DNA of 64,000 nucleotides, taken from NCBI GenBank assembly GCA_002842695.1, contig PHDT01000007.1:62001-126000 (forward strand), written 5' to 3'. Shown here one piece after another: positions 1 to 64,000 of this stretch. Positions within the stretch are counted from its first letter, which is position 1. Every line of letters starts with the position of its first letter. Source of the DNA: Bacteroidetes bacterium HGW-Bacteroidetes-10. GTDB lineage: Bacteria > Bacteroidota > Bacteroidia > Bacteroidales > UBA932. A program made the position numbers and the translations under genes. The notes below the pieces were generated by a model. The model was not told the DNA's origin, did not search any database, and worked only from the letters and a program-made list of their open reading frames with translations.

Positions 1-496
1 GTTTAAATATCAACTTTTTCGCCACTCCAATGGCAATGAGCGAAAGAAAGAATAGAATTAGAAAGAAGGGAGGGTATATCCCAAATTCGGATGAGATGAA
101 GTTATCTGCCATTATGGTGATTATCACGGGGAAATAGATAAGTGAAATCACGAACACAATGTTTCGCATATTGCTAAGGGAGAGCCTCTCTTCCAGTTTG
201 TAATGGTTTTTAAGGCTGAAAATGCTTTTGAAGACAGCCGGAAGGGCAGAGATGAGTTCTCTGGAGAAAATTATGAGAATAATTAAGAATGTGAGAATTA
301 TTCCGGAGAGAAGCAAATTAGGGCTGTTCTGCACTTTTGAACTGCTCCCCATGGGATAGGGTGCGAGACTCTTTGTAGTTGAACTCCAGAGAGAATCGGC
401 AGAAATATCCCTGTTGAAATGAGTAACGGGGAGATCCACTATGAGATATCTGCATGAAACGCTGTCTGTGATGTATAGTGTATCCTTCTGAAACAT
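1..496 (-). CDS. DUF4271-like membrane protein (partial, runs off the window start)
   Basis: Reverse-strand reading from ATG at 496 gives MFQKDTLYITDSVSCRYLIVDLP... followed by hydrophobic helices; start overlaps the SUI1 stop (TGATG). Confidence 0.6.
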   Translation of the reverse strand, partial: MFQKDTLYITDSVSCRYLIVDLPVTHFNRDISADSLWSSTTKSLAPYPMGSSSKVQNSPNLLLSGIILTFLIILIIFSRELISALPAVFKSIFSLKNHYKLEERLSLSNMRNIVFVISLIYFPVIITIMADNFISSEFGIYPPFFLILFFLSLIAIGVAKKLIFK

Positions 497-843
497 CAGT
501 TTCCTCTTTTTGCGTTATAACCCATAGTCTGAAGGAGTGAGACCACTCTCTCCCTGAAGTCCCCCTGAATTATAATCTCTCCCTCTTTTACAGAGCCTCC
601 GGTACCGCATTTGTTTTTTAACTGACGGCCAAGTTCCTGGAGATCCTCTTCCTTCCCGGTGAAGCCTGTTACAAGTGTAACCTGCTTGCCTCCCCTGTGC
701 CTTTTGTCAATTTTGACAATAAGCCTCTGTTTCGCCGGTGGAGGTGTTTCGCTCCCCGGCTCCTCTTCTCCTCCATCAAACTGAAAGTCGGGATTTGTGG
801 AAAATACCACGCCAAGTCTGCTTTTCCAGTCGTTCACACCCAT
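496..843 (-). CDS. SUI1/YciH (eIF1-like) translation initiation factor family protein
   Basis: Motif KQRLIVKIDKRHRGGKQVTLVTGF...LKNKCGTGGSVKEGEIIIQGD typical of SUI1/YciH. Confidence 0.9.
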   Translation of the reverse strand: MGVNDWKSRLGVVFSTNPDFQFDGGEEEPGSETPPPAKQRLIVKIDKRHRGGKQVTLVTGFTGKEEDLQELGRQLKNKCGTGGSVKEGEIIIQGDFRERVVSLLQTMGYNAKRGN

Positions 844-932
844 TTGGTATTAAATTTGATACAAAGTTAGGCAGAAAAATTCAAAATAGTATCTTTGTCA
901 ATTATTCTCATTATCACCAGAAATATTATCTC

Positions 933-3900
933 ATGGAATTGAAAAAATTCAAATTGATAGACAACATTTTGGGAGTTGTTGTTCTTCTGATTGCCTCCTT
1001 TACATATCTCTCCACCATAGAGCTTACAACAAGCTTCTGGGATTGCGGAGAGTTTATTGCATCCTCATATAAGCTGGAGGTTGGGCACCCTCCCGGAAAT
1101 CCGGTATTTCAGCTTATTGCAAGATTTTTCACACTCTTCACCGGGCCTGAGCAGGCAGCAATGATGGTTAATGCAATGAGTGCAATGTGCTCAGCCTTCA
1201 CCATTCTGTTCCTCTTCTGGACAATTACCCATCTGGGAAGAAGAATCTCAGAGAAGAGCGGTAACAATCTTTCAATGTCCGGTTCCATTGCAATATGGGG
1301 TGCGGGTATTGTTGGTGCTCTTGTTTATACATTTTCTGATACTTTCTGGTTCTCTGCTGTTGAAGGTGAGGTGTACGCAATGTCGTCCCTATTCACAGCT
1401 GCTGTTTTCTGGGCTATGCTCAAGTGGGAGGAGGAGGCAGACAAGCCTCACTCAAACAGATGGATTATTCTCATCGCATTCCTTATGGGCCTCTCCATTG
1501 GGGTCCATCTGCTGAACCTTCTTGCTATACCTGCCCTGGTATTCATCTACTACTATAAGAAATATGATGTTACAGCCAAAAGAAGCTTTTATGTCCTTCT
1601 GATTTCGGGAGTAATTCTTGCTGCAATCCTGTACGGCATTATCCCATATCTGCCAAAAATTGCGTCCTGGTTTGATCTTATGTTTGTTAACGGACTGGGT
1701 ATGCCATTCAACTCGGGAGCTGCTGTTTTTATGGTGCTTCTGCTTGTTGCTTCATTTGCCGGTATCTGGTATACTTACAAAAAGCAGAACTTTCTCTGGA
1801 ATACAATTCTTCTGAGCTTCACAATGATAGTCATTGGCTATTCCTCTTTTGCGGTTGTGATTATTAGGTCATCTGCAAATACACCTACCAATGAGAATCA
1901 GCCCGACAATCCATTCTCGCTTGTAAGATACCTTGGACGCGAGCAGTATGGCAGCAATCCTCTCATTTACGGTGAGAGCTTTACATCTCCTTATGAGATT
2001 GAGACAACAGACTATTACGCCAAGGTTGGCGATAAATACAAAAAGGTTGAGGGTCCTGTGAGACCTGTATACAAACCTGGTTCAAAGATGTTCTTCCCCA
2101 GAATGTGGAGCACAATGTCAAATGATCATGTGAAGTTCTACGAGAGCTATACAGAGGGCAGAGGCAAGACGATTCCGGGTACAGACAGGAAGCTTCCGCT
2201 CTTCAAGGATAATCTTGCATACTTTTTTGATTTCCAGGTTGGCTATATGTATATAAGATACTTTATGTGGAACTTTGCAGGAAGACAGAACGACCTTCAC
2301 GGCTCAACTCCCGGCGACCCGCTGAGGGGCAACTGGGAATCGGGAATTGGCTTCCTTGACAAGGCCCGCCTGGGTGACCAGAGCGTTGGTCCTGATTATA
2401 TTGTGAACAACAGGGCGAAAAACCACTACTACATGCTTCCGTTGCTGCTGGGAATCTTCGGGCTCCTTTATCAGCTTGGCAAGGATAAGCAGAACTGGTG
2501 GGTGACAATGCTTCTGTTTTTACTTACCGGCATTGCAATTGTTCTGTATCTGAATCAGCCTCCTTATCAGGTGAGGGAGAGGGACTATGCATACGCAGGC
2601 TCTTTCTATGCATTTGCAATATGGGTTGGTCTGGGAGTGATGGCAATTCATGATTTCCTGAAGAGATGGGTTCCCGAAAGAGTCTCTGCAATTGCTGTCT
2701 CTGCGGCTTGTGTTCTTGTTCCGGTGCAGATGGCTGCAGAGAACTGGGACGACCATGACAGGGGTAACAGATACACTGCAAGGGATCTTGCATACAACTA
2801 CCTGAACAGTACAGAGGAGAATGCTATTCTTGTAACTCACGGTGATAATGATACTTTCCCTCTCTGGTACATTCAGGAGGTTGAGGGAGTTCGCACAGAT
2901 GTGAGAATTATGAATACTTCGCTCCTTGGTACGGACTGGTACATAGATCAGATGCAGTACAGAACATATGAGTCAGATCCTGTTGCTTTCTCAATTCCCA
3001 AGCATGAGTATCTCTATGGTACCAATGATGTGCTTCAGATTGTAGACAGGGTAAACAAGCCTGTTCCGCTAAAACTTGTTGTTGACCTCATCTCAAAACC
3101 GGAGGCTAAGATACGGGCAGAAAACGGAGCTCTTTACAGCTTCTTTGCTGCAAGACAACTGACTATTCCTGTTGACAGAGAGGCTGCAATTAAAAATGGT
3201 ATTGTAAGCGAAGCAGACAGCTCTCAGATACTTGACACAATTCAGCTTAACCTCTCTGAGAACAAGAATATGCTCACAAAGGCAGAGATGATGATACTGG
3301 ACCTTTTGGCTAACTATAAATGGGACAGACCTATCTACTTTGTTGCCATGGGCGGCGATCTTGAAATTGGTATCCGTGATTATCTTGAATACAACGGGTT
3401 TGCATACAAGTTTGTTCCAATCAAGAGCAAAACCACAATGGTTACGCCGGGCAGAGTTCCTGCGGAGAAGATGTATGACAAACTAATGAATGTCTACAAA
3501 TGGGGCAACATGAATGACCCTTCTATTAATATTGACTACCAGAATCTGCTTACTTTCAATGCGGTTATTACTGCAAGAAATATCTTCGCACAGACTGCGA
3601 GAGCACTCATAAACGAGGGCAAACCGGAAAAGGCTGTTGAGATTCTTGACAAAATGCAGGTGGAGGTTATTAACGAGAACTTCCCTGTAAACTGTACTCT
3701 GCTCTCTTCCCTCAATGAGCAGGCGGTTGTGGATGCAATTGACATCTACCTGCTGGCAGGTCAGAAGGAGAAGGGTATTAAACTTGCAGATACATTCATT
3801 CAGGAGAGCTTCCTTGGAATTGACCTCTTTGCCAAAAGACTTGGCGGATATTATCTCTCCAAGACAGATGTCGAGAAGAATCTTTCATATCTGGTTTACC

Positions 3901-3995
3901 TTGCAGATGTCCTCAGAAACAGAGGGGAGACAGACAAAGCGGGTGAAATTGAGAAGAGGGTTCAGGAGACTATAAACAGAGTTCAGGTTCTTTAA
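933..3995 (+). CDS. DUF2723 family membrane protein (TMEM260/protein O-mannosyltransferase-like)
   Basis: N-terminus SFWDCGEFIASSYKLEVGHPPGNPVFQLIARFF and multiple TM helices; the 738 start in the track is an upstream extension, the likely start is ATG 933. Confidence 0.88.
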   Translation: MELKKFKLIDNILGVVVLLIASFTYLSTIELTTSFWDCGEFIASSYKLEVGHPPGNPVFQLIARFFTLFTGPEQAAMMVNAMSAMCSAFTILFLFWTITHLGRRISEKSGNNLSMSGSIAIWGAGIVGALVYTFSDTFWFSAVEGEVYAMSSLFTAAVFWAMLKWEEEADKPHSNRWIILIAFLMGLSIGVHLLNLLAIPALVFIYYYKKYDVTAKRSFYVLLISGVILAAILYGIIPYLPKIASWFDLMFVNGLGMPFNSGAAVFMVLLLVASFAGIWYTYKKQNFLWNTILLSFTMIVIGYSSFAVVIIRSSANTPTNENQPDNPFSLVRYLGREQYGSNPLIYGESFTSPYEIETTDYYAKVGDKYKKVEGPVRPVYKPGSKMFFPRMWSTMSNDHVKFYESYTEGRGKTIPGTDRKLPLFKDNLAYFFDFQVGYMYIRYFMWNFAGRQNDLHGSTPGDPLRGNWESGIGFLDKARLGDQSVGPDYIVNNRAKNHYYMLPLLLGIFGLLYQLGKDKQNWWVTMLLFLLTGIAIVLYLNQPPYQVRERDYAYAGSFYAFAIWVGLGVMAIHDFLKRWVPERVSAIAVSAACVLVPVQMAAENWDDHDRGNRYTARDLAYNYLNSTEENAILVTHGDNDTFPLWYIQEVEGVRTDVRIMNTSLLGTDWYIDQMQYRTYESDPVAFSIPKHEYLYGTNDVLQIVDRVNKPVPLKLVVDLISKPEAKIRAENGALYSFFAARQLTIPVDREAAIKNGIVSEADSSQILDTIQLNLSENKNMLTKAEMMILDLLANYKWDRPIYFVAMGGDLEIGIRDYLEYNGFAYKFVPIKSKTTMVTPGRVPAEKMYDKLMNVYKWGNMNDPSINIDYQNLLTFNAVITARNIFAQTARALINEGKPEKAVEILDKMQVEVINENFPVNCTLLSSLNEQAVVDAIDIYLLAGQKEKGIKLADTFIQESFLGIDLFAKRLGGYYLSKTDVEKNLSYLVYLADVLRNRGETDKAGEIEKRVQETINRVQVL

Positions 3996-4996
3996 CCCAG
4001 AAGGAGGTTGCAGCCTCTGAGCTCAGAATTATTTATGCGGCCGGGAATCCTGAAAAGGTTCCCGGTCTCTTTTATTACCAGGTCCTCTGTTTCAATAAAC
4101 GAGCATGAGTTTACATTTGCGAGGTCTATAACATTGAGTCCGCCTCTTCCGGGAGCCGGAGTGACCTTTAACGGATTGCTAAGGTCCCTTGTATAAACAT
4201 TCATCCAGTGAGGTGTTGCAAATATGCCGTCACCTGCGGAGTATGCCTGCGAAAGAAGCTCTGCCATTCCGTATTCTGAGTGGATGGCTTTTACGCCAAA
4301 TCCGTTCATGAGGATTCTGTGAAGCTCCTCCCGGGGGAGTTCAATTCCACGGCCTTTCATTCCTCCTGTCTCCATTACTGTGAGTTCAGGGAAATCAACC
4401 GGATAATCCTTTACAAAATCAAGCAAAGCGAAACTGACGCCAATGAGCAGCGTCTTTTTCCTCTCTTTTTTGAGAATCTCAAGTTTTGTTCTAAGCTCTT
4501 CAAAATTGTAGAGATAGAAACCGCTGTGGCCGCTGCCGCTTAAGTTTATCAGCCTGTCTGCCATATAGACAAGAGAGGATCCCTCTCTCTCAAGGTATGA
4601 GGGGAGAAGGGCAAGTATAGTGTACTCTCCGGGGTTTCCGTAAAAGTGGCCGAAGGCTTTGGTAAAACTGAGTTCGTAAAGTGAGAGATCTGCTACAGGG
4701 TGCCGTGATGGTACCATGCCTGTTGTTGCGCTGCTTGTGAAGAGTTTTTCAGGCTCCCGTGTGGCGCTGTAAACATCTCTGCTTTTAAAAAATCTGATTG
4801 GCAGAAAGGGTATCTTTTCAGGAGAGTCAACCGCCTCAATATCTGTTCCCAGCAGAGAGACAAATTCCCTGTAGGGCTTGCAATTTTCATACTGAAAGCG
4901 GAAAACCTCAAGAGCAAGAGAGTTGAATCTCTCTTTGCCTGAGGTCTCACTGCCTTCTTCTATGAAGGCAAAAATCTTTTCATGTATTGCAGCCAT
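3992..4996 (-). CDS. LuxE/acyl-protein synthetase-like adenylate-forming protein
   Basis: LFTSSATTGMVPSRHPV...YSEYGMAELLSQAY-type motifs; the MAAIHEKIFAF start (4996) avoids overlap with the upstream GH3 gene. Confidence 0.75.
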   Translation of the reverse strand: MAAIHEKIFAFIEEGSETSGKERFNSLALEVFRFQYENCKPYREFVSLLGTDIEAVDSPEKIPFLPIRFFKSRDVYSATREPEKLFTSSATTGMVPSRHPVADLSLYELSFTKAFGHFYGNPGEYTILALLPSYLEREGSSLVYMADRLINLSGSGHSGFYLYNFEELRTKLEILKKERKKTLLIGVSFALLDFVKDYPVDFPELTVMETGGMKGRGIELPREELHRILMNGFGVKAIHSEYGMAELLSQAYSAGDGIFATPHWMNVYTRDLSNPLKVTPAPGRGGLNVIDLANVNSCSFIETEDLVIKETGNLFRIPGRINNSELRGCNLLLG

Positions 4997-5012
4997 CTCA
5001 ATCTGGACAAAA

Positions 5013-6554
5013 TTACACTGCCTGGTTATTATCATTGAGCTCCATAAGCTCATCGGCGAAGTTGCGGTTATTGCTCAGGCGCGGGACCTTGTTCTGCCCG
5101 CCCAGTTTTCCCTTTTCCCTGAGCCAGCTGTAGAATGTTCCGGGCTTAAGAACCGTAAGCACCAGTCTGGTCATTGTTATGTTGTTTGCTCTTTTGGCTT
5201 CGTAGTCTGAATTGACAGTGCAAATCTCTTTGTCCAGAACATCTGCAAAGCGTTCAATATCCTGAGGAGCCTGACTGAACTCAATCAGCCACTGATGGGC
5301 TCCCTTGCTTCCGCCCTCCATAAAGAGCGGAGCTACCGTAAAGTTGTCTGCAGAGCAGTTCTCTTTCTCGCAGGCAGAGGTGAAAGCTTTCTCGGCATTG
5401 CCTATCATGAGCTCTTCGCCAAATGCATTTATGAAGAGCTGGGTTCGGCCGGTGATTCTCAGTTTATGGGGTTTCAGGGAGGTGAACTCAACAGAGTCTC
5501 CGATAAGGTACCTCCAGAGACCGCCATTGGTGGTTATCACCATGGCATAGTTAACACCTGTCTTAACCGATGCAACTGTGTCAAAACTGGTAAAAGTGCC
5601 GTTCATTGCCTCTTCATACCTATCCATTGGGATGAATTCGTAGAATACACCTCCGTTTGTCATAAGAAGCATAGACTTTTCGGCCGGATCATCCTGAAAA
5701 GCAAAGTATCCTTCGGAAGCGTTGTAGTTCTCCATATATCTCATCCTGTCTGAAGGAATGATTCGCTGGTACTCTTTTCTGTATGGCTCGAAATTTATTC
5801 CTCCGTGCATGAATAGTTCAAGGTTGGGCCAGATATCGAGAAGATTGTCCTTGCCGTTATAGTCAAGAATTGCATTCAGAAGAATAAGATTCCACGAGGG
5901 AACTCCTGAAATGCTGGTCACATTCTCCTTTGAGGAGACTTTGCAGATCTCATTTACCTTGGTCTCAAAATCGCTTATGAGGGCAATCTTTGCCGGGGGT
6001 GTCCTTCTGAACTCTGCCAGCATGGGGGAGTTCTTGAGAAGTATTGCAGACAGGTCTCCGTACTGACTCTTTCCCGTCCCTGTCTCGTCAATTCGTGCGC
6101 TTCCGCCAAGTGTGAGAGCCATTCCCTCAAGAAGTCCTGAGGCGGGATTGTTGTTGAGATATGTTGCGAGCATGTTCTGCATTCCGTCATAATGACACAG
6201 CTGAAGCGAGTCATCTGTTATGGGAATAAACTTGCTTTTGGATGAGCTGGTGCCACTCGATTTGGCAAACCAGTGAGTTGTGCCGGGCCACAGCAGGTCC
6301 TCTTCTCCCATTCTTGAGCGGTTAATCCAGGATTCACTCTTGTCGTAATCTCTCAGTGGTACATTATTCTGGAACTGCTCAATTGTGGTGCCGGTTTTAA
6401 TATTGTGTTCCTTTCCGAAAATTGTTTCAGAGCCAGCCGCAATGATCTTTTCAAACCACTCTTGCTGGAACCTCCACGGATCCACCCTATTCTCATCCAG
6501 CATTTTTAGTCGTTTTCCGGAGTAAATCCGGTAAATTTTTGATACAACAGACAT
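5013..6554 (-). CDS. GH3-family (auxin-responsive GH3-like) acyl-adenylating protein
   Basis: THWFAKSSGTSSSKSKFIPIT, YNASEGYFAFQDD, LWRYLIGDSVEFTS motifs of the GH3 family. Confidence 0.9.
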   Translation of the reverse strand: MSVVSKIYRIYSGKRLKMLDENRVDPWRFQQEWFEKIIAAGSETIFGKEHNIKTGTTIEQFQNNVPLRDYDKSESWINRSRMGEEDLLWPGTTHWFAKSSGTSSSKSKFIPITDDSLQLCHYDGMQNMLATYLNNNPASGLLEGMALTLGGSARIDETGTGKSQYGDLSAILLKNSPMLAEFRRTPPAKIALISDFETKVNEICKVSSKENVTSISGVPSWNLILLNAILDYNGKDNLLDIWPNLELFMHGGINFEPYRKEYQRIIPSDRMRYMENYNASEGYFAFQDDPAEKSMLLMTNGGVFYEFIPMDRYEEAMNGTFTSFDTVASVKTGVNYAMVITTNGGLWRYLIGDSVEFTSLKPHKLRITGRTQLFINAFGEELMIGNAEKAFTSACEKENCSADNFTVAPLFMEGGSKGAHQWLIEFSQAPQDIERFADVLDKEICTVNSDYEAKRANNITMTRLVLTVLKPGTFYSWLREKGKLGGQNKVPRLSNNRNFADELMELNDNNQAV

Positions 6555-6586
6555 TGCAATCTTATAATTTGCGTCAAATATAGATA

Positions 6587-7312
6587 TTATTCGAAGACCT
6601 CGCGCAGAATGTCAAGCGAACGGACATTTATCTGGTGCCCCATATGGTAGGCCAGGTACTCTGTCATCGCAGAGGCAAAGCTGTTTCTTTGTCTGCCGGG
6701 AATCTTAAGCACATGCATGCTCTCCTCCCGGTACTGCAAAATAGTTGCCAGAATTGAAGAATCGGCTTGCGAGAAGCATTTGGAGCCAATTTGAGGTGAT
6801 GCTGAAAATGATGCTGACACAATGTCAAAAAGCTGGTCCTTATCGTGAAGATCGAAATCCGGACCATAGCCGGATCTTTTTGCAAACTCAACAAGGAACC
6901 AAAGATGGAAATTTGCAAAGTCAGACTCCATCTCCTCCAGCAATAATACAGATTTTACAAGAAATTCATAGAATGACGGGTTGGGTTCAATCTCATGAAT
7001 GCAACGGTAGATAAATTCGCTTACATACATTGCAATTGAGCTCTTGCTCAGGTTCTCCCTGATAGCGGGAAGGTTGTACAGTGTTCTGAAATCTTTGATG
7101 TTCTTGAGTTCGCCTTTATTGCGGTCGTTAAGCTCTGCTTCAATTATACTCAGGGGGTGAAGCTGTGAAAGGGCTGAATGAATTCCACTTCTGCCTCCCT
7201 TGCGCACAACGAGTCCGCATCTGCCAGATTCGGCGGAATATCCGTGAACTATAATGGATGAATCTCCGTATTTAGTTTTATGTAAAACTACAATACCGGT
7301 TTTTAAAATCAT
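6587..7312 (-). CDS. recO: DNA repair protein RecO
   Basis: OB-fold N-terminus TGIVVLHKTKYGDSSIIVHGYSAESGRCGLVVRKG and RecO-like C-terminus. Confidence 0.88.
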   Translation of the reverse strand: MILKTGIVVLHKTKYGDSSIIVHGYSAESGRCGLVVRKGGRSGIHSALSQLHPLSIIEAELNDRNKGELKNIKDFRTLYNLPAIRENLSKSSIAMYVSEFIYRCIHEIEPNPSFYEFLVKSVLLLEEMESDFANFHLWFLVEFAKRSGYGPDFDLHDKDQLFDIVSASFSASPQIGSKCFSQADSSILATILQYREESMHVLKIPGRQRNSFASAMTEYLAYHMGHQINVRSLDILREVFE

Positions 7313-7896
7313 GATTTGGCCCTATTGTTCAGAAATTCAGAGAGCTTGCGCATAGCCTTTCCCCGGTGAGAAATAATGTTTTTCTCCTCCGGAGTAATTT
7401 CGGCAAGAGTTTTGTCATATCCTTCTGGTACAAAAACAGGATCATAACCAAATCCGCCGTTGCCTGCAGGTATTTCAATAATTTCGCCCTCCAGGGTGCC
7501 TTTAAAGAGATGCTTCTCTTGCGGGGAGAGGATGAGGGCGGCCACGGTTTCAAATCTTGCCTTTTTGCTGGTGCAGCCTTTTAATTCAGAGAGGAGCCTT
7601 GACATATTTTTCTGAGAATCTGCCTCCGGTCCGGCATAACGTGCGGAGTAGACTCCCGGCCGGCCGCCCAGCGCATCTGCCAGCAGACCGGTATCGTCTG
7701 CAAAGCAGGGTTTGTGAAAACGGTTCCAGAGATATTCGGCTTTCATGAGGGCATTTTCCTCAAGAGTATCTGCGGTTTCGGGAATCTCTTCGGTGACTCC
7801 CAGAGATGCAGGGGTAACAAGAGTGAAAAGCGGTCCCAGGATAGCCTGAGCCTCTGCAAGCTTATGTTTGTTTGCCGTAGCGAAAATGAGCTCCAT
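7309..7896 (-). CDS. rdgB: RdgB/HAM1 non-canonical purine NTP pyrophosphatase
   Basis: MELIFATANKHKLAEAQAIL, FADDTGLLADALGGRPGVYSARYAG, GGFGYDPVFVPEG, SHRGKAM motifs; start chosen at the internal Met. Confidence 0.95.
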   Translation of the reverse strand: MELIFATANKHKLAEAQAILGPLFTLVTPASLGVTEEIPETADTLEENALMKAEYLWNRFHKPCFADDTGLLADALGGRPGVYSARYAGPEADSQKNMSRLLSELKGCTSKKARFETVAALILSPQEKHLFKGTLEGEIIEIPAGNGGFGYDPVFVPEGYDKTLAEITPEEKNIISHRGKAMRKLSEFLNNRAKS

Positions 7897-7934
7897 ATTT
7901 GATGATGATAGTTGCATCAAAGATACTAAAACTT

Positions 7935-7942
7935 TAAATTTG
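7935..7942 (+). promoter_or_regulatory. Bacteroidota-type -7 box (TAAATTTG) with TTG 20 nt upstream
   Basis: TAnnTTTG match at 7935-7942; TTG at 7912-7914; S41 protease ATG at 7967. Confidence 0.5.
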
Positions 7943-7966
7943 TAATTAAGTTAACAAACATACAAG

Positions 7967-9589
7967 ATGAAGAGAACTTTGGGAATAGTGACGCTGGTAG
8001 CTTTAATGCTCGTGTCACCCTTTCTAGGCGGGCAGTCTAAAGACTTTAAAACAGGGCAAAGTCTGGATATACAATTTTCTGTACTCAGAGAGCTTTCGCT
8101 TTTCTATGTAGACAGCATAAAAATTGACAAACTGGTTCAGACCGGCATTGACGCAATGCTGGAATCGCTTGATCCATACACAGTATATATTCCGGAAGAG
8201 GACGAAGAGAGTCTCGAGATGCTCACTACAGGTACATACGGCGGAATAGGAGCCTTAATCAAGAAGGTAGATGAGGGTATTGAAATTTCTGAGGTTTATG
8301 ACAACTCTCCCGCTGCAAAGGCGGGTATAGTTGCAGGTGATATCCTTCTCAGGGTAGACACCTCGTCAACAAAAGACCTTACTGTTGAGCAATGCTCTTC
8401 AAAAATGAAGGGCACTCCGGGAACCACCGTTGTATTTCTCATGAAGAGACTCCGCGGCGATAAAACGGAGGAGATAAAGATTACAAGAGAGCGAATCCAC
8501 TTCCCTGATGTACCTTACTGGGGCATGATAAGCGACACAGTTGGTTATATCCGCATTACCGGTTTTACGGTGGACGGCTCTAAGGATGTGAAAAGTGCGC
8601 TGGTAAATCTTAAGAATAATCAGGGTATGAAGAGGCTGGTTCTTGACCTCAGGGGCAATGGGGGCGGACTTCTTGACGAAGCTGTAAATATTGTTTCTCT
8701 CTTTGTACCGTCCGGAACCAAGGTTGTATCTGCTCTGGGCAAATACAAACAGACAGATGCTGCCTACTATACCAAGGAGGAGCCAGTAGATCTTAAACTG
8801 CCACTCATTGTTCTTGTAAATTCAGGTTCTGCCTCATCTGCCGAGATTGTGGCAGGTGCTCTTCAGGATCTGGACAGGGCAACCATCGCAGGAACAAGAA
8901 CATTTGGCAAGGGCCTTATTCAGTCAATAAGGGATGTGGGATACAACAACAAGATCAAACTTACTACAGCAAAATACTACACCCCAAGCGGCCGCTGTGT
9001 TCAGGCAATTGATTACAGTAACAGGAATGAAGATGGAAGTGTAGGAAGCATTCCTGACTCTCTGGTTAAATCATTTAAGACAAAACTTGGTCGTACTGTG
9101 TATGATGGCGGGGGAATTATTCCGGATGTGAAAATTGAACCTGAATCATACAGCCGTGTTTCATTGTCGCTTATATATTCAGATATAATAAGGGACTACT
9201 CTGTGCAATACTTCAAGAACAGAGAGAGTATAGCTGCTCCGGATAAATTTAATCTTACAGATGCAGAGTTTGAGGAGTTTGTAAAGTATGCCGCTAAAAG
9301 GGAGTTTGACCACAGAACTGCATCTGAGGTAGAGTATGACAAGCTTCTCTCAATTGCAAAGAGAGAGGGACTTATTGATGAGTTCTCGGATGAGATTAAA
9401 AAGCTTGAGTCAAAAATAAAACTGGATAAAGCAGGTGCAATCAAGAAGAACTCAGAGGAGATTAAGCATCTTCTTGAGGAGGAGATTTCAAGCAGATACT
9501 ATTATCAGAAAGGAAGATTACAAAGCATTGTAAGGAATGACAAGCAGCTTATGCAGGCCGCAAATGCCAGCCTTATAAAGAGCGAATAA
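7967..9589 (+). CDS. S41 family C-terminal processing peptidase (CtpA-like)
   Basis: PDZ domain plus LVNSGSASSAEIVAGALQDLDRA...GTRTFGKGLIQ catalytic region. Confidence 0.93.
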   Translation: MKRTLGIVTLVALMLVSPFLGGQSKDFKTGQSLDIQFSVLRELSLFYVDSIKIDKLVQTGIDAMLESLDPYTVYIPEEDEESLEMLTTGTYGGIGALIKKVDEGIEISEVYDNSPAAKAGIVAGDILLRVDTSSTKDLTVEQCSSKMKGTPGTTVVFLMKRLRGDKTEEIKITRERIHFPDVPYWGMISDTVGYIRITGFTVDGSKDVKSALVNLKNNQGMKRLVLDLRGNGGGLLDEAVNIVSLFVPSGTKVVSALGKYKQTDAAYYTKEEPVDLKLPLIVLVNSGSASSAEIVAGALQDLDRATIAGTRTFGKGLIQSIRDVGYNNKIKLTTAKYYTPSGRCVQAIDYSNRNEDGSVGSIPDSLVKSFKTKLGRTVYDGGGIIPDVKIEPESYSRVSLSLIYSDIIRDYSVQYFKNRESIAAPDKFNLTDAEFEEFVKYAAKREFDHRTASEVEYDKLLSIAKREGLIDEFSDEIKKLESKIKLDKAGAIKKNSEEIKHLLEEEISSRYYYQKGRLQSIVRNDKQLMQAANASLIKSE

Positions 9590-9598
9590 ATTTTTAAA

Positions 9599-10276
9599 TT
9601 GAGGGAACTGGCAGACATATTGTTTCCCAGGATTTGTCCTGTGTGCGGAGTGGTGTTGAACGGAGCGGAGAGGGAGATTTGCCTTGGATGTCTGTCGTCA
9701 CTTCCGCTCACCTATTTCTGGACAAGAGAGGATAACCCTGCTGCAGAGCTGTTCTGGGGCAGGGTATATTTTAAGAAAGCTGCCTCTTTGTTCTTTTATA
9801 ACGAGGGTAGCCCATACAGGCACCTCATTCATAATTTCAAATACAAAGGCAGAAGAGAAGCTGGAGCAATGCTTGGCAGGATGCTGGGCAAAAGACTTCG
9901 TGAAAGTGGTCTCTTCTGTGATATTGATTATGTTGTAGCTGTTCCGCTTCACCCGCTTAAGCAGTGGATGAGAGGTTATAATCAGGCTGAGGTTATTGCT
10001 GAGGCAATAGCTGAGGAGCTTGGAACAAAAGTTCTGAAAGGTGCTCTGAGGCGAAACAGTTTTACGGCCACTCAGACTACAAAAAACGCCCAGGAGAGAT
10101 GGAGCAATGTTTCGGGTGTCTTTCGCATTGCCAGGAAGAGGAGTTTGGAGAATAAACATGTACTGCTTGTGGACGATGTACTCACCACCGGAGCAACGCT
10201 TGAGGCATGCGGGCACGCCCTTCTGGAGTCAGAAGGTTGTAAAGTGAGTGTTGCAACACTCGCGTTTGTTGAATAA
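9599..10276 (+). CDS. ComF family phosphoribosyltransferase-like protein
   Basis: CPVCGVVLNGAEREICLGC zinc motif and HVLLVDDVLTTGATLEACGHALL PRPP motif; TTG start as given by the track. Confidence 0.88.
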   Translation: MRELADILFPRICPVCGVVLNGAEREICLGCLSSLPLTYFWTREDNPAAELFWGRVYFKKAASLFFYNEGSPYRHLIHNFKYKGRREAGAMLGRMLGKRLRESGLFCDIDYVVAVPLHPLKQWMRGYNQAEVIAEAIAEELGTKVLKGALRRNSFTATQTTKNAQERWSNVSGVFRIARKRSLENKHVLLVDDVLTTGATLEACGHALLESEGCKVSVATLAFVE

Positions 10277-10300
10277 TATTTTTTAAGTTTGTAGCAGATT

Positions 10301-11083
10301 ATGCTGGATTTCATTAAAATCGGATTTATAGACATACTGGATATTTTCCTGGTAGGATTGCTTATTTATCAGGCTTATAAGCTTATAAAAGGCACCGCTG
10401 CCATGAATATTTTCACCGGTATCATCGTTTTCTACTTTATCTGGATTGTTGTTAAAGCACTCCATATGGATCTGCTTGGTGCAATTCTGGGTCAGGTAAT
10501 AGGTGTTGGAGTTCTCGCTCTGATTATTCTTTTCCAGCAGGAGATCAGGCGGTTTCTGCTCAGACTTGGAACCAGGTATATGGATTCAAGGCAGCAGGTA
10601 AGACTGGTGAGAGCTTTCTTCGGTCAGCAGCAAAAAGGTATTTCGCTGGAGGTACTGGACGAAATTACCCTGGCCTGCAGGAGAATGGCCGAGACAAGAA
10701 CGGGTGCCCTCATTGTAATGGCCCGAAGTTCTTCACTCGAGTTTGTGGTCGAAACCGGAGACAGAATTGATGCTATTGTAAGCAGAAGACTTATAGAGAG
10801 TATTTTTTACAAGAATGCTCCGCTCCATGACGGAGCGATGATTATATACGGCCAAAAAATTGTTGCGGCCAGGTGCACACTGCCCATTACAGAGAATCCG
10901 CATATTCCGGCACATTACGGAATGAGGCACAGAGCTGCACTCGGTCTAACCGAGCAGAGTGACGCATCTGTAATTGTGGTATCTGAGCAGAGGGGCGAAA
11001 TCTCTTTTGTTTCTAACGGTGAGATAAAGACAATGAACAGCATAAACGAGCTACGACTGGCTATCGAAAATTCCTACAAGTAA
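10301..11083 (+). CDS. cdaA: Diadenylate cyclase (CdaA-type, c-di-AMP synthase)
   Basis: N-terminal TM helices plus DAC domain motifs APLHDGAMII and GMRHRAALGLTE. Confidence 0.93.
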   Translation: MLDFIKIGFIDILDIFLVGLLIYQAYKLIKGTAAMNIFTGIIVFYFIWIVVKALHMDLLGAILGQVIGVGVLALIILFQQEIRRFLLRLGTRYMDSRQQVRLVRAFFGQQQKGISLEVLDEITLACRRMAETRTGALIVMARSSSLEFVVETGDRIDAIVSRRLIESIFYKNAPLHDGAMIIYGQKIVAARCTLPITENPHIPAHYGMRHRAALGLTEQSDASVIVVSEQRGEISFVSNGEIKTMNSINELRLAIENSYK

Positions 11084-11086
11084 CCA

Positions 11087-13597
11087 ATGAGCAACCTCAA
11101 CAGACTTGAGCAAAAACTGGGCTTTGACAAAATAAGGTCAATGGTGGAGGCCGGATGCTCAACCCATGCCGCAAAGAGCCGCGCAGCTGAATTTCCCTTC
11201 ATGACCAGTGTGGGAAAAATTGAGTGGGAACTTTCGCTTGCAGATGAGATGAGGGTTATACAGATGCTCGAATCTTCATTTCCAAATGACGGCTATGTAG
11301 ATACCCTTCCGTTCCTCAGACAACTTGAGGCTGAGCACTATTACCTCGATGCTGGTGCAATGTTTCGTCTCAGGCAATCACTTGAGGCGATAGGGGCAAT
11401 TGTGCGTTTTTTCAAGAACAGCAAGGAGGGAAGCTATCCTGCTCTCAGAAAACTTGCGGGAGATGTAGTCAATTTTCCGGAGGTATCAAGAAGAATAGAT
11501 TCAATAGTAGATAAATACGGCGATATAAGAGATAACGCAAGCCCGGGGCTGGCACAGGTTCGTTCATCAATCAGGGAGAAGGAGAGCCAGATATCAAGAA
11601 GAGTTGCTGCCATTTTGAAAAAGGCGCAATCTGAGGGTCTTGCAGATGAAGATTCATCTGTTTCCGTAAGGGATGGTCGTATGCTGATTCCTGTTTCTGC
11701 TGCCAACAAAAGGAAGGTTCCCGGTTTTATTGTAGATGAATCGGCCTCAGGCAAAACGGTATTTATTGAACCAATGGAGATAGTGGACCTTAACAATCAG
11801 GTAAAGGAGCTTCATTTTGCCGAACAGCGGGAGATTCTGAAGATTTTGGTTGAGTTTTCTGACTTTCTGAGACCTTACCTTCCCGAGCTTATCGCATCTG
11901 CCGAATTCCTTGTGGAGATCGATTTCATCAGAGCCAAGGCGAGAGTTGGAATGGCAATGCAGGCGGGGAAGCCTGTTCTTTCTAATGAGAGGCAGATAAA
12001 TATTATAAGGGGGCGACACCCTATTCTTGAAAAGGCACTTAACAGGGAGGGCAAGGAGATTGTTCCGCTCACCCTTCAGCTTAACAGGGAGAAGAGAATT
12101 TTACTGATATCCGGTCCCAATGCGGGAGGAAAATCGGTTTGTCTGAAGACTGTGGGAATTCTTCAGTATATGTTGCAGACAGGGATGCTTGTTCCTGCAT
12201 CGGAGATTTCTGAATTTGGGATATTCGGGTCAATTTTTATTGATATAGGGGACGAACAGTCCATTGAAAATGACCTGAGCACATACAGCTCTCACCTAAC
12301 CAACATGAAGGATGTGCTGCTCAATGCAGATGACTCTGCGCTGGTGCTGGTAGATGAGTTTGGGGCAGGTACCGAGCCTACGGCAGGCGGTGCAATAGCA
12401 GAGGCGATACTGAGAGAGCTTGAGGAGAGGGGTTGTCTTGGGGTAATCACCACGCACTACAGTAATCTTAAGTTTTATGCCGGCTCCAGCAGAGGGGTCA
12501 TAAACGGAGGGATGCAATTTGATGTTCAGAATATCCGCCCGCTGTTTAAACTTGAAACCGGTGTTCCGGGCAGCTCTTTTGCATTCGAACTGGCAAGAAA
12601 AATAGGCCTTCCTCAGGAGGTTGTAAAATATGCAGAGGAGAGGGCAGGAGGTGAGTTTATTGACCTTGAGAAAAACCTCAAAAAGATTGCAAGAAACCGC
12701 AGGATGCTGGACGAAAAACTTGCCAGAATCAAAACGACGGACAAAACACTTGAGAATATAACTGAAAAATATCAGAAAGAGCTTGGCGATATTCAGGCAT
12801 TGCGCAAGAGTATTATTGCCGAGGCAAAGGAGGAGGCCAGGGCGCTTCTGGCAGAAGCCAACAGAAAAATTGAGACTACCATCCGGGAGATAAGGGAGAG
12901 TCAGGCAGAGAAGGAGAAGACAAAGGAGGCCAGAAAGGAGCTTGAGACATTTGGAAAAATTGCTCATGAGGAGAAGGAGAGTGCAAGTCAGGAGATGATT
13001 GCACGGAAAATGGAGCAGCTTAAGAGAAGAAAGGATAAGAGGGAGGAGCGAAAGGCAAATCAGGGCGGGGCCGGTCTGAAACCTGTTGTAAGGAGTGGGG
13101 ATAAAAGTTCAGAGAGTGTCAAAAACAGGGAGCTTGCTCCGGGTGACAAAGTGAAGGTGAAGGGAGGCGATCTTACCGGTGAGGTTCTCAGGATAGAGGG
13201 GAAGGATGTGAGTGTGGCCATTGGGAATATCATAAGCAAAATGCCTAAGGAGAGGCTGGAGAAGCTTACTGCAAATGAGTTCCGGGACATAGTGAGACCA
13301 CAGACAAAGAGTACATATAACTCATACGGAGTGTCAGACAGAAGGCTCAATTTCAAACCTTCAATTGATGTCAGGGGCCAGCGGGCAGACGAGGCTATGG
13401 AGATAGTCAGCAGGTTTATTGATGATGCAATTATGGTTGGAATGGGAGAGGTTAAGATACTTCACGGAAAGGGGAACGGGATTCTTATGAATGAGATTCG
13501 CAAATACCTTCGCACTGTACCTGGAGTAATCTCGGCAAAGGATGAACTTCTGGAGATGGGAGGTTCGGGTATAACGGTAGTAAAACTGGATTCTTAA
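11087..13597 (+). CDS. mutS2: Endonuclease MutS2 (MutS-like ATPase plus Smr domain)
   Basis: Walker A GPNAGGKSVCLKTVG, Walker B ALVLVDEFGAGTEP, C-terminal Smr LHGKGNGILMNEIRKYL. Confidence 0.95.
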   Translation: MSNLNRLEQKLGFDKIRSMVEAGCSTHAAKSRAAEFPFMTSVGKIEWELSLADEMRVIQMLESSFPNDGYVDTLPFLRQLEAEHYYLDAGAMFRLRQSLEAIGAIVRFFKNSKEGSYPALRKLAGDVVNFPEVSRRIDSIVDKYGDIRDNASPGLAQVRSSIREKESQISRRVAAILKKAQSEGLADEDSSVSVRDGRMLIPVSAANKRKVPGFIVDESASGKTVFIEPMEIVDLNNQVKELHFAEQREILKILVEFSDFLRPYLPELIASAEFLVEIDFIRAKARVGMAMQAGKPVLSNERQINIIRGRHPILEKALNREGKEIVPLTLQLNREKRILLISGPNAGGKSVCLKTVGILQYMLQTGMLVPASEISEFGIFGSIFIDIGDEQSIENDLSTYSSHLTNMKDVLLNADDSALVLVDEFGAGTEPTAGGAIAEAILRELEERGCLGVITTHYSNLKFYAGSSRGVINGGMQFDVQNIRPLFKLETGVPGSSFAFELARKIGLPQEVVKYAEERAGGEFIDLEKNLKKIARNRRMLDEKLARIKTTDKTLENITEKYQKELGDIQALRKSIIAEAKEEARALLAEANRKIETTIREIRESQAEKEKTKEARKELETFGKIAHEEKESASQEMIARKMEQLKRRKDKREERKANQGGAGLKPVVRSGDKSSESVKNRELAPGDKVKVKGGDLTGEVLRIEGKDVSVAIGNIISKMPKERLEKLTANEFRDIVRPQTKSTYNSYGVSDRRLNFKPSIDVRGQRADEAMEIVSRFIDDAIMVGMGEVKILHGKGNGILMNEIRKYLRTVPGVISAKDELLEMGGSGITVVKLDS

Positions 13598-13618
13598 ACG
13601 AAAAACTTATATCGCAAT

Positions 13619-14035
13619 ATGAGCAGAAAAATATTGATCATTGGGCTGGCTCTCATTATGACAGCGGCCGCAACAACAGGTTGCAGGGACCACGAGCAGG
13701 ATGTAACTATAAAGACAACGGAATTTCTGAAGGCATATTTTAATGCAGACTACGACTCGGCAGGGCAGTTTTGCACAGATTCCCTCAGAATGGAGCTGGC
13801 CGGAATGCTTGAAAGTTTCGATTCCCTTGATCCTTCAATTAAGGAGATGGTAAAGAAACAGGCTCAGGCTGTGACAACTGAGGTTATTTCGGTTGTTAAG
13901 AGCGAACAAAAGGATACTATTCTCGTTAAATACAAGGTGGTGCTGCCATCTTTCCCTTCGGGAGTGGATAATACTCTCTCTTTTGTTAAGCAAGACAAGG
14001 AGTGGAAGGTTGCGGAGCTGGGAAATAAGATTTAA
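13619..14035 (+). CDS. Small lipoprotein, DUF4878-like
   Basis: Lipobox-like TGC after a hydrophobic leader; compact alpha/beta domain ending in DKEWKVAEL. Confidence 0.6.
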   Translation: MSRKILIIGLALIMTAAATTGCRDHEQDVTIKTTEFLKAYFNADYDSAGQFCTDSLRMELAGMLESFDSLDPSIKEMVKKQAQAVTTEVISVVKSEQKDTILVKYKVVLPSFPSGVDNTLSFVKQDKEWKVAELGNKI

Positions 14036-14041
14036 CAGACA

Positions 14042-14851
14042 TTGAGATTTTTTGACACACATACACACTGCGAGTTCTCTCCTGACGGGAGGATGACTAT
14101 GGAGGAGGCGGTCTCTGCCGCCACCAGGCTTGGTCTTGGAGGAATTGCCTTTACAGACCATTTTGATATTGATGCGCCCGGCGACAATGATCACTTCTCT
14201 TTCGACCCGGCAGAGCATCAGCAGAAAATTGACTCTCTGAGGGAGAAATCATCAATAGGGATTTTTAAGGGAATTGAACTGGGACTTCAGCCTACTGCAC
14301 TAGAGAGTGCAAAAAAGGCGGTTGCTCTCTTTGAGTTTGATACCATAATAGCTTCCGTCCATTTTATTGACGGGATTGATCCATATCATGGAGACTATTA
14401 CGGCGGAAGGGGTGAAATTGCTGCCTACAGCCGCTACCTTGAGACAATTTATGAGTGCATAAGCAATTACACAAACTTTGATATTCTGGGGCACTTCGAT
14501 TATATAGTAAGATACTCTCCATACAGGGACAAATGTCTCTCCATGAAACGCTACGGAGATTACCTTGAGCCGGTTCTTAAACAACTTGCCTATAACGGAC
14601 AGGCACTTGAGATCAATACCAATACCTACCGCACAAGAAACGGAATGACTCCGGTTCTGGATGAGGCTGTTTACAAACGCTTCCGGGAACTTGGTGGTGA
14701 ATTTGTGACTCTGGGCTCAGATGCTCACGAGACTTACAGGATTGCCGAGGGGCTCAGCGAGCTTCCTCCAATGCTTTACAGATGCGGTTTCAGGTACTTA
14801 ACTCATTTTGAGAAGAGAACCGCAAGGTGTGAAAAAATTGAGCTTACTTGA
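14042..14851 (+). CDS. PHP-domain phosphatase, histidinol-phosphatase (HisJ)-like
   Basis: FFDTHTHCEFSPDGRMTMEEAV, FTDHFD, DILGHFDYIVRY, LGSDAHE metal-ligand motifs. Confidence 0.75.
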   Translation: MRFFDTHTHCEFSPDGRMTMEEAVSAATRLGLGGIAFTDHFDIDAPGDNDHFSFDPAEHQQKIDSLREKSSIGIFKGIELGLQPTALESAKKAVALFEFDTIIASVHFIDGIDPYHGDYYGGRGEIAAYSRYLETIYECISNYTNFDILGHFDYIVRYSPYRDKCLSMKRYGDYLEPVLKQLAYNGQALEINTNTYRTRNGMTPVLDEAVYKRFRELGGEFVTLGSDAHETYRIAEGLSELPPMLYRCGFRYLTHFEKRTARCEKIELT

Positions 14852-15248
14852 TTCCTTTCCTCTTTTTGTAATCCCTGTATCTTCCGCTCACTTTCAGGTA
14901 ACGGATGAACTGCTCGTTATCGAGAATCTTCTCGAAAGCCTCTTCTGTCTTCATTGCCCATTTGATCTGAACAGCCCGGTAGCTCTCCATTGTCTGCATT
15001 CCGGCAGCTTTCATCTGATTTACCTCATTTGTAAGCCCAACAAAATTGAACTGAAGTACTGAGTCAACGAAAAAAAGCTGATGGTCTTTGAGATTCAAAT
15101 CTTTCTGAAGGCGGTCTGCCTGTTCCGACGCCATCTCAGTTGGTGTTTTCTGAGGTTGTTGTTCCTGATACTGAGCGAACAGATGAGTTGTTACAAATGT
15201 GAAGGAAACGATTAATAATATGACTTTACAGGCTTTCATAGCTTTCAT
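14844..15248 (-). CDS. Hypothetical secreted protein
   Basis: Signal peptide (VILLIVSFTFVTTHLFAQ) and helical body; a coherent reading frame with no strong family match. Confidence 0.6.
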   Translation of the reverse strand: MKAMKACKVILLIVSFTFVTTHLFAQYQEQQPQKTPTEMASEQADRLQKDLNLKDHQLFFVDSVLQFNFVGLTNEVNQMKAAGMQTMESYRAVQIKWAMKTEEAFEKILDNEQFIRYLKVSGRYRDYKKRKGIK

Positions 15249-15267
15249 TTTGATACAAAAATAATAC

Positions 15268-15275
15268 TATCTTTG
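15268..15275 (+). promoter_or_regulatory. -7 box (TATCTTTG)
   Basis: TAnnTTTG match upstream of the C69 peptidase; -33 element not convincing. Confidence 0.4.
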
Positions 15276-15316
15276 TAATGAATGGCAATGTAAACAAAAA
15301 TCAATCAGTAATTAAT

Positions 15317-17005
15317 ATGAAGAAATCAATTTTATCTGCTTTCGCACTTGCGGCGTTGCTTCTTATGCCCGGCAGAGGTGAGTCATGCACGAACCTGCTC
15401 ATCTCCAAAGGTGCAACAAAAGATGGTTCGGTAATGGTAACATACTCGGCAGACTCGCATCAGCTTTACGGCGAGCTCTACTTTAAAATGGCGAACTCTT
15501 TTGCTCCTGGTACAATGCTCAAGATATACGAATGGGATACAGGAAAATTCCTTGGTGAAATCCCTCAGGTTGCCAAAACTTACAATACTGTGGGCAACAT
15601 GAATGAACACCAGGTAATTATTACAGAGACGACATTTGGCGGACTTTCGCTTGATGACTCAACAGGAATAATGGATTATGGTTCCCTTATCTATGTAACT
15701 CTTCAGAGGGCAAAGAGCGCAAGGGAAGCTATCAGGATAATGACAGACCTGGTAAAAGAGTACGGATATTACTCTGCAGGTGAATCTTTCTCAGTTGCAG
15801 ACAAAAATGAAGTCTGGATTCTTGAGATGATAGGGAAGGGTGTTAAGATGGTTAACGGCAAAAATGCAAACAAAGGTGCTGTATGGGTAGCAGTCAGAAT
15901 TCCTGACGGATATGTTTCTGCTCACGCAAACCAGGCCAGAATCACTACTTTCTCAATGAATGATCCGGAAAATGTAATGTTTGCGCCGGATGTTATCAGC
16001 TTTGCCCGTGAAAACGGATATTACAAGGGATCAGATAAGGATTTCAGCTTTTCTGACACCTATGCACCACTTGATTTTGGTGCAATGAGAGGTTGCGAAG
16101 CTCGCGTTTGGGCTGCATTCAACATCATGGGTGGTGGAAAGATTGGTGAAAAACCATACACAGACTACCTCGACTATGCAATGGGACACAATGCAAAGAA
16201 CAGAATGCCTCTGTACATTAAACCTGCTCAGAAACTTACAGTTAAGATGGTTGCAGATGTAATGAGAGACCACTACGAAGGAACCGCTCTTGATATGACC
16301 AAAGATGCTGGTGCCGGCGGACACGCTCTTCCTTACCGCTGGAGGCCTATGGGTTTCTCTGTTGACGGAGTAAAATATACTAACGAAAGGGCTATTGGAA
16401 CACAGCAGACTGGTTTCTGGCTTCTGGGACAGGCCCGCAGCTGGCTTCCTGATGAAGTTGGAGGTATTTTCTGGTTTGGTGTTGATGCTGCAGCTACATC
16501 TGCACTCACTCCAATCTATTCAAGCTCACTGAGAGTTCCTGAATGTTTCAGGGTTGGAAACGGCAACATGACAACCTATTCTCCTACATCGGCCTTCTGG
16601 CTGTTCAACAGGGTTGCTCACTTTGCATACCTGATGTATGACCGGGTTGCTCCTGAAATCAAAAAGGTTGCAGACAAGCACGAACTCGATGCCATTGAGC
16701 GCACAGCTGCAATTGATGCTGCTGCTATGGAGCTTTACAAACAATCACCTGCTAAGGCCCGTGAGTTTCTTACAGACTACTCTGTTATGACTGCTCAGGA
16801 TCTCTTTAACAAGTGGACACTTCTTGACCAGCATCTTCTTGTTAAGTTTATGGATGGTAACATCAAGAAACAGGATGCAAACGGATGTTTCCTTGATAAC
16901 GGCAACGGCCGCAACATCCCTGCCTCACCTTCTCAGCCCGGCTATTCAGAAATCTGGAAACGCGCGGTAAAAGAGAGTGCAGGTGAGAGGCTGATGGTGA
17001 AATAA
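15317..17005 (+). CDS. C69 family dipeptidase (secreted)
   Basis: Signal peptide then ESCTNLLISKGATKDGSVMVTYSADSH, with the N-terminal nucleophile Cys typical of C69; start moved to the signal-peptide Met. Confidence 0.9.
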   Translation: MKKSILSAFALAALLLMPGRGESCTNLLISKGATKDGSVMVTYSADSHQLYGELYFKMANSFAPGTMLKIYEWDTGKFLGEIPQVAKTYNTVGNMNEHQVIITETTFGGLSLDDSTGIMDYGSLIYVTLQRAKSAREAIRIMTDLVKEYGYYSAGESFSVADKNEVWILEMIGKGVKMVNGKNANKGAVWVAVRIPDGYVSAHANQARITTFSMNDPENVMFAPDVISFARENGYYKGSDKDFSFSDTYAPLDFGAMRGCEARVWAAFNIMGGGKIGEKPYTDYLDYAMGHNAKNRMPLYIKPAQKLTVKMVADVMRDHYEGTALDMTKDAGAGGHALPYRWRPMGFSVDGVKYTNERAIGTQQTGFWLLGQARSWLPDEVGGIFWFGVDAAATSALTPIYSSSLRVPECFRVGNGNMTTYSPTSAFWLFNRVAHFAYLMYDRVAPEIKKVADKHELDAIERTAAIDAAAMELYKQSPAKAREFLTDYSVMTAQDLFNKWTLLDQHLLVKFMDGNIKKQDANGCFLDNGNGRNIPASPSQPGYSEIWKRAVKESAGERLMVK

Positions 17006-17060
17006 TCTGTCTGACATCCGGGATACAGCTAATACCGACAAACACGATAAACAAATAAAA

Positions 17061-17084
17061 GGCGGCCAGTAGGGCCGCTTTTTT
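17061..17084 (+). terminator. Intrinsic terminator after the C69 dipeptidase
   Basis: GCGGCC-AGTAG-GGCCGC stem-loop followed by TTTTTT. Confidence 0.85.
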
Positions 17085-17120
17085 GTTACATGACAACATA
17101 CTATGCAATACGTAATTATG

Positions 17121-17249
17121 GCACATGTCAGCCTAATTTACAATGTGTTATATGTCAGCAATTTGTAATTTCTATTTCTAAATTTTTTGGAAAACCCGCA
17201 ATGCTAACCACTTGTGCTACAGGAATATGTAAATTAGGCTGACATGTGC
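17121..17249. repeat. 129-bp interval bounded by a 22-bp perfect inverted repeat
   Basis: GCACATGTCAGCCTAATTTACA (17121-17142) and its exact reverse complement TGTAAATTAGGCTGACATGTGC (17228-17249). Confidence 0.9.
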
Positions 17250-17321
17250 ATAAAGTTTTCCTCGAACATTTTTTCACCAAATCCAGATTAGCAAACAGTT
17301 TCCTAAGATTTCAGTTAACGA

Positions 17322-17433
17322 CCCGTACGGCTGCAACGCGCTGTAAATCAACGAGAGCCACTTTGTCCCCGCGGATCATTCGCGGGGACAAAGTGCTACT
17401 TACAGATAGCCAATTAGTTACAGCCGTGCGGGT
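17322..17433. repeat. Nested inverted repeats forming a potential long branched hairpin
   Basis: Outer arms ACCCGTACGGCTG (17322-17334)/CAGCCGTGCGGGT (17421-17433); middle CTGTAA/TTACAG (17341-17346/17400-17405); inner CACTTTGTCCCCGCG/CGCGGGGACAAAGTG (17359-17373/17381-17395). Confidence 0.85.
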
Positions 17434-17536
17434 GCATGAAAAATTGACATTCAACACATACTCAAAACCTTTACCAGGCAATGAAAACGACCTTATGGGC
17501 GCAAGCTTGAAAAACCTTTACCAAAGGCTATCTCCC

Positions 17537-17554
17537 GCCGGGCATATGCCCGGC
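17537..17554. repeat. 18-bp perfect palindrome GCCGGGCATATGCCCGGC
   Basis: Read directly; followed by ACCTTTTTAATT, so it could act as a terminator-like element. Confidence 0.85.
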
Positions 17555-17689
17555 ACCTTTTTAATTCTGAAGCAGTATTTCCAAGCCTCTAATTTATGGT
17601 ACCGGCTGCTCCGCAACCGGTGGCGGTGCAGCGCTGCGCGCGCAAAATTGTTGCCTGGCAGAGTTCCTTTTCTCAGTGAATATTATACA

Positions 17690-17718
17690 TGAAAAAGAGC
17701 AGTCATAATAACTGCTCT
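17690..17718 (-). terminator. Intrinsic terminator for the reverse-strand gene at 17755-18246
   Basis: AGAGCAGT (17696-17703)/ACTGCTCT (17711-17718) hairpin followed on the minus strand by TTTTTC. Confidence 0.65.
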
Positions 17719-17754
17719 GTAATAAGTGTCGATAAATCAGACTATTCGACGAGG

Positions 17755-18246
17755 TTAAAACCTGTAAGCGAACGAAAATTGTTGTTTGTAGCCCGGGCTC
17801 AGGTTGAATGAGAATGAGTCGAGTTTGCGTTTGTAGCTTTTGGATTTGGCGGCGCCAATTGACCAGAGGGTGATACCTCCGCCCATGGCTGTGATGCCAA
17901 ACGATGTTAGTGCTACGCCGGCAACATATTGTGCTGTAAGTTCGTCGTCGTCGTAATATGAATCGCTGTAAGGGTCGTAGTAAACTTCATTTACGGATTT
18001 GTCGACATAATCTGCAAGGATTCCAATTCCAAGAGTTGTAATAACAGCGCCGCCAATTGTGAGACCAACTCCTGCACGCTTCATCTTATTGAAATTAACA
18101 ACTTTTCTTTCAAAAAGCTCTTGTTGTGAGTTTTGAGTGGTGTAAGCAACCTGAGCCTGAACTGATGTTCCCAGTGCAAAAAATGCCAGAAGTACTAAAA
18201 TGATCTTTTTCATATGTGAGTTAGTAGTATTATGAATTTTCCACAA
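17755..18246 (-). CDS. Hypothetical secreted/membrane protein
   Basis: Signal peptide KKIILVLLAFFALGTSVQAQ, two hydrophobic Gly-rich helices, aromatic C-terminus (FSFAYRF). Confidence 0.7.
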   Translation of the reverse strand: MWKIHNTTNSHMKKIILVLLAFFALGTSVQAQVAYTTQNSQQELFERKVVNFNKMKRAGVGLTIGGAVITTLGIGILADYVDKSVNEVYYDPYSDSYYDDDELTAQYVAGVALTSFGITAMGGGITLWSIGAAKSKSYKRKLDSFSFNLSPGYKQQFSFAYRF

Positions 18247-18251
18247 ATATA

Positions 18252-20267
18252 TTATTTTTTGACATTTACCTCAGAGGAAACGATGACTTTCTCAAGCCGG
18301 GCAATGAGTTCATTGCCCAGGGCAGTTTTGTCTTCGATGTGCTGGAGGACGGCAGAGACGAAAGGGTTGTTCTCGAATCCGCCGCGCACCTGTTCGAAGT
18401 CCTGACGGCACTCGTCGCGGTCGCCGTCGGCACCAAAGCCGGTCATGGAGGTGAGTGAAAACTCCTTTCGTGCATCTTCATAAACCATTCTGTCGAGCCA
18501 GACAACAGATTTCTGCCACTGAAGAACAATCCCCTTAACCTGTGCGGCGGTGATTGTTTCCGGATTGACACCGTAGAACTCGCCAATCTTTGAGTGAGCC
18601 CATGTCCATTCGTAGTAATAGTAGTTGTTGTGAAGGTTCTCAATGTAAGAGTTGATGTCTCTTAGCTTTGCTATCTCTCCCTTTTCAATTCCGCACATTA
18701 GTTTTTCAATCTCGCTGCGCGGAGCAATGAGCCCCGATATATCTGCCCATTCGCCCAGACCAACTGTGGTGTCGGGTTTAAGTCGCCTGCGGATATCCTC
18801 ATCATTTTCAAGGCTGATTCCCTCCAGCCGTTTGATAATTGAGTTCCCCAGAAACTTGTGGATCGCTGTTTCGTAGAATGTAATCCCGTTGTTAAGAGAT
18901 GAGTTTTTGATTTTTGTGCTCTTGTAAGAGTATAGGTCTGTTGTTTCACCGGAAACCCTTCGAAGCTCCAGCAAGACAGCGCGACCGGTGAGCATTTTCT
19001 GAATAGTATAGGGGCTGAGCAGATTGTAATTAATCTGGTCAAGTTTGCTGGGATCTTTTCGCTTGTCGCGCTTTGGCCACTTCTGTGCGTCGCGGATTGT
19101 TCCCACACTCCTGAGGTTAACCCCGGGAATGAGGTGAGTGGTATTATTTTTCTCAATCAGGTATGAGAACGGGAGCGAACTGGTGTCGGTATTGTTGACG
19201 TGCCTGCCCAGTACAAGGGAGAATGCACCAATGCGCGAGGGCCATAGTATGTATGAGTCTGAGGTGGTCTTTGATCCCCTCTCCAGAATTCCCTGATGAA
19301 TAGGCCCAAGTTTATACATATGGTTGCTCTGGTTTGAACCCGAGCCCGCATTCATAAAGGAGAACATTCCGGCAATAAGAAGGCTCGATTTATGGTGGCT
19401 TACAGTGTATGGACCCGCAAAGACAGCGCATGCCTCTCCGTTTTCTCCGTGGCAGTTGCTGAAAAAGAGTGAGTCGGTGGCAGAGTAGTTTCTTCCAAGC
19501 TGAGTGCTTTGACCTACAAAACATCTGCTGATGGTTGCTCCGCTGTCAAGATGAGCACCCGAAGAGATTATGAAATCTTCGCAGCTCACTCCGTAACCAA
19601 TGTAAACAGGAGCAAAGCTGTTACTGTTAACGCTTCCGTTCACGAGCATAGGTGCCCCCTCCACGGTTGCGGCATCTCCAATTCGCACATTTTTAATGGT
19701 TCCGGTATTGCTGATTTTTACCCCGTTTCCAATTGTTCCACGGTCTGATGTGTGTTTTTCTGCGTAGAACCTCACCAGCTCACGCATCCTTTTTATAAGG
19801 GCCGGTCTGTGCCTGTAGAGAGCCATAATATATGCAAAGTGGGCTGTCAGCTTATCATTTATTGGAACTTCACGGCCGCCGGTCTCATTGAGAACAGCAA
19901 CCTCAATCCCGTTTCCGAATGAGGAGAGGCCCTCTGTGAGAATACGGTCTGCATTCTCAATGATGCAATCCTCCCCAATATCGTAATTTGCTATGTAGTT
20001 ATGGATATTCTCAATGCAGGTATTGTTCCCTACTGAGACATTATGAAGTTTTGCGTGACAGATTCCCGACTGAATCCTCACACCGCCGGGCAGTTCAAAC
20101 CGGGATTCGAACAATCCGAGTTTAATATCTCCTGAAAATGCAGCATCCCAAACTCTTTCGGGTTTAAACTCCGGATGCACCAAAATACGTGACCAGTCCT
20201 GTGAGTGGCATCTCTGCTGCTTGAGTTGCCTGATTTCTTGCTCGTTAATTTGTCTGAAATTTTCCAT
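18252..20267 (-). CDS. DUF4954 family protein (hexapeptide/left-handed beta-helix-like)
   Basis: Long coherent ORF with repeated beta-helix-like turns (IGNGVKISNTGTIKNVRIGDAATVEGAPMLVNGSV) characteristic of this Bacteroidota family. Confidence 0.85.
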   Translation of the reverse strand: MENFRQINEQEIRQLKQQRCHSQDWSRILVHPEFKPERVWDAAFSGDIKLGLFESRFELPGGVRIQSGICHAKLHNVSVGNNTCIENIHNYIANYDIGEDCIIENADRILTEGLSSFGNGIEVAVLNETGGREVPINDKLTAHFAYIMALYRHRPALIKRMRELVRFYAEKHTSDRGTIGNGVKISNTGTIKNVRIGDAATVEGAPMLVNGSVNSNSFAPVYIGYGVSCEDFIISSGAHLDSGATISRCFVGQSTQLGRNYSATDSLFFSNCHGENGEACAVFAGPYTVSHHKSSLLIAGMFSFMNAGSGSNQSNHMYKLGPIHQGILERGSKTTSDSYILWPSRIGAFSLVLGRHVNNTDTSSLPFSYLIEKNNTTHLIPGVNLRSVGTIRDAQKWPKRDKRKDPSKLDQINYNLLSPYTIQKMLTGRAVLLELRRVSGETTDLYSYKSTKIKNSSLNNGITFYETAIHKFLGNSIIKRLEGISLENDEDIRRRLKPDTTVGLGEWADISGLIAPRSEIEKLMCGIEKGEIAKLRDINSYIENLHNNYYYYEWTWAHSKIGEFYGVNPETITAAQVKGIVLQWQKSVVWLDRMVYEDARKEFSLTSMTGFGADGDRDECRQDFEQVRGGFENNPFVSAVLQHIEDKTALGNELIARLEKVIVSSEVNVKK

Positions 20268-20292
20268 AAACGAATTTAGGAAAAATTTCGGC

Positions 20293-20300
20293 TATATTTG
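20293..20300 (+). promoter_or_regulatory. -7 box (TATATTTG) upstream of glutaminase
   Basis: TAnnTTTG match 15 nt upstream of the glsA ATG at 20315. Confidence 0.4.
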
Positions 20301-20314
20301 TAAAAAAGAAGAAG

Positions 20315-21229
20315 ATGCAGTACAGGCAAATCATTGAGCGCATTTACGATGAGTTGAAGGACTACACCGGTCACGGCAAGGTTGCCGGCTATATTCCCGC
20401 ACTTTCAAAGGTCAATCCGCACTCATTTGGAATAACAGTGGCAACACTTGACGGAGAGATTTTTTCGGCGGGGGATTCCGGGGGAAGATTCACAATTCAG
20501 AGTATCTCCAAGGTCTTCACGCTGGCAATGGTGAGCCGTCATATGGGAAACAGGCTGTGGGAGATTGTGGGCCGCGAACCCTCAGGTACGGCATTCAACT
20601 CGCTCATCCAGCTCGAGCAGGAAAAGGGAATCCCCCGCAACCCATTCATTAACGCCGGAGCACTTGTGATTACAGACCGCCTGATGACCCTTTACGACGA
20701 TCCAAAAAAGGATCTTCTCACATTTGTAAGAGAGCTTAGCGGAAACTCTGGCCTGGATTATGACAAAGAGGTAGCACTTTCAGAGATAGAGCATTCATAC
20801 AGAAACCTTGCCCTCGCAAACTTCGTCAAAAGTTTTGGCAATATTCACAACGATCCTCAGGAGCTGATAAACACATACTGCCACCAGTGCAGCATCAGCA
20901 TGAATACAGAGGAGCTGGCAAAATCCTTCCTCTTCCTTGCCAGCGGCGGAGTAATTCCTTCCAGCGGGCAGAGAGTATGCGGAACAAGGAGTTCAAAAAG
21001 GCTGAATGCCCTTATGCTCACCTGCGGACTCTACAACGAGTCGGGAGATTTTGCCTACAGGGTGGGACTTCCGGGTAAGAGTGGTGTGGGCGGAGGTGTT
21101 GTTGCAGTAATCCCCGGCCGACTCGCAATTGCAGTATGGAGCCCGGAGCTAAACAGCAACGGCAACTCATACAGGGGCATAGAGGCCCTTGAGAGGTTTA
21201 CTACATACCTGGGTGTATCTGTGTTTTAA
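20315..21229 (+). CDS. glsA: Glutaminase (GlsA family)
   Basis: FTIQSISKVFTLA, NPFINAGALVITD, YCHQCSISM, GKSGVGGGVVAV motifs. Confidence 0.95.
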   Translation: MQYRQIIERIYDELKDYTGHGKVAGYIPALSKVNPHSFGITVATLDGEIFSAGDSGGRFTIQSISKVFTLAMVSRHMGNRLWEIVGREPSGTAFNSLIQLEQEKGIPRNPFINAGALVITDRLMTLYDDPKKDLLTFVRELSGNSGLDYDKEVALSEIEHSYRNLALANFVKSFGNIHNDPQELINTYCHQCSISMNTEELAKSFLFLASGGVIPSSGQRVCGTRSSKRLNALMLTCGLYNESGDFAYRVGLPGKSGVGGGVVAVIPGRLAIAVWSPELNSNGNSYRGIEALERFTTYLGVSVF

Positions 21230-21306
21230 CCCGGAACAGGAATCCGCCACGTACCTGAACTGAAATCTGCCATTTAACTAAATTGAAAACGTCAAAAATT
21301 CAGAAT

Positions 21307-23985
21307 ATGAAAAACTTCACTCTTCAGAACTCTTTAAAATTTTTGCTGACAACCCTGTTTTTACTCTCGGTGGTAATACCCGCAGAGGCGCAGAAGTCAG
21401 CGGCAAAGAATCAGCAAGCCAGAGAAAAGGGGAAACAGACACAGGCTCAGATTGTAAAAAAGAGCCTTGGTGTTGACGACATTGTAAAGTGGAACAGAAT
21501 CACTCAAATGCAGATTTCGCCAGACGGAAAAAGCATCGCTGCCATCATTGAGCCATGGAAGGGCACTTCTTATGCAAGGCTTTACGACAAAGAGGGCAGA
21601 GAGCTCTTCTCATCTGATTCAGTTAAAAGCATTTACTTCACCCCGGAGAGCGACTATTTTGTGATGCACCGCCAGGGTAAGAAGAACGGAAAGCTCATTA
21701 TCTATTCAGTTAAGGAGAAGAGAAGCACACAGATTGATTCAGTAAGCAAATTCACTTCGTTTCCTGAGTGGGGAACATGGGTTGCCCTCTCATCAAAGGA
21801 TTCAACGCTCAGGTTTGCAGACCTGAAATCGGGCAATCAGAAAATTTACAAGAAGGTAAGCGCAGAGGCCTATGCAAAAAAGAGGCCTGCAGGGCTGATT
21901 CTCACCGCAGGCAGGCTGATTCTTGTAAATGCCGCAGAGGGAACAGAGGTGGAGCTGTCAGAGCTTAAAAAAGCAGACAAACTCGCAATTTCCGAGAATG
22001 GAATTTCTATGGCCTGGGTATCCGGGGGAAAGCTGGTTGTAAGAAGAGATAATGTTGAGAGGTTAATTACAAAAGGGGAGAAACCGCTCCCTGAGGGATG
22101 GGTAATTCCTTCTTACACAACTCTAAAGTTTTCTGAAAACGGGGAGAAGCTCTATTTTGGAACAGCCCCGGCACCGCGCACAAAGGATACTTCGGTTGTG
22201 AAGGGAGAGTGGCCTGTTGTTCAGGTATGGAGCTGGAAAGAGAAGGTTCAGTTTACCACTCAGGTTATTGAGAAAGAGAGCGACAAAAAGAGAACCTATA
22301 CTGCTGTATACAATTTTGGAACAGATATGACCGTACAGCTCGAAAATAAAAGTACAGGCCGGGTAATTACCGGAGATAAGGGAAATTCAGACTATGTGGT
22401 TACTCTCTCAGATGATAGATACAGACTTGAGGAGATGTGGGAGGGAAGAGTAAGATATGATATTCACCTTACAAACACTCTACTTGACAGATCTGTGCCT
22501 GTTGCTCAGGGCGTTGCAGGACAGGTGAGGTTCTCTCCAAAGGGAAACTGGGTTTACTGGTACAGTGAACCGGACAGCTCATGGTTTGCATGGTCTGTAA
22601 GTGCTCTTAAAGGGGGAAAGATTACAAACCCGGCCCGGATCAAGGCATTTGACGAGGATAATGATGTTCCCGATATGCCTTCGTCATACGGGGCTGCCGG
22701 ATGGAACGAGGATGAATCGGCCTTTTTTGTATACGATAAATTTGATATGTGGAGGGTAGATCCAACGGGGGCAGCCGAGCCTCAGAGGGTAACCCGTAAC
22801 GGCCGCGAAAAGGGTATTGTCTACAGGGCTGAATTGCTTGTTAAGGAGAAGGAGTATATCGATGAAAAAATGGATCTGCTCTTCTCTGCATTTGATGTGA
22901 AAAGTAAAGATTACGGCTTTGCAATTCTTAAGGCCGGCTTTGTAAAAGAGCCTGTGATGATGGTTTCCGGCCCGTTTTCGTTGGGTGGTGCTGTTAAGGC
23001 AAAAGAGAGCGGAGAGATTATTTTTACAAAGGAGAATTTTACAACCGCCCCGGATATATGGGTTAGTGACCTCTCATTCAGACAGCAGAAAAAAATTACT
23101 GACATAAATCCTCAGCAGAATGAATTTGTTTGGGGAACGGCAGAGCTTGTTAAATGGACCTCTCTAGATGGCAGGGAGATGGAGGGTGTTGTTTATAAAC
23201 CTGAGAACTTTGATCCTTCAAAAAAATATCCTCTGATAGTAAATTTCTACGACCGTAACTCTTCAACATTAAATACATACAGAACTCCTGAGGCACACCG
23301 CTCTACCATTGATTACCATATGTATAACAGCAATGGTTATGTTATTTTTAATCCCGATATCGTTTACAGGGATGGTTATCCGGGTGAAAGCGCATACAAT
23401 TGCGTTATGCCGGGAGTGGCTTCGCTCATTAAGGAGGGATATATTAATGAAAAGAGCATTGGAGCTCAGGGACACAGCTGGGGAGGTTATCAGGTTGCAT
23501 ACCTGGCCACCAGAACAAATCTGTTTGCTGCAATTGAGTCGGGCGCACCGGTTGTTAACATGTTCAGCGCATATGGCGGAATCCGATGGGGTACCGGCCA
23601 CAACCGCTCTTTCCAGTATGAACATCAGCAGAGCAGAATTGGAAAGACACCATGGGAGGCGCATCAGCGTTATATTGAGAACTCTCCGCTCTTCACAATG
23701 GACAAGGTGACAACACCAATTCTCATAATGCATAATGACAAGGACGGACACGTTCCGTGGTATCAGGGCATTGAGTATTTTGTTGCTCTCAAGAGATTGC
23801 AGAAACCTGTATGGCTTCTCAACTATTCGGGTGAGGTTCACTGGCCTCAGAAAATTGAGAACAAGATGGATTTTCAGCGCAGGATGATGCAGTTTTTTGA
23901 CCACTATCTGAAGGGGGAAAAGATGCCAAAATGGATGGATGAAGGATTAAGTGCTGTCGATCTTGATTTTGAGCTTGGTTATTGA
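21307..23985 (+). CDS. S9 family peptidase (prolyl oligopeptidase type)
   Basis: N-terminal beta-propeller and C-terminal hydrolase with GAQGHSWGGYQVAYLATRT nucleophile elbow. Confidence 0.92.
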   Translation: MKNFTLQNSLKFLLTTLFLLSVVIPAEAQKSAAKNQQAREKGKQTQAQIVKKSLGVDDIVKWNRITQMQISPDGKSIAAIIEPWKGTSYARLYDKEGRELFSSDSVKSIYFTPESDYFVMHRQGKKNGKLIIYSVKEKRSTQIDSVSKFTSFPEWGTWVALSSKDSTLRFADLKSGNQKIYKKVSAEAYAKKRPAGLILTAGRLILVNAAEGTEVELSELKKADKLAISENGISMAWVSGGKLVVRRDNVERLITKGEKPLPEGWVIPSYTTLKFSENGEKLYFGTAPAPRTKDTSVVKGEWPVVQVWSWKEKVQFTTQVIEKESDKKRTYTAVYNFGTDMTVQLENKSTGRVITGDKGNSDYVVTLSDDRYRLEEMWEGRVRYDIHLTNTLLDRSVPVAQGVAGQVRFSPKGNWVYWYSEPDSSWFAWSVSALKGGKITNPARIKAFDEDNDVPDMPSSYGAAGWNEDESAFFVYDKFDMWRVDPTGAAEPQRVTRNGREKGIVYRAELLVKEKEYIDEKMDLLFSAFDVKSKDYGFAILKAGFVKEPVMMVSGPFSLGGAVKAKESGEIIFTKENFTTAPDIWVSDLSFRQQKKITDINPQQNEFVWGTAELVKWTSLDGREMEGVVYKPENFDPSKKYPLIVNFYDRNSSTLNTYRTPEAHRSTIDYHMYNSNGYVIFNPDIVYRDGYPGESAYNCVMPGVASLIKEGYINEKSIGAQGHSWGGYQVAYLATRTNLFAAIESGAPVVNMFSAYGGIRWGTGHNRSFQYEHQQSRIGKTPWEAHQRYIENSPLFTMDKVTTPILIMHNDKDGHVPWYQGIEYFVALKRLQKPVWLLNYSGEVHWPQKIENKMDFQRRMMQFFDHYLKGEKMPKWMDEGLSAVDLDFELGY

Positions 23986-23995
23986 TATATTTTTT

Positions 23996-24003
23996 TATCT
24001 TTG
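23996..24003 (+). promoter_or_regulatory. -7 box (TATCTTTG) upstream of nrfH
   Basis: TAnnTTTG match, 23 nt before ATG 24026, TTG about 18 nt upstream. Confidence 0.45.
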
Positions 24004-24025
24004 TTAAGGATCAAAAGAGAAGACT

Positions 24026-24592
24026 ATGGAAGTTACTTTTCCAAAGAGACTGGTTGTCCCTGTTGTTGTACTCTTAGGAGCTGCGGCAGGCTTTTTCATC
24101 TATCTGATGTATGTTGCCAGAATGCCCTCTTATCTGTCGGACGATCCTTCGGCATGTGTCAATTGCCATATTATGGCTCCCTATTATCAGTCGTGGCAGA
24201 AGAGTTCCCATCAGGCATGGGCAACATGTAACGAGTGCCATGTGCCTCATGACAATGTCTTTCGTCAGTACGCATTCAAGGCAAAGGACGGACTCTTTCA
24301 TGCATCTGTTTTTACTCTCAGGATGGAACCTCAGGTACTCAGACCGAGGGAGGAGAGCTATGGTGTTATTATGGAGAACTGCATAAGGTGCCATACTCAG
24401 CTTAACACAGAATTTGTAAAGACAGGAATGCTCAGTTATGCCGATACACAGAAGGGAATGGGTAAGGCTTGCTGGGATTGCCACAGGGAGGTCCCTCACG
24501 GCAGATTGTCAAATCTGGCAATGAGTCCAAATGCAATTGTTCCGCTTCCTGCATCTCCTGTCCCTCAGTGGTTAAAAAAGATAATGCAATAA
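24026..24592 (+). CDS. nrfH: Cytochrome c nitrite reductase small subunit NrfH
   Basis: N-terminal TM anchor and four CxxCH motifs (CVNCH, CNECH, CIRCH, CWDCH). Confidence 0.95.
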   Translation: MEVTFPKRLVVPVVVLLGAAAGFFIYLMYVARMPSYLSDDPSACVNCHIMAPYYQSWQKSSHQAWATCNECHVPHDNVFRQYAFKAKDGLFHASVFTLRMEPQVLRPREESYGVIMENCIRCHTQLNTEFVKTGMLSYADTQKGMGKACWDCHREVPHGRLSNLAMSPNAIVPLPASPVPQWLKKIMQ

Positions 24593-24602
24593 AACCGATA
24601 CC

Positions 24603-26093
24603 ATGAAACTTAAACATTTCATTGAAAAACGTAAAGGCCTGCTAATGTGGGTGCTTTTTGGAGGAACTATGATTATAGTATTTCTCCTTGGACTTCTTGC
24701 CGCCTCTGTAAACGAGAGACGCGCAGAGATTGCCACCCTCTTTTCGAACAAAAGGGTTGATATTACAGGAATAGAGCCCCGTAATGAGATCTGGGGCGAA
24801 AACTATCCCCGTGAATTCGAAACATGGCAAAAAACTGCAGATACATCTTTCCAGAGCAAGCATAACGGGAATAAATTTGTCGATGTACTGGAGCAAAGGC
24901 CGGAGATGGTAGTTCTCTGGGCAGGATATGCATTCTCTCAGGATTACTCGGCTCCGCGGGGTCACTCGCATGCTCTTGACGATATGCGCAACTCTCTCAG
25001 AACCGGAGCTCCAATGACGGCAGAGGAGGGACCTCAGCCTGCAACCTGCTGGGCCTGCAAGAGTCCTGATGTTCCAAGAATGATGGCAGAGGTTGGAATA
25101 GAAAATTTCTACTCTAAGAAATGGGCTGCTTTTGGCCACGAAATAGTTAACACAATAGGCTGCGCAGATTGTCACAATCCGCAGAACATGAACATTAACA
25201 TATCACGCCCTGCTCTTGCCGAGGCATATAACAGGATGGGAATGGATATTGGAAAATCTTCAATTCAGGACCTCCGCTCCCTCGCATGTGCTCAGTGTCA
25301 CGTAGAGTACTATTTCAAGGGCGATGGAAAGTACCTTACATTTCCGTGGGATAAGGGTATGACTGTTGAGGCAATAGAGGAGTATTACGACGAGGCCGGC
25401 TTTACAGACTGGACTCACAAACTAAGCAAGGCACCAATGCTCAAGGCTCAGCACCCCGATTATGAGATTTTCAAACTTGGACCTCACGCTCAGAGAGGAC
25501 TCTCATGTGCAGATTGCCATATGCCTTACAAAACAGATGGTGCTATCAAATACAGCGACCACCAGCTTGTCTCTCCTGTTTTGAACATTGACCGCACATG
25601 CCAGAGCTGTCACCGCGACAGTAAGGAGAACCTGATGAAGTATATCTACGAATATCAGGATAAAGTACTGGAGATTCGCGACAGAGTCGAAAAAGAGCTT
25701 GTAAGGGCGCATGTGGGTGCAAAATATGCATGGGATAACGGAGCCAGCGAAAAGCAGATGGAACCCGTACTCAAGCAGCTCAGAGCAGCACAGTGGAGAT
25801 GGGACTTTGCTGTTGCTTCGCACGGAGCATCATTCCACGCACCGGTTGAGACTCAGAGAATTCTTGCCCATTCACTTGACAGAAGCTATCAGGCACAGCT
25901 GGAGGTTCAGAAGGTGCTGGCATCGCTGGGTGTAAAGGGCGAAATTCCAACACCTGATATTTCTACAAAAGAGAAGGCTCAGGAGTATATTGGACTTGAC
26001 ATGAAAGAGCTTCGCGCTAAAAAAGAGGTATTCACATCTACAATCGTTCCTCAATGGCTGGAGAAAGCAAAGGCAAACAAGAGACTTTTATAA
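24603..26093 (+). CDS. nrfA: Ammonia-forming cytochrome c nitrite reductase NrfA
   Basis: CWACK catalytic heme motif plus CADCH, CAQCH, CADCH, CQSCH. Confidence 0.97.
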   Translation: MKLKHFIEKRKGLLMWVLFGGTMIIVFLLGLLAASVNERRAEIATLFSNKRVDITGIEPRNEIWGENYPREFETWQKTADTSFQSKHNGNKFVDVLEQRPEMVVLWAGYAFSQDYSAPRGHSHALDDMRNSLRTGAPMTAEEGPQPATCWACKSPDVPRMMAEVGIENFYSKKWAAFGHEIVNTIGCADCHNPQNMNINISRPALAEAYNRMGMDIGKSSIQDLRSLACAQCHVEYYFKGDGKYLTFPWDKGMTVEAIEEYYDEAGFTDWTHKLSKAPMLKAQHPDYEIFKLGPHAQRGLSCADCHMPYKTDGAIKYSDHQLVSPVLNIDRTCQSCHRDSKENLMKYIYEYQDKVLEIRDRVEKELVRAHVGAKYAWDNGASEKQMEPVLKQLRAAQWRWDFAVASHGASFHAPVETQRILAHSLDRSYQAQLEVQKVLASLGVKGEIPTPDISTKEKAQEYIGLDMKELRAKKEVFTSTIVPQWLEKAKANKRLL

Positions 26094-27184
26094 GTGAACT
26101 GTTATTCATTCTGGCCGTAACAATTGCAGGGTTCGCCCTGCAATTTGTTACAGGGGCTCTCGATTTTTCAATCTTTGCCTCACCTGTTAACATAATGCTT
26201 GCAGCTCTTCTGCTGGCACTTGCTTTTGTAAAGCCGGCCACCACAGTAGGCAGATTCGGTTCCGGAAAGGTGTCGGTGATATTGCTGGTGTCAATTACTC
26301 TTATGTCACTTTACATGGGTCTCGTTCCGGGAAACGATGTTAAGCACTCATGGCCATTTGCATTTACTTATCTGATGATAATGGCAAACCTGGCACTTAC
26401 AATGGGGCGCAGGCTGAGAAACTTCAAACTGAAAAGAGATTACAGCTTCATGCTTAACCATTTTGGTCTCTTTATACTGCTTGTGGCGGCCGGCCCGGGA
26501 TCTGCAGATATGCAGAGATATTTCATGAGAGTTTCAGAAGGTCAGACTGAGTGGAGAGGAGAGAGAGAGGGTTCACAGACGCCGGAAGAGCTTCCCCTGG
26601 CGATAGCTCTAAAGGATTTTTCCATGGAGGAGTATTCGCCTCGCATTGCTCTTATAGACAAAGCGACAGGAGAGACTCAGCCTTCTGGAAAACCTTCACT
26701 TCTTGAGAGTATCGAGGGTTCAGAGGGAGTGATATCTGAGTGGGCTGTTGTTGTTGACACGTTCGATTATCGTCCCCGAATGGCTCCGAGAGCATTTATT
26801 ACCGCAACTCGCAAGGCTGATAATACTGTAACAAGCGGGTGGGTAAGCTGCGGGAATCATTTTCAGCCCTTCTCTGTACTCGATGTGTCAGAGCGACTGT
26901 GTTTCGCAATGACTTTCCCTGAGCCAAAAAAATTTACATCGGATGTAGTGGTATACACTAAAAGCGGAATCGAGAAAAAGGGTTTGGTTGAGGTGAATAA
27001 ACCTCTTACGGCAGGAAGCTGGAAGGTGTATCAGTATTCGTATGATACAAGAGCTGGAAGAGATTCAGAAATATCTGTATTTGAACTGGTTTATGATCCC
27101 TGGATAAAACTGGTTTATACCGGAATTATACTGGTAATGCTTGGATCTTTAACACTATTCTGGAAGGGAGGGAAAAAGGAATGA
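26054..27184 (+). CDS. ResB/Ccs1-like cytochrome c biogenesis protein
   Basis: Membrane protein with ResB-like periplasmic domain; between nrfA and ccsA; overlaps the nrfA 3' end. Confidence 0.8.
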   Translation: MAGESKGKQETFISELLFILAVTIAGFALQFVTGALDFSIFASPVNIMLAALLLALAFVKPATTVGRFGSGKVSVILLVSITLMSLYMGLVPGNDVKHSWPFAFTYLMIMANLALTMGRRLRNFKLKRDYSFMLNHFGLFILLVAAGPGSADMQRYFMRVSEGQTEWRGEREGSQTPEELPLAIALKDFSMEEYSPRIALIDKATGETQPSGKPSLLESIEGSEGVISEWAVVVDTFDYRPRMAPRAFITATRKADNTVTSGWVSCGNHFQPFSVLDVSERLCFAMTFPEPKKFTSDVVVYTKSGIEKKGLVEVNKPLTAGSWKVYQYSYDTRAGRDSEISVFELVYDPWIKLVYTGIILVMLGSLTLFWKGGKKE

Positions 27185-27954
27185 GCTGGAGTGAATTCAT
27201 ATATTTTGCAGCCGGTTCGCTGATACTTTGGTATAGCGGAACCTTGTTACTTTACAGGGCAAAAAAGGCGCTTTGGGGAAACTTGCTCATCGTTGCAGGT
27301 TTAACTCTGTTTGCCTCCTTTATTGCGATTCTGTGGAGCTCTATGGACCATCCGCCGCTAAGGACCATGGGAGAAACCAGACTCTGGTACTCGCTCTTTA
27401 TTGTGCTGGTGGGCTACGTAACATACCTGAGGTGGAGATACAAATGGCTTATGGCCTACAGTGTTGTTGTCTCTACAGTCTTTGTTCTGGTAAATATTCT
27501 TAAACCTGAGATACACACAGCCAATCTCATGCCTGCCCTGCAGAGCGTCTGGTTTGTGCCTCATGTGACAGTCTATATTCTTTCATATGCAATGATGGGA
27601 GCAGCTACAATAGCTGCATTGATCGCCCTGTGGAGAGAAGAGGGTAAAGAGGGAGATCTGTTTGCACTTATCGACAACCTTATTTTTATTGGCTTTGGCT
27701 TTCTTGTTGCAGGAATGCTTATGGGTGCTGTCTGGGCAAAAGAGGCCTGGGGAGACTACTGGACATGGGACCCAAAAGAGGTCTGGGCATTTATCACAGC
27801 CGCCTCCTACCTGGTTTACCTGCATGCCTCATATGCCGGTATTTCAAAAAGAAAAGCCCTTATAATAATCCCTCTTGCTTTTATCATGCTCATGATTACC
27901 TGGCTTGGTGTAGAATATCTGGCTGTAGCACAGGAGAGTATCCACTCATACTAA
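27181..27954 (+). CDS. CcsA/ResC-like cytochrome c assembly protein
   Basis: WAKEAWGDYWTWDPKEVWAFITAASYLVYLHA tryptophan-rich heme-handling motif. Confidence 0.93.
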   Translation: MSWSEFIYFAAGSLILWYSGTLLLYRAKKALWGNLLIVAGLTLFASFIAILWSSMDHPPLRTMGETRLWYSLFIVLVGYVTYLRWRYKWLMAYSVVVSTVFVLVNILKPEIHTANLMPALQSVWFVPHVTVYILSYAMMGAATIAALIALWREEGKEGDLFALIDNLIFIGFGFLVAGMLMGAVWAKEAWGDYWTWDPKEVWAFITAASYLVYLHASYAGISKRKALIIIPLAFIMLMITWLGVEYLAVAQESIHSY

Positions 27955-27972
27955 AGATTTGTGAAAATTATT

Positions 27973-28005
27973 TTTGGTTGTTAACACTTTTTTCTTCTAC
28001 ATTTG
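27973..28005 (+). promoter_or_regulatory. Putative his operon promoter
   Basis: TTTG (27973-27976), 21-nt spacer, TACATTTG (27998-28005); fits the Bacteroidota -33/-7 consensus. Confidence 0.6.
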
Positions 28006-28022
28006 CGAACTCACAAAGAGAC

Positions 28023-28112
28023 ATGTACACAAGTTCAAATATCCATACACTACATCATCATCACCTGTTGTCATACGGCGGGCCGGAGGGTTATTGTGGA
28101 TATATGAGCTAG
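28023..28112 (+). CDS. Histidine-rich leader peptide MYTSSNIHTLHHHHLLSYGGPEGYCGYMS
   Basis: 29-codon ORF between promoter and terminator upstream of hisG, with four consecutive His codons (CATCATCATCAC preceded by CAT) and another His codon nearby. Confidence 0.85.
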   Translation: MYTSSNIHTLHHHHLLSYGGPEGYCGYMS

Positions 28113-28134
28113 ACAAATTATATTTATTTACCTG

Positions 28135-28167
28135 AAGGGCTTGCCGGTTGGCAAGCCCTTTTTTTTT
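28135..28167 (+). terminator. his attenuator terminator hairpin
   Basis: AAGGGCTTGCC-GGTT-GGCAAGCCCTT perfect 11-bp stem followed by a T tract, 10 nt before the hisG ATG. Confidence 0.92.
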
Positions 28168-28177
28168 ATTCAACATT

Positions 28178-29029
28178 ATGATAAGACTGGCAATACAGGC
28201 AAAAGGAAGGCTCAGCGAAGAGAGCACTCAGCTTCTGAATGAGTGCGGGCTCTCGGTAGATCAGAGCAAGCGGAAACTGCTCGCCAAGTGCGAGGATTTC
28301 CCGCTGGAGGTGCTCTACCTCAGGGATGATGACATCCCCGGCGCGGTTGCAACAGGAGTTGCAGACATAGGAATTGTAGGGATGAATGAAGTCGTGGAGA
28401 GAGGCTTTGGTGTAAATGTAGTCCACAAGATGGGCTTTGGCAAGTGCCGTATCTCACTTGCAATTCCAAAAGGAGAGGAGTATAACGGAATTGAGTGGTT
28501 TTCCGGACGCAGGGTGGCTACCTCATATCCGGTTATACTTGCAAAATTCTTTAAGGAGAAGGGTGTTATTGCTGATATCCATCAGATTGCCGGTTCGGTT
28601 GAGGTCGCCCCATCTGTGGGTATGGCCGATGCAATTTTTGATATTGTCAGCTCAGGGGGAACCCTTATTTCCAATGGTTTGAAGGAGGTAGAGAAAGTTT
28701 TTTGGTCGGAAGCCGCTCTCATAGCAAACAGAGAATTAGGCCCAGAAAAACTATTAATTGTGGAGAAGTTGCTGGCAAGGTTTGAGGCTGTGGAGAGAAG
28801 CCGGGGTATGAAGTATCTTCTTATGAACCTGCCTCAGAACATGGTTGAGGGAGTCTCTGCGCTCCTGCCGGGAATGAGAAGCCCCACAGTGTTTCCGCTT
28901 GCACAGGAGGGGTGGTGCTCAATGCATGTTGTTGTCGCAGAGAGAGAGCTCTGGCCCAAACTGGAGAAGCTCAAATCTCTTGGTGCAGAGGGAATTTTAG
29001 TATTATCACTTGATAAAATGATGCCATGA
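28178..29029 (+). CDS. hisG: ATP phosphoribosyltransferase (long form)
   Basis: MIRLAIQAKGRLSEESTQLL, DDDIPGAVATGVADIGIVG, ISSGGTL-type motif, C-terminal regulatory domain; start at ATG 28178 rather than the track start. Confidence 0.96.
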   Translation: MIRLAIQAKGRLSEESTQLLNECGLSVDQSKRKLLAKCEDFPLEVLYLRDDDIPGAVATGVADIGIVGMNEVVERGFGVNVVHKMGFGKCRISLAIPKGEEYNGIEWFSGRRVATSYPVILAKFFKEKGVIADIHQIAGSVEVAPSVGMADAIFDIVSSGGTLISNGLKEVEKVFWSEAALIANRELGPEKLLIVEKLLARFEAVERSRGMKYLLMNLPQNMVEGVSALLPGMRSPTVFPLAQEGWCSMHVVVAERELWPKLEKLKSLGAEGILVLSLDKMMP

Positions 29030-30306
29030 CAGAAATTATTTACTATCCGGACAGAGATATCAAAAAGAGAATTTTGTCCCGCCCCTTTTCAGAAGACTCT
29101 TCGGTTGAAGATGCAGTAAAAGACATAATTGCAGATGTCCGCAGAAATGGTGATTCTGCTCTTTTCAGATATGCAAGGGTTCTTGATGGAGCAAAACTTG
29201 AAACTCTTCTGGTTTCGGAGAGTGAAATTAATGAGAGTGCTCAGTCTGTAAGCCGGGAGCTTAAAGAAGCAATTGCAATTGCAGCAGAGAACATATCTGC
29301 ATTTCACAGAGCTCAGCTTACTCAGGAGGTTAATCTTGAAACTACTGCCGGTGTGAGATGTGTTCAAAGGAGATTGCCGGTAAAAAAAGTGGGACTCTAT
29401 GTTCCCGGCGGTTCTGCACCTCTCTTTTCGACGGTTCTGATGCTTGCAATCCCCGCAAAAATTGCCGGATGTGAAGAGATAACGCTCTTTACTCCGCCTT
29501 CTAAAGATGGCTCAGTTAATCAGGCTATACTTTACGCTGCAAAGGTAGCAGGTGTTGACAGGGTTGTTAAGAGCGGAGGCGCACAGGCTGTTGCTGCTAT
29601 GGCTTTTGGCACTGAAACCATCTCGCCTTGTGACAAGATATTCGGCCCCGGAAACCGGTATGTGGCCACAGCCAAACAGCAGGTGAGCAGCAGGGTATCT
29701 GTTGATATGTTTGCAGGACCCTCTGAGGTAATGGTTATTGCAGATGAGACTGCAGTTCCCTCATTTGCGGCTGCAGACCTTCTGTCGCAGGCAGAGCATG
29801 GTGCAGATTCTCAGGTATTGCTGCTTACCACTTCTGAATCATTTGCGTTAAAGTGCAGTGAAGAGATTAAAAAGCAACTTGCTGCTCTCTCCAGAAAGAG
29901 AGAGCTGGAAGGGGCTCTCAGAAACAGCAGGATTGTTGTTCTTGAGAACCTTGACCAGGCTGTTGAGATGGCAAATGAGTATGCCTCCGAGCACCTGATA
30001 ATAGTAACAGAAGATCCATGGAAGATTGCTAATCTAATTACTGCGGCAGGAAGTGTTTTTATTGGAAACTACTCTCCCGAAAGCGCTGGAGACTATGCCT
30101 CGGGCACTAACCACACACTGCCAACAGGCGGCTGGGCTAAGTCTCAGGGGGGAATATCAACAGACAGTTTTTGCAGAACAATTACATACCAGGAGTTATC
30201 AAGGGAGGGGCTCTCAATCCTAAGCAAAACGATTGAAGTCATGGCTCTTGCAGAGGGGCTTGAGGCTCACTGTAATGCTGTTAAAGTAAGAATGGAGGAG
30301 CTGTAA
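29026..30306 (+). CDS. hisD: Histidinol dehydrogenase
   Basis: LYVPGGSAPLFSTVLMLAIPA, IFGPGNRYVATAKQQV, FAGPSEVMVIAD, EHGADSQV motifs. Confidence 0.97.
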   Translation: MTEIIYYPDRDIKKRILSRPFSEDSSVEDAVKDIIADVRRNGDSALFRYARVLDGAKLETLLVSESEINESAQSVSRELKEAIAIAAENISAFHRAQLTQEVNLETTAGVRCVQRRLPVKKVGLYVPGGSAPLFSTVLMLAIPAKIAGCEEITLFTPPSKDGSVNQAILYAAKVAGVDRVVKSGGAQAVAAMAFGTETISPCDKIFGPGNRYVATAKQQVSSRVSVDMFAGPSEVMVIADETAVPSFAAADLLSQAEHGADSQVLLLTTSESFALKCSEEIKKQLAALSRKRELEGALRNSRIVVLENLDQAVEMANEYASEHLIIVTEDPWKIANLITAAGSVFIGNYSPESAGDYASGTNHTLPTGGWAKSQGGISTDSFCRTITYQELSREGLSILSKTIEVMALAEGLEAHCNAVKVRMEEL

Positions 30307-30307
30307 C

Positions 30308-31921
30308 ATGAATATTGAGAGTTTAGTCAGAAGAAATATCAGAGAACTCGTTCCCTACTCGACGGCAAGAGATGAGTGCGGCCTTGAGAGCGGAATATTT
30401 CTTGATGCGAATGAAAGCCCGTTTAACAATGGATTCAATCGCTATCCAGATCCGGCGCAATTAAAGCTAAAACAGATATATTCATTAGTTACCGGAATCC
30501 CTTCAGAGAACTTGTTTGCAGGTAATGGCAGCGATGAGGCGATAGACCTGCTTATAAGAGTCTTCTGTGAACCAGGAGCAGATAACATTGTCACCATCTC
30601 TCCGACATACGGAATGTACAGAACTGCAGCTGCTGTTAACGACATCAAATGTACAGAGGTTCCGCTTGAGGCAGATTTCTCACTTAATCCGCAAAAGTTA
30701 CTGAAGGCGTGTGCTGCAGAGACAAAGATTATTTTTCTCTGTTCCCCGAATAATCCAACAGGGAATCTCCTTAATAAAGATTCTGTTGAGACAGTCATCA
30801 GAAATTTCAGGGGAATTGTAGTTGTAGATGAAGCCTACATTGACTTTTCGGGTGACGGGGGTTTTGCAGGTAAGGTCAATACATTTCCCAACCTGGTAGT
30901 GTTGAGAACCCTGTCAAAGGCATGGGGTATGGCCGGCCTGAGGGTAGGGTTTGCGATTGCTTCCGCCCCTCTGGTCTCATTCCTCAGCAAGGTAAAATAT
31001 CCTTACAATGTTAACACCCTGAGTCAGGAGAAGGCTGTATCCCTGCTTAAAAGAGGAAACAGAAGCCAGCTTGACACTGTCATTTTCGAACGGGAGAGGG
31101 TGGCATCTGAGCTAAAGCTGGTTTCGGATGTGGTTGAGGTATTTCCCTCTGATGCAAACTTCCTTCTTGTAAGGTTTAAGGACTCAAAAGAGGTGTTCCG
31201 GAGGCTTCTTAACAGCGGCATTATTGTAAGAGACAGAACATCTGCTGAAGGCTGCAGAGGTGCACTGAGAATAAGCATAGGCACCGGAAGTGAAAATACT
31301 CTTCTTCTTGACAGGATAAAGGGAACCTGTGCAGGCAATGCTCTTTCGCTGCTCTGCCGGCAGCGGAGTACAGCTGAGACAATGATTTCGGTTAAGATTG
31401 ATCCCGGTGGAAATCTGGTTAATGAGATTTCAACAGGTATACCATTTTTCAACCATATGCTTGAGCAGATTCCTGTACATGGCGGTTTTTCGCTGCAGTT
31501 ATGGGCATCGGGTGACCTGGAAAACGGTGCTCACCACACAATTGAAGATGTTGCAATTGTGGTTGGGGAGGCTCTGAGTGAGCTGGTTGCATCTGTGCCT
31601 GGCAATAATCGTTATGGGTTCTCTCTTCCAATGGATGAGTCATCTGCGTCAGTCCTGATTGATACCGGAGGCAGGGCATATCTGAAGTGGGAAGCAGATT
31701 TTCCTGCAGAGTATGTTGAGGGAATTGAGTCAGATATGTTCAGACACTTCTTCGACACCCTCTCCAGGAGCATGAAAGCTACAATTCATGTGAAGGCCGG
31801 GGGGACAAATGCCCACCATGTCGCTGAAGCTATCTTCAAAGCATTTGCCAGAGCATTGCGAACCGCACTGAGCTCATCCGGAGACGACACAAAAATTCAA
31901 AGCAGCAAAGGAGTGTTATGA
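30308..31921 (+). CDS. hisCB: Fused histidinol-phosphate aminotransferase / imidazoleglycerol-phosphate dehydratase (HisC-HisB)
   Basis: N-terminal HisC (SPNNPTGNLL, VVDEAYIDF, TLSKAWGMAGLRVGFAIA) continuous with a C-terminal IGPD domain (FFNHMLEQIPVHGGF, HHTIEDVAIVVGEAL, NAHHVAEAIFKAFARAL, IQSSKGVL). Confidence 0.93.
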   Translation: MNIESLVRRNIRELVPYSTARDECGLESGIFLDANESPFNNGFNRYPDPAQLKLKQIYSLVTGIPSENLFAGNGSDEAIDLLIRVFCEPGADNIVTISPTYGMYRTAAAVNDIKCTEVPLEADFSLNPQKLLKACAAETKIIFLCSPNNPTGNLLNKDSVETVIRNFRGIVVVDEAYIDFSGDGGFAGKVNTFPNLVVLRTLSKAWGMAGLRVGFAIASAPLVSFLSKVKYPYNVNTLSQEKAVSLLKRGNRSQLDTVIFERERVASELKLVSDVVEVFPSDANFLLVRFKDSKEVFRRLLNSGIIVRDRTSAEGCRGALRISIGTGSENTLLLDRIKGTCAGNALSLLCRQRSTAETMISVKIDPGGNLVNEISTGIPFFNHMLEQIPVHGGFSLQLWASGDLENGAHHTIEDVAIVVGEALSELVASVPGNNRYGFSLPMDESSASVLIDTGGRAYLKWEADFPAEYVEGIESDMFRHFFDTLSRSMKATIHVKAGGTNAHHVAEAIFKAFARALRTALSSSGDDTKIQSSKGVL

Positions 31922-32514
31922 CAGCAATAATTGACTATGGTTCAGGTAATATATTCTCTCTTGGCGCAGCTCTGGAGAGAATTGGAGAGGAGTATACAGT
32001 AACATCAGAAGAGTCAGTTATTCTTGCTGCAGAGAGGCTGATTCTTCCCGGGGTGGGAGAGGCTTCGCACGCCATGAGAGTTATCCGGGAGCGTAAGCTT
32101 GATCATATAATTGAGAAAACCAGCGTTCCTGTACTTGGCATCTGCATAGGGATGCAGCTAATGTGCAGCTATAGTGAAGAGGGAGATACTCCGTGTCTGG
32201 GATATTTTGCCACTTCAGTTAAGAGGCTTCTTCCAGAGGGAGTGAAGATACCTCATATGGGGTGGAACAGTATTAACGGCGTTAAAGGCTCTCTTTTCGA
32301 GGGGATTAAAGAGGGTGAGTGTTTCTATTTTGTCCATTCATTTGCTCCTGCTCCCTCTCTTTCAGCAACTTCAATGACAAAGCATGGCTCTCTGTTTTCA
32401 TCCTCTCTGGAATCCGGCAGGTTTTTCGGGACTCAGTTCCACCCGGAGAAAAGCGGTGAAGCGGGCGAAAGGGTTCTCAGGAATTTTATTAATATCAGAA
32501 ACAAGAGCTTATGA
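31918..32514 (+). CDS. hisH: Imidazole glycerol phosphate synthase subunit HisH
   Basis: Glutamine amidotransferase motifs VPVLGICIGMQLM, IPHMGWNSI, GTQFHPEKS. Confidence 0.96.
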   Translation: MTAIIDYGSGNIFSLGAALERIGEEYTVTSEESVILAAERLILPGVGEASHAMRVIRERKLDHIIEKTSVPVLGICIGMQLMCSYSEEGDTPCLGYFATSVKRLLPEGVKIPHMGWNSINGVKGSLFEGIKEGECFYFVHSFAPAPSLSATSMTKHGSLFSSSLESGRFFGTQFHPEKSGEAGERVLRNFINIRNKSL

Positions 32515-33248
32515 AAAGCAAAATAGAGATAATACCGGCAATAGATGTAATTGACGGAAGATGCGTCAGGCTTGCCATGGGAGATTACGGAAAAGAGTTC
32601 CGATACTCCTTTGACCCGCTTGAGCTTGCACTGAAGTATCAGGATATGGGACTTACGAAGTTGCACCTGGTAGATCTTGACGGGGCAAAAGGATCTGGGC
32701 CCCGCAATCTGAGAGTGCTTGAACGGATAGCATCCGGAACTTCACTCTTTATAGAGTTTGGCGGAGGGGTTAAATCGCTCGAATCTGCAGGTAGAGTATT
32801 ATCTGCAGGGGCGGGTAGAGTAGTTGCGGGAAGCGTTGCAGTTACAAATCCGCTTCTTACTTCACAACTCATTGAAATATATGGTCCTGATAAAATTGTG
32901 CTTGGTCTCGATTTATATGAAGGCAAGATTGCGATAAACGGATGGATAGATAAGATTGATAGTAATATAGAAGATGTTATATCATATTATACTGCACTCA
33001 ATATTAAAACTATAATCTGTACAGATATTTCAAAAGACGGAATGCTTTCCGGACCGGCTTACGGACTTTATAAGAGTCTCTCTGCGAAGTATCCGGAACT
33101 GGATATAATTGCCTCCGGAGGAGTCTCCTCTTTTTCAGATATTGTACAGCTAAACACCAGCGGCGCAAAAGGAATAATAATTGGTAAGGCCTTTTATGAC
33201 GGAATTATTAATGAGAAGGAGGTAAAAGAATGGTTAGAAAGCGAATAA
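32511..33248 (+). CDS. hisA: Phosphoribosylformimino-5-aminoimidazole carboxamide ribotide isomerase
   Basis: EIIPAIDVIDGRCVRLAMGDY, LHLVDLDGAK, IEFGGGVKS, ASGGVSS motifs. Confidence 0.96.
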   Translation: MKSKIEIIPAIDVIDGRCVRLAMGDYGKEFRYSFDPLELALKYQDMGLTKLHLVDLDGAKGSGPRNLRVLERIASGTSLFIEFGGGVKSLESAGRVLSAGAGRVVAGSVAVTNPLLTSQLIEIYGPDKIVLGLDLYEGKIAINGWIDKIDSNIEDVISYYTALNIKTIICTDISKDGMLSGPAYGLYKSLSAKYPELDIIASGGVSSFSDIVQLNTSGAKGIIIGKAFYDGIINEKEVKEWLESE

Positions 33249-33985
33249 TTCCCTGCCTTGATGTTCTTGACGGAAAGACAGTAAAGGGTGTAAATTTTAT
33301 CAACCTCAGAGAGATGGGAGATCCTGTCGAGATGGGACGCTACTATGCAGAGCAGGGAGCAGATGAACTTGTTTATCTGGATATCAGTGCCTCTTATGAG
33401 GGAAGAGGGACTTTCAGAAGCCTGGTCAGCAGAATAGCAAAGGGGATAAACATTCCATTTACTGTAGGCGGAGGTATTTCTTCTGCAGATGATGCATCTG
33501 CCTTGCTTGACTCAGGGGCTGACAAGGTGTCGGTCAACACCTCTGCCCTTGAAAATCCTGATTTGATTGATAAAATTGCTTCAAAATTCGGGTCTCAGTT
33601 TATTGTTGTTGCTGTTGATGCCCTAGAAAGGGACGGTCTATGGCAGGTAATGAAAAAGGGAGGCCGTTATGCAGCAAACAGAGAGTTGTTCGAGTGGTCA
33701 GAAGAGGCATGCAGCCGGGGTGCAGGAGAGATACTCTTCACATCTGTGGGTCATGACGGGACCCGTGGCGGATTTGCATGCAGTACCCTCTCTTTGTTAA
33801 GTTCAATGCTCCCGGTTCCTGTAATTGCATCGGGAGGTGCTGGTAATATGAGTCACTTTGCTCAGGTTTTTAGTGATGGAAAGGCAGATGCAGCTCTTGC
33901 AGCATCTGTGTTTCACAGCGGGGAGATACCAGTTCCGGTACTTAAGAAATGGCTCGATAGCCAGGGAATTAATGTCAGGATTTAG
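33230..33985 (+). CDS. hisF: Imidazole glycerol phosphate synthase subunit HisF
   Basis: RIIPCLDVLDGKTVKGVNF, YLDISASYEGR, TVGGGISS, SVNTSA motifs. Confidence 0.97.
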   Translation: MVRKRIIPCLDVLDGKTVKGVNFINLREMGDPVEMGRYYAEQGADELVYLDISASYEGRGTFRSLVSRIAKGINIPFTVGGGISSADDASALLDSGADKVSVNTSALENPDLIDKIASKFGSQFIVVAVDALERDGLWQVMKKGGRYAANRELFEWSEEACSRGAGEILFTSVGHDGTRGGFACSTLSLLSSMLPVPVIASGGAGNMSHFAQVFSDGKADAALAASVFHSGEIPVPVLKKWLDSQGINVRI

Positions 33986-34037
33986 TTAAAGGATATTTAA
34001 ACATTTACTGAAGTGATAACACTTATTGAAAAGAATT

Positions 34038-34640
34038 ATGAAAATTGAAACAAAATTAATATTTAAGCAGGATTCTGACCTTATACCGGCAGTAATCCAG
34101 GATGACAAGACGCTTAAAGTTCTTATGCTTGGCTATATGAACAGAGATGCGTACAAAAAGACAATTGAGGAGGGGCGGGTAACATTTTTCAGCCGTTCCC
34201 GCCAGAGGTTGTGGACAAAAGGGGAGAGCAGTAATAACTTTCTTAAAGTGAAGAGTATTGAGGCAGATTGTGATAACGATACACTGCTGGTAAGAGCAGA
34301 TCCTGCAGGTCCGGTTTGTCATACAGGTTCAAATTCATGTTTTAATAATGAACTTTCAGAGGGTTTTTTAGGGAAACTTACACAGGTGATTAAGGAGAGA
34401 CATAATGATATGCCTCAGGGATCTTACACAACCACGCTTTTTGAGAAAGGTGCCGAGAGGATTTCAAAGAAGGTTGGAGAAGAGGCTGCCGAAGTTATTA
34501 TTGAGGCTATCAAAGGGGATAAAAAAAGACTGGTATATGAAGCCGGGGACCTCATATACCATCTTCTTGTGTTGCTTGAACTGTACGGCCTTTCAATTAG
34601 TGATATTGAAAAAGAGCTGTACAGCCGTCACTCGGAATAA
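34038..34640 (+). CDS. hisIE: Bifunctional phosphoribosyl-AMP cyclohydrolase / phosphoribosyl-ATP pyrophosphatase
   Basis: VLMLGYMNRDAYKKTIEEGRVTFFSRSRQRLWTKGE and KKVGEEAAEVIIEAIKGD...YEAGDLIYHLLVLL. Confidence 0.95.
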   Translation: MKIETKLIFKQDSDLIPAVIQDDKTLKVLMLGYMNRDAYKKTIEEGRVTFFSRSRQRLWTKGESSNNFLKVKSIEADCDNDTLLVRADPAGPVCHTGSNSCFNNELSEGFLGKLTQVIKERHNDMPQGSYTTTLFEKGAERISKKVGEEAAEVIIEAIKGDKKRLVYEAGDLIYHLLVLLELYGLSISDIEKELYSRHSE

Positions 34641-34643
34641 ATT

Positions 34644-36305
34644 CTAGAACAGGCCTGTAATGTTGCCGTCGTTATCAATGTCAATGCGCATTGACGACGG
34701 CTCTTCAGGCAGACCGGGCATACGCATGATCTCTCCGGTTATTGGAACCAGAAAACCGGCACCTGCAGCTATTTCAATCTCTCTTACTGTAACAACAAAG
34801 TCTTTCGGCCTTCCCAGAAGGTCCGGATTGTCTGAGAGCGATTTCTGAGTCTTTGCCATGCAAATTGCAAGGTCGTTAAGACCAAGTTTAGCGATTTTTG
34901 CAAGATTGGCCTTAGCTTTTGCAGTATAGTCAACAGCTTCTGCGCCGTATATCTTTTTGGCAATAGTCTCAATCTTTTTCTCGACAGAGTCTGTGAGAGG
35001 GTAGAGAGGCAGGAAGTTAGGGCAGCAATCTGCGGCTGCATTAACAACCATATGAGCCAGCTCTTCTGCGCCTGCTCCGCCTTTGCCCCATACATCCACA
35101 ATTGAAACAGGAATGCCTTTCTTTTTGCAGAAGTCTGCAATAAAATCAAGCTCTTCCTGAGAGTCAGTGGCAAATTTGTTAATTGCAACAACTGGTGCAA
35201 GGCTAAACTGCTTAATGTTTTCTACATGTTTTTCGAGGTTACCCATACCCTTTGCAAGAGCAGCTACATCAGAATCCTTAATCTCCTTAAGAGGTTTGCC
35301 TCCGTGATATTTAAGTGCTCTTACAGTTGCAACCAGCACTGCTGCATTTGGTGACAACTTTGCCGAGCGGCATTTAATGTCCAGGAATTTCTCTGCTCCA
35401 AGGTCAAATCCGAATCCTGCTTCAGTTACAGTATAGTCTGTAAGTGACATTGCTGTCTGTGTTGCAATAACTGAATTTGTTCCCTGAGCAATGTTTGCGA
35501 AAGGGCCTCCATGTATAATTGCGGGAGTACCTTCAATTGTCTGAACAAGGTTGGGCTTAATTGCATCTTTGAGCAGAGCTGCCATTGCGCCGTGAGCTTT
35601 GAGGTCGCGTGCATATATTGGTTGCTTGTCGAATGTGAAACCAATGAAAATATTACCCAGTCTGGTCTTAAGATCTTCTCTGTCTTTTGACAAACACAAA
35701 ATTGCCATTACTTCAGAGGCTGCTGTGATATCGAATCCTGTCTCTCTTGGAATTCCGTTGCCTGTGCCTCCAAGCCCAACAACTATATCGCGAAGAGCAC
35801 GGTCATTCATATCCATTACTCTCTTCCACGAAACAGTTCTTGGATCGAGGTTAAGGCTGTTGTTCTTGCTCTGAATGTTGTTGTCGATGAGTGCAGAAAG
35901 AAGGTTGTGCGCCTTCTCAATCGCTGAAAAATCACCGGTGAAGTGAAGGTTAATATCTTCCATTGGAAGAACCTGAGAGTATCCGCCTCCTGTTGCTCCT
36001 CCCTTGATTCCGAATACCGGGCCCAGTGAAGGTTCGCGAAGAACCACAACAGATTTTTCACCTATTCTGTTAAGAGCCTGCGACAAACCTATCGAAACGG
36101 TTGTCTTGCCCTCTCCTGCCGGAGTAGGTGAAATTGCCGATACCAGAATCAGCTTTCCGAATTTGTTCCTGTCTATGTATTTTAAGGGCAGTTTGGCTTT
36201 GTACTTGCCATACAGCTCAAGATCATCAGCTTCGATGCCCAGCTTCGCAGCCACCTCTCCGATGGGGCGCAGCTTAATCGTACGTGCAATTTCCTGATCA
36301 GTCAT
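34644..36305 (-). CDS. fhs: Formate-tetrahydrofolate ligase
   Basis: SAISPTPAGEGKTTVSIGLSQAL, REPSLGPVFGIKGGATGGGYSQVLPMEDINLHFTGD. Confidence 0.97.
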   Translation of the reverse strand: MTDQEIARTIKLRPIGEVAAKLGIEADDLELYGKYKAKLPLKYIDRNKFGKLILVSAISPTPAGEGKTTVSIGLSQALNRIGEKSVVVLREPSLGPVFGIKGGATGGGYSQVLPMEDINLHFTGDFSAIEKAHNLLSALIDNNIQSKNNSLNLDPRTVSWKRVMDMNDRALRDIVVGLGGTGNGIPRETGFDITAASEVMAILCLSKDREDLKTRLGNIFIGFTFDKQPIYARDLKAHGAMAALLKDAIKPNLVQTIEGTPAIIHGGPFANIAQGTNSVIATQTAMSLTDYTVTEAGFGFDLGAEKFLDIKCRSAKLSPNAAVLVATVRALKYHGGKPLKEIKDSDVAALAKGMGNLEKHVENIKQFSLAPVVAINKFATDSQEELDFIADFCKKKGIPVSIVDVWGKGGAGAEELAHMVVNAAADCCPNFLPLYPLTDSVEKKIETIAKKIYGAEAVDYTAKAKANLAKIAKLGLNDLAICMAKTQKSLSDNPDLLGRPKDFVVTVREIEIAAGAGFLVPITGEIMRMPGLPEEPSSMRIDIDNDGNITGLF

Positions 36306-36448
36306 AAATTATAATTATTTGTAAGAAAAGACTATTGTTTTAGTTACAACAAATATAAATTATTAAAGTTTTCATTCAAAACAATAATTTTTTATCTTCG
36401 TAAGCATAACCTGGCTTACAAAACAACCTAACTAACTATTATAACTTT

Positions 36449-36766
36449 ATGGCAACTATTGAACTTGGAGGGAAAGTATTTGAAATTGACGGGGATGGCT
36501 TTCTTACAGATCCGGCTGTGTGGAATGACGAAGTGGCGACACTGTTTGCAAAGGCAGACGGAATTGAAGAGATGAATGACAAACACTGGGCAATTGTCCG
36601 GATTATCAGAAACAATTTTGAGGAGAAAGGGAATGCTCCAATGATCAGAATGATTTGCCAGGAGACAGGTCTCAAACTGCGTGAGATATATGAACTTTTC
36701 CCGCTTGGTCCTGCCAGAGGAGCCTGCAGGGTAGCCGGCCTTCCAAAGCCGGACGGATGTGTATAA
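36449..36766 (+). CDS. DsrC/TusE-family sulfur relay protein with both C-terminal-arm cysteines
   Basis: DGFLTDPAVWNDEVA and C-terminus GPARGACRVAGLPKPDGCV; penultimate Cys plus Cys 11 positions upstream as in DsrC. Confidence 0.93.
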   Translation: MATIELGGKVFEIDGDGFLTDPAVWNDEVATLFAKADGIEEMNDKHWAIVRIIRNNFEEKGNAPMIRMICQETGLKLREIYELFPLGPARGACRVAGLPKPDGCV

Positions 36767-37403
36767 CATTCAGGACATGAAGTGGTATATTATCATAGCT
36801 CTGGCAGCACTTGCAATCTCAGTCGCAATGCTGCTCATTCAGCTTATTAAACTTATTTCTGCAGGTAAACCAAAAGATCTGTCGAAAGGATCAGGAAATA
36901 TATCAGCCGGAGTGGCTTACTCCTATACTAAAGCGATGTCTCCAATGGAGAAGGAATCGGCATACCTGCACCTTCCAACCTATGCGGCAGGGATGATATA
37001 CCATGCGGGTATATTTGCCTCTCTTTTGCTGTTTCTGCTTTTTATCTCATCGCTTTTTGAAATACCGCAGGGCATAAGCATTATTGCAGGAGCAATACTC
37101 GTAATTTCAGGCTTGTGCGGGTTAGCTATCTTGTTTAAGAGATTTATAAATGCAGGGCTGAGGTCACTCTCAGGTGCAGATGACTACATCTCAAATTTTC
37201 TTACTACACTGGCAATCTTTGCAACAGCTGCATTTCTGTTTTTTGAACAGGCAGAGGTTCTCTATTATATGATTGTCTCTGTTTTGCTGCTGTGGATTCC
37301 TCTTGGAAAAACAAGGCATCTTCTCTATTTCTTTTTTGCAAGATACCACCTTGGATACTTTTTCGGGAAACGCGGGACATGGCCGCCAAAATCACTTAAA
37401 TAA
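36759..37403 (+). CDS. NarI/DsrM-like membrane b-type cytochrome subunit (candidate)
   Basis: Membrane protein with several TM helices, YHAGIFASLLLFLL and GKTRHLLYFFFARYHLGYFFGKRGTWPP; encoded between DsrC and a DsrK/HdrD-like protein. Confidence 0.7.
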   Translation: MYNIQDMKWYIIIALAALAISVAMLLIQLIKLISAGKPKDLSKGSGNISAGVAYSYTKAMSPMEKESAYLHLPTYAAGMIYHAGIFASLLLFLLFISSLFEIPQGISIIAGAILVISGLCGLAILFKRFINAGLRSLSGADDYISNFLTTLAIFATAAFLFFEQAEVLYYMIVSVLLLWIPLGKTRHLLYFFFARYHLGYFFGKRGTWPPKSLK

Positions 37404-37413
37404 AGAGCAGGAA

Positions 37414-38709
37414 ATGGAAAGAAATATAAAGAAAAAGGGTCTTGATGTTCTTGCCGGTAAAATTGACAACAAGCTTCTGACAAATCTTAACAGCTGCGTA
37501 AGATGCGGCTTATGTGCAGATAGCTGTATGTTCTTTAAGGCACTGAATGAGCCAAAGTATATACCTGCAAGAAAGGTTGCCCTTGTGAGTTCTGTTTACA
37601 GGAGATATTTTACTTTATCAGGGAAGATAGCACCTGTACTTGTAAATGCTAAAGAACTGGATGATCATGCTGCAGAGGAGATGGTTGATCTCCTGTTTGG
37701 AGCCTGCACAATGTGCGGAAGGTGTGTTAAACACTGTTCAATTGGGGTGGATATACCTTATGTAGTCAGAAAAGGGAGAGAGATGCTTGCCGCCATGGAT
37801 ATGGTTCCGGATACTCTTCAGGCAACAGTTGATTCAGCTTTAACTACCGGTAACAATATGGGTATTCCTGAAGAGGAGTTTACCGGTACTATCCAGTGGA
37901 TGGAGGAGGAGCTAATTGATGAGATGGGTGACGAAAAGGCGAGGATTCCGCTCAATGAAATGCATGCCGAGATTTTCTATACACTCAATCCCAGAGAACC
38001 GAAATTTTTCCCGCTCTCAATTTCTGCCATGGCAAAGATTTTCTATGCAGCAAACGAGAACTGGACGCTATCCTCAAAGTTCTACGATGTAACCAATTAC
38101 GGTTTTTTTAACGGAAACAGAGCTGAGGCTGGTAAAATTGCGGGCAATCTTTACGATGAAATTCATCGTCTCAGAGGCAAGCGCATGGTTTTGGGTGAGT
38201 GTGGCCATGGTTCCAGGGCAAACAGATGGGATGGTCCAAACTACCTTGGAAAGGAGTATGACTTTGATATGATTACAGCTGTAGAACTAATTTCGGGTTA
38301 TATTAAACAGGGAAGAATCAGGCTTGACAAATCACTAAACAAGGAGGTTGTAACCATTCACGATCCGTGTAATCTTGTGAGAAACGGAGGTTTGCTTGAA
38401 GAGATCAGACATATTGTATCTGCTTCTTGTGACAGCTACACAGAAATGGCTCCTTTTGGGAATGAAAATTTTTGCTGTGGTGGCGGAGGCGGATTGCTTG
38501 CAATGAGTGAATACAACGACAGAAGAATAAAAGTTGGAGAAATTAAGGCAGAACAGATAAGAAAGACCGGTGCGAAAGTAGTTGTGACCCCTTGCCATAA
38601 CTGTGTCGATCAGCTTTCACAGCTTAACCACACCTTCAAACTGGGTGTGAAAATTAAAACAATAGCAGAGCTGGTGGCAGATGCTCTTGTAATTAGAAAA
38701 AACAACTAA
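37414..38709 (+). CDS. DsrK/HdrD-like (4Fe-4S) CCG-domain oxidoreductase
   Basis: Two ferredoxin-type motifs (CVRCGLCADSC, CTMCGRCVKHC) and CCG-type cysteine clusters (FCCGGGGGL; CHNCVDQL). Confidence 0.85.
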   Translation: MERNIKKKGLDVLAGKIDNKLLTNLNSCVRCGLCADSCMFFKALNEPKYIPARKVALVSSVYRRYFTLSGKIAPVLVNAKELDDHAAEEMVDLLFGACTMCGRCVKHCSIGVDIPYVVRKGREMLAAMDMVPDTLQATVDSALTTGNNMGIPEEEFTGTIQWMEEELIDEMGDEKARIPLNEMHAEIFYTLNPREPKFFPLSISAMAKIFYAANENWTLSSKFYDVTNYGFFNGNRAEAGKIAGNLYDEIHRLRGKRMVLGECGHGSRANRWDGPNYLGKEYDFDMITAVELISGYIKQGRIRLDKSLNKEVVTIHDPCNLVRNGGLLEEIRHIVSASCDSYTEMAPFGNENFCCGGGGGLLAMSEYNDRRIKVGEIKAEQIRKTGAKVVVTPCHNCVDQLSQLNHTFKLGVKIKTIAELVADALVIRKNN

Positions 38710-38719
38710 AAACATAACT

Positions 38720-39883
38720 ATGAGCAAACTGATTTATTTAGACAACTCGGCTACGAGTTTTCCAAAACCTGAATCTGTGTACGATTTCATGAACACCTTC
38801 TTCAGATCAAAGGGTGTTAGTCCGGGTCGGTCTGGTTTTGATGCGGCACTCGAAGCAGAAGAGGTAGTTAACGGAACCAGAAAGATGCTTACTAAGCTCT
38901 TTAATGGCGGATCAGATCACAACCGTCTTACATTCAGTTACAACGCGACAGATTCTCTTAATCTGATTATTAACGGACTGGTTGAGGAGGGTTCGCATGT
39001 TGTTACAACAATGCTTGAGCACAACTCCGTACTCAGACCTCTCTATTTTCACAAAACCAGGGGTACCATTGATGTAACATATGTCCCGTTTGACACAGAT
39101 GGTTTTGTGAATCCTGAGGATATTAGCACCGCAATCAGGCCAAATACGAAATTTGTAATAGTAACTCATTGTTCTAATGTTCTTGGAACAATTCAGCCAA
39201 TTGAAGAGATTGGAAGAATTTGCCGTGAAAAAGGTGTTTTGTTTATTGTAGATGGAAGTCAGGGCGCAGGATCTGTTGATTTTGACATGCAGGCTTGTAA
39301 TGTAGATGTTTATTGTTTTACTGGTCACAAATGCCTGATGGGTCCAACAGGTATTGGCGGCTCGTATGTGAGAGAGGGTGTTGAAATCAGACATACCAGA
39401 GCCGGAGGAACAGGTGTCCGTTCTGCTCAGGAGAGTCATCTTGACGAATATCCTTACAGACTGGAGTATGGTACACTCAATCTGCTGGGTGTTGGAGGCC
39501 TTCATGCCGGCGTTAAATGGATAACAGAGCAGGGTGTTATGAATATTCACCACAGGGAGATGGCACTTTGGGAGAAGCTAAATAATGCTATCAGCAAAAT
39601 TGATGGTGTTACAACTTATTGTGCGAACGGGGTCAGGAATCATAACCCGGTACTCTCTTTTAACATAAAAGGTTTCGAAGCCGGAGATGTTGGAACCATG
39701 CTTGATGTAGATTACAACATTGCCGTAAGAACAGGCCTTCAGTGTGCTCCTATGGTACATAAACAGATTGGCACATATGATATGCATGGTACTGTCAGAA
39801 TGAGCATTGGAGCATTTACAACCGAGGAGGAGATTGATGCAGCAATTGAAGCTATATCAGAAATAGCATCTTTCAGGAGATAG
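38720..39883 (+). CDS. Aminotransferase class V, cysteine desulfurase-like
   Basis: YLDNSATSFPKPESV, THCSNVLGTIQPI, FTGHKCLMGPTGIG (PLP Lys), RTGLQCAPMVHK catalytic-Cys loop. Confidence 0.9.
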   Translation: MSKLIYLDNSATSFPKPESVYDFMNTFFRSKGVSPGRSGFDAALEAEEVVNGTRKMLTKLFNGGSDHNRLTFSYNATDSLNLIINGLVEEGSHVVTTMLEHNSVLRPLYFHKTRGTIDVTYVPFDTDGFVNPEDISTAIRPNTKFVIVTHCSNVLGTIQPIEEIGRICREKGVLFIVDGSQGAGSVDFDMQACNVDVYCFTGHKCLMGPTGIGGSYVREGVEIRHTRAGGTGVRSAQESHLDEYPYRLEYGTLNLLGVGGLHAGVKWITEQGVMNIHHREMALWEKLNNAISKIDGVTTYCANGVRNHNPVLSFNIKGFEAGDVGTMLDVDYNIAVRTGLQCAPMVHKQIGTYDMHGTVRMSIGAFTTEEEIDAAIEAISEIASFRR

Positions 39884-39928
39884 TACTCATTAGTTTAGAT
39901 AAGTATATTTAAATAATTGTTATATAAT

Positions 39929-39975
39929 GATTAAGGCCACTCTATTTATAATATAGATTGGCCTTAATTCTTTTA
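39929..39975. terminator. Bidirectional terminator between convergent genes
   Basis: ATTAAGGCCA (39930-39939) / TGGCCTTAAT (39959-39968) hairpin followed by TTCTTTT. Confidence 0.8.
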
Positions 39976-39988
39976 AATAAATGGTATC

Positions 39989-40462
39989 CTATTTCCAGGT
40001 TTTGAATGGATGTGCAGAGAGATAGACATTGAAATACTTTTTCTCATGACTTACCTCTTCGCCAAGCCATGAGGGTTTTGAAAATGGCTGATTTTCCTCG
40101 TTTAATTCAATTTCGGCAATAATTAATCCCTCATTTTCTCCGGAAAACTCATCGACTTCAAAAATATGACCGTCATGTTTAACCAGTGACCTTGTCTTCT
40201 CAATTAAATGACCTTCGCAAAGATTAAGAAGATTTTGTGCCTCTTCTTTTGAGATTTCTTTTTCCCATTCGAATCTGCTGATCCCTCCTGAGAGAGTTTT
40301 TCCCTTTATCGTGATGAAGCCTTTTGACTCCTCCAGCCTCACCCGAACAGTTCTTTCAGGGTTGGAAGAGATGTATCCCTGTGTTATTTTTCTGGATGAA
40401 CTTATAAGATTTTTATAATTTCCGGTGACAAGAAACTTTCTCTCTATTTCAATATTATTCAT
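39989..40462 (-). CDS. CYTH-domain protein
   Basis: MNNIEIERKFLVTGNYKNL (EIERKF signature), RVRLEESKGFITIKG, LVKHDGHIFEVDEFSGE. Confidence 0.92.
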   Translation of the reverse strand: MNNIEIERKFLVTGNYKNLISSSRKITQGYISSNPERTVRVRLEESKGFITIKGKTLSGGISRFEWEKEISKEEAQNLLNLCEGHLIEKTRSLVKHDGHIFEVDEFSGENEGLIIAEIELNEENQPFSKPSWLGEEVSHEKKYFNVYLSAHPFKTWK

Positions 40463-40677
40463 TTTTATATAATTTAAAGCATTGTAAAAAAGCAAGTAAA
40501 ACAAGTAAGTGTGTTAAGGTAACAAAAATGTTAATGCTCCCGGGATTAACTCAAATTTTTTTTTGCACTATTTGAAATCAGCTACAATTAAAATCTTTTT
40601 TTCCCATTTGACAAATATTACTTCAATTTCTATTATTTTTACAAAATATAAGATAGAATTTAAGGTTAACTGCAATT

Positions 40678-41052
40678 ATGGAAGAGAATCAGAAAATAAA
40701 GATTTTATACGCAGAAGACAACGATAGCAACTACATTCTTGCAAAAGCGATGTTAAAGGGCGTATACGAAATTTTCCGGGCATCCAACGGTGCAGAGGCG
40801 TTAGAGCTTTACTCAACTGTGGAGCCGGATATAATTCTTATGGACATGAAAATGCCCGTTATGGATGGTCTTGAAGCCACAAGACGTCTTCGAGAAATGG
40901 GTGTTACAATCCCAATAATTGCTCTCACTGCATTTGCATACGATAATGACAGAAGTGTAGCTCTTCTTGCTGGGTGTACTGATTACATCACCAAACCTTA
41001 TCGTGCAGAGACTTTAAGAAAGACAATTTCAAAGCTCCTGAATTTGGAATAA
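40678..41052 (+). CDS. Single-domain response regulator (CheY-like)
   Basis: ILYAEDNDSN, phosphoacceptor ILMDMKMPVMDG, ALTA, TKPY. Confidence 0.93.
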   Translation: MEENQKIKILYAEDNDSNYILAKAMLKGVYEIFRASNGAEALELYSTVEPDIILMDMKMPVMDGLEATRRLREMGVTIPIIALTAFAYDNDRSVALLAGCTDYITKPYRAETLRKTISKLLNLE

Positions 41053-41069
41053 TCAAAATCTGATAAATT

Positions 41070-42389
41070 ATGAATATTGCTATAGTTGGCACCGGGTATG
41101 TAGGACTGGTTACCGGCGCATGTTTTGCCGAGATGGGAGTCAATGTAATTTGCATTGATATTGACACTAAGAAGATAGAGATGCTCAAGAGGGGCGAAAT
41201 GCCAATTTATGAACCGGGCATTAAAGAACTGGTTGTTAAAAACGTAAAAGAGGGAAGACTCACCTTTTCAACAAGCCTGAAGGATAATCTTGATAAAGTC
41301 TCAATCGTGTTCAGCGCTGTGGGCACTCCTCCTGATGATGACGGTAGCGCAGATCTCAAGTATGTCCTCGATGTGGCTAGAACAGTAGGGCAGCATATGA
41401 CAGACTATGTTCTGCTGGTTACAAAAAGTACCGTTCCGGTAGGAACTGCTCCTAAAGTCAGGGCTGTGATTTCAGAAGAGCTTACAAAAAGGGGGCTCAG
41501 CATTGAGTTTGATGTTGCATCTAATCCTGAGTTCCTCAAGGAGGGAGCTGCAATTAAAGACTTTATGTCTCCGGACAGAGTTGTTGTGGGTGTTGAAAGC
41601 GAACGGGCAGCTCATTTAATGGAGAAGCTTTACAAGCCATTTGTTCTTAATGGATTTCCAATAATTTTCATGGATATTGCATCTGCAGAGATGACAAAGT
41701 ATGCAGCAAATGCAATGCTTGCAACCAGAATCAGCTTTATGAATGAAATTGCTCGTCTTTGCGAAGTAACAGGAGCAAATGTAGAGCAAGTACGCAAGGG
41801 AATTGGATCAGACAAGCGAATCGGAATGAGTTTCCTTTACGCAGGTGCCGGATATGGTGGGTCTTGCTTTCCTAAAGATGTAAAGGCCTTGGCTCATACC
41901 GGAGAGGAACATGGTGTAAGGATGCAGATTGTTGAGGCAGTTGAGGCGGTTAATGAGGAGCAGAAAGAGCTTGTTTTCAGAAAATTGTTAATGGCTTTTG
42001 ACGGTAATCTTCAGGGAAAGGTAATTGCTGTATGGGGTTTGTCATTCAAGCCGGACACAGATGATATGAGAGAAGCTCCCTCTCTGGTTGTTATTGAGAA
42101 TCTGCTTAAGGCAGGGGCAAAAGTTAAAGTGTCTGATCCTATTGCAACTGAGGAGACGCGCAGACGAATCGGTGATGTTGTTGAATATTGCTCAACAATA
42201 TACGAAGCTGCCCGGGGTGCAGATGCTGTCGCTTTAATGACAGAGTGGAAACAGTTCCGCCTTCCTTCCTGGGGAAGAATTAAAGATGGAATGCGAGGAA
42301 ATGTAATAGTGGACGGTAGAAATATTTACGATAGTGAAGAGCTTAAAGCTGAAGGTTTCAGATACTGCTCAATTGGTAAAAATTGCTGA
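41070..42389 (+). CDS. UDP-glucose 6-dehydrogenase
   Basis: [56 protein letters not shown]. Confidence 0.95.
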
Positions 42390-42391
42390 TT

Positions 42392-43342
42392 ATGAAAAGA
42401 ATACTGGTAGCCGGAGGGGCAGGATTTATCGGGTCACATTTATGTGAGAGGTTGGTAAGAGAGGGTAATGATGTAATTTGTCTTGATAATTTCTTTACCG
42501 GGTCAAAGGAAAATGTCATTAATCTCATTGGTAATCCTCATTTTGAGCTTGTCAGACACGATGTAACCCATCCATTTTATGCAGAGGTAGATCAGATTTA
42601 TAATCTGGCATGCCCTGCTTCACCGGTTCACTATCAGTATAACCCTATAAAAACAGTTAAGACTTCAGTGATGGGTGCCATTAATATGCTGGGTCTTGCC
42701 AAAAGAGTAAAGGCAAAGATTCTTCAGGCATCTACCAGTGAAGTTTATGGCGACCCTGCTGTTCATCCTCAGCCGGAATCATACTGGGGCAATGTTAACA
42801 CAATTGGTGTCCGCTCATGCTATGACGAGGGAAAACGATGTGCAGAGACTCTCTTTATGGATTATCACAGACAAAACGGAGTCAAGATTAAGATTATCAG
42901 AATTTTTAATACATACGGCCCAAAAATGCATCCCAACGATGGCCGTGTGGTTTCGAACTTTATTGTTCAGGCACTTAAGGGTGAAGATATAACCCTTTAC
43001 GGTGGGGGAGATCAGACAAGAAGCTTTCAGTATATTGACGATCTTGTGGAGGCGATGATCAGGGTGATGAATCATACAGATGACAGTTTTATCGGCCCGA
43101 TTAACCTTGGCAATCCTAACGAATTTACAATCCGGGAACTGGCAGAAAAAGTATCTGCATTAACAGGATCCAATTCAAAATTTGTAATGAGAGACCTTCC
43201 TTCAGACGACCCTAAACAGCGTCAGCCGGATATAACCCTTGCGAAAAGTCTTATAGGATGGCAACCTGAAGTACAGCTGGAGGAAGGATTGAAGAAGACC
43301 ATAGATTACTTCCGTACAATAGTCAAACGAGATGGAGATTAA
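42392..43342 (+). CDS. UDP-glucuronate decarboxylase (UXS)-type SDR
   Basis: [38 protein letters not shown], [24 protein letters not shown], [14 protein letters not shown]. Confidence 0.93.
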
Positions 43343-44456
43343 CAACTCAGATTATACAATATTAATTGTTGATGATGTAGACGCAAATGTGCTCCTTCTA
43401 AATATTTTGCTAACTAAGGCCGGTTATAAGACTTTATGCGCATATAATGGGAAAAACGCCCTTGAGATAATAGAGAAACAGGTGCCGGACCTGGTACTGT
43501 TAGATATTATGATGCCTGTAATGGATGGTCATGAAGTTGCAGCAAAGTTGAGGGAAATGCCCAAAACTGTAGAGCTTCCCATTATATTCCTATCAGCACT
43601 GAATTCTCCTGATGATATTGTAAAAGGCTTCAAATTTGGAGCCGCAGACTATGTTTCTAAGCCATTTAACAAAGATGAGCTGCTTATTAGAGTAAGACAT
43701 CAGCTTATATTAATATCTGCTAAAAGGACAATTGAAACTCAAAAGGAAGAATTAAGTAAAACCATCGAAGCAAGAGATAAGTTATATTCAGTAATTGCTC
43801 ATGACCTGAGATCTCCAATTGGGTCAATAAGGATGGTTATGAATGCCCTCTCGCTAAATGTTCCAAAAGAAAACCTTGACGAGGATATGTACGAGCTCAT
43901 GATGATGGGTAACAGACTTGCAGAAGAGAGTTTTGTGCTATTGGACAACCTTCTTAAATGGACAAAAAGCCAGACCGGTCGTCTTAATACCGTTTTTCAG
44001 GATCGTGTTGATGTTCTTTCATTAATTAAGGGTGAAGTTGAACTCTCAGAAGTCGTGGCGGAATTAAAGAAGATCTCAGTAAAACTTGAGGGCCACACAA
44101 ATGCAAAGGCCAGAATAGACCAGGACATGATTAAAACAGTTCTGAGAAATTTGATGAGTAATGCAATAAAATTTAGTAATCCAGGATGTGAAGTTAGGGT
44201 TGTCGTTGTTGAAAATATTGACAGGATTGAAGTCTCAGTTGTTGACAGAGGAGAGGGAATTAGCGAGGAGAACCAGGCAAAACTTTTCAATTCTGCAACT
44301 CATTTTACAAGCTTTGGAACGGACAATGAAGAGGGTTCCGGACTAGGATTACTTTTGTGCAAAGAATTTGTCTCTCGTAACGGAGGTCAAATCTGGTTCA
44401 GTTCAAATGAAGGTGAGGGATCAACTTTTAGTTTTGATATACCAATTCAGAAATAA
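43332..44456 (+). CDS. Response regulator-histidine kinase hybrid (receiver plus HisKA/HATPase)
   Basis: N-terminal receiver ([23 protein letters not shown]-type) and [16 protein letters not shown]-box, N/G1/G2 boxes ([23 protein letters not shown]). Confidence 0.93.
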
Positions 44457-45486
44457 CTGGTTTGTGATCACTCCATTTTTTGCCGGGAGAGGTGTACCTG
44501 ATTGATCTGAAATCGGGAGAGTGCAAAATATAATCAATTCTAAAAAGTTTACCTATTCCGTTTAATCCATTGTATGTGCCTCCTAACCAGCTTCCTGATT
44601 CTCTGAATCCATCAACTAATATTTCTCCTTTTATTTTTTCGTAAGTATATGATGCAGGTGTGTCATTGAAGTCTCCGCAAAGAATTACAGAATGAGATGT
44701 AGTGTCAATAAGATTTGAAACGCTTTCAGATTGTAATGCCCTAAACGAACTGTTCGAAATAAAAGTTTTCAGTTTATTAAATTTTGGAATGTTATTTCTG
44801 CTTAAGCTAGTCGTTTGTAAATGGACGTTAATTACCCTTGCTGTTATTTGTTTTGAAATCTTAATGTCTGCCCATAAATATCCATTACCGGTATTTTCAA
44901 AATCAACTTTTTTCCATCGAATAACGGGGTTTTTGCTAAATATAGCCATACCAATCTCCTCTTTGTCAGATGCAGATATTACATGGTATGGATAAGAATC
45001 AAAGTACCCAATCAGTTCATTTAAATGTAATTGGTTATTTGCATCAAATTCTTGAAAACAAATTATGTCTGCATCTTCAGCAATTAAGAAATCTCTTACA
45101 TTGCCAATTGACAATTGACTTCCATTTTGGGTAAACTCATGAACATTATAGGAAATCACCTTAAGTGTTTCGTCCTTGCTAAAAATGCTTGTGGTGTTTT
45201 CACTTCGTATTTGAAATGATGAACGAATAAATCCCAAATTAATTACCAATGATAAAAGGGGTAATAAGAAAAGCCATTCTTTCCGGATTATCCAGTAAAA
45301 AAATAGAAATATTGAGAGTATTAATATGAAAGGAAGTGTCATTCCTGCAATTGAACCCAGAGAGAAATTTTGGGGGTGTACATATGGAGAAACTGATGCC
45401 AGCAGGGCCATAACAAGTGTTAAGAATGTAAGAATTCCAGCCAAAATATCTGATAAATTCCGTGCTTTTAAAAATTTCATAAGCAA
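44428..45486 (-). CDS. Endonuclease/exonuclease/phosphatase family protein with N-terminal TM helices
   Basis: [43 protein letters not shown] motifs. Confidence 0.9.
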   Translation of the reverse strand: MLMKFLKARNLSDILAGILTFLTLVMALLASVSPYVHPQNFSLGSIAGMTLPFILILSIFLFFYWIIRKEWLFLLPLLSLVINLGFIRSSFQIRSENTTSIFSKDETLKVISYNVHEFTQNGSQLSIGNVRDFLIAEDADIICFQEFDANNQLHLNELIGYFDSYPYHVISASDKEEIGMAIFSKNPVIRWKKVDFENTGNGYLWADIKISKQITARVINVHLQTTSLSRNNIPKFNKLKTFISNSSFRALQSESVSNLIDTTSHSVILCGDFNDTPASYTYEKIKGEILVDGFRESGSWLGGTYNGLNGIGKLFRIDYILHSPDFRSIRYTSPGKKWSDHKPVISELVYQN

Positions 45487-45650
45487 TGTTATTGATTATG
45501 TAAAAATACCGAGCTTAAAGTTACAATCAAACATTAAGTTGCAATTACTTTCAAATTTCATAAAAAAAGTTCTGGATATCCTTATAATTCATGTAATTTT
45601 CTTAGTTTTGTAAGATTAATCAAGTGTGGAAATATTAATTTGAAGTCAAA

Positions 45651-46016
45651 GTGAAGAAAAAAGTACTAATTGTTGACGACAAACAGACGATTGCAAAAAT
45701 AATTCAGGTCTATATTGCTGATACATTTGAATGTATATATTTTGATGATCCAATTAAAGCTATTGCTTGGCTGCAAGAAAGTAATATGCCTGATCTAATT
45801 ATTTCGGATATCAATATGCCAAATATGAATGGAGTCGAATTTCTGGATTATATTAAAAAAAATGATCTGTTTAAATCGATACCATTTGTAATCCTTTCAG
45901 GAGAGGACAGTACATCTCAGAAAATTGAATTACTTGAAAAAGGTGCAGATGATTACATATCAAAGCCCTTCAATCCTATGGAATTAAAAGTAAGGCTAAA
46001 AAAGATTATTGAGTGA
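45651..46016 (+). CDS. Single-domain response regulator
   Basis: VLIVDDKQT, LIISDINMPNMNG, ILSGED, YISKPFNP; start codon non-ATG (as in the track). Confidence 0.9.
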   Translation: MKKKVLIVDDKQTIAKIIQVYIADTFECIYFDDPIKAIAWLQESNMPDLIISDINMPNMNGVEFLDYIKKNDLFKSIPFVILSGEDSTSQKIELLEKGADDYISKPFNPMELKVRLKKIIE

Positions 46017-47170
46017 ATGTTATTGTAGTTTATATAGGTTCGAATGATAAATTCATATCTCATTTCAGAGAAATTCTGAGTGGGAATGTTATTGTTTGTC
46101 AAAACATAAATGAATTTTCAAGCGAGGTTAATAAACAAGAGGCTCTTCCATTGATGATTCTTTTTGAAAAGGGCAATCTTCAAAGTGACATACCCAAAAT
46201 TGAACAAATCTCATATGAGCATCCACTTGCGTACTTGGTTCTGGTAGCCAGAAAAATTGATAAGCAAGAAATTCTGGCATATCAGGCTGCAGGAATAAAA
46301 GACACTGCTCATCCGGAGGTTAGCAAGACTCGTATGCAGAACGGGTTGGAATTCGTTGCCCGGAATCAGGCACTAATCGCCGATGCAAGACTTGAACATG
46401 AACCATTAGGAACATATAAAATTCCCCTTTGGAAAAGATTTTTTGACATTGTTTTCTCATTGGTTGCAATTATTATATTGTCTCCGTTCTTGATAATAAT
46501 TGCTTTAATTATTGTTATTGAAAGCCCAGGACCAATTATTTATAAATCGAAGAGAGTCGGAAGCAATTACGAGATTTTTGATTTTTTCAAATTCCGATCT
46601 ATGTATAAAGATGCCGATAAGCGTCTTAAAGAGTTTATGAATTTAAATCAATATCAAGATGTTGAACCTGACTATTACAATTATTCAGAGGATACAATTC
46701 ATATACCCGTAATAGACATTAACTCGGCCGACTGCTTTGTGTCTGATGATGATGTTATATCGGAAGAGGAATTCTTAAGAGATAAAAATATTAAGAGACA
46801 AAATAATTTCGTCAAATATGAAAATGACCCCAGAATCACAAAAATGGGGAGATTCATTCGAAAATACAGTATTGATGAGCTCCCTCAGATTATAAATATT
46901 TTAAAAGGAGACATGTCTATTGTTGGAAATAGACCTTTGCCTCTTTATGAAGCAGAACAATTAACCTCCGATCAGTATATTGATCGTTTTATGGGGCCTG
47001 CCGGACTTACAGGGTTATGGCAAGTTGAGAAAAGAGGTGATTCCGGAAAACTTTCACCCGAAGAGCGAAAGCAGCTAGACATTTATTATGCAAAACATTT
47101 CTCTTTTTGGATGGATTTGAAAATTGTTTTTAAAACATTTACTGCTTTTATTCAGAAGGAGAATGTATGA
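46013..47170 (+). CDS. Bacterial sugar transferase (EPS-initiating, WbaP/WcaJ-like catalytic domain) with N-terminal degenerate receiver-like domain
   Basis: KRFFDIVFSLVAIIILSPFLIIIALIIVIESPGPIIYKSKRVG, KFRSM, YSIDELPQIINILKGDMSIVGNRPLPLYE, GLTGLWQV. Confidence 0.9.
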   Translation: MNVIVVYIGSNDKFISHFREILSGNVIVCQNINEFSSEVNKQEALPLMILFEKGNLQSDIPKIEQISYEHPLAYLVLVARKIDKQEILAYQAAGIKDTAHPEVSKTRMQNGLEFVARNQALIADARLEHEPLGTYKIPLWKRFFDIVFSLVAIIILSPFLIIIALIIVIESPGPIIYKSKRVGSNYEIFDFFKFRSMYKDADKRLKEFMNLNQYQDVEPDYYNYSEDTIHIPVIDINSADCFVSDDDVISEEEFLRDKNIKRQNNFVKYENDPRITKMGRFIRKYSIDELPQIINILKGDMSIVGNRPLPLYEAEQLTSDQYIDRFMGPAGLTGLWQVEKRGDSGKLSPEERKQLDIYYAKHFSFWMDLKIVFKTFTAFIQKENV

Positions 47171-47889
47171 TGAAGAGAATTTTTATACTAATTGCTTTTT
47201 TTGCATTGATCTCAAATATCTGTTTTTCTCAAAACACTGTTGATCAATTACTAAGGGTTCAGCTTCCTCCGCTTGAAGATCTTTATGAAAGCGCTAAGAC
47301 TTCATCTCATGTTGAGTTTTATAATATCAAAATGGATGGTGAAAGGACATTCTTAAAAGTTGAAAAGAAAAGATGGCTCAGGTTTTTTAATTTATATGGA
47401 ACATATCAGTACGGAGTTTTGGGCGTTAATTCATTTGTTAATGCAGGGGTAGATTTACCTTTGATATATCAGACATCAGGAAGTGCTCAGATTTGGTATA
47501 ATGTAGGTGGGTCCGTTAACATTAATCTTGAAGAGTTGTTTTCAATTCCCAGCAGAGTAAAAAAACAGAAGCAGAAAATTCTTGAAGTAGAAAAAGAGGC
47601 AGAGATGTGGTGGAACGAGAGAAAGCTTTTGATTGCCGAAGCTTATACAAATGCACAGGAAGCAATTGCAATGCTAAGTGTAAAAGCTCAGGCTGTTGCT
47701 CTTGCTAATGGTCAGTATGAATTAGTGGAGCAAAATTTTATTTTGGGAAAGGTTGATGGAGAGGCACTTAGCAGGCAAAAAATGATTCAAACACAAGTAA
47801 TTGGTGACCTTGAAGAGACAAAGAAGAATCTAAATAATGCATTACTAAGGTTAGAAATTTTAAGCAACGTAAAAATTATTAATAAATAA
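47167..47889 (+). CDS. Secreted TolC-like (outer-membrane efflux family) protein, short
   Basis: Signal peptide and long coiled-coil-like C-terminus (RQKMIQTQVIGDLEETKKNLNNALLRLEIL); EPS context. Confidence 0.55.
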   Translation: MMKRIFILIAFFALISNICFSQNTVDQLLRVQLPPLEDLYESAKTSSHVEFYNIKMDGERTFLKVEKKRWLRFFNLYGTYQYGVLGVNSFVNAGVDLPLIYQTSGSAQIWYNVGGSVNINLEELFSIPSRVKKQKQKILEVEKEAEMWWNERKLLIAEAYTNAQEAIAMLSVKAQAVALANGQYELVEQNFILGKVDGEALSRQKMIQTQVIGDLEETKKNLNNALLRLEILSNVKIINK

Positions 47890-47895
47890 TTTATT

Positions 47896-50055
47896 ATGGA
47901 TATTATTAACCAGATATTCCGTTTTCTGTGGAGGGTAAAATATTGGCTGATAATAATTCCTGTCATTGTCACACTGGTTGTTATTTATATCACACGGGAC
48001 ATTGAAAGAACCTATACTGTTAGCACAACTATTTATACTGGTATTGCTTCCGGATACGATATTGAGACTGACAGTGATGCTCCCGGTGCTGACTGGAATG
48101 CTGTTAATAATGGTTTGGACAATCTTATAAACATTATTAAATCACGGAATACTCTCAGAAATGTTTCACTTCGATTATATGCTCAGCATATGATAGAAGG
48201 TGACTCAACAAAAGATAATCAGTACATTAAACGGAGTAATTTCAGAGAAATATACCGTATTACTCCAAAAGAGGTTAGGTCGCTCATTGATAAATCTTCT
48301 GTGAGTACAACAGTTGAGAATCTTAAAGGATACGAAAAGGCTACAAATGTTAACTTCGTTTATGGTTTGCTTAATTGGTATCACCCTCATTACAGTTATT
48401 CGGCATTAGAAAAAATTGATGTTAAAAGGCTGTTCAATAGTGATATGCTTGAAATTAAGTATAGTGCTAATGATCCGGGTATTGCATATCACACTCTTGA
48501 AATACTAAATGAAGAATTTATTAATGAGTATAAGCGTTTACGTTTTGGAGAAACTTTTAATGTAATTGCATATTTTCAGGAAGAGCTGGATCGTTTGGGA
48601 AGAGATCTTAAGCTTTATGAAGATGGCCTGATTAAGTATAATATTGACAACAAGGTTATTAATTACCCTGAACAAACAAAACAAATTGCTGCCCTTAGCC
48701 GAGATTTCGAACTAAAATATGAGGAGATTCTACTTAATTTAACCAGCTCTACATCATTGGTTAATGAACTTAACATAAGAATTCAGGATCAGGCAAAATT
48801 AATTGAGAACAACAGGCAATTTATTGATAAACTTAAAGAAATTTCAGTATTAAGTTCATCAATCGCAAGACTTGAATCTTTTCAATCGGACTCAATTGCT
48901 ACAAGTTGGCCAAAGATAGCAGAGTACAAAATGAAACGTGAGCGGGCTGAGACTGAATTGAAATATATTGTGAATTCAATTACTGACAAGCAGTTCTCTA
49001 AGGAAGGCATTGCTTTATCTGCGTTTGTAAATGAATGGCTGGCCGAAATAATAAAAAGAGAAAAATCTACAGCAGAACTTACTGTTATGAATGACAGGAA
49101 AAAGCTTCTGGATAATCAATATATTTTCTTCTCTCCAATTGGATCAACTTTGAGACGAATGGAACGTGAGATTAGTTTTAAGGAACAATCATATCTCAAT
49201 ATCCTGCATAATCTTAACCAGGCTTTGATGAAACAGAAGAATCTGGAAATGACTTCAGCAACACTTAAAGCACTAAATCCACCACTTTATCCAATCGATT
49301 CTGAAAAAACAAATAGAAAGCAAATGACAGCAATTGCTTTTATTGGATCTTTTATTTTTGTTTTGGGTTTCTTTACTATTATTGAATTGTTAGATAGGAC
49401 ATTGCGTGACAAATTCAGAACGGAAAGATTAGTCCCCGGCTCTTTAGTTTTAGGTGCTCGTCCTAGTGCCAAAGGATTTAGGTTTAGAAAATACAAAAAT
49501 GAATATAATAAACTTTCTACGATTAACTTAGCTAATTCTATCGTTCCATATTTGAATCCGAAAGAGAGGCCAGACATCATTAATGTGATTAGCCTTGAAT
49601 ATGGTGTTGGCAAGTCTGCAATTGTGAGTGAGTTAACAGATTACTGGACCGAGAGAGGCCTTAGAGTGAAATTCCTATCGTGGAATGAAGATATTGATAT
49701 GGAGAGTAGAGAATTTATTCTTGCTAATAATATTGGGGATGTGTATGAATATGATAGTGAAGATATTATTATTATTGAGCACAAGCCAATTGTAAACTCA
49801 GCCATTCCTCAGGGTTTATTGAAAGAGGCATCAATTAATATCACAGTTCTTAGAGCCGACAGACCATGGAAAGATATTGATAATCTATTTTATGGAAGGC
49901 TTCAACAATATTGCGGAATATCTCCTCTGGTTCTCTATTTGACAAATACAAACAGAGAAGCTGCCGAAAGTTTTCTTGGGCTACTGCCACCTCATAACAG
50001 ACTGAGGACTTTTGTATACAAATTGATACAATTTGGGTTAACGTCAAAATCTTAG
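47896..50055 (+). CDS. Wzz/GumC-like polysaccharide chain-length/export protein with degenerate P-loop C-terminal domain
   Basis: Two TM helices flanking coiled coils; C-terminal SLEYGVGKSAIVSEL P-loop-like sequence. Confidence 0.82.
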   Translation: MDIINQIFRFLWRVKYWLIIIPVIVTLVVIYITRDIERTYTVSTTIYTGIASGYDIETDSDAPGADWNAVNNGLDNLINIIKSRNTLRNVSLRLYAQHMIEGDSTKDNQYIKRSNFREIYRITPKEVRSLIDKSSVSTTVENLKGYEKATNVNFVYGLLNWYHPHYSYSALEKIDVKRLFNSDMLEIKYSANDPGIAYHTLEILNEEFINEYKRLRFGETFNVIAYFQEELDRLGRDLKLYEDGLIKYNIDNKVINYPEQTKQIAALSRDFELKYEEILLNLTSSTSLVNELNIRIQDQAKLIENNRQFIDKLKEISVLSSSIARLESFQSDSIATSWPKIAEYKMKRERAETELKYIVNSITDKQFSKEGIALSAFVNEWLAEIIKREKSTAELTVMNDRKKLLDNQYIFFSPIGSTLRRMEREISFKEQSYLNILHNLNQALMKQKNLEMTSATLKALNPPLYPIDSEKTNRKQMTAIAFIGSFIFVLGFFTIIELLDRTLRDKFRTERLVPGSLVLGARPSAKGFRFRKYKNEYNKLSTINLANSIVPYLNPKERPDIINVISLEYGVGKSAIVSELTDYWTERGLRVKFLSWNEDIDMESREFILANNIGDVYEYDSEDIIIIEHKPIVNSAIPQGLLKEASINITVLRADRPWKDIDNLFYGRLQQYCGISPLVLYLTNTNREAAESFLGLLPPHNRLRTFVYKLIQFGLTSKS

Positions 50056-51522
50056 ATGGGTGTGAACCTAAAAATTATAGGGAATCTTATCCAGTTTAAA
50101 TATCTGGTTTATGGCATCCTGCTTGCCAGTGTCTTTATTATTCCACTGCTGATAGTCAAATTCGGGGTTGCATATTCCTTTATCTACTCCTTATTACCAG
50201 CAGTTCTCCTTTATTTGTTTATTGTATTATCAAATCCTTATTGGGGTCTGGTTCTTATATTCATATTCAATTATTTCATTATGGGTATAACACGCTATAT
50301 CCCTTTACAAGGTGGTATAGCTATGGACTTATTAATAATGACAACATTGCTTGGTGTTATCGTTCAAACAATCAACGGTAAGATTCACTGGGCAAGAATA
50401 AGATCTCCTCTGATTCTATTATCAGGTATATGGCTTGTATACTGTGTTTTAGAATTACTTAATCCGGAAGCTATATCACAAGTTGCCTGGGCTACAACAA
50501 TAAGAGGAGTAGCAGGCTACTTTGTACTTATATCGTTACTTTCCATGTTGCTCTTTGACAAGTTCAAGGATTTAAAATGGGTGATATTTGCCTGGGGAGT
50601 AATGACAATGCTTGCTGTTTTGAAAGCCTTTATGCAGAAAACATTTGGATTTGACTATGCAGAGACCAGATGGTTAAACGAGGGAGCCTGGAAACAGCAT
50701 TTAATTTTTTCAGGAATAAGATATTTTTCATTTTATACAGATGCCGGAAATTTTGGATCAGGAATGGGATATTCAATGGTGGTCTTTTCCATAATATCCT
50801 TTTATGTTAAGAAGCGCAACTTAAAGATATTTTACATGATAGTTGCTGTTTCAGCAGCAGCCGCTATGATGATTTCCGGAACCAGGGGAGCATTGGCAGT
50901 CCCTTTTGCTGGATATGCACTTTTTACCCTACTTTCCAGAAATTTTAAAATGGCATTCATCACTTTTGTTGCACTCCTTAGCGTATTTCTCTTTCTGAAA
51001 TTTACATATATTGGCGAATCTAACTCATTTATCAGGAGGATGAGGACTGCAGTAAACATGAATGATGAATCCTTAAAAACTCGCTTGGATAATCAACAAA
51101 GACTAAGAGTATATTTAGCAGATAAACCCTTTGGAGCCGGGATTGGCTTGGGAGGAGGCAAGGCAAGGGAGTTTCTTCCTAATGCATATTTATCCCATAT
51201 CCCAACGGATTCATGGTTTGTTATGTTATGGGTTGAAACTGGTATTGTCGGACTGATTCTGAACTTGCTCATTCTTTTTTATATTGTTGCGTATGGTTCT
51301 TATATGGTAATGTTTAAGATAGAGGATAAGGAACTGAGGGGGTATATAACGGCTCTTACTTGCGGAGTTATTGGGATTATTGCAACATCATACGGAAACG
51401 AAGTCCTTGGACAGTTTCCAACTGCTTTTCTAGTTTATATTTCAATGGCTTTCATGTTTAAAAGCAGGAAATTGGATTTGGAAATTAAAAACAAGAGTTT
51501 AACTATTGCAAAATATGTGTAA
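50056..51522 (+). CDS. O-antigen ligase/polymerase (Wzy/WaaL)-like membrane protein
   Basis: Many TM helices, periplasmic loop GAGIGLGGGKAREFLPNAYLSHIPTDSWFVMLWVETGIVGL. Confidence 0.82.
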   Translation: MGVNLKIIGNLIQFKYLVYGILLASVFIIPLLIVKFGVAYSFIYSLLPAVLLYLFIVLSNPYWGLVLIFIFNYFIMGITRYIPLQGGIAMDLLIMTTLLGVIVQTINGKIHWARIRSPLILLSGIWLVYCVLELLNPEAISQVAWATTIRGVAGYFVLISLLSMLLFDKFKDLKWVIFAWGVMTMLAVLKAFMQKTFGFDYAETRWLNEGAWKQHLIFSGIRYFSFYTDAGNFGSGMGYSMVVFSIISFYVKKRNLKIFYMIVAVSAAAAMMISGTRGALAVPFAGYALFTLLSRNFKMAFITFVALLSVFLFLKFTYIGESNSFIRRMRTAVNMNDESLKTRLDNQQRLRVYLADKPFGAGIGLGGGKAREFLPNAYLSHIPTDSWFVMLWVETGIVGLILNLLILFYIVAYGSYMVMFKIEDKELRGYITALTCGVIGIIATSYGNEVLGQFPTAFLVYISMAFMFKSRKLDLEIKNKSLTIAKYV

Positions 51523-52411
51523 ACTTGACATATCTTTTATTACAATAAATTACAACGGACTGAATGATACAATAGAATTAATTCAATCCCTTAAAAATCA
51601 TTGTAAAGGGTTCAGTTTCGAGATAATTGTAGTGGATAATGGATCCAGATCCAATGAAAATACGGAACTTAGCAGGTTGTTTCCTGATATTACAATTATC
51701 AGAAGCGATATTAATTTAGGATTTTCCGGTGGCAATAATTTGGGAATTAACAAAGCAAACGGGCGATATCTTTTCTTGATTAATAATGATACCTTTTTGA
51801 TAGATGACTCATTATCTGAACTGGTAAAGTTCATGGACATAAATGATAATGCCGCTGCAGCATCGCCTAAGATAAAATTTAAAACCCCTGAGAATACAAT
51901 TCAATTTGCAGGTTATACCTCTCTTTCTAAGTTTTCAATTAGAAATAAGCTAATAGGCTATTTCGAGCAAGATTATGGACAGTACACAGTTCCCTATGAA
52001 ACTCCTTATACTCACGGAGCTGCCATGATTCTTCGAAGATCAGTAATTAAAGAGGTTGGGCTAATGCCTGAAATCTTTTTTCTTTACTATGAAGAGCTTG
52101 ACTGGTGCACAAAAATGAAAAATAAAGGATTCTCTTTATGGTTCGTCCCTGCTGCCACAGTTATTCATAAAGAGAGTCGCTCCACAGGCCAAGGGAGTTA
52201 TTTGAGAACTTTTTATATTGTCCGTAACAGATTATTATATTCCTGGAGGAACCGGTGTGGGATTGAAAGAATGCTGTCAATGATCTATTTGATTATGATT
52301 GCAATACCAAAAGGCATTATTCAATCATTTTTAAACAGGAGGCCTGATTTAATTCGTTCACATATAAATGGTGCTTTTGCATTCTTTCGCTTAAAGGATA
52401 AACTTAATTAA
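51506..52411 (+). CDS. Glycosyltransferase family 2 (rhamnosyltransferase-like)
   Basis: ISFITINYNGLNDTIELIQSL, VDNGSRSNE, NLGFSGGNNLGI, FLINNDT. Confidence 0.92.
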   Translation: MQNMCKLDISFITINYNGLNDTIELIQSLKNHCKGFSFEIIVVDNGSRSNENTELSRLFPDITIIRSDINLGFSGGNNLGINKANGRYLFLINNDTFLIDDSLSELVKFMDINDNAAAASPKIKFKTPENTIQFAGYTSLSKFSIRNKLIGYFEQDYGQYTVPYETPYTHGAAMILRRSVIKEVGLMPEIFFLYYEELDWCTKMKNKGFSLWFVPAATVIHKESRSTGQGSYLRTFYIVRNRLLYSWRNRCGIERMLSMIYLIMIAIPKGIIQSFLNRRPDLIRSHINGAFAFFRLKDKLN

Positions 52412-52413
52412 TA

Positions 52414-53574
52414 ATGATTTTTCTTTCATTAATATCAATAGTTGACTGGTTATTATTCGTATTATCAGCCTTCTCTGTAGTATACCTCGCAGTGTTTGCA
52501 TTTGCTTCTTTGTTTGCGATGAAGTTATTGCCTGTTTCAAAGAACGACATGAATAAAATTCTGATTCTTATTCCAGCCTATAAAGAGGATAAGGTAATTT
52601 TTGATTCTGTAAATTCGATGCTCAGGCAGAATTATCCAAGGCAATTATTTGACATTTCTGTTATTTCAGATCAAATGAACCTTGTAACAATAGAAAAATT
52701 AAGGACTCTTGAAATACAGCTATTTGTAGTAAACTATCCAAATAGTTCAAAGGCAAAAGCATTAAATAATGCATTTACTAATATTTGTAGGGAGTACGAT
52801 ATTGCTGTAATATTAGATGCAGACAATACCGTTAATGAAGATTTTTTGGGAGAGATAAACAATGCATATAATTATGGATTCAAGGCAATTCAGGCTCACA
52901 GAAAAGCTAAGAATCTAAATACAGAAACAGCATATTTGGACGCAATAAGTGAGGAAATTAATAACTCAATTTTTAGAAAGGGTCATACAAATATTGGACT
53001 TCCCTCTGCTTTAATAGGTTCAGGAATGGCAATTGATTTCAAATGGCTTAAGTCAAATATTGCCAAACTGGAGTCTGCAGGAGAAGATAAAGAGTTGGAG
53101 GTCCTTCTTTTAAAAGATAGGTTACATATTGCTTATTTGGAGAGCGTACCTGTTTTTGACGAAAAAACGCAGCAAAGCAGTGGCTTTTACAATCAAAGAA
53201 GAAGATGGATTGCTGCTCAGATAGATATTCTTTCCAAAGCAATAGCAGATTTACCAATGGCCATAATAAACCGTAATTTCGGATATGCCGATAAGTTAAT
53301 TCAGTGGATGCTGTTACCAAGGCTAGTACTGATAGGTTTTATATTTTTTATGTCATCGTTATGGACTGTTTTTAATGTATTCTATTCTGTTAAATGGTGG
53401 ATACTGCTTCTTTTGCTGATTACAGTTTTAGCAGTTGCAATCCCGCGATATTTGTTAACCAAGAGATTTCTTATTGCATTAAAAAAGATTCCCTTGCTTT
53501 TTGTATTAATGACAGCAAATTTTTTTAGGCTTAAAGGGGTAAATAAACAGTTTATACACACAAAAAAGGGGTAA
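52414..53574 (+). CDS. Glycosyltransferase family 2, membrane-associated
   Basis: ILIPAYKEDKVIFDSVNSML, ILDADNTV, QQSSGFYNQRRRWIAAQ; C-terminal TM helices. Confidence 0.88.
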   Translation: MIFLSLISIVDWLLFVLSAFSVVYLAVFAFASLFAMKLLPVSKNDMNKILILIPAYKEDKVIFDSVNSMLRQNYPRQLFDISVISDQMNLVTIEKLRTLEIQLFVVNYPNSSKAKALNNAFTNICREYDIAVILDADNTVNEDFLGEINNAYNYGFKAIQAHRKAKNLNTETAYLDAISEEINNSIFRKGHTNIGLPSALIGSGMAIDFKWLKSNIAKLESAGEDKELEVLLLKDRLHIAYLESVPVFDEKTQQSSGFYNQRRRWIAAQIDILSKAIADLPMAIINRNFGYADKLIQWMLLPRLVLIGFIFFMSSLWTVFNVFYSVKWWILLLLLITVLAVAIPRYLLTKRFLIALKKIPLLFVLMTANFFRLKGVNKQFIHTKKG

Positions 53575-53578
53575 GAAT

Positions 53579-54706
53579 ATGAAAATTGCAATTGAGGCTC
53601 AGAGAATATTCAGAGAGAATAAACACGGAATGGACTTCGTAGCACTTGAAACTATCAGACATCTGCAAATGATTGATAAGGACAATGAATATTTCATATT
53701 TGTTGGCCCAGGTAATGATTATCAAGGTCTCAGTGAGTCAGATAATTTTCATTTTATTAAGTTGGATAATAGTAACTATGCTATATGGGAACAGCTATCC
53801 CTGCCATGTGCAGTAAGAAAAGTTAAACCCGATTTACTCCATTGTACAAGTAACACTGCACCAATTTGTTGTAAAACGCCCCTGGTTCTTACTCTTCATG
53901 ATATTATATTTTTGGAAAAGCGCAATACAAAAAGTCTTTCAGCTTACCAGAATTTGGGATGGTATTATAGACGATTTGTAGTACCCAAAATACTGAATAA
54001 ATGCAAGACTGTTATTACAGTATCTGAATTTGAAGCTCAGAGAATCAGGAGTAGCCTGCCAAATTTGAAACCAGAAATTCAAGCAGTATATAACGGATAT
54101 AGCTCGCACTTTAAGGAAATTGAAAACCCAGAGTCTATATCTAAAAAATATATTCCTCATAGAGACTTCATTTTTTTTCTGGGAAATACTGACCCTAAAA
54201 AGAATACAGTTAGAACAATTAAGGCATATTCAATTTATGCAAAGACGGTGTTGAATCCGCTTCCACTTCTCATTGCAGATCTTAGTAAAGATGTCATTGC
54301 CGAAATACTTAAGCAAGAGAATATTGAATTTGTGAAGCACCTGATTTTTGCACCAGGATATATTTCTAACAAGGATTTACCATATATATACAATGCTGCA
54401 AAGTTATTTCTGTACACATCCTTGAGAGAAAGCTTTGGTATCCCCATGCTGGAAGCGATGGCATGCGGAACGCCTGTAATAACATCAAATACTTCTGCAA
54501 TGCCGGAAATTGCAGGGAGTGGAGCCACGCTTGTTGATCCGTTTAAGGAGGAGCAAATTGCTTCAATGATAATTCGTTTGATAGATGATAAAGAGTATTA
54601 TCAATTACAAGTAAAATATGGCCTTGAAAGAGTAAAACATTTTTCATGGAAGAAAACAGCACAGGAACTACTAAATATTTATACTTCCTTAAATAGCAAA
54701 TCATGA
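53579..54706 (+). CDS. Glycosyltransferase family 4 (group 1)
   Basis: FFLGNTDPKKNTVRTIKAY, FAPGYISNKDLPYIYNAAKLFLYTSLRESFGIPMLEAMACGTPVITSN. Confidence 0.93.
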   Translation: MKIAIEAQRIFRENKHGMDFVALETIRHLQMIDKDNEYFIFVGPGNDYQGLSESDNFHFIKLDNSNYAIWEQLSLPCAVRKVKPDLLHCTSNTAPICCKTPLVLTLHDIIFLEKRNTKSLSAYQNLGWYYRRFVVPKILNKCKTVITVSEFEAQRIRSSLPNLKPEIQAVYNGYSSHFKEIENPESISKKYIPHRDFIFFLGNTDPKKNTVRTIKAYSIYAKTVLNPLPLLIADLSKDVIAEILKQENIEFVKHLIFAPGYISNKDLPYIYNAAKLFLYTSLRESFGIPMLEAMACGTPVITSNTSAMPEIAGSGATLVDPFKEEQIASMIIRLIDDKEYYQLQVKYGLERVKHFSWKKTAQELLNIYTSLNSKS

Positions 54707-55365
54707 GAGACTTGATAATTTTTGGATCTTCAGGACATGCTGCAGATATAATTGATATTTTTGAAAAATCTGATAATTACCGCATTATTGGACTCATTGA
54801 TTCATTCAGAAAGATTGGAGAGAAGAGACTGGGCTATTCGGTGATTGCGAATGACGATAACCTTAAGGATATTATTAAAGATAATCCCAACACTGCATAC
54901 TTCCCAGCTGTTGGTGATAACTGGGGACGATCAATTGTTGTGGAAAAACTAAAATCATTCAATAGCTCAATATACTTTGCAAATGCGATCCATCCCGGGG
55001 CATGTATTGGGAAAGATGTTGTTCTAGGTCAGGGCGTTGCGCTATTTTCAGGAGCTAATGTCAGTGCCGGATCAGTTATTGGTGATTTTTCCATACTTAA
55101 TTCAAATTCGAGCATTGGGCACAACTCATTTCTAAGAAACTATTCATCACTGGGTCCTGGCGCAATAACCGGAGGAGATTTTTCACTTGGAGAGTTTTCT
55201 GTTATTGCAATTGGTGCTGTTGTCAGAGAAAAAATTTCTGTCGGAAATAATGCTGTTGTTGGTGCCGGTTCTCTTTTATTGACTAATTGCCCTGATAATT
55301 CATTAATGTATGGACATCCTGCGAAATTTGTCAGATTAAGGAGTCCTGGAGAAAAATATCTTTAA
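54703..55365 (+). CDS. NeuD/PglD-like sugar O-acyltransferase (hexapeptide repeat)
   Basis: LIIFGSSGHAADIIDI plus hexapeptide repeats. Confidence 0.88.
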   Translation: MRDLIIFGSSGHAADIIDIFEKSDNYRIIGLIDSFRKIGEKRLGYSVIANDDNLKDIIKDNPNTAYFPAVGDNWGRSIVVEKLKSFNSSIYFANAIHPGACIGKDVVLGQGVALFSGANVSAGSVIGDFSILNSNSSIGHNSFLRNYSSLGPGAITGGDFSLGEFSVIAIGAVVREKISVGNNAVVGAGSLLLTNCPDNSLMYGHPAKFVRLRSPGEKYL

Positions 55366-55377
55366 TTGATATAAAAG

Positions 55378-56238
55378 ATGTGGTATAGAAAGTATTTGCA
55401 AACATTAGATAAGTCGCTTGACGAACAGGATAGTATTTTACTTGACCAGATAAGAGAGTCTGTTGCGAATTTTCAGAACAATGAACCAATTGCAACCATT
55501 GCAATTATTGCATACAATGAAGAAAAGAGGATTCTGCCTTGTATTTGGTCTCTTTGCGAAAACATTACATCAAATCCTGTTGAAATTATTTGTATTAATA
55601 ATGCCTCTTCGGACAGAACAGAGGATTTGTTTAAGAGAATAGGTATCAGATATTTCAATGAGTCACGTAAAAGCGCCGGTTATGCCCGGCAAAAAGGGTT
55701 AGTTGAGGCAAGAGGGAAATACTACTTTTGTATTGATGCAGACACCCTTTACCCACCATTTTATATTGAGACAATGATTAAAGCATTGCAGGGAAAAGAT
55801 GTTGTTGCGGTCTCTTCTCAATATAACTTTATCCCGGAAATTGGTATTAGCAGATTAACATTAACGCTTTATGAGATAATAAGAGATTTTAACTCATTCG
55901 TTCTTTCAATAAAACGTCCGGAGTTGACTGTAAGAGGGTCTGTATTTGCATTTATAACAGAAATTGGAAAGAGAGAGGGCTTTAGAGTTAATATCAAGAG
56001 AGGTGAGGATGGTGCGATGGCATCATATTTGAAAAATTACGGGAAAATTATATTAGTAAGGAGCAGAAAGGCCAGAGCATATACGAGTGCTGCACCACTA
56101 TTGAAAGATGGAGGAATTATCCGGGCTTTATTTACCAGAATAAGCTTTTCACTTAGAATGATCTCTGCTTATTTTACCAGGAAAACAAAATATGAAGATC
56201 AGGAGTCTAATTTGATAGACAACGAAAAGAATAAATGA
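55378..56238 (+). CDS. Glycosyltransferase family 2
   Basis: ATIAIIAYNEEKRILPCIWSLCEN, INNASSDRTEDL, CIDADTLYPP. Confidence 0.9.
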   Translation: MWYRKYLQTLDKSLDEQDSILLDQIRESVANFQNNEPIATIAIIAYNEEKRILPCIWSLCENITSNPVEIICINNASSDRTEDLFKRIGIRYFNESRKSAGYARQKGLVEARGKYYFCIDADTLYPPFYIETMIKALQGKDVVAVSSQYNFIPEIGISRLTLTLYEIIRDFNSFVLSIKRPELTVRGSVFAFITEIGKREGFRVNIKRGEDGAMASYLKNYGKIILVRSRKARAYTSAAPLLKDGGIIRALFTRISFSLRMISAYFTRKTKYEDQESNLIDNEKNK

Positions 56239-56240
56239 TA

Positions 56241-57218
56241 TTATGTTTTATCAAGATATTTTCTCTTAAACACAAAATATTTATTAAGCAGATATGAGCC
56301 TATTCCAAGGCAATAAAGTATAATGATTACAAAGAATCTAAGTGAAAATTGATGATTTTTCCAAATTGAAATAATTGCGCGCTTTGTAGTATCCTGATCC
56401 TTGCCGGCAACGGTATAAGGGAATATTTCAACAAAATATTTTGAATTTATTTTTTCAATGACAAAGTTTTCTATGCCATGTTTTGCGGCGTATTCCATCT
56501 GGATCTGATACACTCCCTTCATATAATTGAACTGCTTCTTAATCGATTTTGAGTGACTGGCACTCTCAGGGAGAAGTCTGTAAACAGCTGTGGTATCATC
56601 CATGTACTTGATTCTTGACGCCTTTGCAATATCAAGTAAGATAGTATATGACCAATCTGTATAATTTCCTCTTTTCTGAGGGGTAAATTCTTTTCTGTAA
56701 ACCCATGTGCATGGGGCAAGATATGGTTTGTTCTCGAGGATATCATTAAACTCTGTATAAGGAATCTCTTCGCCATTCTTAAATAGGGAGTTGTGAATGA
56801 TTCCCGAGTTATTAAAAAGTTTATCAAAATCTGTATAAACCAACCCGAAATCGGGATTATTTTCCAAAAAGGCTACCTGTTTATGAAGTTTTTTTGGATC
56901 TGTCCAGTAATCGTCCCCTTCGCAAATGGCAATATATTTCCCCAAAGCTCTGGATATTTGAAAATCATAAGTAACATCAACTCCCCTTGAATATTGATTT
57001 TCTTTTTGATAAAGTGGTTTAATCAAACCGGGGTATTGTGATGCATATTCTTCAATTATTGATGCACTATTATCTGTTGATGCATCATCATGTATGAGAA
57101 TCTCAAATGGGAAAGTAGTCTCCTGCATCAAGAACCCTTCTATCGCGTTTTTCAGATATGGCCCATGATTAAAAACAAGGCAGTGAATGCTAACCAGTGG
57201 ATTCTCAGGGTTGTTCAT
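56241..57218 (-). CDS. Glycosyltransferase family 2
   Basis: VSIHCLVFNHGPYLKNAIEGFLMQETTFPFEILIHDDASTDNSASII, EGDDYWTDPKKL. Confidence 0.93.
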   Translation of the reverse strand: MNNPENPLVSIHCLVFNHGPYLKNAIEGFLMQETTFPFEILIHDDASTDNSASIIEEYASQYPGLIKPLYQKENQYSRGVDVTYDFQISRALGKYIAICEGDDYWTDPKKLHKQVAFLENNPDFGLVYTDFDKLFNNSGIIHNSLFKNGEEIPYTEFNDILENKPYLAPCTWVYRKEFTPQKRGNYTDWSYTILLDIAKASRIKYMDDTTAVYRLLPESASHSKSIKKQFNYMKGVYQIQMEYAAKHGIENFVIEKINSKYFVEIFPYTVAGKDQDTTKRAIISIWKNHQFSLRFFVIIILYCLGIGSYLLNKYFVFKRKYLDKT

Positions 57219-58333
57219 TTTTTGAAATCATTAATCAATTTACAAATCAATTCAATTTCTTCTTCTTTCAGTTCAACATAAATTGGGAGACATAAAACTT
57301 TTTCAGAAGCTTCAATAGCATTTGGTAAGTTATTTCTTGATGCAGATGGAAGGTCCCTGTATGGTTCAAATTCACTAATTAATGGATAGAAATACCTTCG
57401 ACTGAATATGTTATAGGTTTTAAGTTTTTCATATAACTCATTTCGGTTAATACCATAAAGGGATTCGTCAATAAGAATTGGGAAATAGGAGTAACCATGT
57501 CTTACTCCCTCCATGTCTCCAATCATTCTTATACCTTTAGTATTTTGAAGTTTAGCTCTATAGCTTTCTGTAATAATTTTTCTCTTTTCGATGAATCCAT
57601 CCACATATTTAAGTTGTAGTAGCCCATAAGCAGCTTGGACTTCATTCATTTTTGCATTAATGCCGGGTTCTTCTACTACAGTTTCGCCCCGGAAACCAAA
57701 GTTTTTAAGATTGTCTATATGGTGCTTCATTTCCTGAGAGTGGCTAACTATTGCACCACCTTCAATTGTACTAAAGACTTTAGTTGCGTGGAAGCTTAAT
57801 ACAGAGAGGTCACCCATGTTTAGAATTGAATTACCGTTAACAGATACTCCAAATGCATGAGCAGCATCATAGATAACTTTTAGATTGTGTCTTCTGGCAA
57901 TCTTTTCAATTTCCTCATAACGACATGGATTACCATATACATGAACAGGCATTATTGCTGTGGTTTTTGAAGTAATTGCTGCCTCAATCTTTGCGGGATC
58001 AATATTTAAATAATCTGGCTCTATATCAACAAAGACGGGCTTAATTTTATTCCACCAAAGCGAATGTGTGGTTGCAACAAAACTAAATGGAGTAGTAATA
58101 ACCTCTCCACTTATGTTAAGAGCTTGAAGAGCTGATATAAGACCAAGTGTGCCGTTTGAAAAAAGAGATATGTACTTAACTCCAAGGTAAGATGCTAATT
58201 CTGACTCTAATTGTTGGTGAAGTTCACCATTATTTGTAAGAATTTTATTATCCCATATCCTTTCCAGATATTTGACAAACTCGTTTAATGGCGGCATGCA
58301 TGGCCGTGTAACAAAAATTTCTTTATTTTTCAT
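57215..58333 (-). CDS. DegT/DnrJ/EryC1/StrS family sugar aminotransferase
   Basis: FVTRPCMPPLNEFVKYLERIW, FSFVATTHSLWWN, YDAAHAFG, SFHATKVFSTIEGGAIV, GFRGE. Confidence 0.93.
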   Translation of the reverse strand: MKNKEIFVTRPCMPPLNEFVKYLERIWDNKILTNNGELHQQLESELASYLGVKYISLFSNGTLGLISALQALNISGEVITTPFSFVATTHSLWWNKIKPVFVDIEPDYLNIDPAKIEAAITSKTTAIMPVHVYGNPCRYEEIEKIARRHNLKVIYDAAHAFGVSVNGNSILNMGDLSVLSFHATKVFSTIEGGAIVSHSQEMKHHIDNLKNFGFRGETVVEEPGINAKMNEVQAAYGLLQLKYVDGFIEKRKIITESYRAKLQNTKGIRMIGDMEGVRHGYSYFPILIDESLYGINRNELYEKLKTYNIFSRRYFYPLISEFEPYRDLPSASRNNLPNAIEASEKVLCLPIYVELKEEEIELICKLINDFKK

Positions 58334-59787
58334 TTTCTTAATCGGCTGATTATTTTGTCATTGAATATGGATAAAAGTATTGCAAAGGCCTCAAATTTAA
58401 ATAGCTTTGCTAAGCCTAGATAAGCCGTTGTATATAAAAAGAGTGCTATTGCTACATATAAAAAATTATTGAGATTAGCCAGATTAAGAGATAAGTACAA
58501 AGCTAAAGCCAAAGAGAATGCAAGAATATAAGCAGGTAGTACATCTTTCATTTGTCCAATAACTCCATAACCTATTTTCCCACCTGAGTAAAAGGCGTTT
58601 AAAAACAATGATAAATAGGAACTGACTGCAATTCCGGTAACCATCCCCATCACCCCGAACTGCATACCAACGATAAGAGCCAGCAACCCAATTACCTTTT
58701 TAGCTACCTCCAGATAGAGGAATGTATTGCTTTTACCGATTGCTTTCAGAATATTTAGATTTGTGGTATGCATAGAGAGAAGCATCCCGGAAAAGCACAA
58801 TATTTGAAAGTATGGTACGGCTTCATTCCATTTCGAAGTAAATAATAATTCAAATAACGGTTCAGCGATTAGTATCAGTACAAACATCAAAGGAAATTGC
58901 ATAAATACCAGCAATTTCATGCTTTTTCTCACTCCATTTTTTAATTTTTCGTAATCATCCTGCATTGTCACGAAAACAGGAAATGTTACCTGATTAACAA
59001 CACTTGAAAATGTATATGATGGAACCTCTTCAAATTTTTTCGCCTGTGAATAGAAACCAAGGTCTTTTGCCGAAAAAACTCTTCCAATAACCAGGGCCTG
59101 CAGATTGTTGTAAATAGTGTCAAGCAGGGCAGATAAAAGAAGTTTAGATCCGAATCCAAAGAGTTCCTTTAGAGAGCTAATACTGAAGATTAACTTTGGT
59201 CTCCATTTACTCCATATCCAAAACAATATTGTACGAATAAATGCAATTAGTACCAGCTGAGTCACAAGGCTCCAAACACCAAAGCCATTATACGCCATTA
59301 TAACCGACACTAAGCAGGCGATTGAAGTTGCAGCCAGATTAACTTTAGCAAGTTGCTTAAAGTTAATGTTTTTAATCAGCTGTGTATACTGAATGTTATT
59401 AAGAGCATTGAAAATGAGTATAAAGCTAAGTATCCGCAATAGTATTGTTAATTGTGGTTGTCGATAATATTCTGCTATATAAGGTGCGAATACTATCAGG
59501 AGAATAAAGAATACAAATGAAAGGGCTGTATTCATGTAAAAGATTGTTGAGAAATCTTTTTCTGTTGCCTCTTTTTTATTCACCAGCGCAGCTCCTAGTC
59601 CACTCTCAACAATAGTATTGCTTATTGCTATAAAGACCATGATCATGCCAATGAGACCGAAATCTACCGGGTCCAGAATTCTTGCAAGAAAAATATTTGC
59701 AATAAACTGAAGCATAATTGAACCAAAGCGTTCAATTACGCTCCAGAACATTCCTTTAATCGTTTGATCTTTTAAACTTGCTGCCAT
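58330..59787 (-). CDS. MOP-superfamily polysaccharide flippase (Wzx/MviN-like)
   Basis: FWSVIERFGSIMLQFIANIFLARILDPVDFGLIGMI, multi-TM. Confidence 0.9.
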   Translation of the reverse strand: MAASLKDQTIKGMFWSVIERFGSIMLQFIANIFLARILDPVDFGLIGMIMVFIAISNTIVESGLGAALVNKKEATEKDFSTIFYMNTALSFVFFILLIVFAPYIAEYYRQPQLTILLRILSFILIFNALNNIQYTQLIKNINFKQLAKVNLAATSIACLVSVIMAYNGFGVWSLVTQLVLIAFIRTILFWIWSKWRPKLIFSISSLKELFGFGSKLLLSALLDTIYNNLQALVIGRVFSAKDLGFYSQAKKFEEVPSYTFSSVVNQVTFPVFVTMQDDYEKLKNGVRKSMKLLVFMQFPLMFVLILIAEPLFELLFTSKWNEAVPYFQILCFSGMLLSMHTTNLNILKAIGKSNTFLYLEVAKKVIGLLALIVGMQFGVMGMVTGIAVSSYLSLFLNAFYSGGKIGYGVIGQMKDVLPAYILAFSLALALYLSLNLANLNNFLYVAIALFLYTTAYLGLAKLFKFEAFAILLSIFNDKIISRLRK

Positions 59788-59846
59788 AGTATCAATATTA
59801 CAAATGTAAATAAAAAGTATTACTTTTGAGAGACATCAAATAGTGC

Positions 59847-61046
59847 ATGTCATTTGAAATGAAATTAATTGAGATACTTTTCTGGTCTTTTGCCGCTATT
59901 GTATTTTATACATACATTGGGTATGGAATTGTGCTATTTTTTTTAGTTAAGGTAAAAGAGCTTTTTAACAGTAAACACGTATTTATTAGACAAGTTGAGT
60001 CTGAATTGCCTGATATTTCATTACTCATCCCGGCCTACAATGAGGAATCCGTGGTTGCAGAGAAAATGATGAATTCTCTTAACCTTAATTATCCTCCGGG
60101 TAAGCTTCAAATTATCTGGATTACTGATGGTACAAATGACTCGACTAATGATATATTAAAAAAAGAGTATCCTCAGGTAAAGGTTCTCTATGACAGTAAA
60201 AGAGCCGGTAAAACTGCAGCGATTAACAGAGCTATTCCTTATATTGATTCACCCCTTGTAGTCTTTACGGATGCCAACACAATGCTAAACAGAGATGCAA
60301 TACTTGAAATTGCGTATGCATTTGAAAATCCTGAAGTTGGATGTGTTGCAGGTGAAAAGAGGATTATGGTTAATGAAAAAGATGGGGCAGCGTCAGGAGG
60401 AGAGGGAATTTATTGGAAATATGAGTCACTCCTAAAGAAGCTGGATTCTCAATTATATACCACCGTAGGTGCCGCTGGAGAATTATTTGCGATAAGAACA
60501 CATTTGTTTGAAACAATGGAGGTTGATACTCTGCTGGATGATTTTATGCTTTCGATGAGAATCGTCTTAAAAGGTTATAAAATCGAGTACTGCAGTAATG
60601 CATATGCTGTTGAAGGAGGCTCTGCAAATATTAGCGAAGAGAAAAAGAGAAAAGTAAGAATTTCTGCAGGTGGCATCCAGTCGATTATTAGATTAAGAGA
60701 GTTGCTGAATGTTTTCAAATATCCGTTGTTATCATTTCAATATATCTCTCATCGTGTATTAAGATGGTCAGTAACGCCTGTTTGTCTGTTTATTCTTTTG
60801 CCATTGAATGGCGCCTTAGTGTTGATGGAAGGAGGTATGTTTTATAGTTTAACTATGTTTTTGCAATTTCTTTTCTATTCTGCTGCATTGTTAGGGAAGT
60901 ATTATTCAGACAGGCAGATCAAAAATAAATACTTCTATGTTCCCTACTATTTTCTTTTTATGAATTATAATGTAATTCAGGGATTCAGATATTACTTAAA
61001 GAAAAGCAAGGGAGACGGTACCTGGGAAAAAGCAAAAAGAGCCTAA
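59847..61046 (+). CDS. Glycosyltransferase family 2, membrane (cellulose-synthase-like)
   Basis: ISLLIPAYNEESVVAEKMMNSL, FTDANTMLNRDAI, LLDDFMLSMRIVLKGYKIEYC. Confidence 0.9.
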   Translation: MSFEMKLIEILFWSFAAIVFYTYIGYGIVLFFLVKVKELFNSKHVFIRQVESELPDISLLIPAYNEESVVAEKMMNSLNLNYPPGKLQIIWITDGTNDSTNDILKKEYPQVKVLYDSKRAGKTAAINRAIPYIDSPLVVFTDANTMLNRDAILEIAYAFENPEVGCVAGEKRIMVNEKDGAASGGEGIYWKYESLLKKLDSQLYTTVGAAGELFAIRTHLFETMEVDTLLDDFMLSMRIVLKGYKIEYCSNAYAVEGGSANISEEKKRKVRISAGGIQSIIRLRELLNVFKYPLLSFQYISHRVLRWSVTPVCLFILLPLNGALVLMEGGMFYSLTMFLQFLFYSAALLGKYYSDRQIKNKYFYVPYYFLFMNYNVIQGFRYYLKKSKGDGTWEKAKRA

Positions 61047-61051
61047 ACGGA

Positions 61052-62200
61052 CTAGTTTATATAACTAAAATTACGTTTATTGTACAAACTATCAATTATC
61101 ATTGGAGAATACCAGCCAATATTAGTTGCACCTCCTCCTTCTGCCCATTTTTTGAAATTAGGATACGCATTAAATATCTTAACAAATTCTAATGGATGCC
61201 GGATAGATTTATCGCTGATAATTGCCCAAACCCAGTTATCTAAAGTAGAAAAATCTGTTTTTGGCATAGTATAGATAAAATATTGTCTGTTGAATCGTTC
61301 TGTTGCTTTCTGGCCTTTAAAATGGACCTCCTTGCTCCTTACATTGATAATAGTAAAGACATCAATGTTGATTTTATTTGGCAGAGGCTCGTCAAACAAT
61401 GTAAAATCCCAGTAATAATTATTTTTCGTGAGCATATCTGCTGCGACAGAGAAGTTAGTGGTCGCAATAGCCGGGTCAATGCTTCGCACATTGATGAAAA
61501 GCTCTGAAGTATCTGCAAATGAGGCACGATAATCTCCGGTCAGTGGAATCACTTCAGAAATTGTTGTGTTCTTTTCGGGTGAGTAGATGTATTGTGATAA
61601 ATAGTCAACAGAAAAGAAATTTGATATGTTTAGATTTTCGTCTGAATATATCAAAGATGTAATACCCGGATTTGTATTTGAGTAATTTGTAAAATTGGCT
61701 GCAATTCCAATTTTCTTGTATGAACTTCCAATTCCTCTAGGTTGTATGTGAAACCAAATTGCAAGAACTCTGGCCTGTACATCCAAGTCAAACTGAACAT
61801 TTAACCCGAATACAATATCATTCATATCCATGTCGCCTTTATCCGGGAATAAATCCTCAAACATGAGTGTTGCGAATTTGTTTTTGGCCGGGAAGTATAC
61901 CCTCTGCTTCACAGCACCGGGAGCCTTTGTCATCGCTGGAGCGACAGTTTCCTGAACGATGTTTAGTGTGGATCCTTTTCCTATAGTAATGTCATAACTT
62001 CCAGGTGGTAAAAAAGAAGCCACTGTGTCGCCTGTTTCATTTAAAACAGATGACAACTGAGTAATGGTAAGTGTCTTTTTTTCAATTGTTTTCCAGTCAA
62101 AATCTGCAGGGACATCAAGAACTTTCTTGTATGTGTCCTCAGGAAACTTTACACAGGACACTACCAGTATAGATAAAAGTATAAAACTAAACTTTTTCAA
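61052..62200 (-). CDS. LruC domain-containing lipoprotein
   Basis: Lipobox SILVVSC; FATLMFEDLFPDKGDMDMNDIVFGLNVQFDLD signature; HFKGQKATERFN. Confidence 0.85.
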   Translation of the reverse strand: MKKFSFILLSILVVSCVKFPEDTYKKVLDVPADFDWKTIEKKTLTITQLSSVLNETGDTVASFLPPGSYDITIGKGSTLNIVQETVAPAMTKAPGAVKQRVYFPAKNKFATLMFEDLFPDKGDMDMNDIVFGLNVQFDLDVQARVLAIWFHIQPRGIGSSYKKIGIAANFTNYSNTNPGITSLIYSDENLNISNFFSVDYLSQYIYSPEKNTTISEVIPLTGDYRASFADTSELFINVRSIDPAIATTNFSVAADMLTKNNYYWDFTLFDEPLPNKINIDVFTIINVRSKEVHFKGQKATERFNRQYFIYTMPKTDFSTLDNWVWAIISDKSIRHPLEFVKIFNAYPNFKKWAEGGGATNIGWYSPMIIDSLYNKRNFSYIN

Positions 62201-62209
62201 TAAATGTGA

Positions 62210-63418
62210 TTAATTAATATAGTTAAAACTTGTTTTAGTATATAACTTTTCCAGATTAATGACTGAGTACCAATTGTAAATATCCTGAGACTCTACCCAT
62301 GAAGCAAAATCGGAGTAAGCATCATATATTTTAATGTTTTCAATAGGGTGTCTAACAGACTTGTCGCTCATTATCGCCCAAACCCAATTGTCCGATGCAG
62401 ATGTAAAGTCAGTACTACCAGTATGATTAAACAAGCTTAAGTCAAAATATTTAGTTGGTAGTTGTCCCTTAAAATGAACTTCATGCGCCCTGTCTTCAAA
62501 CGATGAAAACAGAGAAATATTTACTTTGTTCGCATTATATCCTTCCAGAAAAGTAAACGAAGAGTATTTTATTACCGAGTTCAAAGAAACCGTAGCTGTA
62601 AATTTATGAGATGCAACTGATACAGCATCATTATATACATTTACGAACTTTGTGTCAGTTGGCGGATTTATGAAGAAACTTCTGTAATTACCGGTAAATG
62701 GAGCTACCTTGTAATCTGCATTTGCCTGATCACTTGGGTTAACAGGATTGAAGTATCCTGATTTTGGGTCAATATTGTAAATTGGTGCAAGGTCTGAATG
62801 GTTGTTGAGTATACCAGGTAAAGTCAAACTTTTACGTACAATTTTGCTCACCTCTACGGGCATTCCGGTAAAGTTTGCTCCAAGTCCGATATATGTTTTT
62901 GTACTGCCAATAGCTCTGGGTTCTATGTTAAAGTTTATAGCCATAACACGGCCTTTGTTATCCAGATCATATTCAATGTTAAGTCCAAATACGATGTCGT
63001 TCATATCTCTGTCCCCTGAAAACGGGAATAAATCTTCAAACATAACTGTTGCGTACTTGCTTTGAGCAGGAAAAAATATTCTTGTTTTGGTTCCACTAAC
63101 AGGTGTGGAAATAGATTTCGTCGACTCTTCCAAAATTACATTTGATGTTACAACCGTCAAAATACTACCCTTTCCCACATAAAGAGGATACTCTCCTGCA
63201 GGAAGATTCTTGGCAATAGTATCTCCATGCTGATTTAATACAGATGAAGTTGTGCTGAATGATACAATTTTTGTTTCAATTGTTTTCCAGTCGAATGTTT
63301 TCGAAATATTCAAGTCTGAAGTTGATGGGACAATAGTAGTTTCTGGAAACTTAACACATCCAACCGAAATTATTGTAATAAATAAAAAAGCTACTTGCTT
63401 TAAGGTAATGGATTTCAT
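62210..63418 (-). CDS. LruC domain-containing lipoprotein (paralog of preceding)
   Basis: Lipobox IISVGC; YATVMFEDLFPFSGDRDMNDIVFGLNIEYDLD; HFKGQLPTKYFD. Confidence 0.85.
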   Translation of the reverse strand: MKSITLKQVAFLFITIISVGCVKFPETTIVPSTSDLNISKTFDWKTIETKIVSFSTTSSVLNQHGDTIAKNLPAGEYPLYVGKGSILTVVTSNVILEESTKSISTPVSGTKTRIFFPAQSKYATVMFEDLFPFSGDRDMNDIVFGLNIEYDLDNKGRVMAINFNIEPRAIGSTKTYIGLGANFTGMPVEVSKIVRKSLTLPGILNNHSDLAPIYNIDPKSGYFNPVNPSDQANADYKVAPFTGNYRSFFINPPTDTKFVNVYNDAVSVASHKFTATVSLNSVIKYSSFTFLEGYNANKVNISLFSSFEDRAHEVHFKGQLPTKYFDLSLFNHTGSTDFTSASDNWVWAIMSDKSVRHPIENIKIYDAYSDFASWVESQDIYNWYSVINLEKLYTKTSFNYIN

Positions 63419-63682
63419 AGCTGTAAAAATAATAAATTCAAATAGTTATACATATTTTTGGAATAACTATAGAACATCCCAATTTTAACAAATATAACAA
63501 TTATTCTATCGTTTTGTTTTTCTTATTATATTATTTGGTATATTAGGATTGATTATTAAGTAATTATTCTGCCAGGGAGTCGATTCTAATTAGTAATAAT
63601 TTGCAATCAAATTTGTCTTTAGAGCAAATAAATATTAGCATATTTTTTTTTAATTTTACACTTAACTAAAAATTTCAATCAT

Positions 63683-64000
63683 ATGAAAAAGTATCTGTTT
63701 CTGTTATTTGTGCTTATACCGGGATTGGCATTAGCACTCGAAAAAGGGGAAGGACAACCTGTTCCTAAAATGAATTTTTACGGGGTTGATTTTACATTAG
63801 TGAAAACTTTTGGCGTAAAAGAGGAGCTTGTCACAGAAACAAAGAAATATCCATATGGAAATTTCTTTGCAAAATATGTAAGAGAGATAGATCAGTCTGC
63901 GGAGCTAAAAAAAATTCAGTTTTCGGCATTTGATAACGTTAATATTGATGAGGCTATCTACAGGGCGAGAATTATGAATGAAGCCGGTATGCCTACCTAT
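63683..64000 (+). CDS. Hypothetical secreted protein (partial, runs off the window end)
   Basis: ATG at 63683, signal peptide MKKYLFLLFVLIPGLALA, frame open to the window end. Confidence 0.6.
   Translation, partial: MKKYLFLLFVLIPGLALALEKGEGQPVPKMNFYGVDFTLVKTFGVKEELVTETKKYPYGNFFAKYVREIDQSAELKKIQFSAFDNVNIDEAIYRARIMNEAGMPTY

Follow-up and report, generated by a model that had tools for sequence, protein, structure and literature searches.

The four genes at 36449-39883 of the stretch of DNA analysed here (64,000 nucleotides of Bacteroidetes bacterium HGW-Bacteroidetes-10, PHDT01000007.1; hereafter the window) may encode a membrane-bound thiol/disulfide reductase for DsrC that has its own sulfur supplier and works without a sulfite reductase, with a desulfurase loading DsrC, DsrC freeing sulfide and menaquinol re-reducing DsrC: we give this reading an even chance of being correct. 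Conservation of the set in both Bacteroidota and Ignavibacteria shows that it is not a chance assembly. Its parts are of known kinds; the literature searched did not reveal their combination, the missing sulfite reductase or the broad distribution, and neither DsrC with a cysteine desulfurase in Bacteroidales nor cysteine as a respiratory acceptor appeared in the titles and abstracts by which the open-access literature was judged.

Gene layout

The window ORFs place dsrC, the membrane gene, the Fe-S gene and the desulfurase gene in this order on the same strand, as tightly spaced as the sequence-only reading had described them (Table 1). The upstream neighbour of dsrC is the divergent fhs, whilst a strong terminator hairpin ends the operon ahead of a convergent gene at 39989. 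The first possible start of the membrane gene, a GTG at 36759, overlaps dsrC; since M7 of the ORF listed from this codon is invariant in 61 homologs, the ATG at 36777 is the likely start.

Table 1. Features of the four-gene operon and its borders (positions in the window)
Feature	Position	Strand	Basis
fhs-dsrC intergenic region, presumed site of the operon promoter	36306..36448		position only
dsrC, two-cysteine type	36449..36766	+	TIGR03342 97.3 bits; Cys93 and Cys104 of 105 aa; arm FPLGPARGACRVAGLPKPDGCV
five-helix NarI-fold membrane subunit, putative b-type haem quinol:Fe-S subunit	36777..37403	+	AF2 model and fold matches
HdrD/DsrK/TmcB-like Fe-S protein	37414..38709	+	TmcB 305, HmcF 291, DsrK 248 bits; 14 invariant Cys
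TIGR01977 class V PLP cysteine desulfurase	38720..39883	+	428.9 bits; loop RTGLQCAP, Cys342, PLP Lys204
hairpin, intrinsic-terminator type, likely bidirectional	39929..39969	+	-19.6 kcal/mol, z -5.88

DsrC and the cysteine desulfurase

In profile searches, the DsrC protein exceeds the cut-offs of both the curated model TIGR03342 (97.3 against 53.5 bits) and PF04358 (115.6 against 24.9 bits), and it aligns end to end, including both cysteines, with the DsrC chains of solved DsrABC complexes (PDB 2xsj and 2v4j, E<=4e-27). The two redox-active C-terminal cysteines claimed for it are present: Cys104 is the penultimate arm cysteine and Cys93 the second one (CysB), and these residues together with almost the whole arm are invariant in all 53 DsrC sequences recovered. 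TusE-type proteins are without the second arm cysteine (PMC3397948). Given the two arm cysteines and a TusE equivalog score of 66.7 bits against a cut-off of 191, membership of a TusE relay was rejected, and the protein is, judged from its sequence, DsrC proper rather than TusE. Its core is helix-turn-helix-like, with a weak match to LexA (E 0.021).

The fourth gene product had been read as a class V PLP enzyme with a cysteine-desulfurase loop, which its TIGR01977 score (428.9 bits, cut-off 377) bears out: Lys204, which binds PLP, and the catalytic Cys342 are invariant in 54 of 54 aligned sequences. The catalytic loop that contains Cys342 is short, and group II-like short-loop cysteine desulfurases are expected to need an acceptor protein.

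The Fe-S protein and the membrane subunit

The Fe-S protein exhibits two [4Fe-4S] ferredoxin motifs and one CCG site for a non-cubane cluster, as had been noted from the sequence, and its 14 cysteines are invariant in 82 of 82 sequences. Among curated models it scores highest with TmcB (305 bits, cut-off 735) and HmcF (291, cut-off 750), followed by the DsrK equivalog (247.8, cut-off 400). The sequence-only reading had allowed for assignment to an unrelated oxidase family: an identity as lactate, glycolate or glycerol-phosphate oxidase subunit was rejected because those models reach only 21-64 bits (LdhH 64, GlcF 21, GlpC 36/25; cut-offs 800, 333 and 278/280) compared to 248-305 bits for DsrK, HmcF and TmcB. 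It is also the only CCG protein found in its own genome. The predicted structure (pLDDT 86.9) matches the folds of EtfD (E 5e-13), LutA and HdrB, and EtfD was the only relative in single-sequence and profile searches of the PDB.

The membrane protein shows weak matches to HmcE and TmcC at best (27 and 25 bits, cut-offs 275 and 240); curated and family profile searches gave no DsrM or NarI match, and neither single-sequence nor profile searches revealed a sequence relative in the PDB. Its AF2 model (pLDDT 91.7) consists of five long helices, and the best 8 PDB matches in a fold search were all NarI of NarGHI, albeit with E-values of 0.05-0.08 and TM-scores of 0.4-0.5. Four candidate ligand histidines for a di-haem subunit of the NarI-type DsrM kind lie in helix 2 (71 and 82) and helix 5 (187 and 197; numbering from GTG 36759): across 61 homologs His82 and His187 are invariant, whilst His71 is found in 60 and His197 in 51, so that one ligand position varies. 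We take these helix-2/helix-5 pairs to fit the haem-ligand pattern of NarI, and the protein is accordingly modelled as a putative b-type haem quinol:Fe-S subunit of NarI fold. Thus, the labels DsrM/NarI-like and DsrK/HdrD-like given previously stand at the level of fold and superfamily, but the specific names DsrM and DsrK do not, with their cut-offs missed and TmcB and HmcF scoring higher. Because the redox subunits fall far below every curated cut-off, we assign the pair, on its profile scores, to a separate branch of the DsrMK/Tmc/HdrDE kind that is a member of neither Dsr nor Tmc.

Conservation and co-occurrence

When about 85,000 species genomes were scanned with the Fe-S protein, 80 loci turned up at about 61-94% identity, from Bacteroidales, other Bacteroidota and Ignavibacteria; carriers of the operon include Butyricimonas isolates, the complete genome of Bacteroidales bacterium CF and small-genome gut and rumen Bacteroidales. 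The membrane gene shares the locus with the Fe-S gene in 60 of 81 loci, 53 of which also hold the desulfurase, and dsrC was recognised in at least 51, an undercount given that the ORF caller hides small overlapping genes. Gene order is kept in unrelated contexts with varying flanking genes, and no consistently conserved extra neighbour of regulator or sensor type was seen among the loci compared. Where the Fe-S gene stands alone (21 loci), DsrC is still present in 18 of the genomes, and dsrC adjoins the membrane gene in most genomes in which the Fe-S gene has moved. At some loci it is the desulfurase gene that does not adjoin the other three: 23 of 26 genomes without a desulfurase at the locus encode one above the TIGR01977 cut-off elsewhere, a count made within operon-bearing genomes only. 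The four proteins co-diverge significantly, although vertical descent alone would produce the same.

The co-conservation of the neighbourhood proved strong when 393 Bacteroidales genomes, drawn evenly from the order, were sampled. The Fe-S family proper (above 400 bits for the best stretch; the next match has 131) occurs in 44 genomes carrying 23 family labels. DsrC proteins fall into a high class (>=108.7 bits) and a lower class (<=102), the split at 108 bits having been chosen after the scores were seen; the high class, taken as two-cysteine from its members at known loci, is present in 45 genomes (about 11%). All 44 genomes with the Fe-S protein carry a high-class DsrC, with the genes close together in 38 (Fisher p 1e-57, kinship ignored). 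The sole genome with a high-class DsrC and without the Fe-S protein, G536, has a desulfurase gene directly after dsrC, 52 bp apart. G536 and the loci with a moved Fe-S gene thus indicate that the dsrC-desulfurase and dsrC-membrane links each outlast loss or movement of the rest. The desulfurase-fed, quinone-linked recycling of DsrC suggested by the sequence-only reading is in this way supported in part, namely in the gene link, with dsrC and desulfurase by themselves in G536.

Sulfite reductase and other sulfur genes

The absence of a sulfite reductase, claimed for the cluster, extends to the genome. PF01077 (NIR_SIR) covers the DsrA/B, AsrC and CysI/NirB types, with c-type reductases lying outside its reach; no PF01077 protein was found in the own genome (93.5% complete), in 49 of 50 operon-bearing relatives or in any of the 45 sampled genomes with a high-class DsrC; several of the genomes searched are incomplete MAGs. 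The single match among the relatives (L093), in a MAG, is AsrC-like by eye and may be a binning artefact. With PF01077 present in 26 of the 393 Bacteroidales genomes, its absence alongside DsrC is not clearly enriched (p 0.057), and we therefore treat it as a fact about these genomes, not as evidence of avoidance.

The second arm cysteine has been stated to be confined to organisms with DsrAB, with Methylococcaceae, Marinobacter and Lawsonia as exceptions, and the two-cysteine DsrC is taken to mark sulfur metabolism that depends on DsrAB (PMC3397948): the operon-bearing Bacteroidota are a large further exception to this rule. Another contig of the own genome holds a one-cysteine DsrC, which conforms to the rule, beside DsrE2, a type III SQR, a QmoC-like protein, a split HdrA and MvhD. 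Dependence of the operon on the SQR/DsrE2/one-cysteine DsrC module was rejected: most operon-bearing genomes are without a second DsrC, which, present in a minority of them, lies outside the operon core.

Proposed mechanism and alternatives

We infer the direction of the electrons, the source of sulfur and menaquinol as donor as follows. The desulfurase would take sulfur from L-cysteine, with alanine leaving, and form a persulfide on DsrC, at its penultimate cysteine; by homology, and as proposed in sulfite reducers, the second arm cysteine would then attack, with sulfide released and a DsrC disulfide left behind. Fold and invariant ligands suggest that the CCG protein takes up the DsrC arm at the non-cubane cluster, where it would reduce the disulfide, and that the NarI-fold subunit oxidises menaquinol, passing electrons via the two cubane clusters to the CCG site. 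The net reaction would be a reductive desulfuration, L-cysteine + menaquinol -> L-alanine + sulfide + menaquinone, by which the cell could dispose of electrons or obtain sulfide. This route from cysteine to DsrC is proposed because the conserved neighbour is a cysteine desulfurase and because of the chemistry put forward for DsrC, in which a persulfide on the penultimate cysteine is attacked by the second cysteine and DsrK reduces the disulfide (PMC3397948, PMC8076601); DsrC can indeed be reduced by DsrK (PMC8076601). That DsrC is the substrate of the Fe-S/membrane pair rests on linkage and superfamily, since both proteins miss the curated cut-offs. The cysteine/alanine plus sulfide couple lies at about -0.1 V (a rough estimate from formation energies), close to menaquinone: menaquinol-driven reduction would hence run near equilibrium and any energy gain must come upstream, at the quinone-reducing step. 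More tentatively, we put forward as one possibility that the operon supports a cysteine-fed respiration in Bacteroidota and Ignavibacteria, in which the desulfurase charges DsrC, the menaquinol-fed reductase discharges sulfide and cysteine, or another thiol-sulfur donor, is the acceptor.

It appears unlikely that desulfurase and DsrC instead form a biosynthetic relay to an assimilatory target (tRNA thiolation, Fe-S clusters or another thio-cofactor), with the quinol pair recycling DsrC or freeing sulfide for assembly. E. coli TusE, a DsrC homolog, acts in such a relay downstream of IscS (PMC3397948), and the occurrence of the set in small-genome gut and rumen Bacteroidales would suit this role; the second cysteine missing from TusE types is, however, invariant here, and the TusE equivalog score speaks against it as well. 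Beside the operon, neither MnmA nor any TusBCD gene can be recognised, and the DsrE-family genes of the own genome sit on other contigs. Tus relays are also not known to have a membrane HdrD-like subunit. Nor do we expect the same DsrC reductase to draw on another sulfur source, be it polysulfide, thiosulfate or sulfite via an enzyme that lacks siroheme, for example NrfA, the desulfurase then being a side partner. The SQR, DsrE2 and one-cysteine DsrC of the own genome are consistent with such a source, as are the nrfHA genes located within the window, with NrfA able to reduce sulfite; but NrfA is periplasmic whereas DsrC is cytoplasmic, the second DsrC is restricted to a minority of the operon-bearing genomes and it is a desulfurase, rather than an enzyme acting on sulfur or sulfite, that is conserved as neighbour.

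Reverse flow, in which oxidation of the DsrC dithiol (or a carried thiol) would feed electrons into the menaquinone pool, as is the case in Dsr-type sulfur oxidisers, seems to us improbable: whilst DsrMK homologs serve reducers and oxidisers alike (PMC10504309) and HdrD-type chemistry could in principle run either way, the siroheme reductase needed for the oxidative Dsr route is absent, sulfur from a desulfurase is organic and already reduced, and gut Bacteroidales such as Butyricimonas are among the hosts. The regulatory thiol switch also raised by the sequence-only reading, in which DsrC would sense the redox state of quinone or sulfur and control gene expression, is very improbable and not favoured here, despite the helix-turn-helix-like core of DsrC: a full electron-transfer pair that has 14 invariant cysteines as well as haem-type histidines goes far beyond what a sensor would need, and a conserved regulatory neighbour is missing.

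If the cysteine-fed model is true, surveys of dsrAB and asr genes would miss a respiratory route by which sulfide forms in gut, rumen and sediments, and gut and sediment hold a previously unrecognised sulfide source independent of sulfite reductase. About 11% of the sampled Bacteroidales combine a two-cysteine DsrC and a dedicated membrane redox pair with the absence of a sulfite reductase, and cultured hosts, the Butyricimonas isolates, make the model testable. With regard to the assembly of Dsr pathways, our findings suggest that the DsrC-membrane reductase unit can function as a module by itself, with one sulfur source exchangeable for another.

Comparison with known systems

DsrMK(JOP) with DsrC shares with the operon a two-cysteine DsrC, an HdrD-like Fe-S protein that carries one CCG site besides two cubanes and, by predicted fold, a NarI-type membrane subunit, but the operon has neither DsrAB nor another siroheme reductase, no dsrJOP recognised adjacent to it, a DsrK score below the cut-off and a cysteine desulfurase within it. 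Seven bacterial DsrMK-type assemblies without DsrAB have been described in a basal clade, from Deltaproteobacteria and Clostridia, with some in Chloroflexi (Neukirchen et al., PMC10504309). The Tmc and Hmc complexes (TmcB-TmcC, HmcF-HmcE) provide the nearest curated models for both redox subunits, yet the scores stay far below their cut-offs, and the operon has no multihaem cytochrome c gene and includes dsrC and a desulfurase gene. The TusE relay (IscS-TusA-TusBCD-TusE-MnmA) likewise ties a cysteine desulfurase to a DsrC-family protein; the operon differs in its second arm cysteine, in-operon desulfurase and membrane redox pair, and holds no Tus intermediates. Finally, HdrDE of methanogens and EtfD (PDB 9ojn) have in common with the operon a CCG Fe-S protein and a NarI-fold, quinone-type membrane subunit, although here these are separate chains and the presumed partner is DsrC rather than CoM-S-S-CoB or an electron-transfer flavoprotein.

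Genomic context of the dsrC operon

In gut and rumen Bacteroidales the operon is split apart (L044, L050, L062, L072 and similar loci): the Fe-S gene stands alone, dsrC and the membrane gene are paired at another place and the desulfurase lies at a separate one. Immediately 5' of dsrC, more diverged loci encode a conserved, cysteine-rich protein of ~80 aa with the motifs CPN-x3-C, YC or FC, C-x-R-Y/F and CPDFV; this protein gave no significant match to Pfam, is absent next to the window's dsrC, and is possibly an accessory or assembly factor.

Related sulfur and nitrogen genes

Another contig of the window's own genome carries a second sulfur cluster: genes for an MvhD-like protein, HdrA split over two proteins, a 96-aa protein, a QmoC-like subunit, a type III SQR, a one-cysteine DsrC and DsrE2. 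Although the SQR matched the selenoprotein-subtype model (644 bits), no in-frame stop was seen in its gene.

Across 50 operon-bearing genomes, the sole member of the siroheme sulfite/nitrite reductase family (NIR_SIR, PF01077) was an AsrC-like protein, whose gene may be a contaminant in its MAG. Quinol-linked nitrite reduction to ammonium is encoded in the same window as the operon by nrfHA, beside two cytochrome c biogenesis genes (one matching the CcsB model, the other unassigned); NrfA could in principle also reduce sulfite. Elsewhere in the window, a 537-aa ORF reads by eye as a putative fusion of a HisC-type aminotransferase and a HisB-type imidazoleglycerol-phosphate dehydratase.

The L129 locus (genome G536), where the membrane and Fe-S genes are missing, serves as a natural experiment on the link between DsrC and the desulfurase.

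Location of the features discussed
Feature	Locus	Position	Strand
~80-aa protein	L011, L023, L025, L026, L037, L038, L060, L065, L075, L077, L079, L082, L088, L089	just 5' of dsrC	
Second sulfur cluster	L003 (G000:C38)	8746-16325	minus
AsrC-like NIR_SIR protein	L093	760-1692	minus
nrfH, nrfA, two cytochrome c biogenesis genes	window	24026-27954	
Single 537-aa ORF, within his operon	window	30308-31921	
dsrC (both cysteines), then directly cysteine desulfurase	L129 (G536)	3823-5353	minus
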